Part shown: positions 1 to 64,000 of the stretch, one piece after another
Position numbering within the stretch: the stretch's first letter is position 1
Layout: each line of letters starts with the position of its first letter
NCBI RefSeq assembly: GCF_016195855.1
Contig: NZ_JACPYU010000012.1
Location: forward strand, 62,001-126,000
DNA: 64,000 nucleotides
Direction: 5' to 3'
Origin: Aquabacterium sp.
Lineage (GTDB): Bacteria > Pseudomonadota > Gammaproteobacteria > Burkholderiales > Burkholderiaceae_C
Program-made: the position numbers and the translations under genes
Notes under the pieces: model-generated
The model's database searches: none
What the model saw: only the letters and a program-made list of their open reading frames with translations
What the model was told of the DNA's origin: nothing

Positions 1-572
<572 letters not shown>

Positions 573-607
573 TGCCCTGAAGCCCCCCTCCCCGCCGCAC
601 ACTGTCC

Positions 608-1450
608 ATGCCAAGCAGACGCCACCACTTTCTCGACGACGCTTCATCCCCCTGGCCCATGCTCATCGCCTTGATCGCGAGCGTGCCTGCCTTTTACGAC
701 TCGATGATGCCGACACCAGCGACGTGGGCAACCTGGATGTATGTGGTCAGCGGGGTGGTGATCCTGGTTTCGGCATGGCGCGTCCAGAAGCTGGGGCAAA
801 GCCGCCATGGCCCGGAGCATGGCGCCAAGACCCGGGCCTGGGGGCATCACCCGCTGGAGATCAAGCTGGACTGGTTTCTGGGGGTGGCGCTGTTGCTCAA
901 CGCGGTGCTGCCGCAGAGCAACGAGTCCGAGCCGGCGCTGATCTGGCGCCTGGTCGTGGCCGTGCTGATGCTCTACCGCCTGCTCAAGATCAGCCTGCCC
1001 TTGTTCACCGAAACCGGGCTGGCGCGCCTGCTGGCCATGGGCGGCACCGTGCTGGCCTTGTGCGGCATCGGCTTTTACTGGCTGGACCCTGAGGTCAACT
1101 CCCTGCACGATGGCCTCTGGCTGGCGTTCTCGACCGCGGCCACGGTGGGTTATGGCGATGTGGTGCCCAGCAGCACAGCCTCGCGCATTTTCTCGGTGTT
1201 CGTGGTGCTGCTCGGTTATGGCCTGCTGTCACTGGTCACGGCCAGCATCGCCGCCATGTTCGTGGGCACCCAGGAGCGCAAGGTCGAACACGACATCCTG
1301 CGCGACATGCACCAGCAACTGCAGTCCGTGCGCCAGGAGATCGTGGCCTTGCGCCAGGCCGTGGAAGACATGAAGGCCGAGCAGCAAGGCATGCCGCCTG
1401 AAGAAACCCCGCCCAAGGCCCAGCGCGCCACGCACACCGAGCAGCCCTGA
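608..1450 (+). CDS. two-pore-type potassium channel family protein
   Basis: This is an inner-membrane ion channel of the VIC superfamily. The selectivity filter TVGYGD lies at residues 179-184, between a pore helix and a last hydrophobic helix (FVVLLGYGLLSLVTASIAAM). Further hydrophobic segments occur near residues 15-60 and 95-160, so it is a short channel with about four to six membrane helices and no obvious voltage-sensor arginine ladder. The C-terminal ~60 residues form a predicted coiled coil (LRDMHQQLQSVRQEIVALRQ), which may support tetramer assembly. No RCK/TrkA nucleotide-binding domain is present, unlike Kch. Potassium selectivity is inferred from the GYGD signature. The gene seems to be transcribed alone or with the upstream cysteine synthase. 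Confidence 0.85.
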   Translation: MPSRRHHFLDDASSPWPMLIALIASVPAFYDSMMPTPATWATWMYVVSGVVILVSAWRVQKLGQSRHGPEHGAKTRAWGHHPLEIKLDWFLGVALLLNAVLPQSNESEPALIWRLVVAVLMLYRLLKISLPLFTETGLARLLAMGGTVLALCGIGFYWLDPEVNSLHDGLWLAFSTAATVGYGDVVPSSTASRIFSVFVVLLGYGLLSLVTASIAAMFVGTQERKVEHDILRDMHQQLQSVRQEIVALRQAVEDMKAEQQGMPPEETPPKAQRATHTEQP

Positions 1451-1530
1451 CGGGGCATGCGCCCTGTCGTCAGCCCGCCGTCGGGGTTTGACCCGTCAGA
1501 CGCTTGGGGTGTGATGCGTCGTCCGGCAGA

Positions 1531-1571
1531 ATCGGTGCACACAGATCGGCACGCAGCGTACCTGCACCGAT
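1531..1571. promoter_or_regulatory. possible TetR autoregulatory operator (inverted repeat)
   Basis: Two 9-bp arms, ATCGGTGCA (1531-1539) and TGCACCGAT (1563-1571), form a perfect inverted repeat with a 23-nt spacer. The repeat ends 18 nt before the start codon of the TetR-family gene at 1590. TetR-type repressors commonly bind dyads upstream of their own gene, so an operator role is plausible. The spacer is long for one dimer, so it could instead be two half-occupied sites or an mRNA hairpin. Confidence 0.35.
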
Positions 1572-1589
1572 CGCACCGGACGCCGCCCC

Positions 1590-2291
1590 ATGCCCGACCT
1601 GCCCGCCAAGAAAAAACGTGCCGCCACCGTCACCCGTCGCTACGGTGGGGTGGACGCGGCCGAGCGCCGACGCGAGCGGCAGCGTCGGCTCATGGCGGCG
1701 GGGCTGGCGGTCTTTGGCACACGCGGCTACCACCTGTCCACCGTGCGGGACATCTGCGCGCAGGCCGGCCTGACCGAGCGCTATTTCTACGAGTCCTTCA
1801 AAGCCCTGGGCGAGCTGTTCGATGCCGTCTACGCCGAGTTGCGCAGCCAGCTGCAGCAAAGGGTGATGCAGTCCGTCATCGTGCAGGGTGCACGTCACCT
1901 CGACCCAATGGCCATGGGCGAAGGCTCGTTGCGCGCCTGGTATGCCTTCCTGCATGAAGACCCGCGGCGCGCCCGCGTCATGCTGATCGATGCGGTGAGC
2001 GTCAGCGACAGCGGCATGCGCGGTGCAGAAGCGGCCATCAACGAGTTCAAGGGCATGCTGCGTGCATTCATCAGCATGATGTACCCCGATGTCGAGCGCC
2101 ACGGCATCAACATGGACGTGATCGTTTCCGGGCTGGTGGGCGCCACCATCTACATCGCCAAGAACTGGACGCAGTCCGGCTTCAAGCCCTCGCTCGATGA
2201 GATCCTGATGCACAACATGATGATCTACCGCAGCCTGGATCTGCTGTACAAAAAACAGCAGGCCGAGCAGACTTCAGTCGCCGCGTATTGA
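1590..2291 (+). CDS. TetR/AcrR family transcriptional regulator
   Basis: The N-terminal helix-turn-helix at about residues 25-75 is typical of TetR proteins (LAVFGTRGYHLSTVRDIC, then AGLTERYFYESF). The C-terminal ligand-binding region is helical and not recognisable to a named subgroup. The first 25 residues are Lys/Arg-rich, longer than usual, and may add DNA contacts. At 233 aa it is slightly above the family average. It is expected to act as a ligand-responsive repressor. The neighbouring channel gene and the downstream receptor do not indicate the ligand. A 9-bp inverted repeat just upstream could be its own operator. Confidence 0.88.
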   Translation: MPDLPAKKKRAATVTRRYGGVDAAERRRERQRRLMAAGLAVFGTRGYHLSTVRDICAQAGLTERYFYESFKALGELFDAVYAELRSQLQQRVMQSVIVQGARHLDPMAMGEGSLRAWYAFLHEDPRRARVMLIDAVSVSDSGMRGAEAAINEFKGMLRAFISMMYPDVERHGINMDVIVSGLVGATIYIAKNWTQSGFKPSLDEILMHNMMIYRSLDLLYKKQQAEQTSVAAY

Positions 2292-2401
2292 ACCATGGTC
2301 GTTCAGGATTTCCTGAATCCGATTACGTGTTCCGCTGACAGACAGCGCCCACCCCGCTCCCTATCATTTCCCATGCGAATAACAGGGATAACGGAGCGTG
2401 C

Positions 2402-4045
2402 ATGCGTGAAAACCTGCCGATCACACAAAAAGAATACCCGGTCGACGAATTTGAAACCCTGCTGTCCACCACGGACACCAAGGGTCGCATCCGCTACGCC
2501 AACGATGCTTTCTTGCGCGTAGCGGGCTACAGCAAGGACGAGTTGTACGGCCAGCCCCACAACCTGGTGCGTCACCCCGACATGCCTCCTGAGGCCTTCG
2601 CTGACCTGTGGCAGACGGTGAAGGCCGGCGCCACCTGGTCTGCCCTGGTCAAGAACCGCCGCAGTGACGGTGACCACTATTGGGTGCGCGCCAACGTCAC
2701 CCCCATCCGCAATGGCAAGGAGGTCGTGGGCTATATGTCCGTGCGGACCCGTGCCGACCCCGATGCGGTGCGCGCCATGGCCCCGCTGTATGAAGCCCTG
2801 CGAGACGGGCGCCTGCGGGGCTGGTGCCTCCGGCAGGGCCGCCTGGTGCGATCAGGGGCCCTGGTCTGGCTCGATCGTGTGCGCAACATGTCGGTGGGCA
2901 ACCGGCTGACGCTGGGCATCACGGCCATCGCGGCCACCAGCTTGCTTGATCTGCTGCCGCAAAGCACCGAATCACGCGCCCTCGCCGTCGCGATCATGGC
3001 CTGCACCTGCGCCATGGTCCTGGCCTGGTGGCGCGCCACGGTGTTGCGGCCTCTGACCGAATTGGTGGCCCAGGCTCGGCTGGTGGCCAGCGGGCAAAAG
3101 CCCCAGGCCCTGTTTCCCGATCGGGCCGATGAGATCGGCGCCCTGATGCGCGGCATCGAGCAGGCCGGGCTCAACCTGGTGGCCCTGGGCTGCGACATCC
3201 GCGGGCAGGTCGAGAAGGTCAAGGTGTCTGTGGCGGCGATGCAGGACGGCAACCTGGATCTGTATGGCCGCACCGGCCGCGCCACCGAGAAGCTGGCCGA
3301 GACCGCCTCGGCGATGGAGCAGCTGGCCGCCACCATCACGGCCAACCAGGACACCGCGCAATCGCTGTCGGGCCTGGCCAGCGAGGCCGACGGCGCCACC
3401 AGCAATGGCAAGGCCATGATGGCCCGCACCCTGGAGACCATGCACGGCATCGCCCAGTCCGGGCAGCGCGTGTCAGAGATCACCGCCATGATCGATGCCA
3501 TCGCGTTTCAGACCAATATCCTGGCACTGAACGCGGCGGTCGAAGCCGCACGCGCCGGCGAACACGGCCGGGGCTTTGCGGTGGTGGCGGCCGAGGTGCG
3601 GGCCTTGTCCAAGAAGAGCGCCGACGCGGCCAACGAGATCAAGGCCGTGATCGAGGCATCCAAGGCCCAGGTGGATGCCGGCCTGAATGTGGTCGAGCAG
3701 GCGGGCACGTCCATGGACAACATCCAGCGTGTGGTGGGCACGCTCAACGAGCTGACCCAGGAGATCCGCGTGGCCGCCGAGCAGCAGGCTGATGGCGTGG
3801 CCTGCGTCAACGAAGCGATTGCCGAGCTGGAGACCTTGACCCAGCAAAACGGCGATCTGGTGGAGACCGGCGCCGCCGCCACGATGGCCCTGCACGAGCA
3901 GGCCATGCGCCTGAGCGAAGCGGCCTCGATCTACCAGCTCTGCCATCTGTCTCAGCCAGCAGAAACCGAAGCCCTGGCAGACGCCCAGGCAGACACACCA
4001 ACCCCAAGGCCAGTGCCCCTCACGGAGATGGACGCGACTGCATGA
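2402..4045 (+). CDS. aer: Aer-type PAS methyl-accepting chemotaxis protein
   Basis: This is an aerotaxis/energy-taxis receptor. The N-terminal PAS domain (about residues 10-115) carries the segments found in E. coli Aer: [13 protein letters not shown], the conserved Trp in [10 protein letters not shown], and [11 protein letters not shown]. This suggests FAD binding and redox sensing. Two hydrophobic segments near residues 170-210 anchor it, and a HAMP-like region follows. The cytoplasmic signalling domain contains the conserved hairpin tip ([21 protein letters not shown], around residue 373), which contacts CheA and CheW. It overlaps the next gene by 4 nt (ATGA), so translation is probably coupled to the PAS histidine kinase. 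A 7-bp dyad (TTCAGGA/TCCTGAA) sits upstream at 2302-2317. Confidence 0.9.
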
Positions 4046-5559
4046 ACTTCAGCCCCGCCATGGAACCCGCCGACAGCACGCTGGCCAAAATGCGGCTCGC
4101 GCTTGATCACCACGCGATCGTGAGCGTCACGGACCGGCACGGCGTGATCACCCAGGCCAATGACCGCTTCTGCGCCATCAGTGGCTACAACCGCGATGAG
4201 CTGATCGGCCGCACACACGGCATCCTCAAGTCGGGCCGCCACGGCGAAGCCTTGTACCAGGACCTGTGGCGCACCATCGCCAGTGGCCAGGTCTGGCATG
4301 GCGTGATCTGCAACCGCCGCAAGAACGGCGGCTACTACTGGGTGAAGTCCACCATCGTGCCCTTGTGTGATGCCCATGGCACCGTGCAGGAGTACGTGTC
4401 CATCCGCACGGACATCACGGACCGCTTGCTGGCCCAGGCGCACTCGTCCTTGCTCACACAGGTGCTGGACTTGACCGACCAGGGTGTGGTGATCGCAGAT
4501 CGCGGCGGGCAGGTGATCTACACCAACCACGCGGCCGCCTCTTTGCTGGGCCATGCCGCGTCGGGCCTGCAGGGCCGCTCGGTGCTGGATTTTGTGCCTG
4601 CACGCCTGAAGGTCCGCTACCTCAAACGGCTCAACAGCATCACGACGTGCGACTTCCACTGGCAGGGCAAAGTCCCCTTGCTGCGGGCCGATGGTTCGCA
4701 CATGACCTCGTCCAGCCACGTCGGTGTCGTGGCCAACCACGAGGGCATGCCCGCCTTCTTCTTCAACATCTTCTCGGACTGCTCCGATGACATCGCCAGG
4801 CAGGCGGCCTTGCGCGCGGCCAAACAAAGTGCCGAGCAGGCCAGCGCGGCCAAGACGGCGGTGCTCTCCAACATCAGCCACGAGTTGAGGACGCCGCTCA
4901 ATGCCATCCTTGGGTTTGGCCAGTTGCTGTGCAAAGACCTGACGCAGCCCAGGCAGGCCGGCTTTGCCCGCGAGATCCTGTTTGCAGGCCAGCACCTGAT
5001 GGGCTTGATCAACGGCATCCTGGATCTGGCCCAGATCGAAAGTGGCCACGATGTGATGACGCTGGAAGCGGTGGACCTGGTCGAACAGCTGCAGGCCTGT
5101 CTGTCCTTGCTCCACCCCATGGCCTGCGACAAACAGATCAGCGTCATCAACACCCTGCTGGAGCCCACCTGGGTCAGGGCCGATCGCCTGCGTGTCCGGC
5201 AGGTGCTGCTCAACCTGCTGTCCAACGCGATCAAGTACAGCCACACCAGTGGCTACGTCAAGCTGGAGCGGGTGGCCGCGCCCGAGGGGCGCATCCGCCT
5301 GGCCATCACCGACCGCGGCTACGGCATCCGCCCCGATCAGATGGGTGAGTTGTTCAAGCCCTTCAACCGCCTGGGTGCCCGTGCACGTGGCATCGAAGGC
5401 ACGGGCATCGGCCTGGCCATCTGCAAGAAGCTGCTGGACAACATGGACGGCCACATCGGCGTGCACAGTGTGGAACACCAGGGCAGCACCTTCTGGATCG
5501 ACCTGCCCGCCGCCTCGCCATGTGAAACCGCCACCCCCACAAGCGCGCGGGCTTCATGA
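4042..5559 (+). CDS. dual-PAS sensor histidine kinase
   Basis: This soluble histidine kinase has two N-terminal PAS domains (about residues 12-130 and 140-245), a HisKA dimerisation domain with the phospho-accepting His280 in NISHELRTP, and an HATPase domain showing [10 protein letters not shown] (N box), DRGYGI (G1) and [10 protein letters not shown] (G2). No membrane segment or signal peptide is seen, so it is cytoplasmic. The first PAS is Aer-like in style ([25 protein letters not shown]). The start overlaps the Aer stop by 4 nt, so both proteins are probably made together and may sense the same redox or energy state. No receiver is fused. The next gene is a NarL-type regulator, but those normally pair with HisKA_3 kinases, so the cognate partner is uncertain. 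Confidence 0.9.
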
Positions 5560-5631
5560 AAGCTTGACCCAGGTCAACGGCGCCCGCATTGCCTTCCAGT
5601 CGGCCGCAACCATATAGTCCCTGTCCCCTGC

Positions 5632-6315
5632 ATGAGCATAGGCCGGGCCCTTCTCTCATTGCATCTCAGTCGCATTCAAGCAGTCAGCAGTACCGTGACG
5701 ATTCGTATCGCCATCGCCGATGATCATCCGATTGTGTTCGGAGGGCTCCAGCAATTGATCGCCACCACCACCGACATGCAAGTGGTGGGGCGTGCAGCCA
5801 CCCGCCTGGAGGTGCTGCGCCTGCTGAGCGACACGCCTTTGGATGTCCTGGTGCTCGATCTCTCGATTCCGGGTGCACAAGGCCTGTCGCTGTTGCAGGA
5901 GCTCATGGAGCAGGAGGAAGCGCCGCCGGTCGTGATCCTGTCCATGCACAACGAAGGCCAGATCATCAAGCGCGCCATGAAGCTGGGCGCATCGGCCTAC
6001 GTCACAAAGGGCAGCGACCCGATGTTCGTGCTCACGGCCATCCGCAGGGTGGCCAGAGGCGGCAAGTACATCGACCCGGCCTTGATGGAGTCCGTGGCAT
6101 CGTCCTTCGCGCAAGAGCGCCACGAGTTCCTGTCCGCACGGGAGGAGCAGGTCCTGCGGTTGATCGTGTCGGGCGAGCCCATCGGCCACATCGCCGAGCG
6201 CCTGAACCTCAGCCCCAAGACCATCAGCACGCACAAGACGCGCATCATGCAGAAGCTGGACATCGGCAACAACGCCGATCTGGTGAAGTACGCGCTCAAG
6301 CACGGCCTGAGCTGA
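5632..6315 (+). CDS. NarL/FixJ-family response regulator
   Basis: This is a two-component response regulator. The N-terminal receiver has the acidic pair in IADDHP, the phospho-acceptor Asp in VLVLDLS and the conserved Lys in YVTKGS. The C-terminal LuxR-type helix-turn-helix contains LSAREEQVLRLIVSGEPIGHIAE and LSPKTISTHKTRIMQKL. Two starts are possible: ATG 5632, or GTG 5695, which would place the receiver right at the N-terminus. Neither has a strong Shine-Dalgarno sequence. It converges with the HisKA_3-type PAS kinase at 6353-7741 (37 nt between stops), and that kinase is its likely partner because NarL-type regulators usually work with HisKA_3 kinases. Confidence 0.9.
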   Translation: MSIGRALLSLHLSRIQAVSSTVTIRIAIADDHPIVFGGLQQLIATTTDMQVVGRAATRLEVLRLLSDTPLDVLVLDLSIPGAQGLSLLQELMEQEEAPPVVILSMHNEGQIIKRAMKLGASAYVTKGSDPMFVLTAIRRVARGGKYIDPALMESVASSFAQERHEFLSAREEQVLRLIVSGEPIGHIAERLNLSPKTISTHKTRIMQKLDIGNNADLVKYALKHGLS

Positions 6316-6352
6316 GGCAACACCGGGCGCGGCGCCCACGGCGCGCCAGCGC

Positions 6353-7741
6353 TCACACGGGGATGTCGATCCGGATGGTGGTGCCCCTGCCAGGCGCGGT
6401 GTCGATGTGCACCTGCCCCCCCAGGGACAAGACACGTTCGCGCATGCTCAGCAGGCCAAAACCTGCTTGCTGGCGAACCGCCGAGGCATCGAACCCGCGG
6501 CCGTTGTCGCGGATGCACAAGGCCAGTTCATGCGCGGTGTGGCGCAAGGTGATGTCGACCCGACTGGCCTGCGCATGCCGAACCACATTGGTCAGGGACT
6601 CCTGCACCACGCGGAAGATGGTGGCGGCCTGCGCGTCTGGCAAAGACAGGTCCGAGGTATCGAAGTCCACGTCGCAGACGATGCGGCTGCGTTGGGCCAC
6701 GTCCTGCGCCAGCCACTCCAGGGCCGGCAAGAGCCCGAAGTCCAGCGCCGCCGGCCGCAAGCTGGTGCTGACGCTGCGCGCCACCATGAACATCTTGTCG
6801 ACCAGGCTTTGCATGTCATCGAGGGTGGCGCTCACCTTGTCACCGCCGCTGGCGATCTCGCGGCGCACCTGGGCAATGTCCATGCGCATGGCCGACAGCA
6901 ACTGGCCCAGCTCGTCGTGCAGTTCACGCGAGATGTGCTTGCGGTCTTCTTCACAGGTCACTTCATGGTGGGCCACCATGTCCCGCAACTCGTTGCGCGA
7001 GGCCAGCAGGGCCAGCTCCATGGCCTTGCGCTCGCTCACATCCTGTGCGGTACCACGCAGCTTGAAAACGGCGCCACCTGCATCACGTACCGGGTGCCCG
7101 TGCGCCAAAAGCCACCCATCGGTCCCGTCGTCGCGCACAAACGGCAGCTCCAGCGCATAGGGCTCGCCCGCTTCAATGGCGCGCGTCACGCAGGCGTGCA
7201 GCCTCTGCCAGTGCTCGGGGGGATGGTGGTGCGCCAGCTCGTTGAAACGCGGGGGCGGCAAGGCTGGATCGCGCCCAAAGAGGCTGTACAACTCGGGCGA
7301 CCAGTCCACGGCATCGGCCTGGATGTCCCAGCACCAGCTGCCCAGGCGCCCGATGCGTTGCGCCTCCTTGAGCTCCTCGCTGGTCTGCCTGATGTCCGTG
7401 ATGTCGGACACCAGCGCGAAGAAACCCTCCACGACCCCGTCCACGCAATCGGGGATGTAGTGGGCCTGCGTGTGGTGCCGGTCGCCGCGCGGGTCCACGA
7501 TCGTGCGGTCAAATGTCTGCGCCTGCCCGGCCAGGGCGGCATCCACATAGGGCTTGTTCAAGGCATACAGCTGCGGGCCGATCACCTCGGAGAGGTGCCG
7601 CCCATGCATCTGCGCCGGGCTCATGCCGAACCATTCCAGGTAGGCGCGGTTGCCATAGCGGTTGCGCGCGTCCCTGTCCCAGTAGCCCACCAGGGCGGGC
7701 AACTCGTCGAGCAGAACGTGGAGGCGCGGGTCGATCTTCAC
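6353..7741 (-). CDS. PAS-PAS HisKA_3 sensor histidine kinase
   Basis: This is a NarX/DegS-type sensor kinase. Two PAS folds occupy about residues 1-130 and 130-245. The HisKA_3 phospho-acceptor region is EEDRKHISRELHDELGQ, and the C-terminal ATPase domain shows ESLTNVVRHAQAS, DNGRGFD and GFGLLSMRERV. No transmembrane helices are present, so sensing is cytoplasmic. Its ATG lies only 5 nt beyond the pyrC stop on the same strand, so it is probably expressed from the pyrC promoter. The NarL-type regulator ending at 6315 converges on it and is the likely partner. The signal is unknown. Confidence 0.88.
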   Translation of the reverse strand: MKIDPRLHVLLDELPALVGYWDRDARNRYGNRAYLEWFGMSPAQMHGRHLSEVIGPQLYALNKPYVDAALAGQAQTFDRTIVDPRGDRHHTQAHYIPDCVDGVVEGFFALVSDITDIRQTSEELKEAQRIGRLGSWCWDIQADAVDWSPELYSLFGRDPALPPPRFNELAHHHPPEHWQRLHACVTRAIEAGEPYALELPFVRDDGTDGWLLAHGHPVRDAGGAVFKLRGTAQDVSERKAMELALLASRNELRDMVAHHEVTCEEDRKHISRELHDELGQLLSAMRMDIAQVRREIASGGDKVSATLDDMQSLVDKMFMVARSVSTSLRPAALDFGLLPALEWLAQDVAQRSRIVCDVDFDTSDLSLPDAQAATIFRVVQESLTNVVRHAQASRVDITLRHTAHELALCIRDNGRGFDASAVRQQAGFGLLSMRERVLSLGGQVHIDTAPGRGTTIRIDIPV

Positions 7742-7746
7742 AGACG

Positions 7747-8790
7747 TCAGACCATGCGCCAGTGCAGGGTTTCGCCACCACGCAGCGGCTTGATCTGAGC
7801 CTCGCCAAATGGCAGGGCCTCGGGCACGACCCAGTCCTCACGCACCAGCGTGATCTTGTCGGCGTTGCGCGGCAGGCCGTAGTAATCGGCGCCATAGAAG
7901 CTGGCAAAGGCTTCGAGCTTGTCAAGCGCACCGGCGGCCTCGAAGGCTTCGGCGTACAGCTCGATGGCGCAGGGCGCGGTGTAGCAACCGGCGCAACCCG
8001 ATGCATGCTCCTTCAGGTGCGATGCATGCGGCGCGCTGTCGGTGCCCAGGAAGAACTTCGGGCTGCCACTGGTGGCGGCCTGGACCAGGGCCACACGGTG
8101 CTCTTCGCGCTTGAGGATGGGCAGGCAGTAGTAGTGCGGGCGCACGCCCCCCATGAAGATGGCATTGCGGTTGTACAGCAAGTGCTGGGGCGTGATGGTG
8201 GCGCCCACGAAGCGGTCGGCCTCGTTCACATACTGCGCGGCCTCCTTGGTGGTGATGTGCTCGAAAACCACCTTCAGCTCGGGGAAGTCACGGCGCAGCG
8301 GGATCAGCTTGTCGTCGATGAAGGCCTTCTCGCGGTCGAACACGTCCACATCGCCGTCGGTCACTTCACCGTGCACGCACAGCACCAGGCCCTCGCGCTG
8401 CATGGCCTCCAGCACCTTGTAGGTCTTACGCAGGTCGGTCACGCCCGCATCGCTGTTGGTGGTGGCCCCGGCGGGGTAGAGCTTGAAGGCCACGGCGCCC
8501 ATGGCCTTGGCCTTGGCCGCTTCTTCAGCCGGTGTGTTGTCCGTCAGGTAGAGCACCATCAAGGGCTCGAAGCTCATGCCGGCTGGCACGGCCGCCAGGA
8601 TGCGCTCGCGGTAGCCCTGCGCCTGTTCGGCCGTGATCACGGGCGGGCGCAGATTGGGCATGACGATGGCGCGGGCAAATTGCCGCGCCGTGGCCGGCAC
8701 CACCGCCGCCATGGCCGCGCCATCACGCACGTGCAGGTGCCAGTCATCGGGGCGGGTCAGAACCAGTGAGGAAGGCGCAGAGGTGGTCAT
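7747..8790 (-). CDS. pyrC: dihydroorotase
   Basis: This class II dihydroorotase catalyses the reversible cyclisation of N-carbamoyl-L-aspartate to dihydroorotate, the third step of pyrimidine synthesis. The metal-binding HxH (His18, His20) is in [19 protein letters not shown] follows, then the Lys in [13 protein letters not shown] that is carbamylated in this family. Later come HGEVTD, the His in FEHITTKEA, the [13 protein letters not shown] segment and the catalytic Asp in LGTDSAPH. The length of 347 aa is the same class as E. coli PyrC (348 aa). It is the first gene of a two-gene unit with a histidine kinase 5 nt downstream. Confidence 0.96.
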
Positions 8791-8861
8791 GGCAGGCAGG
8801 CGGGCAGCAAAAGGGGCGAAAACAAGGATTTTCTCATTTCCGACATGACCTTCGTCCAGCT

Positions 8862-8987
8862 CCCTAAGTGTGGGGGCGCCACTTCGTGAATTAGGGCCCC
8901 TGTTCTAGGCTCCCGTGCCGCCCGCCGCCCCCACCCTTAGGGGCAAGCCCGCAAAGCAGCCTTGTGGCGCGGCACACCGCTCCCTAG
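8862..8987. promoter_or_regulatory. cluster of CCCTAA-like motifs upstream of the C25 protease
   Basis: The 262-bp gap between pyrC and the protease contains CCCTAA (8862-8867), TTAGGG (8891-8896), CTAGG (8905-8909), TTAGGG (8937-8942) and CCCTAG (8982-8987). The first and fourth lie inside near-perfect 15-bp inverted arms (8862-8876 and 8928-8942, one mismatch). Repeated short dyads of this kind suggest an operator array for the protease/cohesin operon. The bound regulator is unknown. Confidence 0.35.
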
Positions 8988-9052
8988 CCTTCGCTTCCAT
9001 ACCGATCCAAGTCCGGCTCGGTGTTGTTGTGAGACCGCTTTTGGAGGCAACC

Positions 9053-11728
9053 ATGAACCTGTTGTTGAACCCCCATGCCCCCCGTCTGCTTCGGCAGCCG
9101 CTGCGGGCCTGCGCACAAGGCAGCCTTGCGCTGCTGGCGCAACTGGCCCTGAGCCAGACCTCGATGGCCCAGACCGCACCCGGCGTGCGCATCGACACTG
9201 TGTCGATCAGCCCGGATGCCACCGTGCTGCGCGTGACCGTGCCCAAGCCCATGCTGGCCAATGTGGAAACCACCAGCGGCCTGTTCCAGCGCTTTGCGCA
9301 GGGCGGTGGCACCGGCGCCGTCAGCAATGACAGCGACGAAGTCGGCCTGCCCGAAGTGCCGGTGGCCGGCTTCTCGCTGGCCCTGCCCGTGGACGGCAAG
9401 GGCGGCGTGGTGGACATCACACCCGAAGGCGGCATCCAGCGCCTGCCCGCGCGCCTGTACCCCATCCAGCCGCCCATCTCCGCCAGGCTGGGTGACCATG
9501 AACTGCCCAAGTTTGCGTTCAACGCCGACATCTGGGCCAAGGGCGTGAAGACCCCGGGCCAGAAGCAAGGTGAGCGCACCATCTTCAAGGGTGATGCCAA
9601 TGTGCAGGGCTACCAGCTCAGCCCCTATGGCTACGACCCCAGCCAGCAGCTGATCACCTACTACCCCAGCTACCTGGTGACCATCAAGCACCCCGGCAAC
9701 TGCTTCCAGTACGACCGCCTGCAACTCAAGGGCGTGCTGGGCACCACGCAGAAGGCCGGCTTTGACGGCATCGACCAGCGCATCGAAAAGCTGCTGCTGC
9801 CCGCCGTGCAGTTCACGCTCAACAAGTCCCTGGTGGCCGAGCTGACCTGTGCCCCGCCCATCACGCTGGACCCGGCCTTCCTGGGGGCCCGCTACCTGAT
9901 CATCACGCACCCCAACTTCAAGGCCGCCGCCGATGCGCTCAAAGCCCACAAAGAGGCTTTGGGCATCTCCACCCGCGTGGTCACCACCAGCGAGATCACC
10001 GGTGCGGGCGCCAGCGCCACCAACACCCAGATCCGCAACTGGATCAGCAGCTACTACAACAGCCACCTTGTGCGGCCCAAGTGGGTGCTGTTCATGGGTG
10101 ACGCCGAGTACGTGCCCACCCACTACGATGCCAAGAACATCTGGGACAGCGCGAAGAATGCCGGCGACATCTGGTTCGGCCAGTTCCTGCCTGGTGCCAC
10201 CGCCACCACCATCCCGCCTTTCGGCATCGGTCGCTTCCCGGTGGACACGCTGGCCCAGGCCAACACCGTGGTCTCCAAGGTGATCGCGTTCGAGAACGCG
10301 CCGCCGCCCAATCCCATCTTCGGGCAGGACTTCTACAGCCGCCTGACCTTTGCCTCCTACTTCCAGGGCGGCGGCAGCACCGACCAGCGCTGGTTCGTCG
10401 AAACCACCGAGCGCGTGCGTGACCACGCCGTTGGCAAGGGCTACAGCGTGCCGCGCCTGTACACGGCCTCGGCCTCGTCCAACCCCTTGTTCTACAACAG
10501 CGGCGCGGCCATGCCCTCGGCGCTGAACAAGCCTGGCTTTGCCTGGAACGCCACCCGCACGGACATCGCCAACGCCATCAACCAGGGCTCGGCGCTGGTC
10601 TACCACCGCGACCACGGCTGGTGGGACGGCTGGGGGGACCCTTCGTTCAGCACCAGCGACCTGTCGCTTGTGTCGGTGACCAACAACCAGTACCCGGTCG
10701 TCTTCAGCATCAACTGCGCCAGCGGTGTGTTTGACAACGAAACCGTGGACCTGCCCGGCAACATCTGGGGCTCGGGCTACGGCATGTCCACCAGCACGAC
10801 CTACTGGGCCGAAGCCTTCCTGCGCAAGGCCGACGGCGCCCTGGCCGTGATCGGCGACAGCCGTCAGAGCAGCACCACCGACAACAACCAGCTCACGCTG
10901 GGCCTGTTCGATGGCGTCTTCCCTGGTTTGATCACCACCTACGGCACCAGCAGTCCGGTGCAACGCCTGGGTGACCTGCTCAACTACGCCAAGGCTTATG
11001 TGAGCGATGTGGCCAACGGCTCGCAAAGCAACCAGCACCCGCTGGACAGCACACAAAGCCGCCCCGGCATCGTCAACCTGCAGCAGGAGCTCAACATCTA
11101 CAACCTGCTGGGCGACCCGACCGTCAAGCTGCGCGTGGCCCCACCCTGGAAGTTCAGCATCCCCATCATCACGCTGGAATCGAACATCGCGAAGATCAAG
11201 GTGCCCTTCCAGCCTGGTTGCCTGACCTGCCCGCCCAATCTGGCCAAGCCTGAGTGGATCACTGCCATCGCCATCGACCCGCTCACCGGTGGCACCGTGG
11301 GCCGAGGCCTGATCGATGACAACGGCAACGGCTCGATCGACCTGGGCGACTTCAAGGGCAACAACGTGTGGGTGCGCGTGGGCTCGCCTGATGGTGCCAC
11401 CACCCAGGCGGCCTCCACCGAGACCGACACCGATGGCGACGGCGTGCCCGACAGCCGCGACAACTGCATCCTCGTGCCCAACAAGGACCAGCTCGACACC
11501 GACGGTGATGGTTATGGCAACGCCTGCGATGCCGACCTGAACAACGATGGCTTCGTCAACTCGCTGGACCTGGCCGCCATGCGCAACCAGTTCGCCAAGC
11601 GCCGCGTGCCCGGCGACCTCAACGGCGACGGCATCGTGAACTCGCTGGACATCAGCCTGTTCGCCAAGCTGTTCGGCAAGGCCCCCGGCCCCTCGGCCTT
11701 CCACCTCGACACCATCACCCGCAAGTGA
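9053..11728 (+). CDS. gingipain-like C25 cysteine peptidase with TSP3 repeats and dockerin
   Basis: This is a secreted protease. ATG 9053 is chosen because GGAG precedes it by 7 nt and it starts a signal peptide ending near SMAQTAPG. The peptidase C25 fold covers about residues 285-690. The catalytic His-Cys dyad is likely His521 in YHRDHGWWDG and Cys555 in FSINCASG, with spacing like gingipains. Near the C-terminus lies a calcium-binding thrombospondin type 3 stretch (DTDGDGVPDSRDNC, DTDGDGYGNACD; about 790-825). A dockerin type I module with two duplicated loops (DLNNDGFVNSLDL and DLNGDGIVNSLDI) ends the protein. The next gene, 50 nt downstream, encodes a cohesin-like PEP-CTERM protein, suggesting that the protease is held on the cell surface by cohesin-dockerin pairing. 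Confidence 0.85.
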   Translation: MNLLLNPHAPRLLRQPLRACAQGSLALLAQLALSQTSMAQTAPGVRIDTVSISPDATVLRVTVPKPMLANVETTSGLFQRFAQGGGTGAVSNDSDEVGLPEVPVAGFSLALPVDGKGGVVDITPEGGIQRLPARLYPIQPPISARLGDHELPKFAFNADIWAKGVKTPGQKQGERTIFKGDANVQGYQLSPYGYDPSQQLITYYPSYLVTIKHPGNCFQYDRLQLKGVLGTTQKAGFDGIDQRIEKLLLPAVQFTLNKSLVAELTCAPPITLDPAFLGARYLIITHPNFKAAADALKAHKEALGISTRVVTTSEITGAGASATNTQIRNWISSYYNSHLVRPKWVLFMGDAEYVPTHYDAKNIWDSAKNAGDIWFGQFLPGATATTIPPFGIGRFPVDTLAQANTVVSKVIAFENAPPPNPIFGQDFYSRLTFASYFQGGGSTDQRWFVETTERVRDHAVGKGYSVPRLYTASASSNPLFYNSGAAMPSALNKPGFAWNATRTDIANAINQGSALVYHRDHGWWDGWGDPSFSTSDLSLVSVTNNQYPVVFSINCASGVFDNETVDLPGNIWGSGYGMSTSTTYWAEAFLRKADGALAVIGDSRQSSTTDNNQLTLGLFDGVFPGLITTYGTSSPVQRLGDLLNYAKAYVSDVANGSQSNQHPLDSTQSRPGIVNLQQELNIYNLLGDPTVKLRVAPPWKFSIPIITLESNIAKIKVPFQPGCLTCPPNLAKPEWITAIAIDPLTGGTVGRGLIDDNGNGSIDLGDFKGNNVWVRVGSPDGATTQAASTETDTDGDGVPDSRDNCILVPNKDQLDTDGDGYGNACDADLNNDGFVNSLDLAAMRNQFAKRRVPGDLNGDGIVNSLDISLFAKLFGKAPGPSAFHLDTITRK

Positions 11729-11778
11729 ACCCCTGTCCAACACCTTTCATCAACCGCAACCCTTCAACGGAGATCACC

Positions 11779-12330
11779 ATGAAACTGCATCAAACCCTGC
11801 TGGCCTCGGCCACCCTGCTGGCCTGCCTGGCTGCGCAAGCCCAGACCGTGTCCATCACCCCCTCATTGAGCAATGTGAACCTGGGCGACACCTTCTCGGT
11901 GGACGTGGCCGCCACGGGCTTCCCCGACAAGATCTTTGGTGGCGGCTACAACCTCGCCTTTGATCCGGCCATATTGCAACTTGATGCCGTCACCATCCCC
12001 GCGTCGTGGGAGTTCGCCACCTCCACCGGCCTGCTGGACCCGGTAGCCGGCACGGTCAGCGACGTGTTCTTCAACACCTTTGTGGCCCCGATCAAGGGCG
12101 ACTTCCTGACCGCCACGCTGAAGTTCACGGCGGTGGGCAGCGGCACCTCGGCCATCAGCCTGAGCGAGTCGGGCGCCTTCCCATTCGGTAACGAGTTCGG
12201 CAACCCGGTGGCCGTCACCTATGTCAACGGCAGCGTGAACGTGGCGGCCGTGCCCGAGCCCTCCAGCCTGGCCTTGCTGCTCGCGGGCGTGGCCTGCATG
12301 GGCCTGGTGAGCTCGCGCAGAAGGACCTGA
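11779..12330 (+). CDS. cohesin-like domain protein with PEP-CTERM anchor
   Basis: This is a 183-aa exported protein. A signal peptide (residues 1-21, ending AAQAQ) is followed by an Ig-like cohesin-type domain (about 22-155; VSITPSLSNVNLGDTFSVDV, then GGGYNLAFDPAILQLDAV). The C-terminus is a complete PEP-CTERM sorting signal: VPEPSS, a hydrophobic helix and SSRRRT. Exosortase would process the tail and place the protein at the outer surface. ATG 11779 has a GGAG 8 nt upstream. It follows the dockerin-bearing protease by 50 nt and precedes an intrinsic terminator, so the two form an operon. I infer that it is the surface receptor for the protease. No exosortase gene is in the window. Confidence 0.85.
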   Translation: MKLHQTLLASATLLACLAAQAQTVSITPSLSNVNLGDTFSVDVAATGFPDKIFGGGYNLAFDPAILQLDAVTIPASWEFATSTGLLDPVAGTVSDVFFNTFVAPIKGDFLTATLKFTAVGSGTSAISLSESGAFPFGNEFGNPVAVTYVNGSVNVAAVPEPSSLALLLAGVACMGLVSSRRRT

Positions 12331-12376
12331 TCACAGCGGCATCTGGCCTGCCAGGGCGACCACTGGCACCAGATTG

Positions 12377-12407
12377 AAGGGCCTTCGCGACGCGAGGGCC
12401 CTTTTTT
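12377..12407 (+). terminator. intrinsic terminator of the protease-cohesin operon
   Basis: A 12-bp stem (12377-12388 with 12392-12403, one G-U pair) with a GAC loop runs straight into six T residues (12402-12407). It lies 46 nt after the cohesin-like gene and closes the two-gene operon. Confidence 0.9.
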
Positions 12408-12492
12408 GTCGCATGGGCATCGACGCCGCACGGTACATCGCTTAGGGTTCGGGTCCCAGACCACTTGTGTGCCTGCCAAGCCTCTGCCCGCC

Positions 12493-13536
12493 ATGCCGCT
12501 GATCTCGCGCCCTTTCACCACCCTGCTCGCCGCACTGCCCCTGCTCCTGCCCGCCGCCGCGCACGCCGCCGACCCCAGGTTGTGCGTGTTCGACCTGCAA
12601 GGCGCCAGCGGCGAGATGTTCAACGCGGCCAAGGACTATGCCCTGGCCATGCAGGGTGCCGGCTTCAGCCTCACGCTCAAGTCCTATGTGGACGAGCGCG
12701 TGGCCGTGGATGACTTTCGCACCGGCCAATGTGATGCGGTGCTGGCCACGGCCTTTCGCACACGCGCCTTCAACCCTGTCACCGCGGCCACCGACTCCTT
12801 CGGTGCGGCCTTGATCCTGCGCCAGGGCAAGGTGGACCATGCCGCTGGCCACGAGGTCATCCGCATGGCCAGCCAGATCTTCAACGCGCCGTCGGCATCC
12901 AGCTATGTGGTGCAAGGCAAGTACGAGATGGCGGGGCTGATCGACGTGGGCGCGGTGTACGCCGTGGTGCGCGACAAGCGCATGAACACCCCCGAGGCCA
13001 TGGCCGGCAAGAAGATCCTGGCCTTCGATCACGACAAGGCCCAGGCCCACCTCATCCTCAAGGCAGGTGCGCAGCCCGTCACGGCCGACGTCACCAACTT
13101 CGCCAACAAGTTCAACAACGGCATGGCCGACATGGCCGCCGCACCGGCGATCGCCTTCAAGCCGCTGGAGCTGCTCAAGGGCATGGGCCCACAAGGCGCG
13201 GTCTGCCGCTTCCCTTACCTGATCATGAGCTACCAGCTCATCATCGACCGCACGCGCTTTGCGCCCGCCTTCGCCGACACCTCGCGCCGCTACTGGTTCA
13301 CCCACTTCGACGAGGTGCTGGCCCGCATCAACAAGGCCGAGGTGGAGCTGCCCGCCAGCGTCTGGATGGACCTCTCGGCCGAGAACACGCCCAAGTACGC
13401 CGAGTTCCTGCGGCAGACACGCGTGGAGCTGGCCGAACAAGGCATCTACAACAAGCAAGGGCTCAAGCTGCTCAAGCGCATCCGCTGCAAGCTCAATGCA
13501 GCCGATCAGGAATGCACGATGCCCACTGAAAACTGA
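12493..13536 (+). CDS. AdeT-like putative solute-binding protein
   Basis: This periplasmic protein of 347 aa has a signal peptide (residues 1-20, ending AAAHAADP). The mature part resembles the family annotated as putative solute-binding/AdeT1-2 proteins, related to TRAP-type binding folds. Recognisable segments are LCVFDLQGASGEMFNAAKDY, the CDAVLATAFRTR stretch, and QLIIDRTRF. Several cysteines (LCVF, QCDA, AVCRF, RCKL, ECTM) suggest disulfides in the periplasm. ATG 12493 gives a clean signal peptide; the in-frame upstream extension would overlap the terminator. No membrane transporter subunits lie nearby, so the ligand and partner are unknown. Confidence 0.7.
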   Translation: MPLISRPFTTLLAALPLLLPAAAHAADPRLCVFDLQGASGEMFNAAKDYALAMQGAGFSLTLKSYVDERVAVDDFRTGQCDAVLATAFRTRAFNPVTAATDSFGAALILRQGKVDHAAGHEVIRMASQIFNAPSASSYVVQGKYEMAGLIDVGAVYAVVRDKRMNTPEAMAGKKILAFDHDKAQAHLILKAGAQPVTADVTNFANKFNNGMADMAAAPAIAFKPLELLKGMGPQGAVCRFPYLIMSYQLIIDRTRFAPAFADTSRRYWFTHFDEVLARINKAEVELPASVWMDLSAENTPKYAEFLRQTRVELAEQGIYNKQGLKLLKRIRCKLNAADQECTMPTEN

Positions 13537-13750
13537 GCCGATCAAGCCGTCGCGCAATCGTCCTCACCCGTTCGGTCTATATCGCTATTCCCAGCAGGAG
13601 ATACCCGTGTTTGGCACCGCAGGCCAAGTGCCCCGCGTCCAAAGTAAAGAATGATTCGTGACGTGCCAGAACAATGCGTCAACTCGTCGCACCTCTGATT
13701 CAAAGGGCGGCGATGAACCCCTCTCATAAGCACACTGAAAGGACGACAGC

Positions 13751-14578
13751 ATGTTCAAGATCAAACACACACTCGGCGCATTGAGTCTGAGCCTCCTGGC
13801 CCTGGCCTCCACCGCGACCCACGCCGTGCAGAACGGCCCCGCCCCCACCCTGGACGCCATCAAGGCCGACGGCCCCTACGCCATCACCTCGCAAGCCGTG
13901 GCCGGCAACGGCTTTGGTGCCGGCACCATCTACACGCCCACGGCCGCAGGCAAGTACGCCCTGGTCGCCATCTGCCCGGGCTTCGTGTCCGCACAGAGCA
14001 CCATGGCCGGCCTGGCCAAGCGCCTGGCCACGCATGGTTTCGTGGTGGTGGCCATCTCCACCAACACGCTGTTTGACTTCCCCTCCAGCCGCGCCACGCA
14101 GCTGCTGGCCGCGCTCAAGACCGTGAGCGCGCTGAACACCGGCGCCGTGGCCGGCAAGATCGACACCACCCGCCAGGCCGTGTCCGGCTGGTCCATGGGT
14201 GGTGGCGGCACGCTGGAAGCGGCTGGTTCTACGCCGGGCCTGGTCGCTGCCGTGGCCTTTGCCCCCTGGGATACGTCCACCACCAAGATGAAGGTCAACA
14301 AGGTGCCCGCCGCCATCATCGGTGGCACGTCTGACACCATCGCCCCGGTGGCCAGCCACTCGCAGAAGTTCTATGACGCCATCCCCGCCACCACGCCCAA
14401 GCTGCTGGCCGTGATCGAAGGCGCCGACCACTTCTTCCCCACCAAGGCCAGCGAGCCCACCAGCTACACCAACATCTCGTGGATGAAGCGCTTTGCAGAT
14501 GGCGACACACGCTACAGCACCTTCCTCAATGGCAACGACGCGGCCCTGGCGAGCTTCTCGTCCAACGGCCCGTTCTGA
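13751..14578 (+). CDS. PETase/cutinase-family alpha/beta hydrolase
   Basis: This secreted esterase of the polyesterase-lipase-cutinase family has a 24-residue signal peptide ending THA. Compared from memory with Ideonella sakaiensis PETase, the catalytic triad is Ser148 (GWSMGG), Asp195 (TSDTIAP) and His227 (ADHFF). Trp147, Met149 and the subsite Trp173 (PWDTS) are kept, as is the WMKRFADGDTRYSTF segment. Differences are Phe78 for the oxyanion-region Tyr, Phe228 for the Ser after the catalytic His, and no cysteines at either PETase disulfide. It should hydrolyse ester bonds in polyesters, cutin-like material or lipids; PET activity cannot be claimed from sequence. AGGA lies 8 nt before the ATG. 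An intrinsic terminator and a lipase-chaperone-like gene follow. Confidence 0.85.
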   Translation: MFKIKHTLGALSLSLLALASTATHAVQNGPAPTLDAIKADGPYAITSQAVAGNGFGAGTIYTPTAAGKYALVAICPGFVSAQSTMAGLAKRLATHGFVVVAISTNTLFDFPSSRATQLLAALKTVSALNTGAVAGKIDTTRQAVSGWSMGGGGTLEAAGSTPGLVAAVAFAPWDTSTTKMKVNKVPAAIIGGTSDTIAPVASHSQKFYDAIPATTPKLLAVIEGADHFFPTKASEPTSYTNISWMKRFADGDTRYSTFLNGNDAALASFSSNGPF

Positions 14579-14631
14579 TGGCGGTGATGGCCGTGCCCTG
14601 TTGATCATTCAGGCACGGCTCGCAAGCACCC

Positions 14632-14666
14632 AAAGAGACCGGCGCATCGCTGCCCGGTCTCTTTTT
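14632..14666 (+). terminator. intrinsic terminator after the PETase-like gene
   Basis: A perfect 11-bp stem, AAAGAGACCGG (14632-14642) with CCGGTCTCTTT (14654-14664), has an 11-nt loop and ends in a five-T run (14662-14666). It sits 54 nt after the hydrolase stop and 27 nt before the next start, so the chaperone-like gene needs readthrough or its own promoter. Confidence 0.88.
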
Positions 14667-14692
14667 CATGAACACCTGGAGATTCAAACAAA

Positions 14693-15379
14693 GTGACGCT
14701 GAAGAAGTGGTTGGTGATATCGAGCGCAACCGTGGCCCTGGTGGGCCTGGGCATGTGGGCGCTGAGCCCGCAAGTGAGCTCGACCGGCGCAGGGCCGCAT
14801 CGCGATGGGGTGGCCTCGTGGTTCAGCCATGACAGCCGAGCATCAGGCAACGTGGCATCGGCAGCATATGGCGCATCCACACCGAGCCCCGTCAAACCTG
14901 CCTCGCCGCTGGACACCATGATCCTGCCCACCTTCCGCGCCACCGACAAAGGCACGCTGGTCATGGATCAGCAAACGCGCCTGGATGTCGAACGCATCCA
15001 CGCGCTCTTCCCGCGGGACGAAGCCCTGGCCAAGCTCGACAGCCAGTCCGTCGGCCTGCCCAGCCAGGCGCAGCGCGACCTCAAGGCGCTATATCAGCAG
15101 TACAGCCAGTACGCCCAGGCTGTGGCCCAAACCTTCCCGCCGGGCCTGAGCAACGGCACGCTGGAAGAAGCCACGCAACAGCTCAAGGGCCTGCATGAGC
15201 TGCGTCAACAGTACTTCGGGGCCGAGGGCGCCGAGACCTTGTTCGGCGAAGAAGAAAAAACCTCGCAGGAGTTGCTGGAGCTGATGCGCAAGCAGGCTGA
15301 CCCCAAGCTGTCGCTGGAGGACAAGGCCGAGCAGGCGCAAGCGGAATGGAAGAAGCGCCAGCCCCCCGCCCAGCCCTGA
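14693..15379 (+). CDS. lipase-chaperone (LifO)-like protein
   Basis: This 228-aa protein has a GTG start and GGAG 11 nt upstream. It has an N-terminal membrane anchor (about residues 3-24), then a disordered Ser/Thr/Pro segment, then a helical Gln/Glu-rich domain. The C-terminal part (LHELRQQYFGAEGAETLFGEEEKTSQELLEL) resembles the last helical domain of lipase-specific foldases LipB/LifO. Those proteins are anchored in the inner membrane and fold secreted lipases in the periplasm. The signature RxxFDYxLSA of true foldases is not present and the protein is shorter than the usual ~340 aa. Its position just after the PETase-like esterase suggests a client relation, which is inference. Confidence 0.5.
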   Translation: MTLKKWLVISSATVALVGLGMWALSPQVSSTGAGPHRDGVASWFSHDSRASGNVASAAYGASTPSPVKPASPLDTMILPTFRATDKGTLVMDQQTRLDVERIHALFPRDEALAKLDSQSVGLPSQAQRDLKALYQQYSQYAQAVAQTFPPGLSNGTLEEATQQLKGLHELRQQYFGAEGAETLFGEEEKTSQELLELMRKQADPKLSLEDKAEQAQAEWKKRQPPAQP

Positions 15380-15401
15380 AGCCGCCCGGCGCCAACAAGC
15401 G

Positions 15402-16460
15402 TCAGTTGAGCCCGCCCCCGCCCGCCTGCCCGGCCTGCTCGCGGCGAAACGCCCCCGGTGAGCAACCCATCCAGCGCTTGAAGGCGCGGTTGAAGCTGGC
15501 GTGGTCGGCAAAGCCCAGCGCCACGGCCAGCTCCGACAAAGGCATGGCGGTGTCACGCAGGTAGCGCTGGGCCTGCGCCTTGCGCACCTCGTCCACCATC
15601 AGCCTGAAGTTGGCGCCGGCCTCGTCCAGGCGCCGCTGCATGGTCCGTGCGGGCAGCTTGAGTTCGGTGGCGACGTCCTCCAGGCTCAACGCGCCACTGT
15701 CCAGCCGGCGGCGGATCAGGCCACGCACGCGGTCCACGATGCCGTCTTCACCGCGCGATAGCTGCTCCAGTTGCTTGAGCGCCTGGCCCTGCAGCAGGCT
15801 GTGGCTGGCCGTGTCACGCGAGACGATGGGCAGGTCCACAAAAGAAGCGTCACCCCACATGGTGTTCGTGTCCTGATCGAAACGCACCGTGCCGCCAAAG
15901 ATCCGCCGATAGGGCGCCACATCCAGCGGGGCAGGACCCTCGAAGGAGGCATCCAGCTTCAGATCGGGGCAACCGGTGAGCCAACGCAGGCGTTGCGCCC
16001 ACACCGTCAGCGACAGGCGTGCCAGCCTGTGAGAGGTCTCGGCCGAAGCCGGCACCAGGCGCAACAGGAAGCGCGGCCCATCCAGGCCACGCTGCACCTC
16101 GAAGACGTCATTGAGCAGGTGATGAAAGCGCCGCAGCAGCTTGGCCAGCTCTACCACGGTGCCACTGGTCATCAAGGTGAAGCCCAGCAGCCCGGCATGC
16201 CAAGGCTTGAACTGCTCGGCCAGTTGCGGCACCAGGTCCGGTGAGCCCAGCAAGGCTTCCACCGTGTCCATCAAGGCATGCCACTCGGTGAGCGTGCAAC
16301 GTGCCAAGGGGTCACGCTCCTCCAGATGGCGCAGGTAGGCGGGATCGAGCCGCGGCATCAGGTCAGGCCGGCTTTGCTGCAACTGGCTGACCAGCGTGCG
16401 CGCAAAGGTCACGTTGAGCGTGCGGGGTGCGAGAGCAGGGTTCGATCGGGTGGCGGGCAT
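15402..16460 (-). CDS. AraC-family transcriptional regulator
   Basis: This 352-aa regulator has an N-terminal arabinose-binding-type domain of the OruR/ArgR-like group (about residues 20-210; LLGFTLMTSGTVVELAKLLRRF) and a C-terminal AraC helix-turn-helix pair. The second motif is clear: LSELAVALGFADHASFNRAFKRWMGCSPGAFR. The first covers SLEDVATELKLPARTMQRRL. ATG 16460 is preferred over the upstream ATG 16505 because homologues usually begin shortly before the ligand domain. Such regulators often control lipid, hydrocarbon or amino-acid catabolism. The stop converges on the lipase-chaperone-like gene 22 nt away; its target is not evident. Confidence 0.88.
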   Translation of the reverse strand: MPATRSNPALAPRTLNVTFARTLVSQLQQSRPDLMPRLDPAYLRHLEERDPLARCTLTEWHALMDTVEALLGSPDLVPQLAEQFKPWHAGLLGFTLMTSGTVVELAKLLRRFHHLLNDVFEVQRGLDGPRFLLRLVPASAETSHRLARLSLTVWAQRLRWLTGCPDLKLDASFEGPAPLDVAPYRRIFGGTVRFDQDTNTMWGDASFVDLPIVSRDTASHSLLQGQALKQLEQLSRGEDGIVDRVRGLIRRRLDSGALSLEDVATELKLPARTMQRRLDEAGANFRLMVDEVRKAQAQRYLRDTAMPLSELAVALGFADHASFNRAFKRWMGCSPGAFRREQAGQAGGGGLN

Positions 16461-16605
16461 GGGCAAGCGCAGAAACACAAAGGTGCCGGGCAGCCCCATT
16501 GTCAATCGGATCGCATGGCACGCACATCGGTAATCTCACCCACGGCTCACCCATGGCATGCGCATGACAGAATCACCCAACAGCCCATGACACAAGGAGG
16601 ATGGC

Positions 16606-17442
16606 ATGCCCGTGATCGACAACTTCCCCAATCGCAATCAAAGCCTCGTGCGCAAGGTGGCCGCCACGGGCTTCGTACTGTTCGGGCTGTACCTGCTCAG
16701 CCCCGTGGTCGTGATCACGGCAGGCGACCGGGGCGTGATGACCACCTTCGGCCGCGCCGATGACCAGGTCTACCAGCCCGGCATCCACTTCCGCATCCCC
16801 CTGGCCCAGTCCATGCACATGATGGACGTGCGCCTGCAAAAAGGCGAAGGCGAAGGTGACGCGGCATCGAAGGACCTGCAGTCCGTCCACACGCGCATCG
16901 CCATCAACTACCACCTGGACCCCAAGGACGTCGTCAACGTCTTTCGCAACATCGGGCCCAGTGCCGACATCGCGGCCGATCGCATCATCATCCCCGCTGC
17001 ACAGGAAGCCGTGAAGGCCGTGACGGCACGCTTCACCGCAGAAGAGCTGGTGTCGCGCCGCACCGAGGTGCGTGATGCCATCGGGGCTTTGCTGCGCGAG
17101 AAGATGCAGCGCCACGGCCTGATGCTCGATGAGTTCGCCATCGTGAACTTCGCCTTCTCGCGCTCGTTCTCGGAGGCCATCGAAGCCAAGGTCAAGGCCG
17201 AGCAGGAAAAGCTCAAGGCCGAGCGCGACCTGCAACGCATCGAGGTGGAGGCCAAGCAGAAGGTGGCCAGCGCCAAGGCCGAAGCCGATGCCCTGGCCCT
17301 GCAACGCCAGCAGATCACGGCCGACCTGCTGGCCCTGCGCCGCATCGAGAACGAGCGCGAGGCCATCCGCAAATGGGACGGCAAGCTGCCCAATGTGACC
17401 GGTGGCACCGTGCCCTTCATTCAGGTGGATGGCAAGCACTGA
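16606..17442 (+). CDS. SPFH/prohibitin-like membrane protein
   Basis: This is a 278-aa member of the SPFH (band 7) family. One N-terminal membrane helix (about residues 20-40, ATGFVLFGLYLLSPVVVI) is followed by the SPFH domain (GDRGVMTTFGRADDQVYQPGIHFRIPL). A long charged coiled coil (about 185-245; IEAKVKAEQEKLKAERDLQ, VEAKQKVASAKAEADAL) drives ring assembly in this family. It resembles prohibitin/HflC more than flotillin. AGGAGG ends 5 nt before the ATG. Known relatives form large membrane scaffolds and regulate FtsH protease; a role here is inferred only. It is flanked by AraC (divergent) and a DapA-like gene. Confidence 0.85.
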   Translation: MPVIDNFPNRNQSLVRKVAATGFVLFGLYLLSPVVVITAGDRGVMTTFGRADDQVYQPGIHFRIPLAQSMHMMDVRLQKGEGEGDAASKDLQSVHTRIAINYHLDPKDVVNVFRNIGPSADIAADRIIIPAAQEAVKAVTARFTAEELVSRRTEVRDAIGALLREKMQRHGLMLDEFAIVNFAFSRSFSEAIEAKVKAEQEKLKAERDLQRIEVEAKQKVASAKAEADALALQRQQITADLLALRRIENEREAIRKWDGKLPNVTGGTVPFIQVDGKH

Positions 17443-17465
17443 CGCGCCCCACTAGAATGCCCAGC

Positions 17466-17555
17466 ATGGACACCCGCCCGACCACCTTCATCAGCCTTCG
17501 CACCCGCGAAGCTGCGGTCGTCGTGTCCAAAGCCAAAAAACAGCTGCTCGTCTGA
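17466..17555 (+). CDS. possible leaderless 29-aa peptide
   Basis: An ATG-initiated frame of 29 codons (MDTRPTTFISLRTREAAVV onward, ending KKQLLV) lies in the 259-bp gap between the SPFH and DapA-like genes. A TAGAAT box (17453-17458) ends 7 nt before the ATG. If it is a -10 element, the transcript would begin at or next to the start codon. No Shine-Dalgarno or good -35 is visible. It may be a true small protein, a leader peptide for the aldolase gene, or chance. The rest of the gap shows nothing I can name. Confidence 0.2.
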   Translation: MDTRPTTFISLRTREAAVVVSKAKKQLLV

Positions 17556-17701
17556 CCGGGGCTGCTGCTGCCGTCAGATGAGCGACGGTAACAGCCTGCC
17601 AACGGTCAGGGCCTTGCAGCCCCACCCCAGCCCAGACAACGCCCAAGCCCATCCGGACGGTTCTTGATACCGGTCTGTTGGTGTTTGCATTGGAGCGTTA
17701 C

Positions 17702-18598
17702 ATGACTGATCTCTCAGGGATCTGGGTGGCCATCGTCACCCCCTTTCTCGGCCCCACCTTCAGCCCGGCCCAAGGCCTGGGTGTGGACCATGCGGCCTTG
17801 CGGCAGTTGGTCCAGCACCTCAAGCAGGCGGAAGTCACCGGCCTGGTGGCCCTGGGCAGCACGGGCGAGCCCGCTGCGCTGGACGATGACGAGCAAAATG
17901 CCGTGCTCGACACGGTGCTGGACGCGGCGCAAGGCTTGCCGGTGATCGCCGGGCTGGCGGGCAACCATGTGGGCCACCTGCATGCCAGACTGGCCCACCT
18001 CAACACCTTGCCCCTGCATGCCGTGCTGAGCCCCGCGCCCTATTACGTGCGCCCCTCCCAAGCGGGGCTGGTCGCGCATTTCAAGGCGCTGGCCGACGCC
18101 TCGCGCGCGCCCCTCATGCTGTATGACATCCCCTACCGGACCGGCGTGCAGATGGACCTGGACACCCTGCTCACGCTGGCCGCACACGAACACATCATCG
18201 GCCTCAAGGACTGCGGCGGTTCGCTGGACAAGACCCAGCAGCTGATCGCCGATGGCCGGCTACAGGTGCTCAGTGGTGAAGACGCGCTGATCTTCCACAA
18301 CCTGTGCCTGGGTGGTGCGGGTGCCATCACGGCGGCCGCGCAGGTGGCACCACAAGCCTTCATGGCCATGTACCAGGCGCTGCGCGAAGGGCAACTGGCG
18401 CCGGCGCGCGCGTTGCAGCACCAACTGGCGCCGCTGATCCGCAGCCTGTTCAGCGAGCCCAACCCGGCGCTCGTCAAGGCAGAACTGGCCCGACAAGGCC
18501 TTGTGCTGCCGCATCTGAGGCCCCCCTTGCTGGAGGCAAGCGCCGGTGCTGCGCAGGCCCTGGAGGCCTGCATGCATGCGCTGGCCGCCGGGGGCTGA
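17702..18598 (+). CDS. dihydrodipicolinate synthase (DapA)-family aldolase
   Basis: This 298-aa class I aldolase is of the DapA/N-acetylneuraminate lyase family. Hallmarks are GSTGEPAALDDDEQ near residue 60, the catalytic Tyr region LMLYDIPYRTG (Tyr near 142), and the Schiff-base Lys in IIGLKDCGG (about 166). It fits 4-hydroxy-tetrahydrodipicolinate synthase, which joins pyruvate and aspartate semialdehyde in lysine synthesis. The family also contains many sugar-acid and imino-acid aldolases. The insertion LGPTFSPAQGLG near the N-terminus and the isolated location away from lysine genes leave the substrate open. ATG 17702 is chosen because GGAG lies 6 nt upstream. Confidence 0.8.
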   Translation: MTDLSGIWVAIVTPFLGPTFSPAQGLGVDHAALRQLVQHLKQAEVTGLVALGSTGEPAALDDDEQNAVLDTVLDAAQGLPVIAGLAGNHVGHLHARLAHLNTLPLHAVLSPAPYYVRPSQAGLVAHFKALADASRAPLMLYDIPYRTGVQMDLDTLLTLAAHEHIIGLKDCGGSLDKTQQLIADGRLQVLSGEDALIFHNLCLGGAGAITAAAQVAPQAFMAMYQALREGQLAPARALQHQLAPLIRSLFSEPNPALVKAELARQGLVLPHLRPPLLEASAGAAQALEACMHALAAGG

Positions 18599-18614
18599 AG
18601 CGCCGAGGCCTCAG

Positions 18615-19175
18615 TCAGGCCTGCACGTCGATCCAGCAGGCGATCAGCAGTTGCCCACCCCAGAGCACGGGCGGGCCGCTGCGTCGGGCCTCCACGCCCA
18701 CACGGCGCAGCAGGCGCTCCATGCCATAAGGGGAGACGGTGATCAGACGCTTGGCGCCCAGGTCGGCCGCCCTGTCCAGCACGGCCCTGGCCAGCAGGCG
18801 CGTGCGCATCAGGTCACCATCGGTATCGGCCCCATCCGGGCCGCTGGCCGAGCTGGCCCAGGTGGCAAAGCGAGACACCTCCCAGACCGAGGCGTCCGAG
18901 GGCAGCGGCTGCCCATGCATCAGGACGGGGAACACCTCGCCCAGCAGATAGGGGTGGTCGGTCGGCAGCAGGCGGGCACAGCCGCAGATGGCGCCATCGT
19001 CCTGCCGGGCCAGGACGTACTCGGTGTCCGCTCGATCGAACTGGTCCAGCTCCTGCCCCACAGGGCAATCCAGGGGCCACCCCAATCGGTTGACGAATAC
19101 CTCATACCGGTATGCAGACAAATCCCTGTACGCGATATCTGACATATCCGCTTTTCTACCGAAGATCGTCTTCAT
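18615..19175 (-). CDS. luxI: acyl-homoserine-lactone synthase (LuxI family)
   Basis: This enzyme makes N-acyl-homoserine lactone from S-adenosylmethionine and an acyl carrier. Family landmarks in the 186-aa product are Arg23, Phe27 and Trp33 (YRYEVFVNRLGWPL), the acidic cluster ELDQFDRAD, the ARLLPT segment with Arg68, PYLLGEVFP, and WEVSRFAT. ATG 19175 is preferred because GGGGAG lies 5 nt upstream; ATG 19145 is an alternative. A 20-bp lux box at 19224-19243 is placed for LuxR activation, with its centre 43-46 bp before a start site that would leave a short leader. An 11-bp inverted repeat (19176-19200) includes the Shine-Dalgarno sequence. The DUF4902-like gene is upstream on the same strand. 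Confidence 0.93.
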   Translation of the reverse strand: MKTIFGRKADMSDIAYRDLSAYRYEVFVNRLGWPLDCPVGQELDQFDRADTEYVLARQDDGAICGCARLLPTDHPYLLGEVFPVLMHGQPLPSDASVWEVSRFATWASSASGPDGADTDGDLMRTRLLARAVLDRAADLGAKRLITVSPYGMERLLRRVGVEARRSGPPVLWGGQLLIACWIDVQA

Positions 19176-19223
19176 GAATACTCCCCAAATGGGGATATTC
19201 AAGTGCACGCGTTCGGCGCGCTC

Positions 19224-19243
19224 AACTGAAACCAATGACAGTT
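19224..19243 (-). promoter_or_regulatory. lux box of luxI
   Basis: Read toward luxI, the site is AACTGTCATTGGTTTCAGTT, a 20-bp dyad of the form NNCTGN10CAGNN (22 bp if the outer C/G pair is counted). Sixteen of 20 bases match the second site at 20634-20653. It ends 49 nt before the luxI ATG, right for LuxR-dependent autoinduction of luxI. Confidence 0.75.
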
Positions 19244-19281
19244 GCCGCGCGTGTGCGCTTGTGCATGCCGGGGCCGCCCCC

Positions 19282-19728
19282 TTAATGCAGAACGGGCGGA
19301 AAGCCTGCAGAAGCAACCGGGGTCAAGGGCGTGGCGACATGCGCCAGCTCCACGGTCAGCTGTTGCGGCCAGGACAAACTGGCCAGGTATTGACGCAACA
19401 GGTACTCGGACGCTTTCGCCCCCAGGTCGGCCATGGCCTCCACCGTCACCAGCATCACATTGCTGCGCACGTCCCAGGGCGCCATGCGCACCTGCATGGT
19501 CGGGGCATCGACATACCAATCCCACCCGATTGACAGATGGATCGCCGGCACCCACCATTCCGTATAGCCCGCCTGACGACAGGGAATACAAAGGCTGTCA
19601 AGCATGCCTTTTACACTAGGGTCTTGCGCACTGCACAAATGCACGAGGTGCATGGCTTTCAATTCCGCCAGCGTGAGGCGCAGGTAGCCGTCGGGGTGGT
19701 GCCGGGTTTGCGGTAATCGTTTCATCAT
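19282..19728 (-). CDS. DUF4902-like quorum-sensing-associated protein
   Basis: This soluble 148-aa protein lies between luxI and luxR and is transcribed with luxI direction. The sequence (DGYLRLTLAELKAMHLVHL, AGYTEWWVPAIHLSIGWDWY, SNVMLVTVEAMADLG) recalls the DUF4902 family that often sits in LuxI/LuxR loci of Burkholderiales; family assignment is from memory. Position suggests a modulator of the circuit, comparable in placement to RsaM of Burkholderia, but no molecular function is known to me. Its two candidate ATGs (19728, 19725) lie only 3 nt from the divergent luxR ATG, so one of the two starts is probably further inside. The C-terminal ~20 residues look unstructured. Confidence 0.7.
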   Translation of the reverse strand: MMKRLPQTRHHPDGYLRLTLAELKAMHLVHLCSAQDPSVKGMLDSLCIPCRQAGYTEWWVPAIHLSIGWDWYVDAPTMQVRMAPWDVRSNVMLVTVEAMADLGAKASEYLLRQYLASLSWPQQLTVELAHVATPLTPVASAGFPPVLH

Positions 19729-19731
19729 CAA

Positions 19732-20508
19732 ATGATGGTAGGTGATTCGATCGCATCGCGGGATGTCAGAAATATCAGGTCGAAGAGGTTGCGCTTGATC
19801 CTGTCCAGCCAGACGATTCTTCAAGAAGCCATCGGCAGTGGCGGCCTGACCGCGGCCATCGGACACCTGACCCAAGTCTCCCAGAATCTGGGCTTCCCCT
19901 TCTTTGCCTATGGCGTGCGATGTCCCCTTCCGATCTCGCAACCGCGAATCGAGATGGCCAGCAACTACCCCGATGCCTGGCAACAGCAGTACCAGGCCCG
20001 TCATTACGCCCAGATCGACCCCACGGTTCGGCACTGCACCCGCGTCACCACGCCCGTGCTGTGGGACGCATCCGCCTTTGACGAGCGCCACTTCGCCGAG
20101 CAGGCCATGTCCCACGGCATCCGAACCGGGGTCTCGATCAGCGTGCGGGACGCCCAGGGCCGCCTCGGCATGGTGACCCTGGCCCGAGACCAGACCCTCT
20201 GCACACCCGATGAGTTCGCCCACATCGAAGGCAGCCTGACGCTGCTGGGGCAACTCACACACGCCGCCCTGGTTGAAAAGCTCGTTCAGCGCAGCAGCCA
20301 GCCGGCGCCCGCGCCCGCACTCAGCGAGCGGGAGTTGGAAGTGCTCAAGTGGACGGCCGAAGGCAAGACCTCCGGCGAGGTGGCCATGATCATGAACATC
20401 ACCGAACGCACGGTGAACTTCCACATCAGCAACTGCATCGTGAAGCTGGATGCCTCCAACAAGCTGCACGCGGCGGTCAAGGCGGCGATGTCGGGGCTGC
20501 TGGGCTGA
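19732..20508 (+). CDS. luxR: LuxR-family quorum-sensing regulator
   Basis: This is an autoinducer-responsive activator. The N-terminal ligand domain has the conserved binding-pocket residues: Trp83 and Tyr87 (DAWQQQY), Asp96 and Pro97 (QIDP), Trp111 (VLWDAS) and Gly133 (GIRTGVSI). The C-terminal helix-turn-helix (about residues 192-250) reads LSERELEVLKWTAEGKTSGEVA and ITERTVNFHISNCIVKL. Because the divergent gene begins 3 nt away, the true start may be inside; TTG near 19797, preceded by GAAGAGG, would still keep the whole ligand domain. It should bind the AHL made by the neighbouring LuxI and recognise the two AACTGTCA-type boxes at 19224 and 20634. Confidence 0.93.
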   Translation: MMVGDSIASRDVRNIRSKRLRLILSSQTILQEAIGSGGLTAAIGHLTQVSQNLGFPFFAYGVRCPLPISQPRIEMASNYPDAWQQQYQARHYAQIDPTVRHCTRVTTPVLWDASAFDERHFAEQAMSHGIRTGVSISVRDAQGRLGMVTLARDQTLCTPDEFAHIEGSLTLLGQLTHAALVEKLVQRSSQPAPAPALSERELEVLKWTAEGKTSGEVAMIMNITERTVNFHISNCIVKLDASNKLHAAVKAAMSGLLG

Positions 20509-20633
20509 TCTCCTCGGCTTGCCTCAGCGGATCTGTGCCTTCATTGAACGTCTGCGCGCTCGTTGGACATGGAAGAAGGCTCCCTGGATTTTGTATATTG
20601 CCCGGGAGTGTGTTGACACCCTTGCGCGCGGGC

Positions 20634-20653
20634 AACTGTCATGGTTGACAGTT
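20634..20653. promoter_or_regulatory. perfect lux box downstream of luxR
   Basis: AACTGTCATGGTTGACAGTT is a perfect dyad (8-bp arms, 4-bp centre) fitting NNCTGTN8ACAGNN and sharing 16 of 20 bases with the luxI box. It lies in the 192-bp gap between the convergent luxR and ABC-exporter stops, where no gene start is expected. A weak TATACA box on the minus strand (20597-20592) would direct RNA antisense to the luxR 3' end. Confidence 0.7.
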
Positions 20654-20700
20654 CCCGCCAGGTGGCCTTCGTGCAGGGGTAGGCGCGCAGGGTTGACGGG

Positions 20701-22554
20701 TCAGGCCATGTCGGCGTCGGCGTTGGCCACCTGCGCCTCATGGCCACCTGCCTGCTGCAGGCGCCACATCTGCGCGTAGCGGCCATTGGCGGCCAGCAGC
20801 TGCGGGTGCGTGCCGCGCTCGATGATGCGGCCGTGGTCCATCACCAGGATCTCGTGCGCATGCACGATGGTGGACAGGCGGTGCGCAATGACCAGCACCG
20901 TCTTGCCTTGCGCCACCGCGGCCAGCTCGGCCTGGATGGCGCGCTCGTTGGCCGAGTCCAGGGCCGAGGTGGCCTCGTCGAACACGAGGATGGGCGGGTC
21001 CTTGAGCAAGGTGCGGGCAATGGCCACACGTTGCTTCTCGCCACCTGAGAGCTTCAGCCCCCGCTCGCCCACCATGGTGTCATAGCCCTTGGGCGTGCTG
21101 CTGATGAAGTCGTGGATGCGCGCCGCCCTGGCCGCGGCCATCACCTCGTCCTGCGACGCTTCGGGCCGGCCGTAGGCGATGTTGTAGGCCACCGTGTCGT
21201 TGAAGAGCACGGTGTCCTGCGGCACGATGCCGATGCTGCGGCGCAGGCTGTCTTGCGTGAGGCCCTTGATGTCATGCCCGTTGACGGTGACACGGCCGCC
21301 CTGCACGTCATAAAAGCGGTAGAGCAGGCGCGCCAGCGTGGACTTGCCCGAGCCCGAGGGCCCGACCACGGCCACGGTCTGGCCCGCCGGGATCTCGAAG
21401 CTCACTTCATGCAGGATGGGGCGCGCAGGGTCATAGGCGAACTCGACGTGGTCGAAGCGCACCGAGGGTGGCCCCTTGAGCAACAGCGGCTTGGCGTCAG
21501 GCGAATCGGCCACCTCGCGGTCACGCAGCATCAGCGTGAACATCTTGTCCAGGTCGGTCAGCGACTGCTTGATCTCGCGGTAGATCACGCCCAGGAAGTT
21601 CAGCGGGATGTAGAGCTGGATCATGAAGGCGTTGACCATGACCAGGTCACCCACCGTCATGCGCCCGGCCACCACGCCGCCTGTGGCCCGCCACAGCATC
21701 AGGATCAGGCCCATGGCGATGATGGTCTGCTGGCCGGTGTTGAGCAGGGACAAGGTTTGCTGCGTCTTGACACCGGCGCGGCGCAGGCGCTCCAGGGCCT
21801 CGTCGTAACGACGGGTCTCGAAGGCTTCGTTGTTGAAGTACTTGACGGTCTCGTAGTTGAGCAGGGAGTCGATGGCGCGGGTGTGGGCCTTGGAGTCCAG
21901 CTCGTTCATCTCGCGGCGAAAGCGCGTGCGCCATTGCGTGACCGACACGGTGAAGGCGATGTAGATCACCAGCGCGGCCAGCGTGATCCAGGCAAACACC
22001 ATGTCGAACTTGATGGCCAGCAGGGACAGCACCATCGTGACCTCGATCAGCGTGGGCACGATGCTGTAGAGCGAGTACGAAATCAGCGAGTGCACGGCAC
22101 GGGTGCCGCGCTCGATGTCGCGGGTCATGCCACCAGTCTGGCGCTCCAGGTGAAAGCGCAGGCTCAACGCGTGCAGGTGCGAGAACACCTGCAGCGAGAT
22201 GCTGCGCGCCGCGCCTTCGGTGGCCTTGGCAAATACCAGCTCGCGCAACTCGGTGAACAAGGAGGTGGACAGGCGCAGCAAGCCATACGCCACCAGCAGC
22301 CCCACCGGCACGACCAGCATGGCCTGGGCGCTGTTGGCGTTGGGCGCCAGCTTGTCGACCAGGGACTTGAGCAGCAGCGGCACCCCCACATTGGCCACCT
22401 TGGCGCCGATCATGAAGGCCAGGGCCAGCACCACACGGCCTTTGTAGGCCCACAGATAGGGCCACAGGCGAGCGAGGGTGTCGCGGTCGGAACGGGGGGA
22501 TTCCGTGGCGGAAGCCTGGTTTTCAGGCGCGGGGATGTGTGCGAAGCGGCGCAT
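20701..22554 (-). CDS. Atm1-type ABC exporter (permease-ATPase)
   Basis: This is a half-size ABC transporter of 617 aa in the ABCB7/Atm1/HMT group. The N-terminal transmembrane domain (about residues 35-330) has six helices and the group-typical segment ETVKYFNNEAFETRRYDEAL. The ATPase domain has Walker A GPSGSGKST, the signature LSGGEKQR, Walker B ILVFDEATSALD and the switch His in IAHRLST. Relatives export glutathione-linked sulfur or metal compounds that support iron-sulfur protein assembly or metal resistance. ATG 22554 is chosen; the upstream extension would cover the thioesterase gene on the other strand. It is divergent from yciA with a 55-bp gap that must hold both promoters. Confidence 0.9.
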   Translation of the reverse strand: MRRFAHIPAPENQASATESPRSDRDTLARLWPYLWAYKGRVVLALAFMIGAKVANVGVPLLLKSLVDKLAPNANSAQAMLVVPVGLLVAYGLLRLSTSLFTELRELVFAKATEGAARSISLQVFSHLHALSLRFHLERQTGGMTRDIERGTRAVHSLISYSLYSIVPTLIEVTMVLSLLAIKFDMVFAWITLAALVIYIAFTVSVTQWRTRFRREMNELDSKAHTRAIDSLLNYETVKYFNNEAFETRRYDEALERLRRAGVKTQQTLSLLNTGQQTIIAMGLILMLWRATGGVVAGRMTVGDLVMVNAFMIQLYIPLNFLGVIYREIKQSLTDLDKMFTLMLRDREVADSPDAKPLLLKGPPSVRFDHVEFAYDPARPILHEVSFEIPAGQTVAVVGPSGSGKSTLARLLYRFYDVQGGRVTVNGHDIKGLTQDSLRRSIGIVPQDTVLFNDTVAYNIAYGRPEASQDEVMAAARAARIHDFISSTPKGYDTMVGERGLKLSGGEKQRVAIARTLLKDPPILVFDEATSALDSANERAIQAELAAVAQGKTVLVIAHRLSTIVHAHEILVMDHGRIIERGTHPQLLAANGRYAQMWRLQQAGGHEAQVANADADMA

Positions 22555-22609
22555 TCTGGAACAATGCTTTTCCTGATGTTGTAGAGGCCGATTGTCGGCC
22601 CGATTCCCC

Positions 22610-23032
22610 ATGACCGTTGCGCCACCGCCCAATACCCTGCTGACCCCCTCCGACCTGCACCCCGAAATGGAGCTGGTCATGCGGGTGATGCCCATGCCCA
22701 AGGATGCCAACGGCAACGGTGACATCTTTGGTGGCTGGATCATGTCGCAGGTGGACCTGGCCGCGTGCGTGCTGCCGGCGCGGGTGTCGCGCGGGCGCGT
22801 GACCACGGTGGCGGTCAACGAGTTTGTTTTTCGCAATGCGGTGTCCGTGGGCGACTTGTTGTCCTTCTACGCCCGCGTCGAGAAGATCGGCAACACCTCG
22901 ATCACCGTGCACGTCGAGGTCTGGGCCGAGCGCCGCCCGGCCGACCCCATCCTGGTCAAGGTCACCGAGGCGCACGTCACCTACGTGGCCATTGACCGCG
23001 ACGGTAAACCGCGCCCGGCTCGGCCGGTCTGA
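22610..23032 (+). CDS. yciA: YciA-type acyl-CoA thioesterase
   Basis: This hotdog-fold thioesterase of 140 aa hydrolyses acyl-CoA esters to free acid and CoA in the cytoplasm. The YciA signature is present: MPMPKDANGNGDIFGGWIMSQ with the catalytic Asp, then RGRVTTVAVNEFVFRNAVSVGD and the strand-rich SFYARVEKIGNTSITVHVEV. ATG 22610 starts directly before the family region; an upstream in-frame ATG at 22592 is possible. The Shine-Dalgarno signal is weak. The gene is divergent from the Atm1-type exporter. In enterobacteria YciA acts on short and medium acyl-CoA and may protect CoA pools. Confidence 0.9.
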   Translation: MTVAPPPNTLLTPSDLHPEMELVMRVMPMPKDANGNGDIFGGWIMSQVDLAACVLPARVSRGRVTTVAVNEFVFRNAVSVGDLLSFYARVEKIGNTSITVHVEVWAERRPADPILVKVTEAHVTYVAIDRDGKPRPARPV

Positions 23033-23140
23033 GCCTGCCAAGGCCGAATACCCCGCCATGGGCTTTGACGCCTGCCCAGAATCAGGCCCGCGTCACCCGT
23101 GTCAAACTGATCACGCCCGTCACAGCAAGGTTTTAACGCC

Positions 23141-23677
23141 ATGACATACCGCCATCACCTTCGCCAGGCCCCCACTCGTTCGGCACGGGCCATCAGCCTG
23201 CAGGCGCGTCGCCAGCAAATGGTCGCACGCGTGGTCAGCGCCCTCGTCGGGCTGACGCTGGTCGCCGGTGGCTTGCTGACAGCCCTCAACGCGCACGCTG
23301 GCACCACGGCCACCGCCAAATCAACGGCATCGGCGGCTTCGGCTGCCGCGGCCACCCATGGCACCGTTCAAGCGGTGCAGGCCGTTCAGGTCAAAGGCAA
23401 GGGCAGCGGCGTGGGCGTCGTGGCGGGCGCCGTGCTCGGCGGCCTGGTGGGCAACCAGATGGGCAAGGGCACGGGCAACACGGTGATGACGGTCGGTGGC
23501 GCCGTGGCCGGTGGGTATGCCGGCAACGAGGTCGAGAAGAACGTCAAGAAGCAGACCCTGTACAAGACCACGGTCAAGCTGGATGACGGCACAGTGCACG
23601 AGTACACCGTCGGCCAGCAATTTGCCGTGGGTGCCAAGGTCAATGTGTCGGGCAAGAAACTGACACTGGCCCACTGA
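23141..23677 (+). CDS. glycine-zipper 2TM-domain surface protein
   Basis: This 178-aa protein begins with a basic N-terminus and a hydrophobic helix (about residues 30-52) that may be an uncleaved anchor or a long signal peptide ending NAHAGT. An Ala/Ser/Thr-rich linker follows. The core is a glycine-zipper 2TM (17-kDa surface antigen) motif: GVVAGAVLGGLVGNQMGKGTGN and GGAVAGGYAGNEVEKNVK, about residues 95-140. A small C-terminal beta domain (TVKLDDGTVHEYTVGQQFAVG) completes it. Such proteins associate with the outer membrane. No lipobox cysteine is visible, unlike Rickettsia 17-kDa antigens or SlyB. Function is unknown beyond envelope structure. Confidence 0.8.
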   Translation: MTYRHHLRQAPTRSARAISLQARRQQMVARVVSALVGLTLVAGGLLTALNAHAGTTATAKSTASAASAAAATHGTVQAVQAVQVKGKGSGVGVVAGAVLGGLVGNQMGKGTGNTVMTVGGAVAGGYAGNEVEKNVKKQTLYKTTVKLDDGTVHEYTVGQQFAVGAKVNVSGKKLTLAH

Positions 23678-23748
23678 GGCCGCGCAGATTTGATGCGCCT
23701 CAAGCCCTGCTGGCAAGCGGGGCTCGCGGTTCGTGCGAGGATCGCGGG

Positions 23749-24483
23749 ATGGACGCTTTGAACCCTTCCCCGCTGGAACAGGTTCCTGCCGCGCTGCACA
23801 AGCAAGGCTGGGCCGTGATCAGCGCCGATACCCTGCTGAACTGGCTGCGCACCGATCAGGCCACGGCCGACGCCGTGCACGCCAGCTGGAACGACCTCCC
23901 GCCCGACCAGCACTTGCGCGACGGTGGCCATTACCGTTTTCGGCGTCACAGCTGCTTCAAGCTGGACCTCGCCACCGGCACTTTGAGCCAGACACCTCAC
24001 CGCGCCCACTGGCAACCGGTGACCTACAACGCCCTGCATGGCGGCTTTGAGCGGATGTTCCAGCCCATCGAGCCGGCCGTCTGCACGCACCCCATGTGGC
24101 AGGCCTTGCTGGCATCGATTGGCGGCCTGCTGGCACAAGCCAAGCCAGTGCCCACCTGGTACATCGAAGCCCACCAGTTCCGCGTGGACACCACGGGCGG
24201 CATCGGCCGCCCCACCCCCGAAGGCGCGCACCGCGATGGCGTGGACTTTGTGGCCGTGCTCATGCTGGAGCGCCATGAAGTCAAAGGCGGCGAGACACGC
24301 GTGTTCGAAGCCGACGGCCCGCACGGTGTGCGCTTCACGCTGACCCAGCCCTGGAGCACCCTGCTGCTGGACGACGAACGTGTGATCCATGAGTCCACGC
24401 CCATCCAGCCGGTGGGCGAACATGGCTGGCGCGACACGCTGGTGCTGACCTTCCGCCAAAGCGCCTTCCAGGGCCCGAACTGA
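23749..24483 (+). CDS. 2OG-Fe(II) dioxygenase family protein
   Basis: This 244-aa cytoplasmic protein has the 2-oxoglutarate/Fe(II) dioxygenase facial triad His161-x-Asp163 (EGAHRDGVDF) and distal His214 (DERVIHEST). A likely 2OG-binding Arg is in HGWRDTLVLTF (Arg228). The overall pattern, including GGHYRFRRHSCF and PTWYIEAHQFRV, matches the small bacterial 2OG-Fe dioxygenase family, some members of which hydroxylate free amino acids such as isoleucine. That substrate class is a family possibility, not a sequence reading. The stop lies 27 nt from the convergent reductase stop, with a perfect 14-bp palindrome (GGCCTGATCAGGCC, 24504-24517) between them. Confidence 0.82.
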   Translation: MDALNPSPLEQVPAALHKQGWAVISADTLLNWLRTDQATADAVHASWNDLPPDQHLRDGGHYRFRRHSCFKLDLATGTLSQTPHRAHWQPVTYNALHGGFERMFQPIEPAVCTHPMWQALLASIGGLLAQAKPVPTWYIEAHQFRVDTTGGIGRPTPEGAHRDGVDFVAVLMLERHEVKGGETRVFEADGPHGVRFTLTQPWSTLLLDDERVIHESTPIQPVGEHGWRDTLVLTFRQSAFQGPN

Positions 24484-24510
24484 GGGCGCTGGTGCGGCAT
24501 GCTGGCCTGA

Positions 24511-25824
24511 TCAGGCCGTGCCGTACTTGGTCTCCAGCCGGATGCCGATGGCCTGCAACAGCGGCGTCGGCAGCACCCCGCCTGCACACACGACCACGGT
24601 GTCATTGGGCAGCGTGCGCTCGCCCTCTGGCGTCTTCAGTTGCACCTGCGTGGCCTCGATGCACAGCACCGTCGATTGCAGGCAGACCTGGATGCGCCCG
24701 GCATCCTGCAGCTGCTTGAGCTTTTGCCGGTTTTTGTCCTTCACGCGCGAGAAGCCCTGGCTGCGATAGGACAAGGTCACCGTGGTACCGGGCTCTTCGG
24801 CCAGCGCGATGGCGGCCTCCAAGGCACTGTCCCCACCGCCCACCACGAGCACACGCTGCCCACGGTACTGCTCGGCATCGATCAGGCGGTAGACCACCTT
24901 GGCCTGCTCCTCGCCGGGCACGTCCAGCTTGCGTGGTGAACCTCGGCGCCCCAGGGCCAGCAAAACCGCCTTGGCGTGGTAGCTGGCCTGGCTGCTGCGC
25001 ACGGTGAAGCTGCCGTCTGCGTTGCGGTCGATGCCTTCGAGCTTTTCACCCAACTGCAGGCGCAGGCCGGTTTGCTTGACCACGTCCTGCCAGAAACTCA
25101 GCAGGCTTTCCTTGGCCACCTCGGTGCCCAGGTTCATCTCGCCAATGAGGTCCAGCCTGGCGGGGGCCGTCATCACCACCTTGTTGCGCGGGTAGTGGTA
25201 GACGGTACCGCCCAGTGCGTCTTCCTGCTCCAGGATGGCATAGCGCAACTGGTGATGCAACGCGCTCAGGCCCGCCGACATGCCCGCGGGGCCAGCGCCC
25301 ACGATGACCACATCCAAGGGCGTGTCGACGCGGCTCTGTTGCACGCGCTGGCGCATCGCCTGCATGGCCTGGCGCCCCTGCTCGGTGGTCTTGCGAATCA
25401 GGCCCATGCCGCCCAGCTCGCCGGCAATGAAGATGCCCGGCACATTGGTTTCAAACTCCTTGCTCAGCACCGGGATGTCCACCCCGCGCTCGGCCGTGCC
25501 GAACACCAGCGACAAGGCCTGGCTGGGGCAAGCTGTGACGCAGGCGCCATGGCCGATGCAGGCCGAGGCGTTGACCAGCGTGGCCTTGCCATCGACGATG
25601 CCCAGCGCTTGTTCGGGGCAGGCTTTCACGCAGGCACCCGAGCCAAAACAGCGATTAGGGTCCACCACCGGGTGCAAGGAGGCCGGCTCGTTCAGGCCCG
25701 CCTGACGCGACGCCGTCAAGGCGAGTTCGGCAGCCTGGAGCTTGCGGTGGCGCAACAGCAGGTGCAGGCCCACGGCCAGGGCGGCTGCACCACCATAAAC
25801 AGCGAAATAAGCAGGTATCAACAT
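24511..25824 (-). CDS. membrane-anchored ferredoxin-like FAD/NAD(P) oxidoreductase
   Basis: This 437-aa protein has an N-terminal membrane helix (about residues 5-24), a two-cluster ferredoxin-like domain (residues 57-105) and a thioredoxin-reductase-like flavoprotein domain. The FAD motif is VVIVGAGPAGMSAG and the NAD(P) motif is VLVVGGGDSALEAA; the redox CxxC of thioredoxin reductase is absent. Each iron-sulfur motif lacks the second cysteine: CFGSGACVKACP has Ser62 and CIGHGACVTACP has His92. ATG 25824 is preferred because it begins at the membrane helix; ATG 25932 would add 36 poorly matching residues across a hairpin. It is divergent from the electron-transfer operon, so it could link NAD(P)H or ferredoxin to that pathway; this is inference. 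Confidence 0.82.
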   Translation of the reverse strand: MLIPAYFAVYGGAAALAVGLHLLLRHRKLQAAELALTASRQAGLNEPASLHPVVDPNRCFGSGACVKACPEQALGIVDGKATLVNASACIGHGACVTACPSQALSLVFGTAERGVDIPVLSKEFETNVPGIFIAGELGGMGLIRKTTEQGRQAMQAMRQRVQQSRVDTPLDVVIVGAGPAGMSAGLSALHHQLRYAILEQEDALGGTVYHYPRNKVVMTAPARLDLIGEMNLGTEVAKESLLSFWQDVVKQTGLRLQLGEKLEGIDRNADGSFTVRSSQASYHAKAVLLALGRRGSPRKLDVPGEEQAKVVYRLIDAEQYRGQRVLVVGGGDSALEAAIALAEEPGTTVTLSYRSQGFSRVKDKNRQKLKQLQDAGRIQVCLQSTVLCIEATQVQLKTPEGERTLPNDTVVVCAGGVLPTPLLQAIGIRLETKYGTA

Positions 25825-25854
25825 GAAGACAGGACTGTGCCAGCGACCACAAGC

Positions 25855-25885
25855 GGCGGGGCTGATCGAGATCATCAGCCCCGCC
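25855..25885. promoter_or_regulatory. 12-bp hairpin enclosing an FNR/CRP-like dyad
   Basis: Perfect 12-bp arms (25855-25866 and 25874-25885) enclose TGATCGAGATCA (25863-25874), which fits the TGAT-N4-ATCA core of FNR/CRP-family sites. It lies in the 180-bp gap between the divergent reductase and inner-membrane genes. A weak minus-strand promoter (TTGCAC 25917-25912, 17 nt, CAGAAT 25894-25889) would place it in the reductase leader. No T-run follows on either strand, so it is not a typical terminator. Confidence 0.45.
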
Positions 25886-26004
25886 TGAATTCTGTAAGCG
25901 ATGTTAAACGTGTGCAAATCGCACATTTTCATAGGGTCCCTCTGGCTAGAATCCGGACGACGGGCTCACAAGGCCTTTCTTCATCTTTCGCAGTACAGGC
26001 CCCC

Positions 26005-26961
26005 ATGAGTGCCACCAGCTCGACTTTCAATGCGGCCGACACGGCCGGTGCGTCGTCATCCGCCCGCCCGGCAGGCTCGGCCGAGGCGAAAAACGCCGTG
26101 GGCGCTGTGGCCGTCGCACGTGCCCGCCTGCGCACCGACCTGCTCATCTACGTTGGCGTGGCCGCCCTCACGCTGAGCGCGTGGTGGGTCTCGCTGCAAG
26201 GCTGGTTCACGCCCTGGTCGCGCACCGGCTACTGGCTGGGGGTGGCGGGCGGTGTGGCCATGCTGCTGCTCTTCACCTACCCTTTGCGCAAGCGCTGGCG
26301 CGTCACCTACAACTGGGGCGCCTCCAAATACTGGTTCGTGGCGCACATGGTGCTGGGCATCATGGGGCCCTGGCTGATCCTGCTGCACTCGACCTTCCAC
26401 ATCGGCTCGACCAATGCAGCCGTGGCGCTGTTTTCCATGGTCATCGTGGCCCTCAGCGGCGTGGTCGGGCGCTTTCTGTATGTGCGGCTTCATGCCGACC
26501 TGCGCGGCGAGAAGGCCACGCTGGCCGGCTTGCGCGGCGCCATGGGCAACCAGCACCAGGCCGCCGACACGCGCCTGCAAGGCATGCCTGGCGTGCTAGA
26601 CGCGCTGCACGCGTTCGAGCGCGACACGCTGGACGCCAGGCCGAAACAAGGCGCCCGCCACCTGTGGCGCCTGTTCGTGCTGCCCATCCGGCGCCAGCGC
26701 GTGGCGCAGCAATGCAAGGCCGAGGTGAAGAAGCTCATCAAGCAAGGGGCGAGCGGGCAGAAGTGGTCCAAGACACAGGCCCTGTCACGCTACCGTGCCT
26801 GCTGTGAACAGGTGGACAGCTACGCCATGGCCGTGCAGCGCGCGGCGCAGTTCCAGACCTTCGAGCGCCTGTTCTCCATGTGGCATGTGGCCCATGTGCC
26901 CTTCGTGTGGATCATGGTGCTGTGCGCCGTCTTCCATGTTGTGGCCGTGCATGCCTATTGA
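26005..26961 (+). CDS. inner-membrane protein, likely di-heme cytochrome b
   Basis: This 318-aa protein has five likely membrane helices (about residues 45-63, 76-93, 110-132, 138-160 and 295-316). Helices 3 and 5 each carry histidines 14 residues apart (His114/His128 and His297/His311), the HX13H spacing typical of bis-His b-type hemes held by paired helices. A cytoplasmic or periplasmic charged loop (160-290) separates them. I therefore infer a quinone-interacting di-heme cytochrome b that passes electrons to or from the multiheme cytochrome encoded 21 nt downstream. ATG 26005 starts a 318-codon frame; a TAGAAT box (25947-25952) upstream may be a -10. The homologous place in PCC3-type clusters is held by a conserved inner-membrane protein. 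Confidence 0.7.
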   Translation: MSATSSTFNAADTAGASSSARPAGSAEAKNAVGAVAVARARLRTDLLIYVGVAALTLSAWWVSLQGWFTPWSRTGYWLGVAGGVAMLLLFTYPLRKRWRVTYNWGASKYWFVAHMVLGIMGPWLILLHSTFHIGSTNAAVALFSMVIVALSGVVGRFLYVRLHADLRGEKATLAGLRGAMGNQHQAADTRLQGMPGVLDALHAFERDTLDARPKQGARHLWRLFVLPIRRQRVAQQCKAEVKKLIKQGASGQKWSKTQALSRYRACCEQVDSYAMAVQRAAQFQTFERLFSMWHVAHVPFVWIMVLCAVFHVVAVHAY

Positions 26962-26982
26962 CGACCGCATCGAGCCATCGAC

Positions 26983-28959
26983 ATGAGCTTGCGCTGGTTG
27001 CGCCGCTTTGGCTTGCTGATCGGGCTGCTGCTGGCCGCCCTGCTGGCACCTGCGCACGCGCAGTCCATCGAGTCGGTGCTGGCGCCGGGTGAGGTCATCG
27101 CGGGCCACGCCAAGGTCGAGCACGAGTGCGCCAACTGCCACGTGCGCTTCAACCCCAAGGGGCAGGATGCCCTGTGCATGGCCTGCCACAAGGAGGTCGG
27201 CCAAGACATGAAGGCCCGCACCGGTTTTCACGGCCGCCAGCCTGCGGCCACCTGCCGCAGTTGCCACACCGACCACAAGGGGCGCCAGGCCAAAATCGTG
27301 CAGCTGGACACCAAACGCTTTGACCACAAGCAGACCGACTACCTGCTCAAGGCCAGGCACCTGGACGTGGCCTGCGACAAGTGCCACGCCAGCGGCAAGA
27401 AGTACTGGCAAGCCACCAGCGAATGCCTGAGCTGCCACAAGAAAGATGACGTGCACAAGGGCGGCATCAGCGGCAAGTGCGCGGACTGCCACACCGAAAC
27501 GGGCTGGAAGCACACCGACTTCGACCACGGCAAGAAGACCCACTTCGCGCTGGAAGACAAGCACGCCACCAAGGCCAAGTGCGACGACTGCCACAGCAAT
27601 GGCCGCTACAAGGACACGCCCAAGACCTGCATTGGTTGCCACAAGAAGGACGACGAGCACAAGGGCCAGTTCGGCGCCAAGTGCGAGACCTGCCACGGCG
27701 CCAAGGCCTGGAAGACGGTCAACTTCAACCACGACACCGACACGTCTTATGACCTGAAGGGCAAGCACCGCAAGACCGCCTGCACCGATTGCCACACCGG
27801 CCCGCTGTACAAACAGAAGCTGCCCGAACAATGCTGGGATTGCCACAAGAAAGACGACAAGCACAAGGAGAGCCTGGGCAAGGACTGCGCCTCGTGCCAC
27901 AGCGAAAGCGGCTGGAAAGACCCGCCCCGCTTTGACCACGGCAAGACCCGCTTCCCCCTGCTGGGCAAACACGGCAAGGTCGAGTGCAAGGACTGCCACC
28001 AGAGCGCCATGTACAAAGAGGCGCCCATGGACTGCCATGCATGCCACAAGAAGGATGACAAGCACGAGGGCACGCTGGGCAAAGCCTGTGTGGACTGCCA
28101 CTCCGAGCGCGACTGGCGCGCCACCGCTGGCCGCTTCGACCATGACAAGACCCGCTTTGCGCTGCGCAACGCCCATGCGCGCGGCCAGATCAAGTGCAGC
28201 GACTGCCACAAGGGCGGCCTCAAGGCGTTCCGCAACACGGAGATGGCCTGTTATGCCTGCCACAAGAAGGACGACAAGCACGAGGGCACACAGGGCCAGC
28301 AATGCGCGCAATGCCACGGCGACAAGGACTGGAAGGCCACCTTGTTCGACCACGGCAAGACACGCTTTGCGTTAACCGGCAGCCACAACCGGGTCGAATG
28401 CAAGGGCTGTCATGCAACAAAACGTTTCAATGACGTGCAGCGCGACTGCGTGGCCTGCCATCGCAAAGACGACCGCCACAAGGCCAAATTGGGCGCCCGT
28501 TGCGAGACCTGCCACAACACACGCAGCTGGAAATCCTGGGATTTCAACCACGCCAGACAGACGTCCTACCCCCTCACAGGTGAACACATCCGCGTGACCT
28601 GTGAAGCGTGTCACACCCAAGCTGCCCCAAGCGGCAAAACCGTGGCCGAGACCGGCCAGCGCTGCCTCGACTGCCACAGCAAGGACGACACCCACGACGG
28701 CCAGTTCGGCGTGCGCTGCGAGCAGTGCCATTCGACCAAAGGCTGGAAACAACTTGAAAAACACTTCAGCCTGCGCCCGGACAATATCCCTACAATGAAT
28801 GTGCAGTTTTCACATTTAGCAGTTGTAGTCGCAGTTTGCAGTACCCCGCCCTTCGTTCATGACGCCCACCCACCTCATCAGGCCCTGGATCCAAGCCGCC
28901 GCGTTCGCGCTGCTGCTGGTCTTGGGTTTGATGCTGGGTGTGGTGCCCGGGCGGGTTGA
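26983..28959 (+). CDS. periplasmic multiheme cytochrome c, 24 CXXCH motifs
   Basis: The product (658 aa as read) has a signal peptide (1-27, APAHAQS) and 24 CXXCH heme-binding motifs. They recur as about eight three-heme units with the signature CxxCHKKDDxHxG, then CxxCH...WK, then FDHxKTxFxLxGxHxxxxCxxCH, so the fold is probably an extended heme wire. The Lys/Asp-rich units suggest a soluble periplasmic carrier. It should shuttle electrons between the inner-membrane cytochrome b and the outer-membrane porin-cytochrome unit. The last ~55 codons after GWKQLEKHF contain no heme motif, run through AT-richer DNA and overlap the next gene by 101 nt, so the natural C-terminus may be lost or frame-shifted here. 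Confidence 0.9.
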   Translation: MSLRWLRRFGLLIGLLLAALLAPAHAQSIESVLAPGEVIAGHAKVEHECANCHVRFNPKGQDALCMACHKEVGQDMKARTGFHGRQPAATCRSCHTDHKGRQAKIVQLDTKRFDHKQTDYLLKARHLDVACDKCHASGKKYWQATSECLSCHKKDDVHKGGISGKCADCHTETGWKHTDFDHGKKTHFALEDKHATKAKCDDCHSNGRYKDTPKTCIGCHKKDDEHKGQFGAKCETCHGAKAWKTVNFNHDTDTSYDLKGKHRKTACTDCHTGPLYKQKLPEQCWDCHKKDDKHKESLGKDCASCHSESGWKDPPRFDHGKTRFPLLGKHGKVECKDCHQSAMYKEAPMDCHACHKKDDKHEGTLGKACVDCHSERDWRATAGRFDHDKTRFALRNAHARGQIKCSDCHKGGLKAFRNTEMACYACHKKDDKHEGTQGQQCAQCHGDKDWKATLFDHGKTRFALTGSHNRVECKGCHATKRFNDVQRDCVACHRKDDRHKAKLGARCETCHNTRSWKSWDFNHARQTSYPLTGEHIRVTCEACHTQAAPSGKTVAETGQRCLDCHSKDDTHDGQFGVRCEQCHSTKGWKQLEKHFSLRPDNIPTMNVQFSHLAVVVAVCSTPPFVHDAHPPHQALDPSRRVRAAAGLGFDAGCGARAG

Positions 28960-31900
28960 GGCCCAGACGGCCGCTACCAGCAAGTTCGATCACTTCAAGA
29001 CCGGCTTCCCGCTCAGCGGTGCGCACGGCACCTTGCGCTGCGAGTCCTGCCACACCAACGGGATCTTCAAGGGCACCCCCAAGGACTGCCAGACCTGCCA
29101 CACCACCGGCTCGCGTCTGTCCAAGTCCAACGTGGTGATGCCGCCCACGCACATCCCGACCAACACGGCCACCCAGACCTGCGACAGCTGCCACGGCACG
29201 CAGACCTTCACCAACCCGCGCTTCAGCCACACCACGGACGTGCCGCCTGGCACCAGCTGCCAGACCTGCCACGATGGTGTGCGCACCCAAGGCAAGCCAG
29301 CGGCTCACATCCCCACGCGTGCGGCCTGCGACACTTGCCACACCACCCGCAACTGGAACAGCGCCCGGCCTGACCACAGCGGCTTCAACACCTCGACCAA
29401 CTGCGCCTCCTGCCACAACGGCGCCACAGCCAGCGGCAAGAGCTCGAACCACATCCCCGTCACGGCCAACTGCATCAGTTGCCACAACGTGAATGGCTGG
29501 AAGCCCACCAGCTGGAGCCACACCCAGGTCAACGTTGCCGGCGCCTGCTCGACCTGCCACTCTGGCGCCTTCCCGCCTGCCGATGGCCGGCCAGCCAACC
29601 ACATCCCCTATCAGTCGCTCTCTGGCGTGGCCATCAGCAACTGCGACAGCTGCCACAAGGGTGGGTTCAACTCCTGGAACCCCGGGCTGTTCCACGCCAA
29701 CGTGGCCGTCTCCGGCCAGTGCGCCAGTTGCCACCTCACCACCGCATTCAGCCTGACGGCCAAGCCGGCCACGGCCACACACAGCACGGTGACGGGCAAC
29801 TGCGAGTCCTGCCACAACAGCACGGGATGGAACAGCGTCAAGGTCGATCACAGCAAGCTGCCACCGGGCGCGCAATGCGCCACGTGCCACAATGGCTCGA
29901 CCGCGACCGGCAAGCCGGGCAACCACATTCCGGTGTCCGCCAACTGCAGCACCTGCCACAGCACCACCGGCTGGAAGCCCACCAACTGGAACCACACGCA
30001 GGTGCTGGTCGCCGGTCAGTGTTCCACCTGCCACTCCGGCAGCTTCCCGCCCGCGGATGGGCGGCCGGGCAACCACATCCCTTATCAGTCGCTCAGCGGC
30101 GTGGCCATCGCCAACTGCGACAGCTGCCACAAAGGCGGCTACAGCAGCTGGAACCCCGGGCGCTTCCACAGCAACGTCAGCGTCATTGGCCAGTGCGCCA
30201 CCTGCCACCTGAGCAGCGCCTATGGCTTGACCAGCAAGCCGGCCAATGCCACCCACAGCGCGGTCACGGGCAATTGCGAGTCCTGCCACAACACCAGCGG
30301 CTGGGCGGGTGCCAAGGTCGATCACAGCGGCTTCAATGCCAGCACCCAGTGCGCCACCTGCCACAACGGCGGCACCGCCACGGGCAAGCCCGGCAGCCAC
30401 ATCCCCGTGACCGTCAACTGCTACAGCTGCCACGCCACCACGGGCTGGACACCGACCAAGTGGAACCACACCCAGGTCACCGTGGCGGGCACCTGCTCGA
30501 CCTGCCACTCCGGCGCCTTCCCGCCGGCTGATGGCCGCCCCAGCAACCACATCCCTTATCAATCGCTGACCGGTGCCGCCATCAGCAACTGCGACAGCTG
30601 CCACAAGGGGGGCTATACCGCCTGGAACCCAGGGCGCTTCCACAGCAATGTCAGCATCGTGGGCCAGTGCGCCACCTGCCACCTCACATCGGCCTATGGC
30701 CTGACCACCAAGCCCGCCGACACCACCCACAGCACCGTGAGCGGCGGCTGCGAGTCCTGCCACAACACCAGCGGCTGGGCCGGCGCCAAGGTGGACCACA
30801 GCAAGTTCACGGCAGCCACGCAGTGCGCTTCTTGCCACAACGGCAGCACGGCCACGGGCAAGCCGGGTAGCCACATCCCCGTGACAGCCAACTGCTACAG
30901 CTGCCACAACGTGACGGGCTGGACACCAACGAAGTGGAACCACACCCAGGTCACCGTGGCCGGCACCTGCTCGAGCTGCCACTCCGGCGCCTTCCCGCCG
31001 GCCGATGGCCGCCCCAGCAACCACATCCCTTATCAATCGTTGACCGGTGCGGCCATCACCAACTGCGACAGCTGCCACAAGAGCGGCTACAGCGCCTGGA
31101 ACCCGGGGCGCTTCCACAGCAATGTCAGCATCATCGGGCAATGCGCCACCTGCCACCTCACCGCAGTCTATGGCTTGACCAGCAAGCCGGCTGACAGCCT
31201 GCACGCCACGGTGACGGGCGGCTGCGAGTCCTGCCATAACACCAGCGGTTGGACCGGGGCCAAGGTCGACCACAGCAAGTTCACCGCGGCCACGCAGTGC
31301 GCCTCCTGCCACAACGGCAGCGCCGCCACCGGCAAGCCCGGCAGCCACATCCCCGTGACGGCCAACTGCTACAGCTGCCACAACACCACGGGCTGGACAC
31401 CGACCAAGTGGAACCACACCCAGGTCACCGTGACGGGCGTGTGCTCGACCTGCCACTCAGGCGCCTACCCACCGGCCGATGGCCGCCCCAGCAACCACAT
31501 CCCTTATCAGTCCATCACCGGTGCGGCCATCGGCAACTGCGACAGCTGCCACAAGAGCGGCTATGCGGCCTGGAACCCCGGGCGCTTTCACGGCAATGTC
31601 AGCGTCATCGGCCAGTGTTCGACCTGCCACCTCACGGCCGCTTACGGTCTGACCAGCAAGCCCAATACCGCGCTGCACGCGGGCATTGCCAGCAACTGCG
31701 AGTCCTGCCACAAGTCCACGGCCTCCTGGACCAGCGTGACCTACGCCCACTCGGCCGCTAACGCCGTGGGCACCGGCACCTGCGACAACTGCCACAACGG
31801 CAGCACCGCCACCGGCAAGCCCAGCAGCCACATCCCCATCCAGGTGGGTGGCGTGAAGTGCGACAGCTGCCACAAGTCCCAGCAAGCCTGGACGACCAGC

Positions 31901-32284
31901 TTCACGATGAACCACACCGCCGTGAGCGCGCAGGCTTGCAAGACCTGCCACACCCCGACTTACGCTGGTTCAGGCGCCACGGCCAAACCCAACAACCACA
32001 TCCCTGAGGTGCAGTTGCTCAACGGCTCGATGATGGACTGCAAAGCCTGCCATACCAACACCAATGCAGGCGGCTTCAGCACGGCCGTGATGAACCACAA
32101 CAACAGCCAGGGCGGCGGATCGGGCTGGTGTTACGCCTGCCACAACGCCGGCACGGCCTACCTGGGCAGCATGGAACGCAAGTCGCTGACCCACCAGAAG
32201 AAAACCGGCGTCACCGACTGCTCCCAATCCGGCTGCCACCGACCGCTGGGCGGGGTGGGCAGCACCTACCGCAACTGGAACTGA
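28859..32284 (+). CDS. giant multiheme cytochrome c, 40 CXXCH plus one CX4CH
   Basis: This 1141-aa exported protein has an N-terminal signal peptide (about 1-35, ending RVEAQT). I count 40 CXXCH motifs and a final CX4CH (CSQSGCH). Residues about 205-994 are five tandem 158-residue units of six hemes each, with recurring NHIPYQSL, SWNPGRFHSN and GKPGSHIPVTANC; the extra His in HIP, NHTQ and RFH may be distal heme ligands. Unlike its Lys-rich neighbour it is rich in Ser, Thr, Gly and Asn, typical of surface proteins. I infer an extracellular electron wire seated on the porin encoded 30 nt downstream. No lipobox is visible. No clear Shine-Dalgarno precedes ATG 28859. Confidence 0.9.
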   Translation: MTPTHLIRPWIQAAAFALLLVLGLMLGVVPGRVEAQTAATSKFDHFKTGFPLSGAHGTLRCESCHTNGIFKGTPKDCQTCHTTGSRLSKSNVVMPPTHIPTNTATQTCDSCHGTQTFTNPRFSHTTDVPPGTSCQTCHDGVRTQGKPAAHIPTRAACDTCHTTRNWNSARPDHSGFNTSTNCASCHNGATASGKSSNHIPVTANCISCHNVNGWKPTSWSHTQVNVAGACSTCHSGAFPPADGRPANHIPYQSLSGVAISNCDSCHKGGFNSWNPGLFHANVAVSGQCASCHLTTAFSLTAKPATATHSTVTGNCESCHNSTGWNSVKVDHSKLPPGAQCATCHNGSTATGKPGNHIPVSANCSTCHSTTGWKPTNWNHTQVLVAGQCSTCHSGSFPPADGRPGNHIPYQSLSGVAIANCDSCHKGGYSSWNPGRFHSNVSVIGQCATCHLSSAYGLTSKPANATHSAVTGNCESCHNTSGWAGAKVDHSGFNASTQCATCHNGGTATGKPGSHIPVTVNCYSCHATTGWTPTKWNHTQVTVAGTCSTCHSGAFPPADGRPSNHIPYQSLTGAAISNCDSCHKGGYTAWNPGRFHSNVSIVGQCATCHLTSAYGLTTKPADTTHSTVSGGCESCHNTSGWAGAKVDHSKFTAATQCASCHNGSTATGKPGSHIPVTANCYSCHNVTGWTPTKWNHTQVTVAGTCSSCHSGAFPPADGRPSNHIPYQSLTGAAITNCDSCHKSGYSAWNPGRFHSNVSIIGQCATCHLTAVYGLTSKPADSLHATVTGGCESCHNTSGWTGAKVDHSKFTAATQCASCHNGSAATGKPGSHIPVTANCYSCHNTTGWTPTKWNHTQVTVTGVCSTCHSGAYPPADGRPSNHIPYQSITGAAIGNCDSCHKSGYAAWNPGRFHGNVSVIGQCSTCHLTAAYGLTSKPNTALHAGIASNCESCHKSTASWTSVTYAHSAANAVGTGTCDNCHNGSTATGKPSSHIPIQVGGVKCDSCHKSQQAWTTSFTMNHTAVSAQACKTCHTPTYAGSGATAKPNNHIPEVQLLNGSMMDCKACHTNTNAGGFSTAVMNHNNSQGGGSGWCYACHNAGTAYLGSMERKSLTHQKKTGVTDCSQSGCHRPLGGVGSTYRNWN
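29471..31840 (+). repeat. five tandem 474-bp coding repeats
   Basis: Equivalent Cys codons fall at 29471, 29945, 30419, 30893 and 31367, exactly 474 bp apart, giving five units of 158 codons and six heme motifs. A sixth, degenerate unit begins at 31859 with an 18-bp length change. Units 3, 4 and 5 look most alike, consistent with recent duplication. Recombination between units could change heme number. Confidence 0.92.
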
Positions 32285-32314
32285 CGCGCGCCAGCCAGCC
32301 CTCATCACCACAAC

Positions 32315-34813
32315 ATGAACCCTGTGACACGCCCCCGGCTGCTGGCCGCACTGATGGCCCTGAGCACCTGGTCTGCTCATGCAGAAATCCTCGATGACAT
32401 CGACGTGCGCCGCGAAGGCGCCAACGCGGTGGTGCAGATCCGCCTGAGCAACCCGGTCAGCCTGCTGCGCTCGACCCCATCGCGCTCCAAGGACCTGACC
32501 CAGGCCTACTACCAGGTCCGGCTCACCGATGTGCCGCCGGTGTACGTGGCCGGTGAACGGCGCGTGGTCAAGACCGACGGCCTGCCCACGCTCACCATCG
32601 AAGACGAACCCGTTCGCACCGACAAGCTCGATGACATCAACCGTCGGCTGGTGATCTCGTTCAGCCAGGCCACCGCATTCAAGGTACGCACCGGCAAGGG
32701 CGACCGCACCATCGAGGTGGTGCTGGAAGGCCTGGGCGCAGCCGTCAAACAGGCTACCGCCAGACCCGAGCCAGCGCCCGCACCCGAGCAGCGCTATGTC
32801 ATTGCCCTGGTCCGCTCCAGCGACCCGAATATCAGCGTGGACGTGCCCATTCCCCAGTCCCTGCAGAACTGCCAGGTGTTCACGGCGCGGCGCATCGTGG
32901 ACGGCAAACAGGTCCACGAGATGGACCTGGGCTACTTCGCCACGCTGGCTGAAGCCGAAGCTGCGCTCAAACAACTGAGCCGCTTCCCACAAGCCGCGAT
33001 CGTCAAGCTGGCCGAGCCCGCGCAAGCCAAGGCCGATGCCGGCGCGCCAGCCCCTGCCGCCATGCCCGCCCCCGCGCCGGCCGCACCCCAAGCCACCGCG
33101 CAACAAGCGCGCGATCTGCTGGACCAGTCCCGTCAAGCCTATGAGCAACAAAGGCTGGACGACGCCGTCAAGCTGCTCAACCAGTTGCTGGACTTGCCCC
33201 CTAGTGCCCTCACCCCCGACGCCCAGGAGCTGCTGGGCATGGTGCGGCTGGCACAAGGCGAGCCCGCCAAGGCCCAGGCCGAGTTCGAGACCTACCTCAA
33301 GCAATACCCACAAGGCCCGGGCGCCGAACGCGTCAAGTCGGCGCTGGCCGGCATCCAGCCGACCGAGCTGAAGCCGGCCACCACCATTGAAACCCTGGCC
33401 AAGCCCGAACGCACCAACACCGTCACCGGCTCGGTTTCGCAGTACTACTACGGCGGCAAATCGACCACGGAAACCCAGGCCGTGCGCGACACCGACGGCT
33501 CGCCGCTGAGCCCCGACGAAATCGACAAGCGCAGCAAGGCCCCCATCAGCACCAACGACCAGCGCCTGTTGTCCACCAATGTGGACACCACCTGGCGCTC
33601 GCGCGACACCGAGCGCGACATGAAGATGGTGTTCCGTGACCAGTACGACTACAACCTGCTGAGCGACGCCCAGCTCAAAGGCAAAAGCCGCAGCCGCAAC
33701 CGCCTGACCGCGGCCTACTTCGACTACCAGGGCTTGAAGAATGGCCTGCGCACGCGCCTGGGCCGGCAGTCGGCCATGTGGGGTGGCGAAGGCCGCTATG
33801 ACGGCGCCTCCGGCAGCTATGCGCTCAAACCCAAGCTGAAGGTGTCGGCCGCCGTGGGTTCGCCCACGGATCAGCTGGGCAACGCCAAGCGCTACTTCAT
33901 GGGCACGGCCCTGGATGCCGATGCGCTCACGCCCAATCTGGGCGGCTCGATCTTCGCGCTGCAGCGCATGGTCGATGGCGAGGTGGACCGCCGCGCCGTG
34001 GGCGCCGACCTGCGCTACTTCACGCAGAACGCCTCGCTGATGGGCTCGACCGACTACGACGTGATCTTCAAGAAGCTCAACGTGGCCAGCCTGCAGGGCA
34101 TGTACATGGCCGAGGACAACACCACGGTCAACGCCCTGTACGAGCGCCGCGCCCTGACCCCGGCTGCCCTGAGCCAGACCCTGTTCTTCCAGTTCCAGGA
34201 TTTTGTGGACGCGGGCATCATCCCTCAGACCATCACTGACCTGAAGAACCACGGCTACAGCGTCGACCAGTTGCGCGAGCTGGTGCGCAGCAACGTCTCG
34301 TACTGGACGCATTCCATGGTGTCGGTGACCAGACCGGTCACCACCCAATGGCAGGCCGGCGCCACGGTGGACCTCAACCGCACCGGCCCCATCGCCCCCA
34401 ACCCGGTGCTGCCCACCGGCCAGCCCGACAGCGGCCAGTCCCGCACGCTGAGCCTGCTGGCCATTGGCTCCAACCTGTACTCCGAGCGCGACACCAATGT
34501 GTTCACGGCCTCGGTGATGCGCGGCCGCCAGGTCAAGACCTACATGCTCAACTACAACAACATGACGCCACTGAGCGATGCCTGGCAGATCGAGCCCGGC
34601 CTGCGCTGGCAGCGCAATGTGAGCCAGGACCTGACGTCTGGCCTCAATATCACGACGGTCGCCTGGGGGCCTGGTTTGAAGGCATCATTCAAGCCTCGCC
34701 CCACCGTCACGCTGGAGAGCAATCTGAACGTGGACTACACCCGCACAGAAGGCACCAGCATCGACCGCAGCACCCGCTATACCTACTTCCTTGGCTACCG
34801 CTACGACTACTGA
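32315..34813 (+). CDS. outer-membrane beta-barrel with AMIN and TPR parts (porin of the cytochrome conduit)
   Basis: This 832-aa protein has a signal peptide (1-23, AHAEI). An AMIN-like beta domain (about 25-135; ILDDIDVRREGANAVVQIRL) is followed by a SPOR-like or linker part with an Ala/Pro stretch (about 250-262). TPR-like helices (about 262-345; ARDLLDQSRQAYEQQRLDDAV) lead to a long beta-strand region (about 360-832) ending in aromatic RYTYFLGYRYDY, the usual outer-membrane barrel terminus. The large size and periplasmic helical part fit porins of PCC3-type clusters. It would form the sheath through which the 24-heme and 40-heme proteins touch. It lacks the N-terminal CXXC seen in MtrB. 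ccmA starts at or just after its end. Confidence 0.8.
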   Translation: MNPVTRPRLLAALMALSTWSAHAEILDDIDVRREGANAVVQIRLSNPVSLLRSTPSRSKDLTQAYYQVRLTDVPPVYVAGERRVVKTDGLPTLTIEDEPVRTDKLDDINRRLVISFSQATAFKVRTGKGDRTIEVVLEGLGAAVKQATARPEPAPAPEQRYVIALVRSSDPNISVDVPIPQSLQNCQVFTARRIVDGKQVHEMDLGYFATLAEAEAALKQLSRFPQAAIVKLAEPAQAKADAGAPAPAAMPAPAPAAPQATAQQARDLLDQSRQAYEQQRLDDAVKLLNQLLDLPPSALTPDAQELLGMVRLAQGEPAKAQAEFETYLKQYPQGPGAERVKSALAGIQPTELKPATTIETLAKPERTNTVTGSVSQYYYGGKSTTETQAVRDTDGSPLSPDEIDKRSKAPISTNDQRLLSTNVDTTWRSRDTERDMKMVFRDQYDYNLLSDAQLKGKSRSRNRLTAAYFDYQGLKNGLRTRLGRQSAMWGGEGRYDGASGSYALKPKLKVSAAVGSPTDQLGNAKRYFMGTALDADALTPNLGGSIFALQRMVDGEVDRRAVGADLRYFTQNASLMGSTDYDVIFKKLNVASLQGMYMAEDNTTVNALYERRALTPAALSQTLFFQFQDFVDAGIIPQTITDLKNHGYSVDQLRELVRSNVSYWTHSMVSVTRPVTTQWQAGATVDLNRTGPIAPNPVLPTGQPDSGQSRTLSLLAIGSNLYSERDTNVFTASVMRGRQVKTYMLNYNNMTPLSDAWQIEPGLRWQRNVSQDLTSGLNITTVAWGPGLKASFKPRPTVTLESNLNVDYTRTEGTSIDRSTRYTYFLGYRYDY

Positions 34814-35426
34814 CCCCGGACACTGGCACGTGCGCGCCCAGGCACTGGCCTGCCGCCGGGGTGCCCGCCTGCTGTTCGACCAGCTGGACCTGAGCGTGCA
34901 AGCCGGCAAGCTGGTGTGGGTGCGCGGCCCCAACGGCCAGGGCAAGACCAGCTTGCTGCGCCTGCTGGCGGGCCTGTCCGAGTCGGCTGAGGGCCAGATC
35001 GAGCGCGCCGCCCGCGTGGTCTACCTGGGCCATCAGCACGCCTTGAAAGACGACCTCAGCGCCCAGGAAGCCCTGGCCTTCCTGGTGGACCTGCACGGCG
35101 ACCAGGCCGACGAGCCCAAGCTGGTGGACGCCCTGGCCCACATGGGCGTCAAAGGCAAACGCCACAGCCCGGTTCGCACCCTGTCGCAAGGCCAGCGCCG
35201 GCGCGTGGCCCTGGCGCGGCTGCTGCTGACACCGCCCGACACCTGCTGGGTGCTGGACGAGCCCTTTGACGCGCTGGATGACACCGGCGTGGCCACGCTC
35301 AACGCCCTGCTGCAGGCGCATCGGCAAGCGGGCGGCTCGGTCGTGCTGACCAGCCACCAGGCGCTCACCCTGCCCGACCGCATCGAGCTGGACCTGGCCG
35401 CTGTGGCCAGCCTGGCGCGGAGCTGA
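34791..35426 (+). CDS. ccmA: heme ABC exporter ATPase CcmA
   Basis: This is the cytoplasmic ATPase of the CcmAB(C) complex of cytochrome c maturation System I, which drives release of holo-CcmE. Walker A is GPNGQGKTS, the signature is LSQGQRRR, Walker B is CWVLDEPFDALD and the switch His is in TSHQAL. The start is uncertain: TTG 34791 overlaps the porin end by 23 nt, while GTG 34830 gives a more typical N-terminus (VRAQALACRRG). Either way the gene directly follows the porin, so the heme-attachment operon is likely to be co-transcribed with the multiheme cytochromes. It is followed 5 nt later by ccmB. Confidence 0.93.
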   Translation: MATATTTDPGHWHVRAQALACRRGARLLFDQLDLSVQAGKLVWVRGPNGQGKTSLLRLLAGLSESAEGQIERAARVVYLGHQHALKDDLSAQEALAFLVDLHGDQADEPKLVDALAHMGVKGKRHSPVRTLSQGQRRRVALARLLLTPPDTCWVLDEPFDALDDTGVATLNALLQAHRQAGGSVVLTSHQALTLPDRIELDLAAVASLARS

Positions 35427-35431
35427 TCACC

Positions 35432-36088
35432 ATGTGGACCCTGATCCTGCGTGACTGGCGGCTGGCTGCACGGCGCCGCGTCGAGGCCCTGCTGCCGCTG
35501 GTCTTCTTCATCGTGGCCGCCAGCCTGTTCCCGCTGGGTGTGGGGCCTGAGCCGCAAACCCTGCGCACCATCGCGCCCGGCGTGGTGTGGGTCTGCGCCC
35601 TGCTGGCCTCGCTGCTGTCCCTGGGCAGCCTGTATGGCCCTGACTTTACCGATGGCAGCCTGGAGCAGATGCTGTTGAGTGGCCGATCACTGCCCGGCCT
35701 GGCCCTGGCCAAGGCCTTTGCCCACTGGACGGTCAACGGCCTGCCCCTGGTGCTGGCCTCACCCGTGCTGGGCTTGCTGTTTGACCTGCCCGGCGAGCCG
35801 TTGCTCACCTTGGTGGCCAGCTTGCTGCTGGGCACGCCGGTACTCAGCCTGCTTGGGGGCGTGGGCGCGGCCTTGACGCTGGGCCTGCGCAGCGGCGGCA
35901 TGCTGATCGTGCTGCTGGTCTTGCCCCTGGCCGTACCGGTGCTGATCTTTGGCGCCGGCTCGGTGGTGGCCGTATCCTCGGGGCTGTCGCCCGAAGGCCA
36001 CCTGTCCCTGCTGGGCGCCTTGTTGCTGCTGACCCTGCTGGGCGCGCCCTGGGCCACCGCCGCTGCCTTGAAGATTGCCCTGGATTGA
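35432..36088 (+). CDS. ccmB: heme exporter membrane subunit CcmB
   Basis: This 218-aa integral membrane protein of six helices is the permease-like partner of CcmA. The N-terminus WTLILRDWRLAARRRVEALLPLVFF is typical of CcmB, followed by LFPLGVGPEPQTLRTIAPGVVWV and the helix-rich remainder. It works with CcmA and CcmC in System I. The ATG lies 5 nt after the ccmA stop, and ccmC begins 16 nt after its own stop. Confidence 0.95.
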   Translation: MWTLILRDWRLAARRRVEALLPLVFFIVAASLFPLGVGPEPQTLRTIAPGVVWVCALLASLLSLGSLYGPDFTDGSLEQMLLSGRSLPGLALAKAFAHWTVNGLPLVLASPVLGLLFDLPGEPLLTLVASLLLGTPVLSLLGGVGAALTLGLRSGGMLIVLLVLPLAVPVLIFGAGSVVAVSSGLSPEGHLSLLGALLLLTLLGAPWATAAALKIALD

Positions 36089-36104
36089 TGCCCCGGACCG
36101 AACC

Positions 36105-36869
36105 ATGTCAAACCTGAGCTGGACCACCTTTGCCGCCCCCTCGAAGTTCGAGTGGCTGGCTTCGGCCTTGATGCCCTGGCTGTGGGCCCTGTGCCTGATC
36201 ATGTCGGCGGCCGGCTTGTACCAAGGCTTCATCGTGGCCCCGACCGACTTCCAGCAAGGCCAGTCCTACCGCATCATCTTCATCCACGTGCCGGCTGCGT
36301 GGATGTCCATGGTGCTGTACATGGCCATGGCCGTGTGGGCCGCCGTGGGCTGGGCCTTCAAGGTGCGGCTGGCGTCCATGCTGGCGCGCGCCATCGCCCC
36401 CACCGGCGCGATGTTCACCTTCATCGCCCTGTGGACGGGCGCCTTCTGGGGCAAGCCCACCTGGGGCGCCTGGTGGGTGTGGGATGCCCGCCTCACGTCC
36501 GAGCTGATTCTGCTGTTCCTGTACCTGGGCTACATGGCGCTGACCGAAGCCATCGACGACCCACGCCGCAGCGACGCGGCCGGCGCGCTCATCGCCCTGG
36601 TGGGCGCCATCAACGTGCCCATCATCTATTTCTCGGTGCGCTGGTGGAACACCTTGCACCAGGGCGCCTCCATCAGCATGACCGCCGCGCCCAAGATGGC
36701 CTCGACCATGCTCACCGCCATGTTGTTGATGACCGTGGCCTTCTGGGCCTATGCCTTCGCCGTGGTCTTCACCCGCACCCGCGCCATCGTGCTGGAGCGC
36801 GAGCGTGAAACGCAGTGGGTGCAGGCGCTGGTGAATGGCCGCAACGGGCGCAATGGGCTCAAGGAGTAA
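36105..36869 (+). CDS. ccmC: heme handling protein CcmC
   Basis: This 254-aa membrane protein of about six helices binds heme on the periplasmic side and loads it onto CcmE. The tryptophan-rich WWD motif is present as WGAWWVWDARLTSEL, flanked by the conserved periplasmic His in IIFIHVPAAWMSM and the second in YFSVRWWNTLHQGASI. ATG 36105 (AACC spacer after a weak GA-rich segment) is chosen because it starts the CcmC-like SWTTFAAP region; an upstream in-frame ATG at 36075 is less typical. ccmD follows after 3 nt. Confidence 0.96.
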   Translation: MSNLSWTTFAAPSKFEWLASALMPWLWALCLIMSAAGLYQGFIVAPTDFQQGQSYRIIFIHVPAAWMSMVLYMAMAVWAAVGWAFKVRLASMLARAIAPTGAMFTFIALWTGAFWGKPTWGAWWVWDARLTSELILLFLYLGYMALTEAIDDPRRSDAAGALIALVGAINVPIIYFSVRWWNTLHQGASISMTAAPKMASTMLTAMLLMTVAFWAYAFAVVFTRTRAIVLERERETQWVQALVNGRNGRNGLKE

Positions 36870-36872
36870 GCC

Positions 36873-37061
36873 ATGTCGACACCGCAATGGCACAGCCTGT
36901 CTCAATTCATCGCCATGGATGGCTATGGCCTGTACATCTGGGGCGCGTATGGCGTGACCTTGCTGTGCATGGTGATCGAGCCGCTCATGGCCCTGCATCG
37001 CCGCCGCCAGGCCTGGCAGTCCGCCCAAGAGATGGCCGCGACCGAACAAGAGGAAGCCTGA
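36873..37061 (+). CDS. ccmD: heme exporter small subunit CcmD
   Basis: This 62-aa protein has one membrane helix ([21 protein letters not shown]) and a basic then acidic cytoplasmic tail, typical of CcmD. It stabilises the CcmABC-CcmE complex and helps release holo-CcmE. The Tyr-rich segment before the helix ([16 protein letters not shown]) is a CcmD hallmark. It starts 3 nt after ccmC and ends 1 nt before ccmE. Confidence 0.93.
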
Positions 37062-37062
37062 C

Positions 37063-37524
37063 ATGACCCCGCGCAAAAAGCGCCTGACGCTGATCCTGGG
37101 TGGCCTGGCCATCCTGGGCGTGGCCACCGCCCTGGTGCTCAACGCCTTCCAGAAGAACCTCGTGTTCTTCTTCACGCCCTCGCAGATCGTCGCCAAGGAG
37201 GCCCCGCTGGACCGCACCTTCCGCCTCGGTGGCCTGGTTGAAAAGGGCTCCGTATCGCGTGACGGCGTGATGGTCAATTTCGTGGTGACCGACACCTTCC
37301 GCAAGGTGCCCGTGCGCTACCAGGGCATCCTGCCCGACCTGTTCAAGGAAGGCAAAGGCGTGGTGGCCCAAGGCAAGCTGGGCGCCGATGGTGTCTTCGT
37401 GGCGCAAGAGGTGCTGGCCAAGCACGACGAGAACTACATGCCCCCTGAAGCCGCCGAGGCGCTCAAGCGCGCCGCGCAAGCCAACGCCCGCATCGAAGCA
37501 GGGCAAGCCAAGGAGATGAAATGA
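37063..37524 (+). CDS. ccmE: heme chaperone CcmE
   Basis: This 153-aa periplasmic heme chaperone is anchored by one N-terminal helix (about residues 7-28). The OB-fold core includes [12 protein letters not shown] and [23 protein letters not shown]. The covalent heme-binding His is in [11 protein letters not shown], matching the HxxxY form of System I CcmE. It takes heme from CcmC and passes it to CcmF/CcmH for ligation. Its stop overlaps ccmF by 4 nt (ATGA). Confidence 0.96.
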
Positions 37525-39497
37525 TCCCCGAACTGGGCCAGATCGCCCTGGTACTGGCACTGGCCGTATCCCTGCTGCTCTCCGCCGTCCCCATGTGGGG
37601 CGCCTACAAAGCCGATGCAGCCTTGATGAGCCTGGCCCGCCCGCTGGCGCGTGTGCTGTTCGTGCTGATCGGCGCGGCCTTCATCGCGCTGATGGCGTCC
37701 TTCATCCGCAATGATTTTTCGGTGCTGTATGTGGCCTCGAACTCCAACAGCGCCTTGCCGCTGCCATACCGCATTGCCGGTGTGTGGGGTGGCCACGAAG
37801 GCTCGCTGCTGCTGTGGGTGATGATGCTGGCCTTCTGGATGCTGTGTGTGGCGCAGTTCAGCCAGCACCTGCCGCAAGCCGTGCTGGCGCGCATCCTGGC
37901 CGTCATGGGCATGATCAGCATGGGCTTTTTGCTCTTCATGCTGGTCACCTCCAACCCCTTCGAGCGCCTGCTGCCCATGGCGCTTGATGGCCGCGACCTC
38001 AACCCACTGCTGCAAGACCCCGGCATGGTGGCGCACCCGCCCATGCTCTACATGGGTTATGTGGGCTTCTCGGTGGCCTTTGCCTTCTCGATCGCGGCCC
38101 TGCTGGGCGGCCAGCTTGATGCCAACTGGGCCCGCTGGACCCGGCCCTGGACGATTGCCGCCTGGGTCTGCCTGACCATCGGCATCATGCTGGGCAGCGT
38201 GTGGGCCTATTACGAGCTGGGCTGGGGCGGCTGGTGGTTCTGGGACCCGGTTGAAAACGCCTCCTTCATGCCCTGGCTGGCCGGCACGGCCCTGATCCAC
38301 TCGCTGGCCGTGACCGAAAAGCGCGGCAGCTTCAAGAACTGGACGGTGCTGCTGGCCATCACGGCCTTCTCGCTGTCCCTGCTGGGCACCTTCCTCGTGC
38401 GCTCGGGCGTGCTGTCTTCCGTGCACGCCTTTGCCTCGGACCCCAAGCGCGGCCTGTTCATCCTGGCCTTCTTGGTGCTGGTCATCGGTGCATCGCTGAC
38501 GCTGTATGCCTGGCGTGCGCCCACCGTGGGCCTGGGCCAGCGCTTTGGCCTGCTGTCCAAGGAGTCCTTGCTGCTGGCCAACAATGTGCTGCTGATCGTG
38601 GCCACCGGCTCGGTGCTGCTGGGCACGCTCTACCCGCTGTTCCTGGACGCCATGGGCCTGGGCAAGATCTCGGTTGGGCCGCCCTATTTCGACACCGTCT
38701 TCGTGCCCTTGATGACCCCGCTGGTCTTCCTGATGGGCGTGGGCCCGCTGGCACGCTGGAAGCAGGCCGAACTGCCTGAACTGGCTGTGCGCCTGCGCTG
38801 GGCGCTGGTGGTGTCCGTGGTCGCCACGCTGGCCACCCAGTGGCTGGCCGGCAAGATCACGCTGGGCACGTCCGTCGGCTTGTGGATGGCCTTCTGGATC
38901 GTGGCATCCGTCTGCGTCGACCTGTGGGACAAGATCAAGCCAGCCTCCAACATCGTCAACGGCTTGCGCAAGCTGCCCACGGCCATGATCGGCATGATGG
39001 TGGCCCACCTGGGCGTGGCCGCCTTCGCGTTTGGCGTCAGCATGGTCCGGACCTACGAGACCGAGCGCGACGTCAAGATGAACATCAACGACAGCACCGA
39101 GGTAGGTGGCTACGTGTTCACGCTGCGTGATGTGCGCGAGGTGCAAGGGCCCAATTTCGTGGCCGCACGCGCCGAGATGGCCATCACCCAGGGCGGCGAC
39201 AAGCCCGTCACCACGCTCTACCCGGAAAAGCGCGTCTACCGCGTGCAGAGCAACCCGATGACCGAAGCGGCCATCGATGCCGGCGTCACGCGTGACCTGT
39301 ACGTCTCCATGGGCGAGCAGCTGGATTCGGGCGCCTGGATCGTGCGCATCTACTACAAGCCCTTTGTGGACTGGATCTGGGGCGGTTGCCTGATCATGGC
39401 CATGGGCGGCATGCTGGCCGCCAGCGACCGCCGCTACCGCGCACGCAAGGCGGCTGAGGCCACCACCACGCAAGCCGTGAAAGGGGCTGCCGCATGA
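37521..39497 (+). CDS. ccmF: cytochrome c heme lyase subunit CcmF
   Basis: This 658-aa polytopic membrane protein is the core of the heme lyase. The WWD domain is [20 protein letters not shown] near residue 240. Conserved His regions are in [24 protein letters not shown] and ALIHSLAVT. The C-terminal periplasmic domain (about 500-620) precedes a last helix. It receives heme from CcmE and attaches it to CXXCH motifs presented by CcmH. Start and stop overlap ccmE and ccmG by 4 nt each, so translation is coupled. Demand here should be unusual, since the two neighbouring cytochromes need more than 60 hemes. Confidence 0.96.
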
Positions 39498-40018
39498 AAC
39501 GTTTCCTGCTCCCGCTGGGCATCTTCCTGGCGCTGGCCGTGTTCCTGGGCCTGGGCCTCAAGCACGACCCGCGTGAAGTGCCCTCGCCCCTGATCGGCAA
39601 GCCCGCCCCCGCCTTCAACCTGCCCACGCTGAGCGATGGTCAGCGCGCGCTGCGCAAGGAAGACATGCTGGGCAAGGTGTGGATGCTCAATGTCTGGGCC
39701 TCGTGGTGTGGCGCCTGCCGTGAAGAACACCCCGTGCTGGTCGAGTTCGCCCGCCGCAATGTGGTGCCCATCTATGGCCTGAACTACAAGGACGAGCGCC
39801 CCGATGGCCTGGCCTGGCTGCGCGCGGGCGGCAACCCTTATGTCGAGTCCCTGTTCGACCACGATGGCCGCATCGGCATCGACTTCGGCGTGTACGGCGT
39901 GCCCGAGACCTTCATCATCGACCAGCACGGCGTGATCCGCTACAAGCAGATCGGCCCCATCACGCCCGAGGTGCTGCGCGACAAGATCGAACCTTTGTTG
40001 AGGCAACTGAATGGCTGA
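39494..40018 (+). CDS. ccmG: periplasmic thioredoxin CcmG/DsbE
   Basis: This 174-aa membrane-anchored thioredoxin-fold protein reduces apocytochrome heme-site cysteines. The active site is WASWCGACREEHP and the cis-Pro region is GVYGVPETFIID. The family insertion GLNYKDERPDGLAWLRAGGNPY is clear. The N-terminal helix (about residues 3-20) anchors it in the inner membrane. It overlaps ccmF by 4 nt and ccmH by 8 nt. Confidence 0.95.
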   Translation: MKRFLLPLGIFLALAVFLGLGLKHDPREVPSPLIGKPAPAFNLPTLSDGQRALRKEDMLGKVWMLNVWASWCGACREEHPVLVEFARRNVVPIYGLNYKDERPDGLAWLRAGGNPYVESLFDHDGRIGIDFGVYGVPETFIIDQHGVIRYKQIGPITPEVLRDKIEPLLRQLNG

Positions 40019-40568
40019 TCGAACGCTTCAAGTGCACGCTGACAGGGGACCTGGCTCGCCCCGCTTGCTCGGTTGGTTCGGCTGGCTCGGCGGATGGCTG
40101 AGCCTCTGCCTGCGCCCGGTGTCGGTCCTGTGCCTGGCGCTGAGCTTGGTCCTGAGCTGCCTGCTGGCCAGCCCGGCCCACGCGGGCGAGGCCCAACCAT
40201 TGGCCGACAACCCCGAGCAGGAGGCCCGCATGATGGCCATCGCCAGCGAACTGCGCTGCCTGGTCTGCCAGAACCAGACCATTGCGGATTCGCATGCCGG
40301 CCTGGCCATCGACCTGCGCCAGCAGATCCGCGAGCAGTTGCAGCAAGGCAAGAACGAGCAGCAGATCCGCGAGTACATGACCACGCGTTACGGCAACTTC
40401 ATCCTCTACCGCCCGCCGGTGGAAGGCAACACGGTGCTGCTGTGGTTTGGGCCCGGCCTGCTGGCCGTTGGCGGGCTGGGCTTCCTGTGGTGGAACCTGC
40501 GCCGCCGTGCCCGCATGTCGGCCGAGGCTTTCGACCCCGATACGCCAGACGCCCCGGACCAAGCTTGA
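40011..40568 (+). CDS. ccmH: cytochrome c maturation protein CcmH
   Basis: This 185-aa protein has a long N-terminal leader with a signal-type helix ending AHAGEAQPL. The thiol motif is LRCLVCQNQTIADSHA, the LRCxxC signature that handles apocytochrome CXXCH thiols. The three-helix domain (RQQIREQLQQGKNEQQIREYM, TRYGNFILYRPPV) is followed by a C-terminal membrane helix (LWFGPGLLAVGGLGFLWWNL). It overlaps ccmG by 8 nt. The first ~30 residues (Arg/Gly/Leu-rich) are longer than usual, so a start further inside is possible. Confidence 0.95.
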   Translation: MADRTLQVHADRGPGSPRLLGWFGWLGGWLSLCLRPVSVLCLALSLVLSCLLASPAHAGEAQPLADNPEQEARMMAIASELRCLVCQNQTIADSHAGLAIDLRQQIREQLQQGKNEQQIREYMTTRYGNFILYRPPVEGNTVLLWFGPGLLAVGGLGFLWWNLRRRARMSAEAFDPDTPDAPDQA

Positions 40569-40605
40569 TCAGCCCTGATCTGCCCGCCCTCCACCGAAGC
40601 CCCAC

Positions 40606-41835
40606 ATGAGCAGCGCCATCGACCAACTCAAGACGCAACTGCGCCAACTGAATGAACTGGCCCAGAGCGGCGCCCTGCCTGAGGACCAGGCCCAGGCGGC
40701 CAAGGCCAAACTGGAGCGCCAGTTGCTGGACGCCGTGATGGCATCGCAAGATCAGCCTTCGAGCCCCCCCACGCCATTGGCCGCCGTGCCCGTACCCGTA
40801 CCCGCCGCAGCCAGGGTCTCGAACAAAGTGTTGTGGTCCATGTTGGCTTTCGTGGCGGCCATCGGGGCCGGCGGCTACTACCTGGTCGGCACCCCCTCGG
40901 CCTGGCATGTGGGCCCGGCCGGCAACAACAGCGAGACCGCATCGGCTTCGGCCGACCAGGGTCAGGGCGGCGGCGCAGGCAGCAGCGCCCCCCACACCAT
41001 GAACCAGGACCAGATCAACGCCATGGTTGATGGCCTGGTGGCCAAGCTCAAGGCCGATCCCCAGAACGCCGAGGGCTGGGCCATGCTGGCGCGCACCTAC
41101 TCGGCGCTCAAGCGTTTTGAAGAGGCCCTGCCCGCTTACCGCCAGGCCATCGCGCAACGCCCCGAAGACGCCCAGCTGTACGCCGACTACGCCGATGCCT
41201 TGGCCGTCACCCAGGGCCGCACGCTGCAGGGTGAGCCCGCAAAGCTGATTGACAAGGCGCTCAGCCTGGACCCCAACAACTTCAAGGCGCTGTCGCTGTC
41301 AGGCACCATCGCCTATGACAAGCAAGACTTCAAGACCGCCGCATCCTTGTGGGAGCGCGCCGTGCAGCACGCCCCGGCGGACAACCCCGACATCGCCCGA
41401 CAGATGCAAAGCGCACTGGACGACGCGCGGCAACGCGCGGGCCTGCCTGCTCAACAGGCGCCGCAAAAAGACGCCTCAGCCGCAGCCAACGGTGGGGCGG
41501 TGTCCGGCACGGTGAGCCTGTCCCAGGCGCTGGCCGGCAAGGTTTCGCCCGACGACACCGTGTTCATCTTTGCCAAGGCAGCGCAGGGCCCCAAGATGCC
41601 GCTGGCCATCGTGCGCAAACAGGTCAAGGACCTGCCCTACCGCTTCGAGCTGACCGATGCCATGGCCATGGCGCCACAGTTCAATCTGTCCGGCTTTGCC
41701 GAGGTGGTGGTGGGGGCCCGCGTTTCGCGCAGCGGCGACGCCATGCCTCAGCCGGGCGACTGGTCCGGGCAATCCAGGCCGGTCAAGGTTGGCACCTCAG
41801 GCGTCCAGATCGACATCAGCGACGCGGTGCGCTGA
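40606..41835 (+). CDS. ccmI: apocytochrome chaperone CcmI (CycH-like, TPR)
   Basis: This 409-aa protein is the last gene of the ccm operon. A cytoplasmic N-terminal segment (QLKTQLRQLNELAQSGALPEDQAQAAKAKLE) precedes one membrane helix (about residues 70-92). Periplasmic TPR repeats (about 130-265; WAMLARTYSALKRFEEALPAYRQAI, LSLSGTIAYDKQDFKTAASLWERAV) bind apocytochrome C-termini in the family. A C-terminal beta-rich domain (about 295-409; VSLSQALAGKVSPDDTVFIFAKA) is also typical of betaproteobacterial CcmI. It starts 37 nt after ccmH. It would deliver the exceptionally long multiheme clients to CcmFH. Confidence 0.93.
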   Translation: MSSAIDQLKTQLRQLNELAQSGALPEDQAQAAKAKLERQLLDAVMASQDQPSSPPTPLAAVPVPVPAAARVSNKVLWSMLAFVAAIGAGGYYLVGTPSAWHVGPAGNNSETASASADQGQGGGAGSSAPHTMNQDQINAMVDGLVAKLKADPQNAEGWAMLARTYSALKRFEEALPAYRQAIAQRPEDAQLYADYADALAVTQGRTLQGEPAKLIDKALSLDPNNFKALSLSGTIAYDKQDFKTAASLWERAVQHAPADNPDIARQMQSALDDARQRAGLPAQQAPQKDASAAANGGAVSGTVSLSQALAGKVSPDDTVFIFAKAAQGPKMPLAIVRKQVKDLPYRFELTDAMAMAPQFNLSGFAEVVVGARVSRSGDAMPQPGDWSGQSRPVKVGTSGVQIDISDAVR

Positions 41836-41882
41836 CCGCCCTGCGCTGATCAGCCACATCGGCCTGTTCAACGATAACCCGC

Positions 41883-43070
41883 TCAATTGCAGCCGCTGTG
41901 GACGTTGACCTCGGTGGCGTTCAATGCGCCGCTGCTGTTGTAGCCGTGCCCATGCACCTCAACGCAGGCGCCATTGGCCAGCGTGCCCTCCACCACCGAG
42001 GGGGTGTAGGCCACGGTCACGCCTCGCACCACGAAGGTCTGCCCGGACAACTGGCTGACCGCACCGTACAGCTCGGTCTCCTCGCTCTCCAGCACACTGG
42101 GGTCTTCCAGCTCGGTGGCCACGAGCACACCGGCCTGCAAACGCCCTTCCACGCGCACACGCTCGCCCAGGGTCAGGCCCGAGACGGACGACGACGACAG
42201 GCGGCTCACATCGACCGGTGAACCATCAACCTGCATCACACCGTTGTGCGGCAAGCTGGTGACCAGGCCTTCCAGGCTGGCTTCTTCCGTGTCGGTCACC
42301 AAGGGCTGGTCCACCCGAATGCGCGTGGCAGACCATTGCCCGTTGACCTGGGTGGCGCCAAACCACACACGCACCCGCGCCCCAGGGGTCACGCCAGCGG
42401 GCAGCGCCGCCGCGCCATACGACACGATCAGGTTGCCGTTGAGCCCCAGGTGCATGTCCAGGTCATCCACGCTGTTGACCAGGGCCACGATCTTGTAGGT
42501 GCTGGTGGAGCCGTCCAGCGTATCGATGCGGGTGGCGATGTAGCCGCCCATGGCATCGGCCAGGCCATGCACTTCGACCACATCGTTGACGTTCAAGGGC
42601 AGCGCTGGCTGCACCGTCTTGGCCGTGATCCTGACGGTCTGCCCCAGCACCGTGATGGTGGCGCCAGCAAGGTCCACCGCCGACACCGGGCCGATCAGGC
42701 TGCTGCCATAACGCACGGTATAGGCCGCCGCCAGGGGAAGCCCGCCATTGCCGGCCGGCACGCTGCCCGAACCGCTGACGGCCACCATCATGCCGACCTT
42801 CACCTCGGACGGGTCGTGCACCACGCTGTCATTGGCATCGTCGTCACGATGGACCGCCGCGCCCGTCACGTCATAACGCAAGCCGTTGACGATGATCGAG
42901 CCCAGGCCGGACACCGGGCCATTCGAATAAGAACCCGTTCCACCCGAGCCCACACCACTGCCATTGGCCTGCGTGTCGCCCGTGCCGCCGCCGCAACTGG
43001 CCAGGCCCAATACCAAACCAAGCACAAGACTCAGCAACCACACACCGCTCAGTCGGATGGATCTCAACAT
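41883..43070 (-). CDS. DUF5666 repeat lipoprotein
   Basis: This 395-aa exported lipoprotein has a lipobox GLASC after the leader (Cys near residue 24), followed by a Gly/Ser-rich linker. The mature part is a series of small beta-barrel (OB-like) DUF5666 repeats of about 65-80 residues, recognisable from segments such as SGLGSIIVNGLRYDVTGA, IGPVSAVDLAGATITVLGQTV, EGLVTSLPHNGVMQVDGSPV and LYGAVSQLSGQTFVVRGVTV. ATG 43070 is preferred because it begins a signal peptide and lies 1 nt after the DUF6502 stop, indicating translational coupling. Role unknown; outer-membrane or periplasmic location is expected. Confidence 0.85.
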   Translation of the reverse strand: MLRSIRLSGVWLLSLVLGLVLGLASCGGGTGDTQANGSGVGSGGTGSYSNGPVSGLGSIIVNGLRYDVTGAAVHRDDDANDSVVHDPSEVKVGMMVAVSGSGSVPAGNGGLPLAAAYTVRYGSSLIGPVSAVDLAGATITVLGQTVRITAKTVQPALPLNVNDVVEVHGLADAMGGYIATRIDTLDGSTSTYKIVALVNSVDDLDMHLGLNGNLIVSYGAAALPAGVTPGARVRVWFGATQVNGQWSATRIRVDQPLVTDTEEASLEGLVTSLPHNGVMQVDGSPVDVSRLSSSSVSGLTLGERVRVEGRLQAGVLVATELEDPSVLESEETELYGAVSQLSGQTFVVRGVTVAYTPSVVEGTLANGACVEVHGHGYNSSGALNATEVNVHSGCN

Positions 43071-43071
43071 G

Positions 43072-43965
43072 TCATTTCCCACTGGGCAAACGCCGAGGGG
43101 GCACCCCTGCATCGCCGGTTTCTGACCCGGTCTGCGCCAGGTCCTCTTGGAAGGTGAAAAGCCCGAGCCGCACGCGGCGGGTGGCGTCGTCAGGCGCCTT
43201 GGCGTCCAGCTCGATGCGGCGCTCCAGCAGGGGCACGGCCTCGGTCATCAAGGCCTTCCAGTGCTTGCGGGCCAGCGTCCGCACCTGCTCGACCGATTCA
43301 GAAGACAGGCCTTGCGCGAACACGGCCTGCTCGAAGTGGTGTGCAGGCTCGTCGCTCAGCACATTGTCCACGGCCGCACGCAGGTGGTCACCCACGTTGT
43401 CCCCCAGGAAGGCGATCATGCGCTGCCAGTCGCCACGCGGGGTGAAGCCGTCCTGGGTCAGGTGCACGGTGTCGGTGCCGGCATCCCAGCGCGCCAGATT
43501 CAGGCGGCAGAGTTCATCCAGCAAGGTGCGAGGGTGCACGTCCTGTGTGATCGAACGTGCCAGGGTTTCAAAGCTGGGCGCATCACCCTGGCGCGGCAGC
43601 ACGCGGGGCTTGCCCTTGACGCGCAACTGGCGGTCGGACACCCAACGCGTGAACAGCTGCGACACCAGCGATGCCCCCGCAGGAGTGGGCGCACCGGCAT
43701 CGGATTGGGTCAGGCGCGTGACCTCGCGGCGGTTGATGCCTGTGGCTGCGCTGATGCGGCTGACCAGGCGGCTGGCGGGCAGCCCTTGCGCCAGCTGGGC
43801 CTCTTGTGCGGACCGCACAAACGCCTGCTTGAGCGCTTCTTCCACCGTGGCGAACGTCAGCCCCTTGGCCACAGACAGATCGGCCAGCGGTGCCAGCACG
43901 GCCTGAATGGCATCCAGCAAGGCATCGTGGTCAGTAGGAGGCGTGGAGCCCGATTTGGAGGCCAT
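43072..43965 (-). CDS. DUF6502-family protein
   Basis: This soluble 297-aa protein is of the DUF6502 type as far as I recall the family. An N-terminal helical region contains a possible helix-turn-helix (ISAATGINRREVTRLTQSD, about residues 65-90). A middle part (RWVSDRQLRVKGKPRVLP, DVHPRTLLDELCRLNLARW) resembles a second winged-helix-like segment, and the C-terminal half is helical. It looks like a DNA-binding or regulatory protein rather than an enzyme. It is translationally coupled (1-nt gap) to the DUF5666 lipoprotein, and such pairs recur in Burkholderiales, so they probably work together. ATG 43965 has GGAG 5 nt upstream. Confidence 0.7.
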   Translation of the reverse strand: MASKSGSTPPTDHDALLDAIQAVLAPLADLSVAKGLTFATVEEALKQAFVRSAQEAQLAQGLPASRLVSRISAATGINRREVTRLTQSDAGAPTPAGASLVSQLFTRWVSDRQLRVKGKPRVLPRQGDAPSFETLARSITQDVHPRTLLDELCRLNLARWDAGTDTVHLTQDGFTPRGDWQRMIAFLGDNVGDHLRAAVDNVLSDEPAHHFEQAVFAQGLSSESVEQVRTLARKHWKALMTEAVPLLERRIELDAKAPDDATRRVRLGLFTFQEDLAQTGSETGDAGVPPRRLPSGK

Positions 43966-44120
43966 CAATCTAACAGTCAAAAGGCTGCGCCAAGGAAATG
44001 GGCGCCGCACCCATTTTAGTTCACCAGCCCCCTCGGCGCGCAAAAGATTGACCCCACGCAAAGCAGGTCTTGCCCAGGTGCAGGTCGCCACGCTGCGCTG
44101 CTTTACACTGCACCACACAC

Positions 44121-44516
44121 ATGCACGCGCGCCGCATCCCCCATCAACACTGGATCATCTGGGTGACCGCCCTGGTCGTCCTGATGGCGGCGCTCGCGCC
44201 CACGGTGTCGCGCTGGCTGGCCTTGGCCCCCACCGGGCCGCTGGCCTTGCAGGAGGTCTGCGTCAGCCGCGGCGTGGGCCCATCGGTGATCATGCTCAAG
44301 TCCAAGGCCGCACCGGCTGGCGACCATGTGCTGCTGGACCATTGCCCCTTGTGTGTGCTGCAAGCCGACCACCTCGGCCTGCCGCCCACCCACCTGGCCG
44401 TGCTGCCCGTCAGCGGCCTGCGTGACCAAGCCCCGGCCCTCTTCCTGCACGCCCCCCGCACCCTGTCCATCTGGGCTGCGGCACAGGCACGCGCACCACC
44501 TGCCGTGCTGGCCTGA
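44121..44516 (+). CDS. DUF2946-family protein (copper-associated)
   Basis: This 131-aa protein has an N-terminal membrane helix (about 10-30; WIIWVTALVVLMAALAPTV). The family core includes LQEVCVSRG and the Cys/His motif LDHCPLCVLQADH, which could bind a metal such as copper. DUF2946 proteins are commonly found near copper TonB receptors, and here an OprC/NosA-like receptor lies 1.7 kb downstream on the same strand. Periplasmic or inner-membrane location is expected. Its stop lies inside a perfect palindrome (GGCCTGATCAGGCC, 44510-44523). The following 218-bp gap has two hairpins (44550-44570, 44691-44708) and a T5 run but no clear terminator. Confidence 0.8.
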   Translation: MHARRIPHQHWIIWVTALVVLMAALAPTVSRWLALAPTGPLALQEVCVSRGVGPSVIMLKSKAAPAGDHVLLDHCPLCVLQADHLGLPPTHLAVLPVSGLRDQAPALFLHAPRTLSIWAAAQARAPPAVLA

Positions 44517-44734
44517 TCAGGCCCTCCCCCACCTTTTGAGTTCGAGTGTGGCCTGGCATGGCGCCAGGCCGTGCCTTGCGCGCCTGCCTGTGGCCTCTGG
44601 CCAGCGCGGCCTGCGCCTGCGCCTCACGGCCCAACCCGGGCGCTGAGCCAGAAGGCTCGAACACCTCATCGACTGTGCCCGCGTGCCGCGCCAAAGCGGC
44701 CGGCACGCGCGCTCGCCATTTTTGGATTCTTGTC

Positions 44735-45541
44735 ATGCCCAAACCCATACACGCCTTTGCACGCACCTGGCTGGCTGCGCTGTCACTGGCCACCTTCACC
44801 CTGCCGGCCCTCGCGCACGTGAGCTACACCGGCCGCGACCTCGGCACCTACGACGGCCTCACCGCCGCCGGCACCACCATCAGCAACCAGGCTGTCTCCG
44901 GCAACTACGGCTGGGCCGATGCTGCCGATGCAGACTGGGGCGACAGCCACAAGGCCAAGTGGTTCACCTTCACGCTGAACAACGACGCGCTGGTGACCCT
45001 GACCGTCAGCGCCAACGCCTCGGCCACCAGCACGTCCATAGGCGGCCTGCTGCCGGGCTTCTCGGTCTACAAGGGCATCGCGCCCACCAGCGTGGACCCG
45101 CTCAACCCAGGCATCAGCTACCTGTCCTACGACACCTCGACCGCCTCCACGGCTTACAAGGCCAGCCTGCCCTTTGCCGTTGAAGGGGTGTGGAACGCCG
45201 TGGGCGACTTCGCCATCGGCAATGACTTCGGCGCCCTCAACACCCTGAGCTTCGTGGGCTACGCGGTGGATGGCGAAGGCACGGTGCAAGGCGGCATGGC
45301 TGATGGCCTGCGTGACGGCCGCACCAGCAAGACCTTGCAACTGGGCGCCGGCACCTACTCCCTGCTGGTGGGTGGCGCCGACTACGACGCGCAACTGAGC
45401 ACCAATCCCCATCTCGCAGCCGCTTACGGCATGAGCGTGGGCATCCAGGTCAGCAGCATCCCCGAGCCAGGCACCCTGGGCCTGAGCGCCTTGGGGCTGG
45501 GCGCCCTGAGCCTGGCCGTGCGCCGCCGCGCCCCGCGTTGA
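44735..45541 (+). CDS. PEP-CTERM surface protein
   Basis: This 268-aa exported protein has a signal peptide (about 1-27, PALAHVSYT), a beta-rich domain and a C-terminal PEP-CTERM signal: IPEPGTLG, a hydrophobic helix and VRRRAPR. The middle contains Thr/Ser-rich strands (LVTLTVSANASATSTSIGGL, GAGTYSLLVGGADYDAQLS) without catalytic motifs I recognise. Exosortase should process the tail and deliver the protein to the surface. It lies in a same-strand series with the DUF2946 gene, another PEP-CTERM gene and the copper receptor, so a link to copper capture is possible but unproven. Confidence 0.85.
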   Translation: MPKPIHAFARTWLAALSLATFTLPALAHVSYTGRDLGTYDGLTAAGTTISNQAVSGNYGWADAADADWGDSHKAKWFTFTLNNDALVTLTVSANASATSTSIGGLLPGFSVYKGIAPTSVDPLNPGISYLSYDTSTASTAYKASLPFAVEGVWNAVGDFAIGNDFGALNTLSFVGYAVDGEGTVQGGMADGLRDGRTSKTLQLGAGTYSLLVGGADYDAQLSTNPHLAAAYGMSVGIQVSSIPEPGTLGLSALGLGALSLAVRRRAPR

Positions 45542-45590
45542 TCACCCAGGCAACCCCCTTCACCTTCAACAAACTGAAAGCAAGCACATC

Positions 45591-46244
45591 ATGAAACTGT
45601 CTACATGCATGCAAGCCGTCGTGGTGACGGCATCCCTGTTGGCCCTGGCCCCATCGGCCCAGGCCCAGAGCACGCTCGATGGCCGCAGCCTCACCATCGA
45701 ATACGGCCTGGACGCCGGCACAGGCTGGCAGGCCATCAAGTCGCAGACCTTCACCGTCGGCGGCGGCCTGGAGGTCAGCAACTGGTCCATCGACAGCAAG
45801 AACACCATCCAGTGGAACATCGACGTCAGCGGCACCGATGTGGTGTTCACCTATGTCGGCAGTGGCGACTTCATGAACTTCGGCTCACCCGAGAAGCTGG
45901 GCTTCCGCCTGGTCGACGCCGGCAACAGCGTGCCCGACATCCTGGGGGTACAGGCCAGCAACACGGCTTACGTGCCCAATGTGCAGGGCAACTTGCTGGA
46001 GGGCTTCGACCCGGCCACGGCCTTGAGCTTCGACGCCAACCAGGTCTACGTCAACCTCAACGCGTCCATGTACCACCACCATGCCATGCCAGGCATGGGT
46101 GACCCGGTGCGCGACACCATCGCCCTGCACCTGAACGTCAGCGCCGTCCCGGAGGCCGCCACCTGGGCACAGATGACGGCGGGCTTGCTGGTGCTCGGCG
46201 GCCTTGCACAGCGTCGTCATCGCCGTCAACAGCACAAGGCGTAA
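45591..46244 (+). CDS. PEP-CTERM protein with His/Met-rich motif
   Basis: This 217-aa exported protein has a signal peptide (about 1-25, SAQAQS), a beta-rich domain and a short C-terminal PEP-CTERM-like tail (VPEAATWAQMTAGLLVLGGL then QRRHRRQQHKA). Residues 160-172 read MYHHHAMPGMGDP, a His3 and Met3 cluster of the sort that binds Cu(I)/Cu(II) in copper carriers. Its stop is 5 nt before the ATG of the OprC/NosA-like TonB receptor, so the two are in one operon. I infer a surface or periplasmic copper-binding partner that feeds the receptor. Confidence 0.8.
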   Translation: MKLSTCMQAVVVTASLLALAPSAQAQSTLDGRSLTIEYGLDAGTGWQAIKSQTFTVGGGLEVSNWSIDSKNTIQWNIDVSGTDVVFTYVGSGDFMNFGSPEKLGFRLVDAGNSVPDILGVQASNTAYVPNVQGNLLEGFDPATALSFDANQVYVNLNASMYHHHAMPGMGDPVRDTIALHLNVSAVPEAATWAQMTAGLLVLGGLAQRRHRRQQHKA

Positions 46245-46249
46245 GCAGC

Positions 46250-48304
46250 ATGATGTACCGGACTGTTGGATGGGCCTGCCTGTGCCTGTGGATGGGACAT
46301 GAAGCCTTGGCCCAGACCGCCAAGAGCGACGATGGGCAAGCCTTGCCCGAGATCGTCATCACCGCGACAGCGCCGCCTCAGGCCACGCAAGCGGGCACCA
46401 GGCTCAAAGGCCAGACCGATGAGCAAGATGACGTGGCCCAACTGCTCAGGCAGTTCAGCGGCATCCAGGTCAACCGACAGTCCGGCACGGCCGGCACCGT
46501 GTTGCTGCGGGGGCTGGGCGGGGCCCGGCTGCCCGTGATCAGCGATGGCATCGCCATGGAAGGCGCCTGCAACCATGGCATGGACCCGGCCACCTCCTAC
46601 ATCGCACCCGATGACATCGACCAGGTCACCGTGGTCAAAGGCCCCAGCACGGTTCGCCATGCGGGCGTGCTGGCTGGCGCGCTGGTGTTCGAGCGCCGCA
46701 ACCCGAATGCCTCGGCACCATCGGGCCTGCAGCTCAGCCACACGCTGGCGGCCTTTGACAAGCAGCAGACCCATGCCGAAGGCCTGCTCAACACCGAGGC
46801 CACCTGGGCCCGGATCAAGGGCCGGCATCTGCAAAGCGGCGACGAGCGCGATGGCCATGGGCAGCGCATCCCCTCGCGCTACCAACGCGACAACCTGGAT
46901 CTGGACCTGGGCTGGCGCCTGAATGCGCAACAAACCCTGACGGCCGACCTCACCCGCAGTGATGGCTGGGCCGTCTACCCCTCGTACCACATGGATGGCA
47001 CGCGCTTCCTTGCCAACAGCCTGGGGCTGCGCTGGCAGGCCAAGCGCCTGTCGCCCTTGATCAGGCAGGCCGAGGTGCAGACCCGCTGGCACAGCGTGGA
47101 CCACGCCATGGACAACTTCAGCCTGCGCGGTGAAGAAGGCACCTACCAGCCCGATGCGGACAACCGGCTGCGCGAGATCATGCAACAGCAAAACCGCTCG
47201 CGCGCGGCCAGCGCCCGTGTGGAGCTGGATGTGGCGCCAGACCATGTGCTCAGCCTGGGCGTGGATTCGCGGCTGGATGGCTACAACGCGCGCAACCACC
47301 TCTCCAGCACGCAGTGTTTCGACTTCGGCTCAGGGCCGACCTGCTTCAGCAACGACCCGGGTGTCCTGCCCTATTACGACCTGCGCATCCAGCAAAGCGG
47401 TGCGTATGCCGAATGGCGCAGCAGCCAGGCCGCCACGCTGTGGACCGCAGGATTGCGCGTAGACAGCCGCAGCGCGCGTGCGGGTGATGTGCGCGAGTTC
47501 AGCGTCAATGCCCGCCCCGTCAACGGCCAGGACACGCGCCGCCACATGACACTGCACAGCGGCTTTGTCAGGGCCGAGCACACGCTCGATGATGACCCGG
47601 ACCACAACTGGCAGGCCCACGTGGCGCTGGGCCAGGCCGAACGGGGCCCGGACTTCGTCGAGATCGGCAGCCTGCAGGGCTGGAACCTGGCCATCGAACG
47701 GCACCATGAACTCAACACCGGCCTGCAGTACGCCGCGCAGCGCCTGAGCGCCAGCGTCAATGGCTTCATCAACCTCATTGACAACTTTGTGCTGGTGACC
47801 AGCGGCACCAGCGCCAAGAACATCACGGCCCTGCGCCGCGGGCTGGAAGCCGAGGCCAACTGGGCCATGAGCTCGAACCTGGCGGTGGGCGGCTCGCTCA
47901 GCACCGTGTGGGGCAGCAACCGCAGCGACCACGTCGCCCTGGCCCAAACACCGCCCACCCAGTTGCAGCTGCACACCAAGTGGCAACAGGGCGGCTGGGG
48001 CCTCAAGCTGGGTACGCGCATGGCCGATGGGCAGCAGCGCATCGACCTCAACCATGGCAGCACCAATGGCCTGGACGTGGCCGCCACACCGGGCTTCAGC
48101 GTGTGGGACATTCAGGGCGAGTACAAGGCCAGCAAGCAGCTGCAGATCAGCGTGGGCATCGACAACCTGTTCGACCGCTACTACGTCGAGCACCTCAACC
48201 ACAGCAGCTCGCCCTCATGGGTCAACCTGGGGGCCAGCCTGCCTGATCAGATTCCCGAGGCGGGGCGGCGCTGGTGGCTCAAGCTGGGTGTGAGCCTGCC
48301 CTGA
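46250..48304 (+). CDS. TonB-dependent copper receptor (OprC/NosA-like)
   Basis: This 684-aa outer-membrane receptor has a signal peptide (1-21), a TonB box region (LPEIVITATAPPQ), a plug domain (about 45-150; LLRQFSGIQVNRQSGTAGTV) and a 22-strand barrel ending in WWLKLGVSLP. The plug segment GACNHGMDPATSYI corresponds to the copper-binding loop of OprC/NosA, with Cys, His and Met as likely ligands. Substrate copper is inferred from this loop and from the neighbouring DUF2946 and His/Met-rich proteins. It lacks the starter domain of FecA-type regulators. In denitrifiers such receptors supply copper to nitrous oxide reductase, but no nos genes are in the window. Confidence 0.9.
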   Translation: MMYRTVGWACLCLWMGHEALAQTAKSDDGQALPEIVITATAPPQATQAGTRLKGQTDEQDDVAQLLRQFSGIQVNRQSGTAGTVLLRGLGGARLPVISDGIAMEGACNHGMDPATSYIAPDDIDQVTVVKGPSTVRHAGVLAGALVFERRNPNASAPSGLQLSHTLAAFDKQQTHAEGLLNTEATWARIKGRHLQSGDERDGHGQRIPSRYQRDNLDLDLGWRLNAQQTLTADLTRSDGWAVYPSYHMDGTRFLANSLGLRWQAKRLSPLIRQAEVQTRWHSVDHAMDNFSLRGEEGTYQPDADNRLREIMQQQNRSRAASARVELDVAPDHVLSLGVDSRLDGYNARNHLSSTQCFDFGSGPTCFSNDPGVLPYYDLRIQQSGAYAEWRSSQAATLWTAGLRVDSRSARAGDVREFSVNARPVNGQDTRRHMTLHSGFVRAEHTLDDDPDHNWQAHVALGQAERGPDFVEIGSLQGWNLAIERHHELNTGLQYAAQRLSASVNGFINLIDNFVLVTSGTSAKNITALRRGLEAEANWAMSSNLAVGGSLSTVWGSNRSDHVALAQTPPTQLQLHTKWQQGGWGLKLGTRMADGQQRIDLNHGSTNGLDVAATPGFSVWDIQGEYKASKQLQISVGIDNLFDRYYVEHLNHSSSPSWVNLGASLPDQIPEAGRRWWLKLGVSLP

Positions 48305-48322
48305 TGCCGATGGATGCGGGCC

Positions 48323-49258
48323 TCAAGCCTGATGCCAGTCCTTGTGATTGGCCGGCAGCATGTGCGCGTCGGCCACGATGACCTTGTCGCGCCCGGCCCG
48401 CTTGGCCGCATACAGGCCTGCGTCCGCACGGGCGATCACATCGGCCCAGTCTTCGTCCTGATGCAGGCTGCGGGCCACGCCGATGCTGATGGTCACGTCC
48501 AGGCGCGCGCCCTCGGCACAAGTGATCGACAGGTCTGCCACCTGTTGGCGCAGGCGCTCGGCCACCTGCCGCGCATCCTCCAGATCCGCCGAGGCCAGCA
48601 CGATGAGGAACTCCTCGCCACCGATGCGCCCCACGCGGTCGCCATCACGCAGCTTGCCGCTCAACAGGTGCGCCACCTGGCGCAAAACCTCGTCGCCCTT
48701 GGCATGGCCATGGCGGTCGTTGATGCGCTTGAAGTGGTCCACATCGCACATCATCAAGCACAAGCTCTGGCTGGCCTGGCGCCGGTCCCGATGCAAGGCC
48801 TCCAGATGGGCGAGGATGGCGCGGCGGTTGAACAAGCCGGTCAGCGCATCGCGCTCGGCCATGTCGGCCAGCTGCACTTCCAGCGCCTTGCGCTCGGTGA
48901 TGTCCAGGATGGTACCCACGATGCCGCTCAACTCGCCTTGCGCGTCATACAGCGCGGCCTTATGGAACACCACGTGGCGGCGCTCGCCGTCGCAGCGCTT
49001 GATCTGCGCCTCGTAGCGTTGCTCGCCACCAGCGCGCATCAGCGCCGCGTCGGCGTCGAAGTGGGATTTGGCGTACTCCTCGGGCGAGATGTCGAACACC
49101 GTCAGCCCGACGATTTCCCGGCGGCGACGCCCGATGAGACGGGCGAAAGCGCGGTTGCACCCTTTGTAGACACCATGGCGGTCCTTGAAAAAGACCGGTG
49201 TGGGCAGGGCATCCAGCACGTCCTGAACCTGGTCAGGCAACAAGTGAGAGAACAACAA
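48323..49258 (-). CDS. PAS-GGDEF diguanylate cyclase
   Basis: This 311-aa cytoplasmic protein has an N-terminal PAS domain (about residues 8-125; ALPTPVFFKDRHGVYKGCNRAF) and a GGDEF domain with active-site GGEEF. It should make cyclic-di-GMP. An RxxD inhibitory site (RDGD) precedes the active site by five residues, so product inhibition is expected. The Mg-binding Asp is in CDVDHFKRIND. No EAL domain and no membrane helix are present. The gene is downstream of the P-type ATPase on the same strand, with a 59-bp gap. Confidence 0.93.
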   Translation of the reverse strand: MLFSHLLPDQVQDVLDALPTPVFFKDRHGVYKGCNRAFARLIGRRRREIVGLTVFDISPEEYAKSHFDADAALMRAGGEQRYEAQIKRCDGERRHVVFHKAALYDAQGELSGIVGTILDITERKALEVQLADMAERDALTGLFNRRAILAHLEALHRDRRQASQSLCLMMCDVDHFKRINDRHGHAKGDEVLRQVAHLLSGKLRDGDRVGRIGGEEFLIVLASADLEDARQVAERLRQQVADLSITCAEGARLDVTISIGVARSLHQDEDWADVIARADAGLYAAKRAGRDKVIVADAHMLPANHKDWHQA

Positions 49259-49317
49259 TTCACCGCCCCGGCTGAGGTCAAAACGTATCTGACATTATCA
49301 ATGTAAGGGTTTGAAAG

Positions 49318-51903
49318 TCACGCGCAGGATTCACGCTTTGAGGTGTCAGATGGGCTTCTGATCGCCTTCAACGCCTGCAGCACCAACATGGTGCCCAGCG
49401 CCACCAGGCCCACGATCTGGGCGGTGTCGACATCGGGCAGCTTGAACTTGAACAAGCCCCTCAAGACGGGCACGGCCAGCACCAGTGCCAGCAGCGCGAC
49501 GGTCGCCGCCAGCGTGCGCCAGAGGACGGGGTTGGGCCTGAAGAAGGCGAGCAGGATCTGCCCGCCGAACGCGCGGTTGCCCATGATCAGCACCACATTG
49601 GCCGCCACCAGGGACAAGAAGCCACCCACCCGCGCGCTGGCCTCGTCAAGGCCCTGGTGCAGCAGCCAGGCATACGCGGCCGCGACGATCATCAGCACCA
49701 ACAGGCCCTGCAGCAGGCTCCAGCCCATCATGGCGCGCGTCAAGAGGGGCCGCCCGGGCTCACGCGGAGGCCGGCGCATGATGTCGCGCTCTTCGGGCTC
49801 GGCCTCGAACACGATGGAGCACACCGGGTCGATGATCAGCTCCAGGAAGGCGATGTGCACGGGCGTCAGCAGCAAGGGCCAGCCCATGAGCAGCGGCAGC
49901 AAGGTGAGCCCCGCAATGGGCACGTGCACGGCCAGCACAAAGGCCATGGCCTTGCGCAGGTTGTCGTCGATGCGCCGCCCCGATCGCACCGCCTGCGTGA
50001 TCGTGCCGAAGTCGTCGTCCAGCAGCACCATGGCCGCGGCTTCACGCGCCACATCGGTCCCGCGTGCACCCATGGCGATGCCGATGTCGGCGGCCTTCAA
50101 GGAGGGCGCATCGTTGACACCATCCCCCGTCATGGCAACCACCTGGCCGCTGGCCTGCAAGGCCTTGACGATGCGCAGCTTCTGCTCGGGCATCACGCGG
50201 GCAAACACGGCCGCCTGGGCCACCCGCTCACGCAAGGCCTCGTCAGACAGGGCAGCCAGGTCTTCGCCCTGCACCACCCCGCCTTGCACATCCAGCCCCG
50301 CCTGCGCCGCAATGGCCAGTGCCGTGACCGGGTGATCGCCGGTGATCATGGCCACGTGGATGCCCGCCTCGCGGCAGACCTGCACGGCGTCGCGCACCGT
50401 GGGCCGCAGCGGGTCGGCCAGTGCCACCAGGCCCAGGTACTCGAAGTCGAAATCGTGCTGCAAGGCCGGCCAGCTGCTGTGCGCATTGGGGCCACGGTGC
50501 GTCGAGCGCGCCACACCCAGCACACGCATGCCTTGCCGCGCGAACACGTCGGCGGCCTGCCGCACCTCGGCCAGCCGAACGGCATCCAGGTGGCACAGAT
50601 CGACAATGGCTTCGGGCGCGCCCTTGGTCGCGATCACATGCCCATCCTGCCCTGGTGCCCGCCACACGTGCGACATGGCCAGCATCTCGGGGCTCAAGCC
50701 GTATTCATGCACCATCTTCCATTCAAGGTGGGCCACCTCTTCGGCAGACAGGCATTGCGCCCCCAAGGCCCAGAAGGCCTTTTCCATCGGATCAAAAGGG
50801 TCGCGCTCGCTGGCCAGGATGCCGTGCTGCAGCAGCGTGCGCAGGGCGGGCGACAAAGGCCCGCCGTCCTCGTCCTGGGCCAACCAGGTCTGCCCCGGCA
50901 CCTGCATGGCCACGATGCTCATGCGGTTGAGCGTGAGCGTGCCGGTCTTGTCCGTGCACAAGACGGTGGCCGTGCCCAAGGCCTCGATGGCACTGGCCCG
51001 CCGCACCAGCACGCGCTGTTGAGAAATGCGCCAGGCCCCCATGGCCATGAACACCGTCAGGATCAGCAGGAACTCTTGCGGCAGCAAGGACATGGCCAGC
51101 GAGATGCCCGCCAGCACGGCGGCCAGCACATCGCCGCGCGTCCAGACATAGATCAAGGTCATCAGCAGGCTCAGCGTCACGCCGGCCACGGCAAAGGTCT
51201 TGACCAGTGCACGGGTCTGCTGCTGCAAGGCCGGTTGTGACGATTCAATCTGCCGCAAGGCCACGCCAATGTGGCCCATCTCGCTGCGCGCCCCGGTGGC
51301 CGTGACCTCGGCCAGCCCCTGCCCGCGGACCACCATCGAGCCCGCATACACCCAGGCTTGCCCGTCGCCACCCGGGCGGGCCGCAGCCTGCCCCTGGGCC
51401 CACACCACCTTGCTCACCGGCACGGACTCGCCCGTGAGCAGCGACTCGTCGGTCAACAGGTCATTGGCCGACAAGAGGCGCGCGTCAGCCGGCACGCGGT
51501 CACCCTCTTCCAGCACGATCAGGTCACCCGGCACCACCTCCCGGCCGGCAATGCGCTTGCGCTCACCACCCCGCAACACCAGCGCACGCGGGCTGCTGAG
51601 GTCCCGTAAGGCCTCCAGCACGCGCTCGGTGCGGGACTCCTGCACCAGCGAGATCAGCATCGACAGGACCACGAAGGCCAGCAGCATGCAGGCCTCGCCC
51701 ACATCACCCAGGACCAGGTAGATGCCCCCGGCTGCGGCCAGCAGCTGCAGCATGGGCTCACGCAGCAGCTCTGCGGCGATGCGCCACCCGGTGCGCCGGG
51801 CCGCCTGTGGCAGCTCATTGGGGCCGTGCTGGTGCAAGCGCTCTGCGGCTTGCGCCTCGCTCAGGCCCGTCAACTCAGGCAAGGGTGCTCCCCAGCCGCT
51901 CAT
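49318..51903 (-). CDS. cation-transporting P-type ATPase (P2/SERCA-like)
   Basis: This 861-aa membrane ATPase has the N-terminal cation-ATPase domain (LSEAQAAERLHQHGPNELPQ), the actuator motif LLTGESVPVSK and the phosphorylated Asp318 in CTDKTGTLT. The hinge motif is MTGDGVNDAPSLKAADIGIAMG. Helix 4 has the PxxxLP-like segment SLLPQEFLLILTVFMAMG, and about ten helices are present with a long C-terminal set. It has no heavy-metal-binding domain or CPC motif, so Ca2+, Mg2+ or K+/Na+ transport is more likely than copper. ATG 51903 overlaps the end of the hybrid-kinase gene by 29 nt, indicating coupled expression; the kinase may regulate or sense the transported ion. Confidence 0.9.
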   Translation of the reverse strand: MSGWGAPLPELTGLSEAQAAERLHQHGPNELPQAARRTGWRIAAELLREPMLQLLAAAGGIYLVLGDVGEACMLLAFVVLSMLISLVQESRTERVLEALRDLSSPRALVLRGGERKRIAGREVVPGDLIVLEEGDRVPADARLLSANDLLTDESLLTGESVPVSKVVWAQGQAAARPGGDGQAWVYAGSMVVRGQGLAEVTATGARSEMGHIGVALRQIESSQPALQQQTRALVKTFAVAGVTLSLLMTLIYVWTRGDVLAAVLAGISLAMSLLPQEFLLILTVFMAMGAWRISQQRVLVRRASAIEALGTATVLCTDKTGTLTLNRMSIVAMQVPGQTWLAQDEDGGPLSPALRTLLQHGILASERDPFDPMEKAFWALGAQCLSAEEVAHLEWKMVHEYGLSPEMLAMSHVWRAPGQDGHVIATKGAPEAIVDLCHLDAVRLAEVRQAADVFARQGMRVLGVARSTHRGPNAHSSWPALQHDFDFEYLGLVALADPLRPTVRDAVQVCREAGIHVAMITGDHPVTALAIAAQAGLDVQGGVVQGEDLAALSDEALRERVAQAAVFARVMPEQKLRIVKALQASGQVVAMTGDGVNDAPSLKAADIGIAMGARGTDVAREAAAMVLLDDDFGTITQAVRSGRRIDDNLRKAMAFVLAVHVPIAGLTLLPLLMGWPLLLTPVHIAFLELIIDPVCSIVFEAEPEERDIMRRPPREPGRPLLTRAMMGWSLLQGLLVLMIVAAAYAWLLHQGLDEASARVGGFLSLVAANVVLIMGNRAFGGQILLAFFRPNPVLWRTLAATVALLALVLAVPVLRGLFKFKLPDVDTAQIVGLVALGTMLVLQALKAIRSPSDTSKRESCA

Positions 51904-54562
51904 GGATGAGCAGATCGATGTGCGTGACCCGGATGGGCTTGGGCACATAGTCGTCAAAGCCCGCATCGCGGATACGCTGCACATCCATGGGCATGGCATT
52001 GGCCGTGACCGCGATCACCGGTGTGCTGCGGGTGTCCGGGTCACTGCGCAAGCGCCCCAGCACGGCATAACCATCCATGTCGGGCAAATGGATGTCCAGC
52101 AGGATCAGATCGGGGCGGTGCGCCTTGGCCAGCTCCAGCCCGAGCTGCCCCAGCGGGGCCGAGATCAGCGTCACCCCCTGGTGGCGGGACACGATCTGCG
52201 TCATCAGTTGCAGGTTGGCTGGGTTGTCTTCCACGTACAGCAAGGTGGCCATGCGGGGAGACGGGGGCACGCCGGCCTTGGTGGGCCCCATGGGCGACTG
52301 TGCCGAGGCATGCGCGCCATCGCCATCGTGCGCCAGCACACCAGGCATGGCGCGTGGCATGTCCACCCAGAACAGGCTGCCCTCGCCCTCCTGGCTGCTC
52401 ACGCCCATGCTGCCGCGCATCAACTCGGCCAGGCGCCGGCACAGGCTCAGCCCGATGCCGGTGCCTTCGATCGGGCCCGCCTCGGCGCCCAGGCGGTTGA
52501 AGGGCTGGAACAGCATGCCCAGGTGGCGCTCGGCAATGCCCGCGCCCGTGTCTCGCACACTGATGCGCACAACCTGCTCGGCCTGCACCTGGGCATCCAG
52601 CCACACCTCGCCACCCGCCCGGTTGTACTTGACAGCGTTGGACAGCAGGTTCAACACGATCTGCCTGATGCGGATGGCATCGGCCATCACGGCCAGGCCC
52701 TGCATGTCACCAATGTGCAGGCGCACCTCTTGCCTGTCGGCCAGCGGCTGCATCAAGGACAGCAGCTCACGCGCCAGTTCGGCCACGTCGACCACTTCCG
52801 TGTTGAGCGCCACGCGCCCGGACTCGACCTGCTCCAGGTCCAGCACATCGTTGATCAGGTGCAGCAGGTGCTTGCCTGCACGCAGGATCTCCCGCACATG
52901 CCCCTGGGTGCGAGGCGAACTGCCCGCCTCCAGCTCGATGAGCTGGGAAAAGCCGAGGATGGCGTTCATCGGTGTGCGCAGCTCATGGCTCATGCGCGAG
53001 AGGAACTCGCTCTTGGCCCGGCTGGCCTGCTCCGAAGCATCGCGCGCCTGGACCAGCTGGCGCGAGCGCTCATGCACGATCTGCTCCAGCTCGTCACCAT
53101 GGCGGGCCAGGGCCTGTTCGGCCTGCTTGCGGTCGGAGATGTCACGCGAGAGCATGATGAAGTGATCGCGCGCATTGCCCAGCATGCGCTTGCGTGCCAC
53201 CGACAGCTCGAACCAGCGCTCACCTTGCGGCAGCGGCAGCTTGATGTGCGTGCCCGCAGACGAGCCATGTGCCGCGGCCTCATGCAAGGCCTGCATGACC
53301 AGGTCTGCGGCCTCCGGTGGCATCACATCCTGCACCCTGCGGCCCTTCAGATCCTGAGGTGGCGCCGCCAGCAGGTCCGTGCGGCGGGCGCGGAAGTCCA
53401 CATAGCGGCCATCCAGGTCCAGCTCGAACAACAGATCGGGCACGGCCTCCAGCGTGGCATTGAGCTGGGCCAGCGTGCGCTCGGCATCCTGCTTGGACTG
53501 GGTCAGCTGCGTGAGCGATTCCGACAACTCTGCGGTGCGCGCCTGCACGCGCCGGCGCAGGCTGATGTTCCATGCGCCCAGCACGAGGGCCAGCCCCCCC
53601 ACGGACAGCAAGGCGTACGCCCCGTAGCGCAGATAGGCCGGTGTGTCCGGCGTCTGGACAGCCGCTCCCAGCCAACGTTCCTGCAGCCCACGCATCTCGG
53701 CCGGCGTGATGCGCGCAAAGCCATCCTGCACCAGCTTGAAGGTGGCGGCATCGCCCTTGCGCACCGCCCAGTGGAACTGCCCGATGTACAGCGGCCCGGT
53801 GCTGCGGAACTGCCGGTCCAGCTGCTTGCGGATCAGGAAGTAGGTGGCGGGCGGTTTGTCTTCACAGAACACGCGCACCTCGCCCACGGCAGCCGCGTCG
53901 ATCACGGCCTCGTAGCTGGGGTAGCGCCGGAACGACTCCAGCCCCTGGTTGACGAGGTAGTCAATGCAGGCATCGCCGTCCTTGACGCCGATGGTGAAGC
54001 CCTTGAGCGACTCCGTGGTGTTGAGGCCGCCGATGCTTTCGTGAAAGTAGATTGGGACCTCGATGTCGCTGTAGGACGGCCCGAAATCGTAGATGTCCTT
54101 GCGAGGCGCCGTCTCGAAGATGGTGTCGATGACATCGGCGCGCCCCACCTGGATCTGCGCCTGGGCCTTGGCCCAGTCCATGCCCACCAGGTTGACCTTG
54201 ATGCCCGTGCGCGCCGACCACAGATCCCACACATCCTTGCGGATGCCTTGCAGGCGGCCGGCGTGGTCCCGGAACACATAGGGGGGGTAGCTGTCGTCGA
54301 TGACGACGATGATGCTGCGCGGTGCCGTGGGCTGCGACGGCGACGAGGCGGCGGCCAAGGCCGACACCGGTGCCGCGGATGGCGGCTGGGGCTGCGCGTG
54401 CACCACGCCCGCCAAGGCCCCGCAACAGAGCCAGAGCGGCCACCGCACGCTGCGCCACGCCCGAACGACAACGATCAGGCGCGACCAACCGGCAGCATGC
54501 CGGTGCCACGAACCAGACTCACGAACAGCCATCTCGGACGCTTCCCCATTTGCTCTCAGCAC
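51875..54562 (-). CDS. BvgS-like hybrid sensor kinase with periplasmic binding domain
   Basis: This 895-aa membrane sensor has an N-terminal leader (helix about 38-56) and a periplasmic SBP_bac_3 (Venus-flytrap) domain (about 80-325; IIVVIDDSYPPYVFRDHAGRLQGI). A membrane helix (about 332-352) is followed by a PAS domain (about 385-500). The HisKA domain shows the phospho-acceptor MSHELRTPMNAILGF, and the HATPase domain shows LLSNAVKYNRAGG, DTGAGI and GTGIGLSLC. The C-terminal receiver has Asp in ILLDIHLPDMDGY. Relatives bind amino acids or small acids. No output regulator lies next to it. An alternative start is ATG 54532. It sits between an enoyl-CoA hydratase and the overlapping P-type ATPase, all on one strand. 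Confidence 0.9.
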   Translation of the reverse strand: MLRANGEASEMAVRESGSWHRHAAGWSRLIVVVRAWRSVRWPLWLCCGALAGVVHAQPQPPSAAPVSALAAASSPSQPTAPRSIIVVIDDSYPPYVFRDHAGRLQGIRKDVWDLWSARTGIKVNLVGMDWAKAQAQIQVGRADVIDTIFETAPRKDIYDFGPSYSDIEVPIYFHESIGGLNTTESLKGFTIGVKDGDACIDYLVNQGLESFRRYPSYEAVIDAAAVGEVRVFCEDKPPATYFLIRKQLDRQFRSTGPLYIGQFHWAVRKGDAATFKLVQDGFARITPAEMRGLQERWLGAAVQTPDTPAYLRYGAYALLSVGGLALVLGAWNISLRRRVQARTAELSESLTQLTQSKQDAERTLAQLNATLEAVPDLLFELDLDGRYVDFRARRTDLLAAPPQDLKGRRVQDVMPPEAADLVMQALHEAAAHGSSAGTHIKLPLPQGERWFELSVARKRMLGNARDHFIMLSRDISDRKQAEQALARHGDELEQIVHERSRQLVQARDASEQASRAKSEFLSRMSHELRTPMNAILGFSQLIELEAGSSPRTQGHVREILRAGKHLLHLINDVLDLEQVESGRVALNTEVVDVAELARELLSLMQPLADRQEVRLHIGDMQGLAVMADAIRIRQIVLNLLSNAVKYNRAGGEVWLDAQVQAEQVVRISVRDTGAGIAERHLGMLFQPFNRLGAEAGPIEGTGIGLSLCRRLAELMRGSMGVSSQEGEGSLFWVDMPRAMPGVLAHDGDGAHASAQSPMGPTKAGVPPSPRMATLLYVEDNPANLQLMTQIVSRHQGVTLISAPLGQLGLELAKAHRPDLILLDIHLPDMDGYAVLGRLRSDPDTRSTPVIAVTANAMPMDVQRIRDAGFDDYVPKPIRVTHIDLLIHERLGSTLA

Positions 54563-54601
54563 AGCGGCGTGTCCTGAAAGCCTTATGGAGCCATTATGTC
54601 C

Positions 54602-55375
54602 TCAACACTTCGAGAAATCGGGCTTGCGCTTTTCCATCACGGCACTGATCGCCTCCTTGGCAGCCGGGCCTTGCAGCAGCTGGCCGAAGTGCTTGAGCTC
54701 CTCGGTCATCACCGGCGCCAGTTGCGTCTGGGACATCTTCATCAGCGACTTGGTCACACGCAGCGACGCAGCCGGCTTGGCAGCCAGCTTGGCGGCTTGT
54801 GCCTGGGCATAACCGTTCACCTCATGCGGCGGCAGGATGCGGTTGATCAGGCCCATCTCCAGCGCCTCTTCAGCGTAGAAGGCCTCGCCCAGCATCAGCT
54901 TTTCAGCGGCCTTGGGGTAGCCGATGATCTGCGGCAGCAGCAGGCTGGCACCGGCCTCGGGGCACAGGCCCAGGTTCACGAAAGGCAGGCTGAAGGCGGC
55001 GTTGTCACCGGCGTAGACCAGGTCGCAATGCAGCAGCAGCGTGGTGCCGATGCCCACAGCCGGGCCGGCCACGGCCGCCACGATGGGCTTGGGGAAGTCG
55101 CGGATCGCGTTGAGGAAACGCACCACGGGCGCCACCTCGCCACCGGGCTTGCTGACGGGCGGGTTGTTGAGGAAGTCGGCCAGGTCATTGCCTGCCGTGA
55201 AGATCTCGACGGCGCCCTGGATCACGGCCACGCGGATGCTGTCGTCGCCCGTGGCGGCTTCCAGCTCGTCGGCCAGGCGGCTGTACATCGCCGTCGTGAT
55301 CGCGTTTTTCTTGTCCAGGCGGTTGAAGGTCAGCGTCAACACACCGGCTTCACGGTGTTGCAGGATCTCGCTCAT
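54602..55375 (-). CDS. enoyl-CoA hydratase/isomerase family protein
   Basis: This 257-aa crotonase-fold enzyme has the first oxyanion region NAITTAMYSRLAD and AGNDLADFLNNP, and the second in AAVAGPAVGIGTTLLLHCDL. A catalytic Glu is expected in the LVYAGDNAAFSLPFVNLGLCPEAG region, where an Asn/Asp pattern and CPEAG with Glu suit the hydratase/isomerase group. It probably acts on unsaturated or branched acyl-CoA in fatty-acid or aromatic breakdown; the exact substrate is not clear. ATG 55375 begins MSEILQHREAGVLTLTFNR. It is 39 nt upstream of the hybrid kinase and may share its transcript. Confidence 0.87.
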   Translation of the reverse strand: MSEILQHREAGVLTLTFNRLDKKNAITTAMYSRLADELEAATGDDSIRVAVIQGAVEIFTAGNDLADFLNNPPVSKPGGEVAPVVRFLNAIRDFPKPIVAAVAGPAVGIGTTLLLHCDLVYAGDNAAFSLPFVNLGLCPEAGASLLLPQIIGYPKAAEKLMLGEAFYAEEALEMGLINRILPPHEVNGYAQAQAAKLAAKPAASLRVTKSLMKMSQTQLAPVMTEELKHFGQLLQGPAAKEAISAVMEKRKPDFSKC

Positions 55376-55492
55376 GGGCCACAGTCTCCAGGTTCTTTTC
55401 GGGTTCTCAAAGAAGCCTGAATTAGACGCCAGATTCGGGGGGTTTGGGCGACAGTGGCAGGACAGGATCGGCGACAAATGACAAAGGCCCGG

Positions 55493-55515
55493 CAATCACC
55501 GGGCCCGCTTAACAC
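55493..55515 (-). terminator. intrinsic terminator after the pectinacetylesterase-like gene
   Basis: On the minus strand a 7-bp stem, GGCCCGG/CCGGGCC (55515-55509 with 55502-55496), with a 6-nt loop is followed by TTTGTCATTTG. It lies 68 nt after the 55583 stop and would end that transcript before the enoyl-CoA hydratase. The rest of the 207-bp gap holds no gene. Confidence 0.65.
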
Positions 55516-55582
55516 GCTTGGTCATTCGCGCTGCGCAATGCGCTGTGCGCGATGTGAAAATCAAAGCCCGATCACAGACCGA

Positions 55583-56935
55583 TCACAGACCCAAGAGCGA
55601 ATACAGCGCGTTGCTGATCCAGCTGAACAAGGCGATGCCTTCGGCGTTCTGCACCGTGCGTTGGGTTTCGTAGGCACGCATCACCGGCTTGCTCGTGTCC
55701 AGCAGGTTGTCGACGAAGGCGCCCACATCGGGCAGGTTGGCCTCCTTGATGCCCGTGCCGCTGAAGGTGGCCGTGGTCAGCGTGTGCGACTTGAGGAAGT
55801 CGCGGCCATAGGGCACGTAGTAGCCCGTGTTGCTGTAAGGCTTCATGGCGTTGACCCAGGTGCCCACTTCCTTGACCCACTTGGCGTTGAGCAGTTCGTC
55901 GCGCTTGGCGCCGGCCGGCACCGCCGCGATCTCGGGGTAGAACTTGGTGTACGAGAAGGACGAGAAGATCGCATCGCGCTGGAACACGGCGTAACCCAGG
56001 CGGTCTTGCGGGAAGACCTTGGCCAGGCCGGTGGTCAGGCTGCCCAGGTTGTCCACCGTGCCCGCAGTCGGGAAGGTGGCGATCATCTTGGAGGCCAGGC
56101 CGTTGTCACCATCCAGACCCCAGGCCGTGCGGATCTTGTTGTGCAGCAGCACCGAGGGGGCCTCTTCGGGCGTGGCGTTGCGGTCCACCTGGAACAAGGG
56201 GCCGGAGTCACCCAGCAAGGCCGATTGTTTGGGCTGGTCAGCCAGGCGGATCAGCCCATACATGGCCGTGGCCCCCACGCCGCCCGCCGAGAAGCCGGTC
56301 ACCAGCAGCTTGTCCTGCTTGGGCAGGTAGCGGCCTACCCAGTTGGCAATGGCCTCGCCGTTCTTGAAACCGCGGTGGTAGTAGGTGATGGGCGCGCTCG
56401 GGTCGGCATCGCCATACACGGCCGTCTTGTTGCCGGTGTGCACGTCACCTGTGCAGTAGGGCGCATAGATGATGTTCCAGCTCTGCGTCTGCACCTTTTG
56501 CAGCGGGTGCGTGCGCGAGGTGAAGGGTGTGATCAGGCCGCCCAGCGCCAGGCCGGTGCTCATGTAGTTCGTGGGGATGCCCTTGTAGTTCGTGGCCCCC
56601 AGCACGCCGTCCTTCATCTGGCAGGCGTTCTGCTCCCAGCAGGCCCCGCCACCTTCGAACACGATCACGGTCTTGGCCATGTTGGCCGCGTTGGTCGTGC
56701 GGTTGACGAAGAAGCGATAGGGTGTGCCGTTGCCGCAGCTCGCGCCAGATTCGGCCGGGGCCTCGATGGCTTCCCACTTGTTGAAGCTGGCGGGCGCAGG
56801 GCCCACATTGCCGCTGGTATTGGGCGTCCAGGGGGTGGCGGCGGCCCAGGCCGAGGAGGCTGAAGCGGCAGCGAAGGCGGCGGCAAAAACGGCGGCGATG
56901 GCGCTCAGGCCGAAATGCCCAACTTGGCGTTGCAT
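55583..56935 (-). CDS. pectinacetylesterase-family secreted hydrolase
   Basis: This 450-aa exported protein has an Ala-rich signal peptide (about 1-33). The alpha/beta-hydrolase core is of the pectinacetylesterase/Notum type. It has FEGGGACWEQNAC near residue 93, the YAPYCTGDVHTGN segment, and the nucleophile Ser216 in GFSAGGVGA. Cys pairs (Cys67, Cys99, Cys105, Cys161) suggest disulfides. It should remove acyl groups from an extracellular polymer, but the substrate is unknown; bacterial members are not limited to pectin. It is preceded by a 148-bp gap from the divergent-free alpha/beta hydrolase and has its own terminator. Confidence 0.8.
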   Translation of the reverse strand: MQRQVGHFGLSAIAAVFAAAFAAASASSAWAAATPWTPNTSGNVGPAPASFNKWEAIEAPAESGASCGNGTPYRFFVNRTTNAANMAKTVIVFEGGGACWEQNACQMKDGVLGATNYKGIPTNYMSTGLALGGLITPFTSRTHPLQKVQTQSWNIIYAPYCTGDVHTGNKTAVYGDADPSAPITYYHRGFKNGEAIANWVGRYLPKQDKLLVTGFSAGGVGATAMYGLIRLADQPKQSALLGDSGPLFQVDRNATPEEAPSVLLHNKIRTAWGLDGDNGLASKMIATFPTAGTVDNLGSLTTGLAKVFPQDRLGYAVFQRDAIFSSFSYTKFYPEIAAVPAGAKRDELLNAKWVKEVGTWVNAMKPYSNTGYYVPYGRDFLKSHTLTTATFSGTGIKEANLPDVGAFVDNLLDTSKPVMRAYETQRTVQNAEGIALFSWISNALYSLLGL

Positions 56936-57083
56936 GACGTTGCTCCGTGGTGGTCACGCTCGCCACCATGGCAATCCATGGAAAAGGGATCAGAGCGTCA
57001 CCGAATGAATTGGTGGTGCATTGTGGCGATTCGCTTAACGCGCAACATCGGTGCAAACGTCATAGCCTGAACAGGGGGCCGCG

Positions 57084-57950
57084 TTATCCCGCAGGGGCTT
57101 TCCCCGTCAACCAGCCCAGGGCCATGGGCCACAGGCGCTCGGCCGAGGTGGCCTTGAACAGCCCGAAGTGCCCGATCTGCTTCATGCCCAGTTGATGCGG
57201 GTGCAGGTGCTCGAAGCGCACCGGCGCCTTTTCATACAGGCGGTAGAGCTTGCGGATGCCGGCCGGCTGCAGCAACTCATCGTCATCGAGCACCACGGCC
57301 GTGATGGGCACCTCTACCCGCGCGTAACGGGCGCGCAAGGCTGGGCCCTCGGCACCCAGGTAATCGGGGTGCAGACACCATTTGCGCCACTGCCACATGG
57401 CGGCGGCGGGCAAGTCCCCCACCGCGCCCAGGCGTTTGCCGGGGAAGTAGCCCGCCACCCCGATGGCCACAGGCGCCAGCACCCACCACAGCAGCGGCGC
57501 CTGCAGGCGCACCGCCGGCGCATTGAGGCGCCAATAGCCATTGCCGCTGGCCACGGTCAACACACGCTCGAAGCGCTCAGGCTGGTCCAGCCAGCCGAAG
57601 AGCTGCCCGCCCAGGCTGTGGCCCAGGTAGGTACGTGGCACATCGGGCCAGCGCGCGCAGAAGGCGTCCACCACGGCGGGCAGGTCCTGGGTGGCCCAGT
57701 CGGTGATGCTGGCCTTGTAGCCTCGCAAGCGCGGCGGCGCAGACTCGCCCGTGCCACGCCAGTCAAAGCTCATGACGGCCACGCCTTGTGTGCTCAGCCA
57801 TTGGGCGAAAGCCTCGTAAAAGCGCTGGGGCACACCCATGGCCGAGGTGATCAGCACGGCGCGCTGCACCGGCCTGTCTGGCGTGTCGGGCGCATAGACG
57901 CGTGCGGCCAGATGATGGCCATCGCTGGTGAGGAGACGCAGTGCTTCCAT
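57084..57950 (-). CDS. alpha/beta hydrolase (serine aminopeptidase-like)
   Basis: This 288-aa cytoplasmic alpha/beta hydrolase has nucleophile motif GHSLGGQ (LGHSLGGQLFGWL), the early segment FDWRGTGESAPP, an acid Asp in VLDDDELLQP and a likely catalytic His in IGHFGLF. These fit the hydrolase_4/esterase group whose members act on lipids or monoacylglycerol; substrate unknown. ATG 57950 (MEALRLLTSDGHHLAARVY) is chosen because the in-frame extension to 58100 is Pro-rich and falls in the repeat region. The upstream 690 bp hold a large inverted repeat rather than a gene. Confidence 0.85.
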   Translation of the reverse strand: MEALRLLTSDGHHLAARVYAPDTPDRPVQRAVLITSAMGVPQRFYEAFAQWLSTQGVAVMSFDWRGTGESAPPRLRGYKASITDWATQDLPAVVDAFCARWPDVPRTYLGHSLGGQLFGWLDQPERFERVLTVASGNGYWRLNAPAVRLQAPLLWWVLAPVAIGVAGYFPGKRLGAVGDLPAAAMWQWRKWCLHPDYLGAEGPALRARYARVEVPITAVVLDDDELLQPAGIRKLYRLYEKAPVRFEHLHPHQLGMKQIGHFGLFKATSAERLWPMALGWLTGKAPAG

Positions 57951-58011
57951 TCTTTGCTCGGCTTGGTTGGGTGCTGGTGGTGAGGTTCTAGGTGGCGTGA
58001 TAGGTGGGCTG

Positions 58012-58442
58012 TGGCTTTGCTGGGTATTTTTTGGCGGGGTTGGCGGTGGAGCGAGACCAGGGTGACGGGGTGGGCGTTCTCCGGGCTCGACGCGGGGCAC
58101 GACCGAGCTTGGTCAGCATCACCCCTTGAAGGCCAGCCAAGCTGTTCACCAGTCAGGACACCGCGAATGATCCCTTCGCCCACCCACCCCATCCCCCCGG
58201 TCCAGCAGCATGGGGGCGCGCCAAAAAGACACCCAGCAAAGCCAGGCGGTGGCGTGAGTTGGAGGGTATGGGGGCGGCTTGCCGCCCCCATACCCTCTCT
58301 CGCCCAACCTCGGTGTGTCGCGGGCTGGTGGCGATGTGTGCATGCGAAGGGATCATTCGCGGTGTCCTGGCTCTCAAGCTACCTGGCTCGTGTTCAAGAG
58401 GTGGTAGCTGCGGGGCTCGGTCGTACCCCGCGTCGAGCCCGG
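58012..58442. repeat. compound inverted-repeat element in a 690-bp gene-free gap
   Basis: Arms at 58081-58179 and 58344-58442 (99 bp each) form an imperfect inverted repeat. Their outer 28 bp match 27/28 and inner 26 bp match 26/26. The 164-bp centre holds a perfect 36-bp palindrome (58262-58297; 17-bp arms, TT centre). A further inverted pair, starting TGGCTTTGCTGGGT, lies at 58012-58036 and on the other strand at 58244-58219. No open frame of note is present. It could be a REP/BIME-like or miniature mobile element. Confidence 0.8.
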
Positions 58443-58539
58443 AGCAGGCACACATCGCCACCAGCCCAGTGCTCACACCGTCACCCACCACCCAACCAAA
58501 ACCTCGCCAAAACCCCTCAACTCAACAAAGCGCACCAAC

Positions 58540-58573
58540 AAAAAAGCCCGCAAGGATCACTCCATGCGGGCTT
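58540..58573 (-). terminator. intrinsic terminator of the fad operon
   Basis: On the minus strand AAGCCCGC (58573-58566) pairs with GCGGGCTT (58551-58544) around a 14-nt loop and runs into six T residues (58545-58540). It is 67 nt after the thiolase stop and closes the beta-oxidation operon. Confidence 0.88.
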
Positions 58574-58639
58574 CTTGTTCAAACAGCCATCAATCAGACC
58601 TCTACAAGCGCCTGATCAACAGCATGCTTGAGCCGACCA

Positions 58640-59863
58640 TCACAGGCTGTCGACGCGCTCGAAGATGCCAGCAGCACCTTGGCCGGTACCGATGCACATC
58701 GTGACCATGCCGTACTTGCCGCCCGTGCGACGCAGACCGTGCACCACGGTTGCAGCACGGATGGCGCCGGTCGCACCCAGGGGGTGACCCAGGGCGATCG
58801 CACCGCCCATCGGGTTCACCTTGGCGCGGTCCAGCACGTGGCCCTTGCTGTCCAGGTCCTTCAGCACAGCCAGAGATTGCGCAGCGAACGCTTCGTTCAG
58901 CTCAACCCAGTCCATGTCCGAAGCCTTCAGGCCAGCGTATTCCAGGGCCTTGGGGATGGCTTCGATCGGGCCAATACCCATGATTTCAGGCGGCACGCCC
59001 TTCACAGCGAAAGCCACGAACTTGGCCAGCGGCTTCAGACCGTACTTCTCGCAAGCTTCCTTGGAAGCCAGGATCAGGCAGCCAGCGCCGTCAGACGTCT
59101 GCGACGAGTTACCGGCCGTGACCGAACCCTTGGCAGCGAACACGGGACGCAGCTTGGCCAGGCCTTCCACGGACGTGTCAGGACGGGCGCCTTCGTCGCG
59201 GGTGATCGTCTTCTTGGTGATCGTCACTTCGCCTGTTTCCAGGTTGGGTGTGCGCACTTCGATTTCGATCGGCGTGGTTTCAGCGTCGAACCAGCCAGCT
59301 TGTTGAGCGGCAATGGCACGGCGGTGCGATTCTGTGGCGAAAGCGTCCTGCTCTTCGCGGGTCACCTTCCACTGCTCGGCCACCTTCTCGGCGGTCATGC
59401 CCATGCCGTAGGCGATACCGACGTTCTCGTCCAGGTCAACGACCTTGGGGTTGAACGAAGGCTTGGAGCCGCCCATGGGCACCATGGACATCGATTCCAC
59501 GCCACCGGCGATCATGACTTCGGCTTCGCCCACACGGATGCGGTCGGCAGCGATCGACACGGCAGTGATACCGGCCGCGCAGAAGCGGTTCACGGTGGCA
59601 CCGGCCACGGTCTTGGGCAGGCCAGACAGCAGCGTGGCGATCTTGGCCACGTTCATGCCTTGTTCGCCTTCAGGCATCGCGCAGCCAACGATGGCGTCTT
59701 CGATGGCAGCAGGGTCCAGCGTGGGAACCTGGCTGAGGGCGTTCTTGATGGTGGCGACCAGCAGATCGTCAGGACGGGTGTTCTTGAACACACCACGGCC
59801 AGACTTGCCGATCGGGGTACGGGTGGCGGCAACGACGTAAACGTCGCGGAGTTGCTTAGACAT
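58640..59863 (-). CDS. fadA: acetyl-CoA C-acyltransferase (3-ketoacyl-CoA thiolase)
   Basis: This 407-aa thiolase catalyses the last beta-oxidation step, cleaving 3-ketoacyl-CoA with CoA. The nucleophilic Cys region is IEDAIVGCAMPEGEQG, the other conserved parts are NRFCAAGITAVSIAADRI, AGNSSQTSDGAG, the His in GGAIALGHPLGATGA and the second Cys in CIGTGQGAA. The start MSKQLRDVYVVAATRTPIG is typical of FadA. It lies 18 nt after the FadB/FadN-like gene and ends the operon before an intrinsic terminator. Codon choice appears strongly biased, as in a highly expressed gene. Confidence 0.96.
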   Translation of the reverse strand: MSKQLRDVYVVAATRTPIGKSGRGVFKNTRPDDLLVATIKNALSQVPTLDPAAIEDAIVGCAMPEGEQGMNVAKIATLLSGLPKTVAGATVNRFCAAGITAVSIAADRIRVGEAEVMIAGGVESMSMVPMGGSKPSFNPKVVDLDENVGIAYGMGMTAEKVAEQWKVTREEQDAFATESHRRAIAAQQAGWFDAETTPIEIEVRTPNLETGEVTITKKTITRDEGARPDTSVEGLAKLRPVFAAKGSVTAGNSSQTSDGAGCLILASKEACEKYGLKPLAKFVAFAVKGVPPEIMGIGPIEAIPKALEYAGLKASDMDWVELNEAFAAQSLAVLKDLDSKGHVLDRAKVNPMGGAIALGHPLGATGAIRAATVVHGLRRTGGKYGMVTMCIGTGQGAAGIFERVDSL

Positions 59864-59881
59864 AGATTTGTCTCCGATCGA

Positions 59882-62281
59882 TCAGTTGCGGACAGGCTTG
59901 CCGGTTGACAGCATGCCCATGATGCGTTCTTGCGTCTTGGGGTTGTCCAGCAGCGTGCAGAAGTGCTTGCGCTCCAGGGCGTGCAGGTATTCCTCGCTCA
60001 CCAGGGTGCCGCCATCGACGTCACCGCCGGTCAGCACATCGGCGATGCAAGAGCTGATGTAGTAGTCGTGGGCGGAGATGAAACCACCGTCACGCATGTT
60101 GATCAGCGACGACTGCAGCGTGGCCTTCACGTTGCGGCCTGCCACAGCGAACTGCTTCTTGGCAGGGGCGCGGTAGCCGGACTCGAACATGGCCTTGGCT
60201 TGGGCGATGGCCACATACAGGACTTCGTCCTTGTTGGGCACAACGATGTCGCTGTCCAGCAGGTAGCCGAACTTGCGCGCTTCGATGGCAGAGGTGGCCA
60301 CCTTGGCCATGGCGGCTGCCTGGAAGCCTTCCTTGACGAAGCCCATCAGTTCGGCGCCGACCATGCCGGACACGCCCTTGGAGGCTTCGACTTGTTCAGC
60401 CGCACGGCGAGCCAGGTAAGCCAGGCCACCGCCGCCGGGGATCAGGCCCACGCCGACTTCAACCAGACCCACATAGGTTTCCATGGCGGCCACGCGCTTG
60501 GCAGCGTGCACAGCCAGCTCGCAACCACCACCCAGGGCCAGGCCGTGCATCGCTGCAACGGTCGGCACATTGGAGTAGCGCAGCGACAGCATGAAGTCCT
60601 GCAGTTGCTTCTCGAACGGGGCGATGGCCTTGCCACCACCGCTCATGAAGGCGGGCATCATGGATTGCAGGTCGGCACCAGCAGAGAAGGGGCCGTCTTG
60701 CGTCCAGATGACCATGCCCTTGTAGCCGGCTTCAGCGATTTCCAGACCCTTGGCCAGGCCAGCGGTCACTTCGGCACTGATGGTGTGCATCTTGGACTTG
60801 ATCGAAGCGATGACCACTTCGTCGTCCAGGGTCCACAGGCGGATGGCGGCGTCTTCGAACAGGGTCTTGCCAGCGGTGGCGGCGTTCGGGGCTTGCGAGC
60901 CCAGCACGTTTTCACGGAAGGCTTGACGCTTGTAGACGGGCAGATCACGGATCGGCACGTACTTGCTGGTCTTGGGCGACCACGAACCTTCGGCGGTGTG
61001 CACACCGTCGCGGCCGTCGAACACCCAGGCGGGCAGCGGGGCCTTCGACAGGGCCTTGCCCGCGTCGATGTCGGCCTTGACCCATTCAGCCACTTGCTTC
61101 CAGCCGGCTTCTTGCCAGATCTCGAACGGGCCTTGCTTCATGCCGAAGCCCCAACGCATGGCGAAGTCCACTTCACGAGCGGATTCGGCGATCGATTCCA
61201 GCGTGACAGCGGCGTAGTGGAAGGCGTTGCGCAGCAGGGCCCAGATGAACTGGGCTTGCGGGTGAGCGGACTCACGCAGGGCCTTCAGACGCTCTGCAGC
61301 AGGCTTGCGCAGGATGTCGGTGACTTCCTTGTCAGCCTTGCCGCCAGCGGGCACGTACTCGCCGGTTTCAGCGTTGAACTGAAGGATGGCCTTGCCTTCC
61401 TTCTTGAAGAAACCAGCCTTGGTCTTCTGACCAAAGTTGCCCAGGGCCAGCAGCTTGTCCAGCGCCACAGGGTTGGCGAAGCAGCTGTTGAACGGGTCGT
61501 CCTTGGCGCCGTTTTGCAGGGTCTTGATGACGTGCGCCATCGTGTCCAGACCCACCACGTCGGCGGTGCGGAAGGTGGCCGACGAAGCGCGGCCCATCTT
61601 CTTGCCGGTCAGGTCGTCGACGATGTCGTAGCCCAGGCCCGAACGCTCGACTTCGCGGAAGGTCAGCATCATGCCGGCCACGCCCACGCGGTTGGCGATG
61701 AAGTTGGGGGTGTCGTAAGCACGGACCACGCCCTTGCCCACCACGGATGCCGAGAAGGTCTCCAGCTTGTCGACCACGTCAGGCGCGGTGAACTCGGTGG
61801 GGATCAGTTCCAGCAGGAACATGTAGCGGGGAGGGTTGAAGAAGTGGATGCCCAGGAAGCGCGAACGCAGCTGCTCGGGCAACACATTGGCCATCGCGGT
61901 GATGGACAGGCCGGAGGTGTTGGTGGCCAGGATGGCCTTGTCATTCACGAAAGGCGCGATCTTCTTGTACAGATCTTCCTTCCAGTCCAGACGCTCGGCG
62001 ATGGCTTCGATGATCAGGTCGCAACCGCGCAGCTCTTCGAGGTGCTCTTCGTAGTTGGCTTGCTGGATCAGCGCAGCGTCTTCGGTCACGCCCAGGGGCG
62101 AAGGCTTGAGCTTCTTCAGGCCTTCGACAGCCTTGGTCACGATGCCGTTCTTGGGGCCTTCCTTGGCGGGCAGGTCGAACAAAACGACCGGCACCTTGCA
62201 GTTGACCAGGTGGGCCGCGATCTGGGCGCCCATGACGCCGGCGCCGAGCACGGCAACCTTGCGCACATTGAATTGACTCAT
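59882..62281 (-). CDS. fadB: 3-hydroxyacyl-CoA dehydrogenase/enoyl-CoA hydratase (FadN-type order)
   Basis: This 799-aa bifunctional enzyme hydrates enoyl-CoA and oxidises 3-hydroxyacyl-CoA. The NAD-binding dehydrogenase half is N-terminal (RKVAVLGAGVMGAQIAAHL; catalytic His in LGIHFFNPPRYM) and the crotonase half is C-terminal (SAGADLQSMMPAF, LALGGGCELAVHA). This order is opposite to E. coli FadB and like FadN. ATG 62281 has GGAGAG 6 nt upstream; the upstream in-frame extension is not supported. A 79-bp gap with a terminator-like hairpin separates it from the acyl-CoA dehydrogenase. The substrate range is probably long-chain acyl-CoA. Confidence 0.95.
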   Translation of the reverse strand: MSQFNVRKVAVLGAGVMGAQIAAHLVNCKVPVVLFDLPAKEGPKNGIVTKAVEGLKKLKPSPLGVTEDAALIQQANYEEHLEELRGCDLIIEAIAERLDWKEDLYKKIAPFVNDKAILATNTSGLSITAMANVLPEQLRSRFLGIHFFNPPRYMFLLELIPTEFTAPDVVDKLETFSASVVGKGVVRAYDTPNFIANRVGVAGMMLTFREVERSGLGYDIVDDLTGKKMGRASSATFRTADVVGLDTMAHVIKTLQNGAKDDPFNSCFANPVALDKLLALGNFGQKTKAGFFKKEGKAILQFNAETGEYVPAGGKADKEVTDILRKPAAERLKALRESAHPQAQFIWALLRNAFHYAAVTLESIAESAREVDFAMRWGFGMKQGPFEIWQEAGWKQVAEWVKADIDAGKALSKAPLPAWVFDGRDGVHTAEGSWSPKTSKYVPIRDLPVYKRQAFRENVLGSQAPNAATAGKTLFEDAAIRLWTLDDEVVIASIKSKMHTISAEVTAGLAKGLEIAEAGYKGMVIWTQDGPFSAGADLQSMMPAFMSGGGKAIAPFEKQLQDFMLSLRYSNVPTVAAMHGLALGGGCELAVHAAKRVAAMETYVGLVEVGVGLIPGGGGLAYLARRAAEQVEASKGVSGMVGAELMGFVKEGFQAAAMAKVATSAIEARKFGYLLDSDIVVPNKDEVLYVAIAQAKAMFESGYRAPAKKQFAVAGRNVKATLQSSLINMRDGGFISAHDYYISSCIADVLTGGDVDGGTLVSEEYLHALERKHFCTLLDNPKTQERIMGMLSTGKPVRN

Positions 62282-62316
62282 GTTCTCTCCTAGCAGAACT
62301 TGGGAAATGGAGATGG

Positions 62317-62346
62317 AAAAGGGAGGCTGCAAAACAACCTCCCTTT
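62317..62346 (-). terminator. terminator-like hairpin between acyl-CoA dehydrogenase and fadB
   Basis: On the minus strand AAAGGGAGG (62346-62338) pairs with CCTCCCTTT (62326-62318) around an 11-nt loop, and the T-run reaches four (62320-62317). It lies 15 nt after the dehydrogenase stop and may reduce readthrough into fadB (attenuation) or protect the upstream mRNA. Confidence 0.6.
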
Positions 62347-62360
62347 GAACGGCCTGTTGA

Positions 62361-64000
62361 TTAGAACAGGGCCTCGTCCATTTCCATCAGGGGCTTCAGA
62401 CCGGCCTTGGCCGTGACCATCAGGGTCTCGACTTCAGGCAGCAGCTTGGCGAAGTAGAAGCGGGCCGTGGCCAGCTTGGCGATGTAGAACTTGTCGCCGG
62501 AAGCTTGCTTCTCCAGGGCGATCTTGGCCATGCGGGCGAAGAAGTACGAGTAGACCAGGTGGCCGACCACGCGCAGGTAATCCACAGCAGCAGCGCCGAC
62601 TTCGTCGGGGTTCTGCATGCCCTTCATGCCGATTTCCATGGTGAAGGCTTGCACCTTCTGGCCCAGGTCAGCCAGGGGCTTGGTGAACTCTTGCATCGCT
62701 TCGTTGTCGGCGTTTTCCTTGACGAAACGGCCAACCAGCTTGCCGAACTTGGTCAGCTTGGCGCCAGCGTCGCCCAGCACCTTGCGGCCCAGCAGGTCCA
62801 GCGATTGCACGGTGTTCGTGCCTTCGTAGATCATGTTGATGCGCGCGTCACGCACGAATTGCTCCATGCCCCACTCGTGGATGAAGCCGTGGCCGCCGTA
62901 GACCTGCTGGCAATGCGTCGTGGCATCCCAGGCGTTGTCGGTGATGAAGGCCTTCACGATAGGCGTCAGCAGGGCGACGGTGTCGTCGGATTCCTTGCGG
63001 ACGGCTTCGTCAGGGTGGTTGTGCGCCTTGTCCAGCTCGATGGCCGTGAAGTACACCAGGGCGCGGGCGCCTTCAGCCCAGGCACGGGCGGTCAGCAGCA
63101 TCTTGCGCACATCAGGGTGCACGATGATGGGGTCGGCAGCCAGGTCAGGACGCTTGGGACCCGACAGGGCACGCATCTGCACGCGGTCCTTGGCGTAGTT
63201 CACAGCGTTTTCGTACGCGACTTGGGTCAGGCCCAGGGACTGGTTGCCCACGCCCAGGCGCGCGCCGTTCATCATCACGAACATGGCGGGCAGACCGCGG
63301 TGAGGCTGGCCCACCAGGGTGCCGATGGCGTCTTCCAGAACGATCTGGGCTGTGGCGTTGCCGTGGATGCCCATCTTGTGCTCCAGGCCGGCGCAGAAGA
63401 TGCCATTGCGCGAACCCAGCGAACCGTCGGCGTTCACGTTGAACTTGGGCACCACGAACAGGGAGATGCCCTTGGAGCCAGCAGGTGCGTCAGGCAGGCG
63501 AGCCAGCACCAGGTGGACGATGTTCTCGGCCATGTCGTGTTCACCAGCCGAGATGAAGATCTTGGCGCCGGTGATCTTGTAGGTGCCGTCAGCTTGAGGC
63601 TCGGCCTTGGTGCGCAGCAGGCCCAGGTCGGTACCGCAATGGGGCTCGGTCAGGCACATGGTGCCGGTCCACTCGCCGGAGGTCAGCTTGGGCAGGTACA
63701 GCTTCTTTTGAGCGTCGGTACCGTGGGCTTCCAGGGCGGCGTGGGCACCGTGGCTCAGGCCAGGGTACATGGTCCAGGCCTGGTTGGCCGAGTTGTTCAT
63801 TTCATAGATGGCCTGGTTGATCAGCTGAGGCATGCCTTGGCCGCCCCACTCCGGATCGGCGCTCAGGCCGGACCAACCGTTTTCGGTGTACTGCTTGTAC
63901 GCGTCCTTGAAGCCATCCGGGGTCTTGACTTCGTGGGTTTCCTTGTTCAGCACGCAACCTTGGGCGTCGCCGACCAGGTTCAGGGGGGCCAGCACCTTGG
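62361..64000 (-). CDS. acyl-CoA dehydrogenase, 5' end outside the window
   Basis: This is a FAD-dependent acyl-CoA dehydrogenase that introduces the trans-2 double bond at the start of beta-oxidation. About 544 residues are visible and the N-terminus lies beyond base 64000. Conserved segments include MCLTEPHCGTDLGLLRTKA (FAD/substrate region), ITGAKIFISAGEHDMAENI, the VYGGHGFIHEWGMEQFVRDARI segment with the catalytic-region Glu, and IYEGTNTVQSLDLLGRKVL. The extra C-terminal domain (about 100 residues) marks the ~600-aa group common in Burkholderiales. It is the upstream gene of the fad operon with the hairpin at 62317-62346 between it and fadB. Confidence 0.93.
   Translation of the reverse strand, partial: KVLAPLNLVGDAQGCVLNKETHEVKTPDGFKDAYKQYTENGWSGLSADPEWGGQGMPQLINQAIYEMNNSANQAWTMYPGLSHGAHAALEAHGTDAQKKLYLPKLTSGEWTGTMCLTEPHCGTDLGLLRTKAEPQADGTYKITGAKIFISAGEHDMAENIVHLVLARLPDAPAGSKGISLFVVPKFNVNADGSLGSRNGIFCAGLEHKMGIHGNATAQIVLEDAIGTLVGQPHRGLPAMFVMMNGARLGVGNQSLGLTQVAYENAVNYAKDRVQMRALSGPKRPDLAADPIIVHPDVRKMLLTARAWAEGARALVYFTAIELDKAHNHPDEAVRKESDDTVALLTPIVKAFITDNAWDATTHCQQVYGGHGFIHEWGMEQFVRDARINMIYEGTNTVQSLDLLGRKVLGDAGAKLTKFGKLVGRFVKENADNEAMQEFTKPLADLGQKVQAFTMEIGMKGMQNPDEVGAAAVDYLRVVGHLVYSYFFARMAKIALEKQASGDKFYIAKLATARFYFAKLLPEVETLMVTAKAGLKPLMEMDEALF

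Follow-up and report, generated by a model that had tools for sequence, protein, structure and literature searches.

The 64,000-nucleotide stretch of Aquabacterium sp. DNA analysed here (the window) carries a reductase gene, a multiheme cytochrome conduit and the genes ccmABCEFGHI in one 17.4-kb block (24484..41882). The ORF listing confirmed all five conduit genes of the original prediction at positions 24511-34813. The block is present or absent at one site: it was missing at the same left junction in 5/5 block-negative congeners examined (of 35), in all of which DNA similarity to the window ends at 24476-24489. Similarity restarts at 41947 in L103 and at 42867 in L105, and only at 48317-48386 in L104, L106 and L107, so that these three are missing the following 6 kb as well. 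The left flank is a 2OG-Fe dioxygenase gene (23749..24483, + strand; PF10014, E 1e-68), a neighbour conserved even where the block is missing. The right flank gene (41883..43112, - strand) encodes a protein of unknown family, with no NCBIfam match at E 1e-5; in L103 and L105 the two flank genes are direct neighbours.

The reductase lies on the - strand in an open frame at 24511-25932. Its start is likely Met37 (25824), giving a gene at 24511..25824, since the Aquabacterium sp. NJ1 protein and many of the listed relatives are 435-437 aa long. Pfam matches (Pyr_redox_3, E 1e-44; Fer4_10, E 8e-12), motifs, a hydrophobic segment and co-occurrence identify it as a flavo-ferredoxin NAD(P)H-type reductase with a predicted N-terminal membrane anchor, which bears out the divergent FAD/NAD(P) reductase with a ferredoxin-like domain first predicted from the DNA. 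The hydrophobic N-terminal segment occurs in 44/54 loci, and two odd Fe-S motifs, CxxSxxCxxxCP and CxxHxxCxxxCP, are conserved. The C-terminal flavoprotein, with two dinucleotide-binding domains, resembles YpdA/Bdr and TrxR-like ferredoxin-NADP reductases (TIGR04018, 169 bits; PDB 7a76, 7a7b). However, unlike these, the window reductase has the predicted anchor, the two odd Fe-S motifs and no CxxC. Identity with YpdA was rejected (169 bits, cut-off 339.9), as was identity with thioredoxin reductase (TrxR; 82 bits, cut-off 343, the disulfide-active CxxC missing).

The inner-membrane protein (IMP; 26005..26961, + strand, 318 aa) is a predicted di-heme b protein, judged by five hydrophobic segments, motifs and alignment. 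The b-heme-like histidines of the original prediction were found as two WX3HX13H motifs (residues 110 and 293), which, with SGVVG (SGXXG) at residue 151, are conserved in alignment A2. Two HX13H-spaced histidine pairs in membrane helices, a spacing reported for the ferric reductase/NADPH oxidase domain (FRD, PF01794) in PMC5566968, are a likeness to that family, as is an NAD(P)H-FAD module, predicted to be cytoplasmic here. The window differs from that family in having its NAD(P)H module on a protein of its own, TrxR/FNR-like and carrying Fe-S motifs. Neither by sequence nor by fold did the system match ferric reductases or NADPH oxidases: scanning the IMP against Pfam from residue 60 onwards (26182-26961) gave no PF01794 match, and the structure model (pLDDT 85.6) gave a best Foldseek E of 0.19 with no relevant row. 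Since the IMP model has no significant fold match, the analogy is one of histidine spacing alone.

Two multiheme cytochrome (MHC) ORFs follow on the + strand and share a 101 bp overlap. MHC-A (26983..28959), predicted to be periplasmic, has 24 CXXCH motifs in eight triheme units (PF14522, E 3e-26). MHC-B (28859..32284), the predicted outer wire, has 40 CXXCH and one CX4CH at 32219-32239 (PF14522, E 5e-74), with 82/82 cysteines in 41 heme motifs. These counts match the predicted pair of 24- and 40-CXXCH cytochromes with 64-plus hemes; with the CX4CH there are 65 heme sites, at 27.4 (MHC-A) and 28.5 (MHC-B) aa/heme. A hexaheme tandem repeat of 474 bp (158 aa) runs for 4.8 copies on the + strand at 29402..31662 (Tandem Repeats Finder, 81% matches), its four full-length units being 75-87% identical in DNA to each other. 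The sequence TGYNNNNNNTGYCAY matches the window exactly at 67 places, where shuffling gives an expectation of 9.3 (0/100 shuffles reach 67), 64 of the 67 being on the + strand at 27127-32143. Among distinct loci, the first cytochrome hardly varies in its number of hemes (24 in 37/42, otherwise 21 or 27), and the second has from 12 to 70, mostly in six-heme steps, with a count of 4 modulo 6 in 22/37 loci. Six hemes per repeating unit are also found in Geobacter OmcS, described as a hexaheme cytochrome (PMC12977616); unlike in the OmcS nanowire, the hexaheme units of the window are joined in one chain. By sequence, no solved structure was matched at E 0.001, and MHC-B scored 158.6 bits with the decaheme DmsE model, below the cut-off of 192.2. 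No lipobox was found in MHC-B, which leaves its route to, and retention at, the cell surface unexplained and counts against the outer-wire reading.

The last conduit gene (32315..34813, + strand) encodes a predicted outer-membrane barrel with periplasmic beta, SPOR-like and TPR regions. From the earlier description of a large AMIN/TPR beta-barrel, the barrel is again predicted and a TPR is probable: PF13432 matches at E 6e-7 with 30.3 bits, a little short of its cut-off of 32.7, and the model has helices at 258-346. The AMIN part fell away, with no match in the Pfam scan, and the SPOR match is weak (E 0.12). By our own count on a model with a pTM of only 0.54, the predicted barrel has 22 strands, for which the computed backbone radius is 20.0 A versus 14.8-16.5 A at 16-18 strands. 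Its best VIA alignments were to the barrels of TonB-dependent receptors, whose width accommodates a folded plug; the top rows of Foldseek itself were smaller porins and the usher FimD, and BcsC, FimD and AlgE were among its matches. A secretion channel without pore room for a cytochrome had been named as grounds for refuting a conduit; the barrel is instead predicted to be wide.

The ccm operon comes directly after the porin on the + strand. The ORF of ccmA (34791-35426; ABC_tran) overlaps the porin stop, and is followed by the ORFs of ccmB (35432-36088; assigned by order) and ccmC (36075-36869; TIGR01191), then ccmE (37063-37524; NCBIfam CcmE), ccmF (37521-39497; NCBIfam CcmF/NrfE), ccmG (39494-40018; assigned by order), ccmH (40011-40568; NCBIfam NrfF-like, below cut-off) and ccmI (40606-41835; NCBIfam NrfG/CcmI-like, both below cut-offs). 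In block-positive congeners the linked CcmE was the only CcmE in 6/7, and a System II ResB was also present in 5/7.

The locus is a member of PCC3, the porin-cytochrome type to which the original prediction had likened its gene order. PCC3 was described in 2017 as four genes, for an IMP, a periplasmic MHC, an outer MHC and a porin, with median heme numbers of 34 and 21 and up to 85 (He et al. 2017, PMC5566968). In the window these genes are neighbours, the IMP has the form given for PCC3 (~300 aa, five membrane helices, two WX3HX13H and one SGXXG), the very high heme numbers fall within 22-39 aa per heme, and the porin is 90% identical to that of Aquabacterium sp. NJ1, listed as a PCC3-bearing genome (PMC5566968). 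The NJ1 locus (L099) has the same gene order and the same 24/40 heme counts. Of the features once thought new or unusual, the heme number and repeat architecture are therefore ordinary for PCC3 (24 is usual and 40 is mid-range among the 42 distinct loci), and both the divergent reductase and the ccm genes are widespread at PCC3 loci. However, unlike the four-gene PCC3 of the published description, the window adds the reductase, a fifth gene that co-occurs, and has the ccm operon in the same block. By analogy, an outer-membrane barrel with multiheme cytochromes bridging the periplasm would be shared with MtrCAB/MtoAB/PioAB, although the window has a b-type IMP and not a CymA-like entry. MtrB has 26 strands, against the 22 predicted here. 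Membership of the MtrAB/MtoAB class was rejected, the cytochromes having 24 and 41 heme sites, unlike the decahemes MtrA and MtoA, and the barrel giving no MtrB/PioB family match in the Pfam scan.

The conservation of the reductase is the more interesting result, as it is not among the components named in the published PCC3 description (PMC5566968). Within 100 relatives (own genome included), the reductase was found in 11 genomes, and these are precisely the ones with both the IMP and a strong porin match. It was present in 10 of 200 order-level genomes, all 10 with the IMP, and in the nine besides the window's own the two genes are adjacent and divergent, with 234-396 bp between match ends. 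The six strong matches of each among 398 phylum-level genomes also coincide. In the union of these overlapping samples, reductase and IMP occur together in 21/21 genomes with a strong match to either (reductase, E <= 1e-134; IMP, E <= 1e-47). Weak one-sided matches were reductase-like in G265 and G259 (33-35% identity, E 1e-45 and 1e-41) and IMP-like in G211 and G591 (E 1e-15 and 7e-12). Among porin-selected loci covered for 6 kb or more upstream and 9 kb or more downstream, 28/30 showed the reductase; of the two misses, L071 shows it in a longer view taken as the same record (L101), and L032 is well covered with no reductase nearby. Distances of the reductase and the IMP correlate (r 0.80, n 38, permutation p 0.001), but those of the reductase and ccmF do so too (r 0.81, n 29), so the test does not single out the IMP. 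Moreover, the reductase changes place, being upstream and divergent at some loci and following the porin or ccm genes at others, and therefore co-transcription with the IMP is not general.

Taken together, we favour, with moderate confidence, a PCC3-type cassette that forms an electron wire across both membranes, fed by an NAD(P)H reductase and with its proposed path through the 22-strand barrel. The predicted membrane-anchored flavo-ferredoxin reductase would pass NAD(P)H electrons to the predicted di-heme b IMP, and these would then travel through the predicted periplasmic 24-heme and predicted outer 41-heme cytochromes and out via the predicted 22-strand barrel; heme-loading capacity would come from the ccm genes alongside. 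The 24-heme protein may bridge the periplasm at a fixed length, and recombination of the hexaheme repeat may make the outer wire longer or shorter. We infer that one MHC lies outside and one in the periplasm. In ferric reductases and NADPH oxidases an NAD(P)H domain serves a b-heme domain, and by analogy the reductase would be the electron partner of the IMP, the same pairing divided between two proteins. As the reductase is present in 21/21 sampled genomes clearly carrying the IMP, the wire is likely linked to NAD(P)H, not only to quinones. Flow would probably be outward, since electrons leaving NAD(P)H for the exterior run downhill and with the help of the membrane potential, whereas transfer from Fe(II) to NAD(P)+ by this route would be uphill.

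In the published model (PMC5566968), PCC3 likely takes electrons in, for example from Fe(II), and the IMP delivers them to the quinone pool; the reductase would then be an accessory (redox balance, regulation) off the main path. Inward flow fits the occurrence of PCC3 in Leptothrix, Sideroxydans (e.g. Sideroxydans lithotrophicus ES-1) and other iron oxidisers and the Cyc2-like gene of NJ1, the carrier of the near-twin locus (both PMC5566968). It also fits the RuBisCO large subunit in the window's own genome and the upregulation of the PCC3 copy 2 IMP in iron-oxidising cells of CL21 (PMC12442390). However, the other PCC3 genes of CL21 did not change significantly with iron oxidation (PMC12442390), both PCC3 clusters of ES-1 are downregulated on Fe(II) (PMC8788666), and the outer cytochrome Slit_1448 has 0 in all eight columns of its row in the ES-1 proteome (PMC12016527). 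In strain ES-1, a role of PCC3 as Fe(II) oxidase has no backing from published expression data. Together with the CL21 result and the coincidence of reductase and IMP in every strong genome, this makes the inward reading rather unlikely.

A role for the reductase in cytochrome c maturation, keeping apocytochrome cysteines reduced and linked to PCC3 only via its large heme load, would suit its resemblance to thioredoxin and bacillithiol disulfide reductases, its frequent position next to ccmI and its correlation in distance with ccmF. Against this, CxxC was not found in the window reductase nor in 3/4 others checked, the single CxxC of the L019 reductase being at the N-terminus; CcmE occurs in 56/100 relatives and the reductase in 11/100; and L063, L069, L075 and L084 have the reductase with no ccm match in view. 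We regard this role as the least probable of those considered. Scarcely more credible is a barrel that serves, with its TPR arm, in secretion or polysaccharide export, the cytochromes being a periplasmic electron store. The TPR-plus-barrel architecture does recall BcsC/PelB-type exporters, the Foldseek matches include BcsC, FimD and AlgE, and MHC-B has no lipobox; the predicted strand number, computed radius and receptor-like alignments of the barrel argue otherwise, as do the at least two cytochrome open frames between IMP and barrel in 44/44 loci.

PCC3 occurs in many Proteobacteria and has been treated, in the literature cited here, as a four-gene candidate Fe(II) oxidase. If the reductase partner is obligate, the cytoplasmic end of the path moves from quinones to NAD(P)H and outward electron export becomes the first hypothesis to test. 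A bolder proposal, which we put forward tentatively and think may well fail in some part, is that PCC3 is an NAD(P)H-powered exporter (not, or not only, an iron-oxidising intake), the split, wire-tipped counterpart of an NADPH oxidase. A fifth protein, so far unrecognised and bearing two non-canonical Fe-S sites, would belong to its core; the whole would come and go as a single self-sufficient cassette that brings its own machinery for heme loading, the 24-heme cytochrome serving as a periplasm ruler and the outer wire being length-tuned in six-heme steps. The reductase offers a specific marker gene, and its single-gene knock-out would separate the models. A cassette with its own heme-loading genes is a natural start for work on long electron conduits in laboratory hosts, and the constant 24-heme and six-step outer cytochromes form a natural length series for heme wire studies.

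Between the divergent reductase and IMP genes lies the palindrome TGTGCAAATCGCACA (25911..25925), a candidate shared operator. Its form, TGTGC-N5-GCACA, was not found in nine of the 13 divergent loci checked and is present in the window, L019, L020 and L022.

All five open reading frames of the original prediction are present in the window: a reductase of the flavo-ferredoxin NAD(P)H type (24511..25824, minus strand) and, on the plus strand, a predicted inner-membrane di-heme b protein (IMP, 26005..26961), a predicted periplasmic cytochrome (MHC-A, 26983..28959), a predicted outer cytochrome (MHC-B, 28859..32284) and a porin (32315..34813). The CXXCH motif was observed 67 times window-wide against 9.3 expected from shuffling, with 64 of the 67 lying within the two cytochrome genes. 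Heme counts and protein families rule out membership of MtoAB/MtrAB or PCC4, and the IMP carries the complete PCC3 signature. The PCC3 genomes listed in the text of PMC5566968, the source description, include Aquabacterium sp. NJ1 (G038), a congener of the window genome. The NJ1 locus (L099) encodes cytochromes of 24 and 40 hemes, as in the window, and a porin that is 90% identical. The window locus is therefore an ordinary PCC3 in gene order and heme number, and the suggestion that its heme number is new or unusual is not supported. The text of PMC5566968 gives median heme numbers of 34 and 21 for PCC3, with a maximum of 85, and up to 42 predicted membrane segments for PCC3 porins, above the 22 strands counted in the window's model.

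The 22-strand predicted model argues against the barrel being a secretion channel. Of the AMIN/TPR architecture ascribed to it, the TPR part is likely, falling just under the Pfam cut-off, whereas no AMIN match was found; a SPOR match in Pfam is weak. The top rows of the Foldseek search, all with low TM-scores, were chitoporin, MOMP, OprD-type porins and FimD. MtrB was not among the 50 matches listed in either barrel structure search, and the IMP fold search returned generic helical matches with no b-type cytochrome among those listed; neither absence excludes anything.

The reductase is a conserved, likely partner of PCC3. Porin matches were found in 13 of 100 relatives (own genome counted), two of them marginal at E 7e-4, and the 11 non-marginal genomes coincide fully with the set that has the reductase (E <= 1e-60) and with the set that has the IMP (E <= 1e-10). 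For independent genomes, the probability of drawing the same 11 of 100 by chance is 7e-15; common descent raises the true figure. An order-level sample of 200 genomes contained the reductase in 10 and the IMP in 11, the surplus IMP being a partial match (1e-15), and in all nine positives besides the own genome reductase and IMP lie side by side in divergent orientation. At phylum level (398 genomes), six strong reductase and IMP matches coincide, one of them from another class, while two reductase-like matches and one IMP-like match, all weak, stand alone. These samples overlap and together contain 21 strongly positive genomes; weak relatives may be missed, since scoring was restricted to a small number of top candidate places in each genome. 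The reading of two genomes (G604 and G299) as having the two genes unlinked was dropped, since their IMP contigs end 2.6-3.6 kb past the IMP, inside cytochrome genes; their reductase contigs likewise start or end inside cytochrome genes.

Loci selected by porin similarity give the same picture. Sixty-seven were fetched, one of which (L065) was dropped before counting because its porin score lay below threshold. The reductase was seen at 28 of the 30 loci with enough flank (window counted). One miss, L071, is apparently the same record as L101, where the gene sits upstream and divergent, leaving L032 as the one exception among the 30. The gene lies beyond the porin in 20 of the 28, often behind ccm genes. 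PMC5566968 describes screening five genes either side of the cytochrome gene, so this position may explain the omission of the reductase from that description. Its main text contains none of the terms 'ferredoxin', 'FAD', '4Fe-4S' and 'ccm'; its section 18 names a further redox protein in the case of PCC4 and other clusters, not of PCC3; and PMC12442390 also presents PCC3 as four genes. The association of PCC3 with the reductase or ccm was not found in the open literature; subscription papers and supplements lay outside this scope, and it may be in print elsewhere.

Placement behind ccm genes could also be read as marking the reductase as a ccm component, to which we give low probability. The window reductase contains no CxxC, making a role as disulfide reductase unlikely (L108, L101 and L071 were excluded from the locus comparison that included this check and a palindrome scan). 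A hydrophobic N-terminal segment is present at 44 of 54 loci, and the printed segments usually lead into Arg/Lys, which would place the remaining protein in the cytoplasm. Two ferredoxin-like motifs follow, then a TrxR/FNR-like flavoprotein domain. Ser takes the place of the second Cys in the first Fe-S motif, and His does so in the second motif; this holds for 50 of 51 parsable locus reductases (three of the 54 lacked a parsable motif pair) and for all 120 relatives listed, of 8000 passing threshold. There are actinobacterial ferredoxins with CxxHxxC that bind [3Fe-4S] clusters.

In the window, ccmABCEFGHI come after the porin, and reductase, conduit and ccm genes form one block (24484..41882). 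Where 9 kb or more of downstream sequence was available (48 loci), one or more ccm genes were matched at 41, with ccmF at 29 and ccmI at 39; the ccmI matches may be less specific, as this protein contains TPRs. The block's CcmE is the sole CcmE in six of seven block-positive congeners, and ResB, the System II marker, occurs in five of the seven. The own genome holds a second CcmE, a System II ResB and a RuBisCO large subunit (G000:C13:5937-6227, C17:243066-245156; L092). In all five block-negative congeners examined, of 35, the neighbourhood is conserved, with similarity to the window breaking at 24476-24489 and restarting past the ccm genes. The cleanest case (L103) has 77 bp between points 17.5 kb apart in the window. 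At L104, L106 and L107 a further 6 kb is missing, up to ~48.3 kb, and the right-hand edge thus differs among congeners. GC content gives no sign of a recent foreign origin of the block (0.652 for the conduit and 0.667 for ccm, versus 0.653 and 0.667 for the flanks).

The two cytochromes vary differently. MHC-A has 24 CXXCH arranged as eight triheme units. In MHC-B, 40 CXXCH and a CX4CH at the C-terminus make up 41 heme motifs, which account for all 82 Cys. Of the 39 second cytochromes encoded by a single ORF (two duplicates counted), 37 carry a CX3CH or CX4CH past the last CXXCH. The 158-aa hexaheme unit on which MHC-B is built corresponds to a 474-bp tandem repeat of 4.8 copies (29402-31662). 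The two genes overlap by 101 bp in different frames (28859-28959); an overlap of the open frames is shared by L019, L020 and L021 but missing from L022. Across 42 distinct loci of 44 (L108 duplicates L019 and L101 duplicates L071, judged partly by equal counts), the heme number of the first cytochrome is 24 at 37 loci, 27 at four and 21 at one, a multiple of three throughout. The second ranges from 12 to 70 hemes across 37 distinct single-ORF loci, and equals 4 modulo 6 in 22 of these, the remaining 15 being misfits (binomial p 5e-9 under independent loci, which they are not). This count leaves out L023, L027, L042, L047 and L063, in which the outer cytochrome is divided between two open frames, through assembly error, frameshift or the presence of two genes. 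The coefficient of variation in heme number is 0.04 for the first cytochrome and 0.39 for the second (duplicates counted). Relatives with porins at least 65% identical to the window's have 28, 34, 40 or 46 hemes in the second cytochrome, that is, whole-unit differences. The simplest reading is that hexaheme units are duplicated or lost in the outer cytochrome while the inner one is constrained in length. That a 21-27-heme protein could span the periplasm has already been put forward in PMC10734462. Larger outer cytochromes occur in Aquabacterium humicola (L066, 70 CXXCH) and at the Ferrovum-like L071/L101 (54 CXXCH, ~2290 aa from first to last heme).

NAD(P)H has a potential of about -320 mV. 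Transfer from NAD(P)H to the exterior would be downhill, and electron exit from a negative-inside cell would be favoured; transfer from Fe(II) to NAD(P)+ along the same path would be uphill. Published data on direction are mixed. Many iron oxidisers are reported to carry PCC3, and the window's genome encodes a RuBisCO large subunit (NF003252, 787 bits). Both PCC3 clusters of S. lithotrophicus ES-1 are reported down on Fe(II) (PMC8788666), and those of CL21 are described as expressed above the mean without following iron oxidation, with the exception of one PCC3 IMP that rose with it (PMC12442390). It is therefore likely that the window locus is an electron conduit and likely that the reductase is its partner, and outward flow is only somewhat favoured over inward flow.

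An acyl-homoserine-lactone synthase-like gene (18615-19316, minus strand) and a LuxR/SdiA-like regulator gene (19732-20508, plus strand), both matching below curated cut-offs, lie ~4 kb left of the block, and putative quorum control of the block by this pair is possible. A palindrome, TGTGC-N5-GCACA (25911-25925), lies in the gap between the reductase gene and the divergently oriented IMP gene as a candidate operator, and recurs in three of 12 other divergent loci checked.
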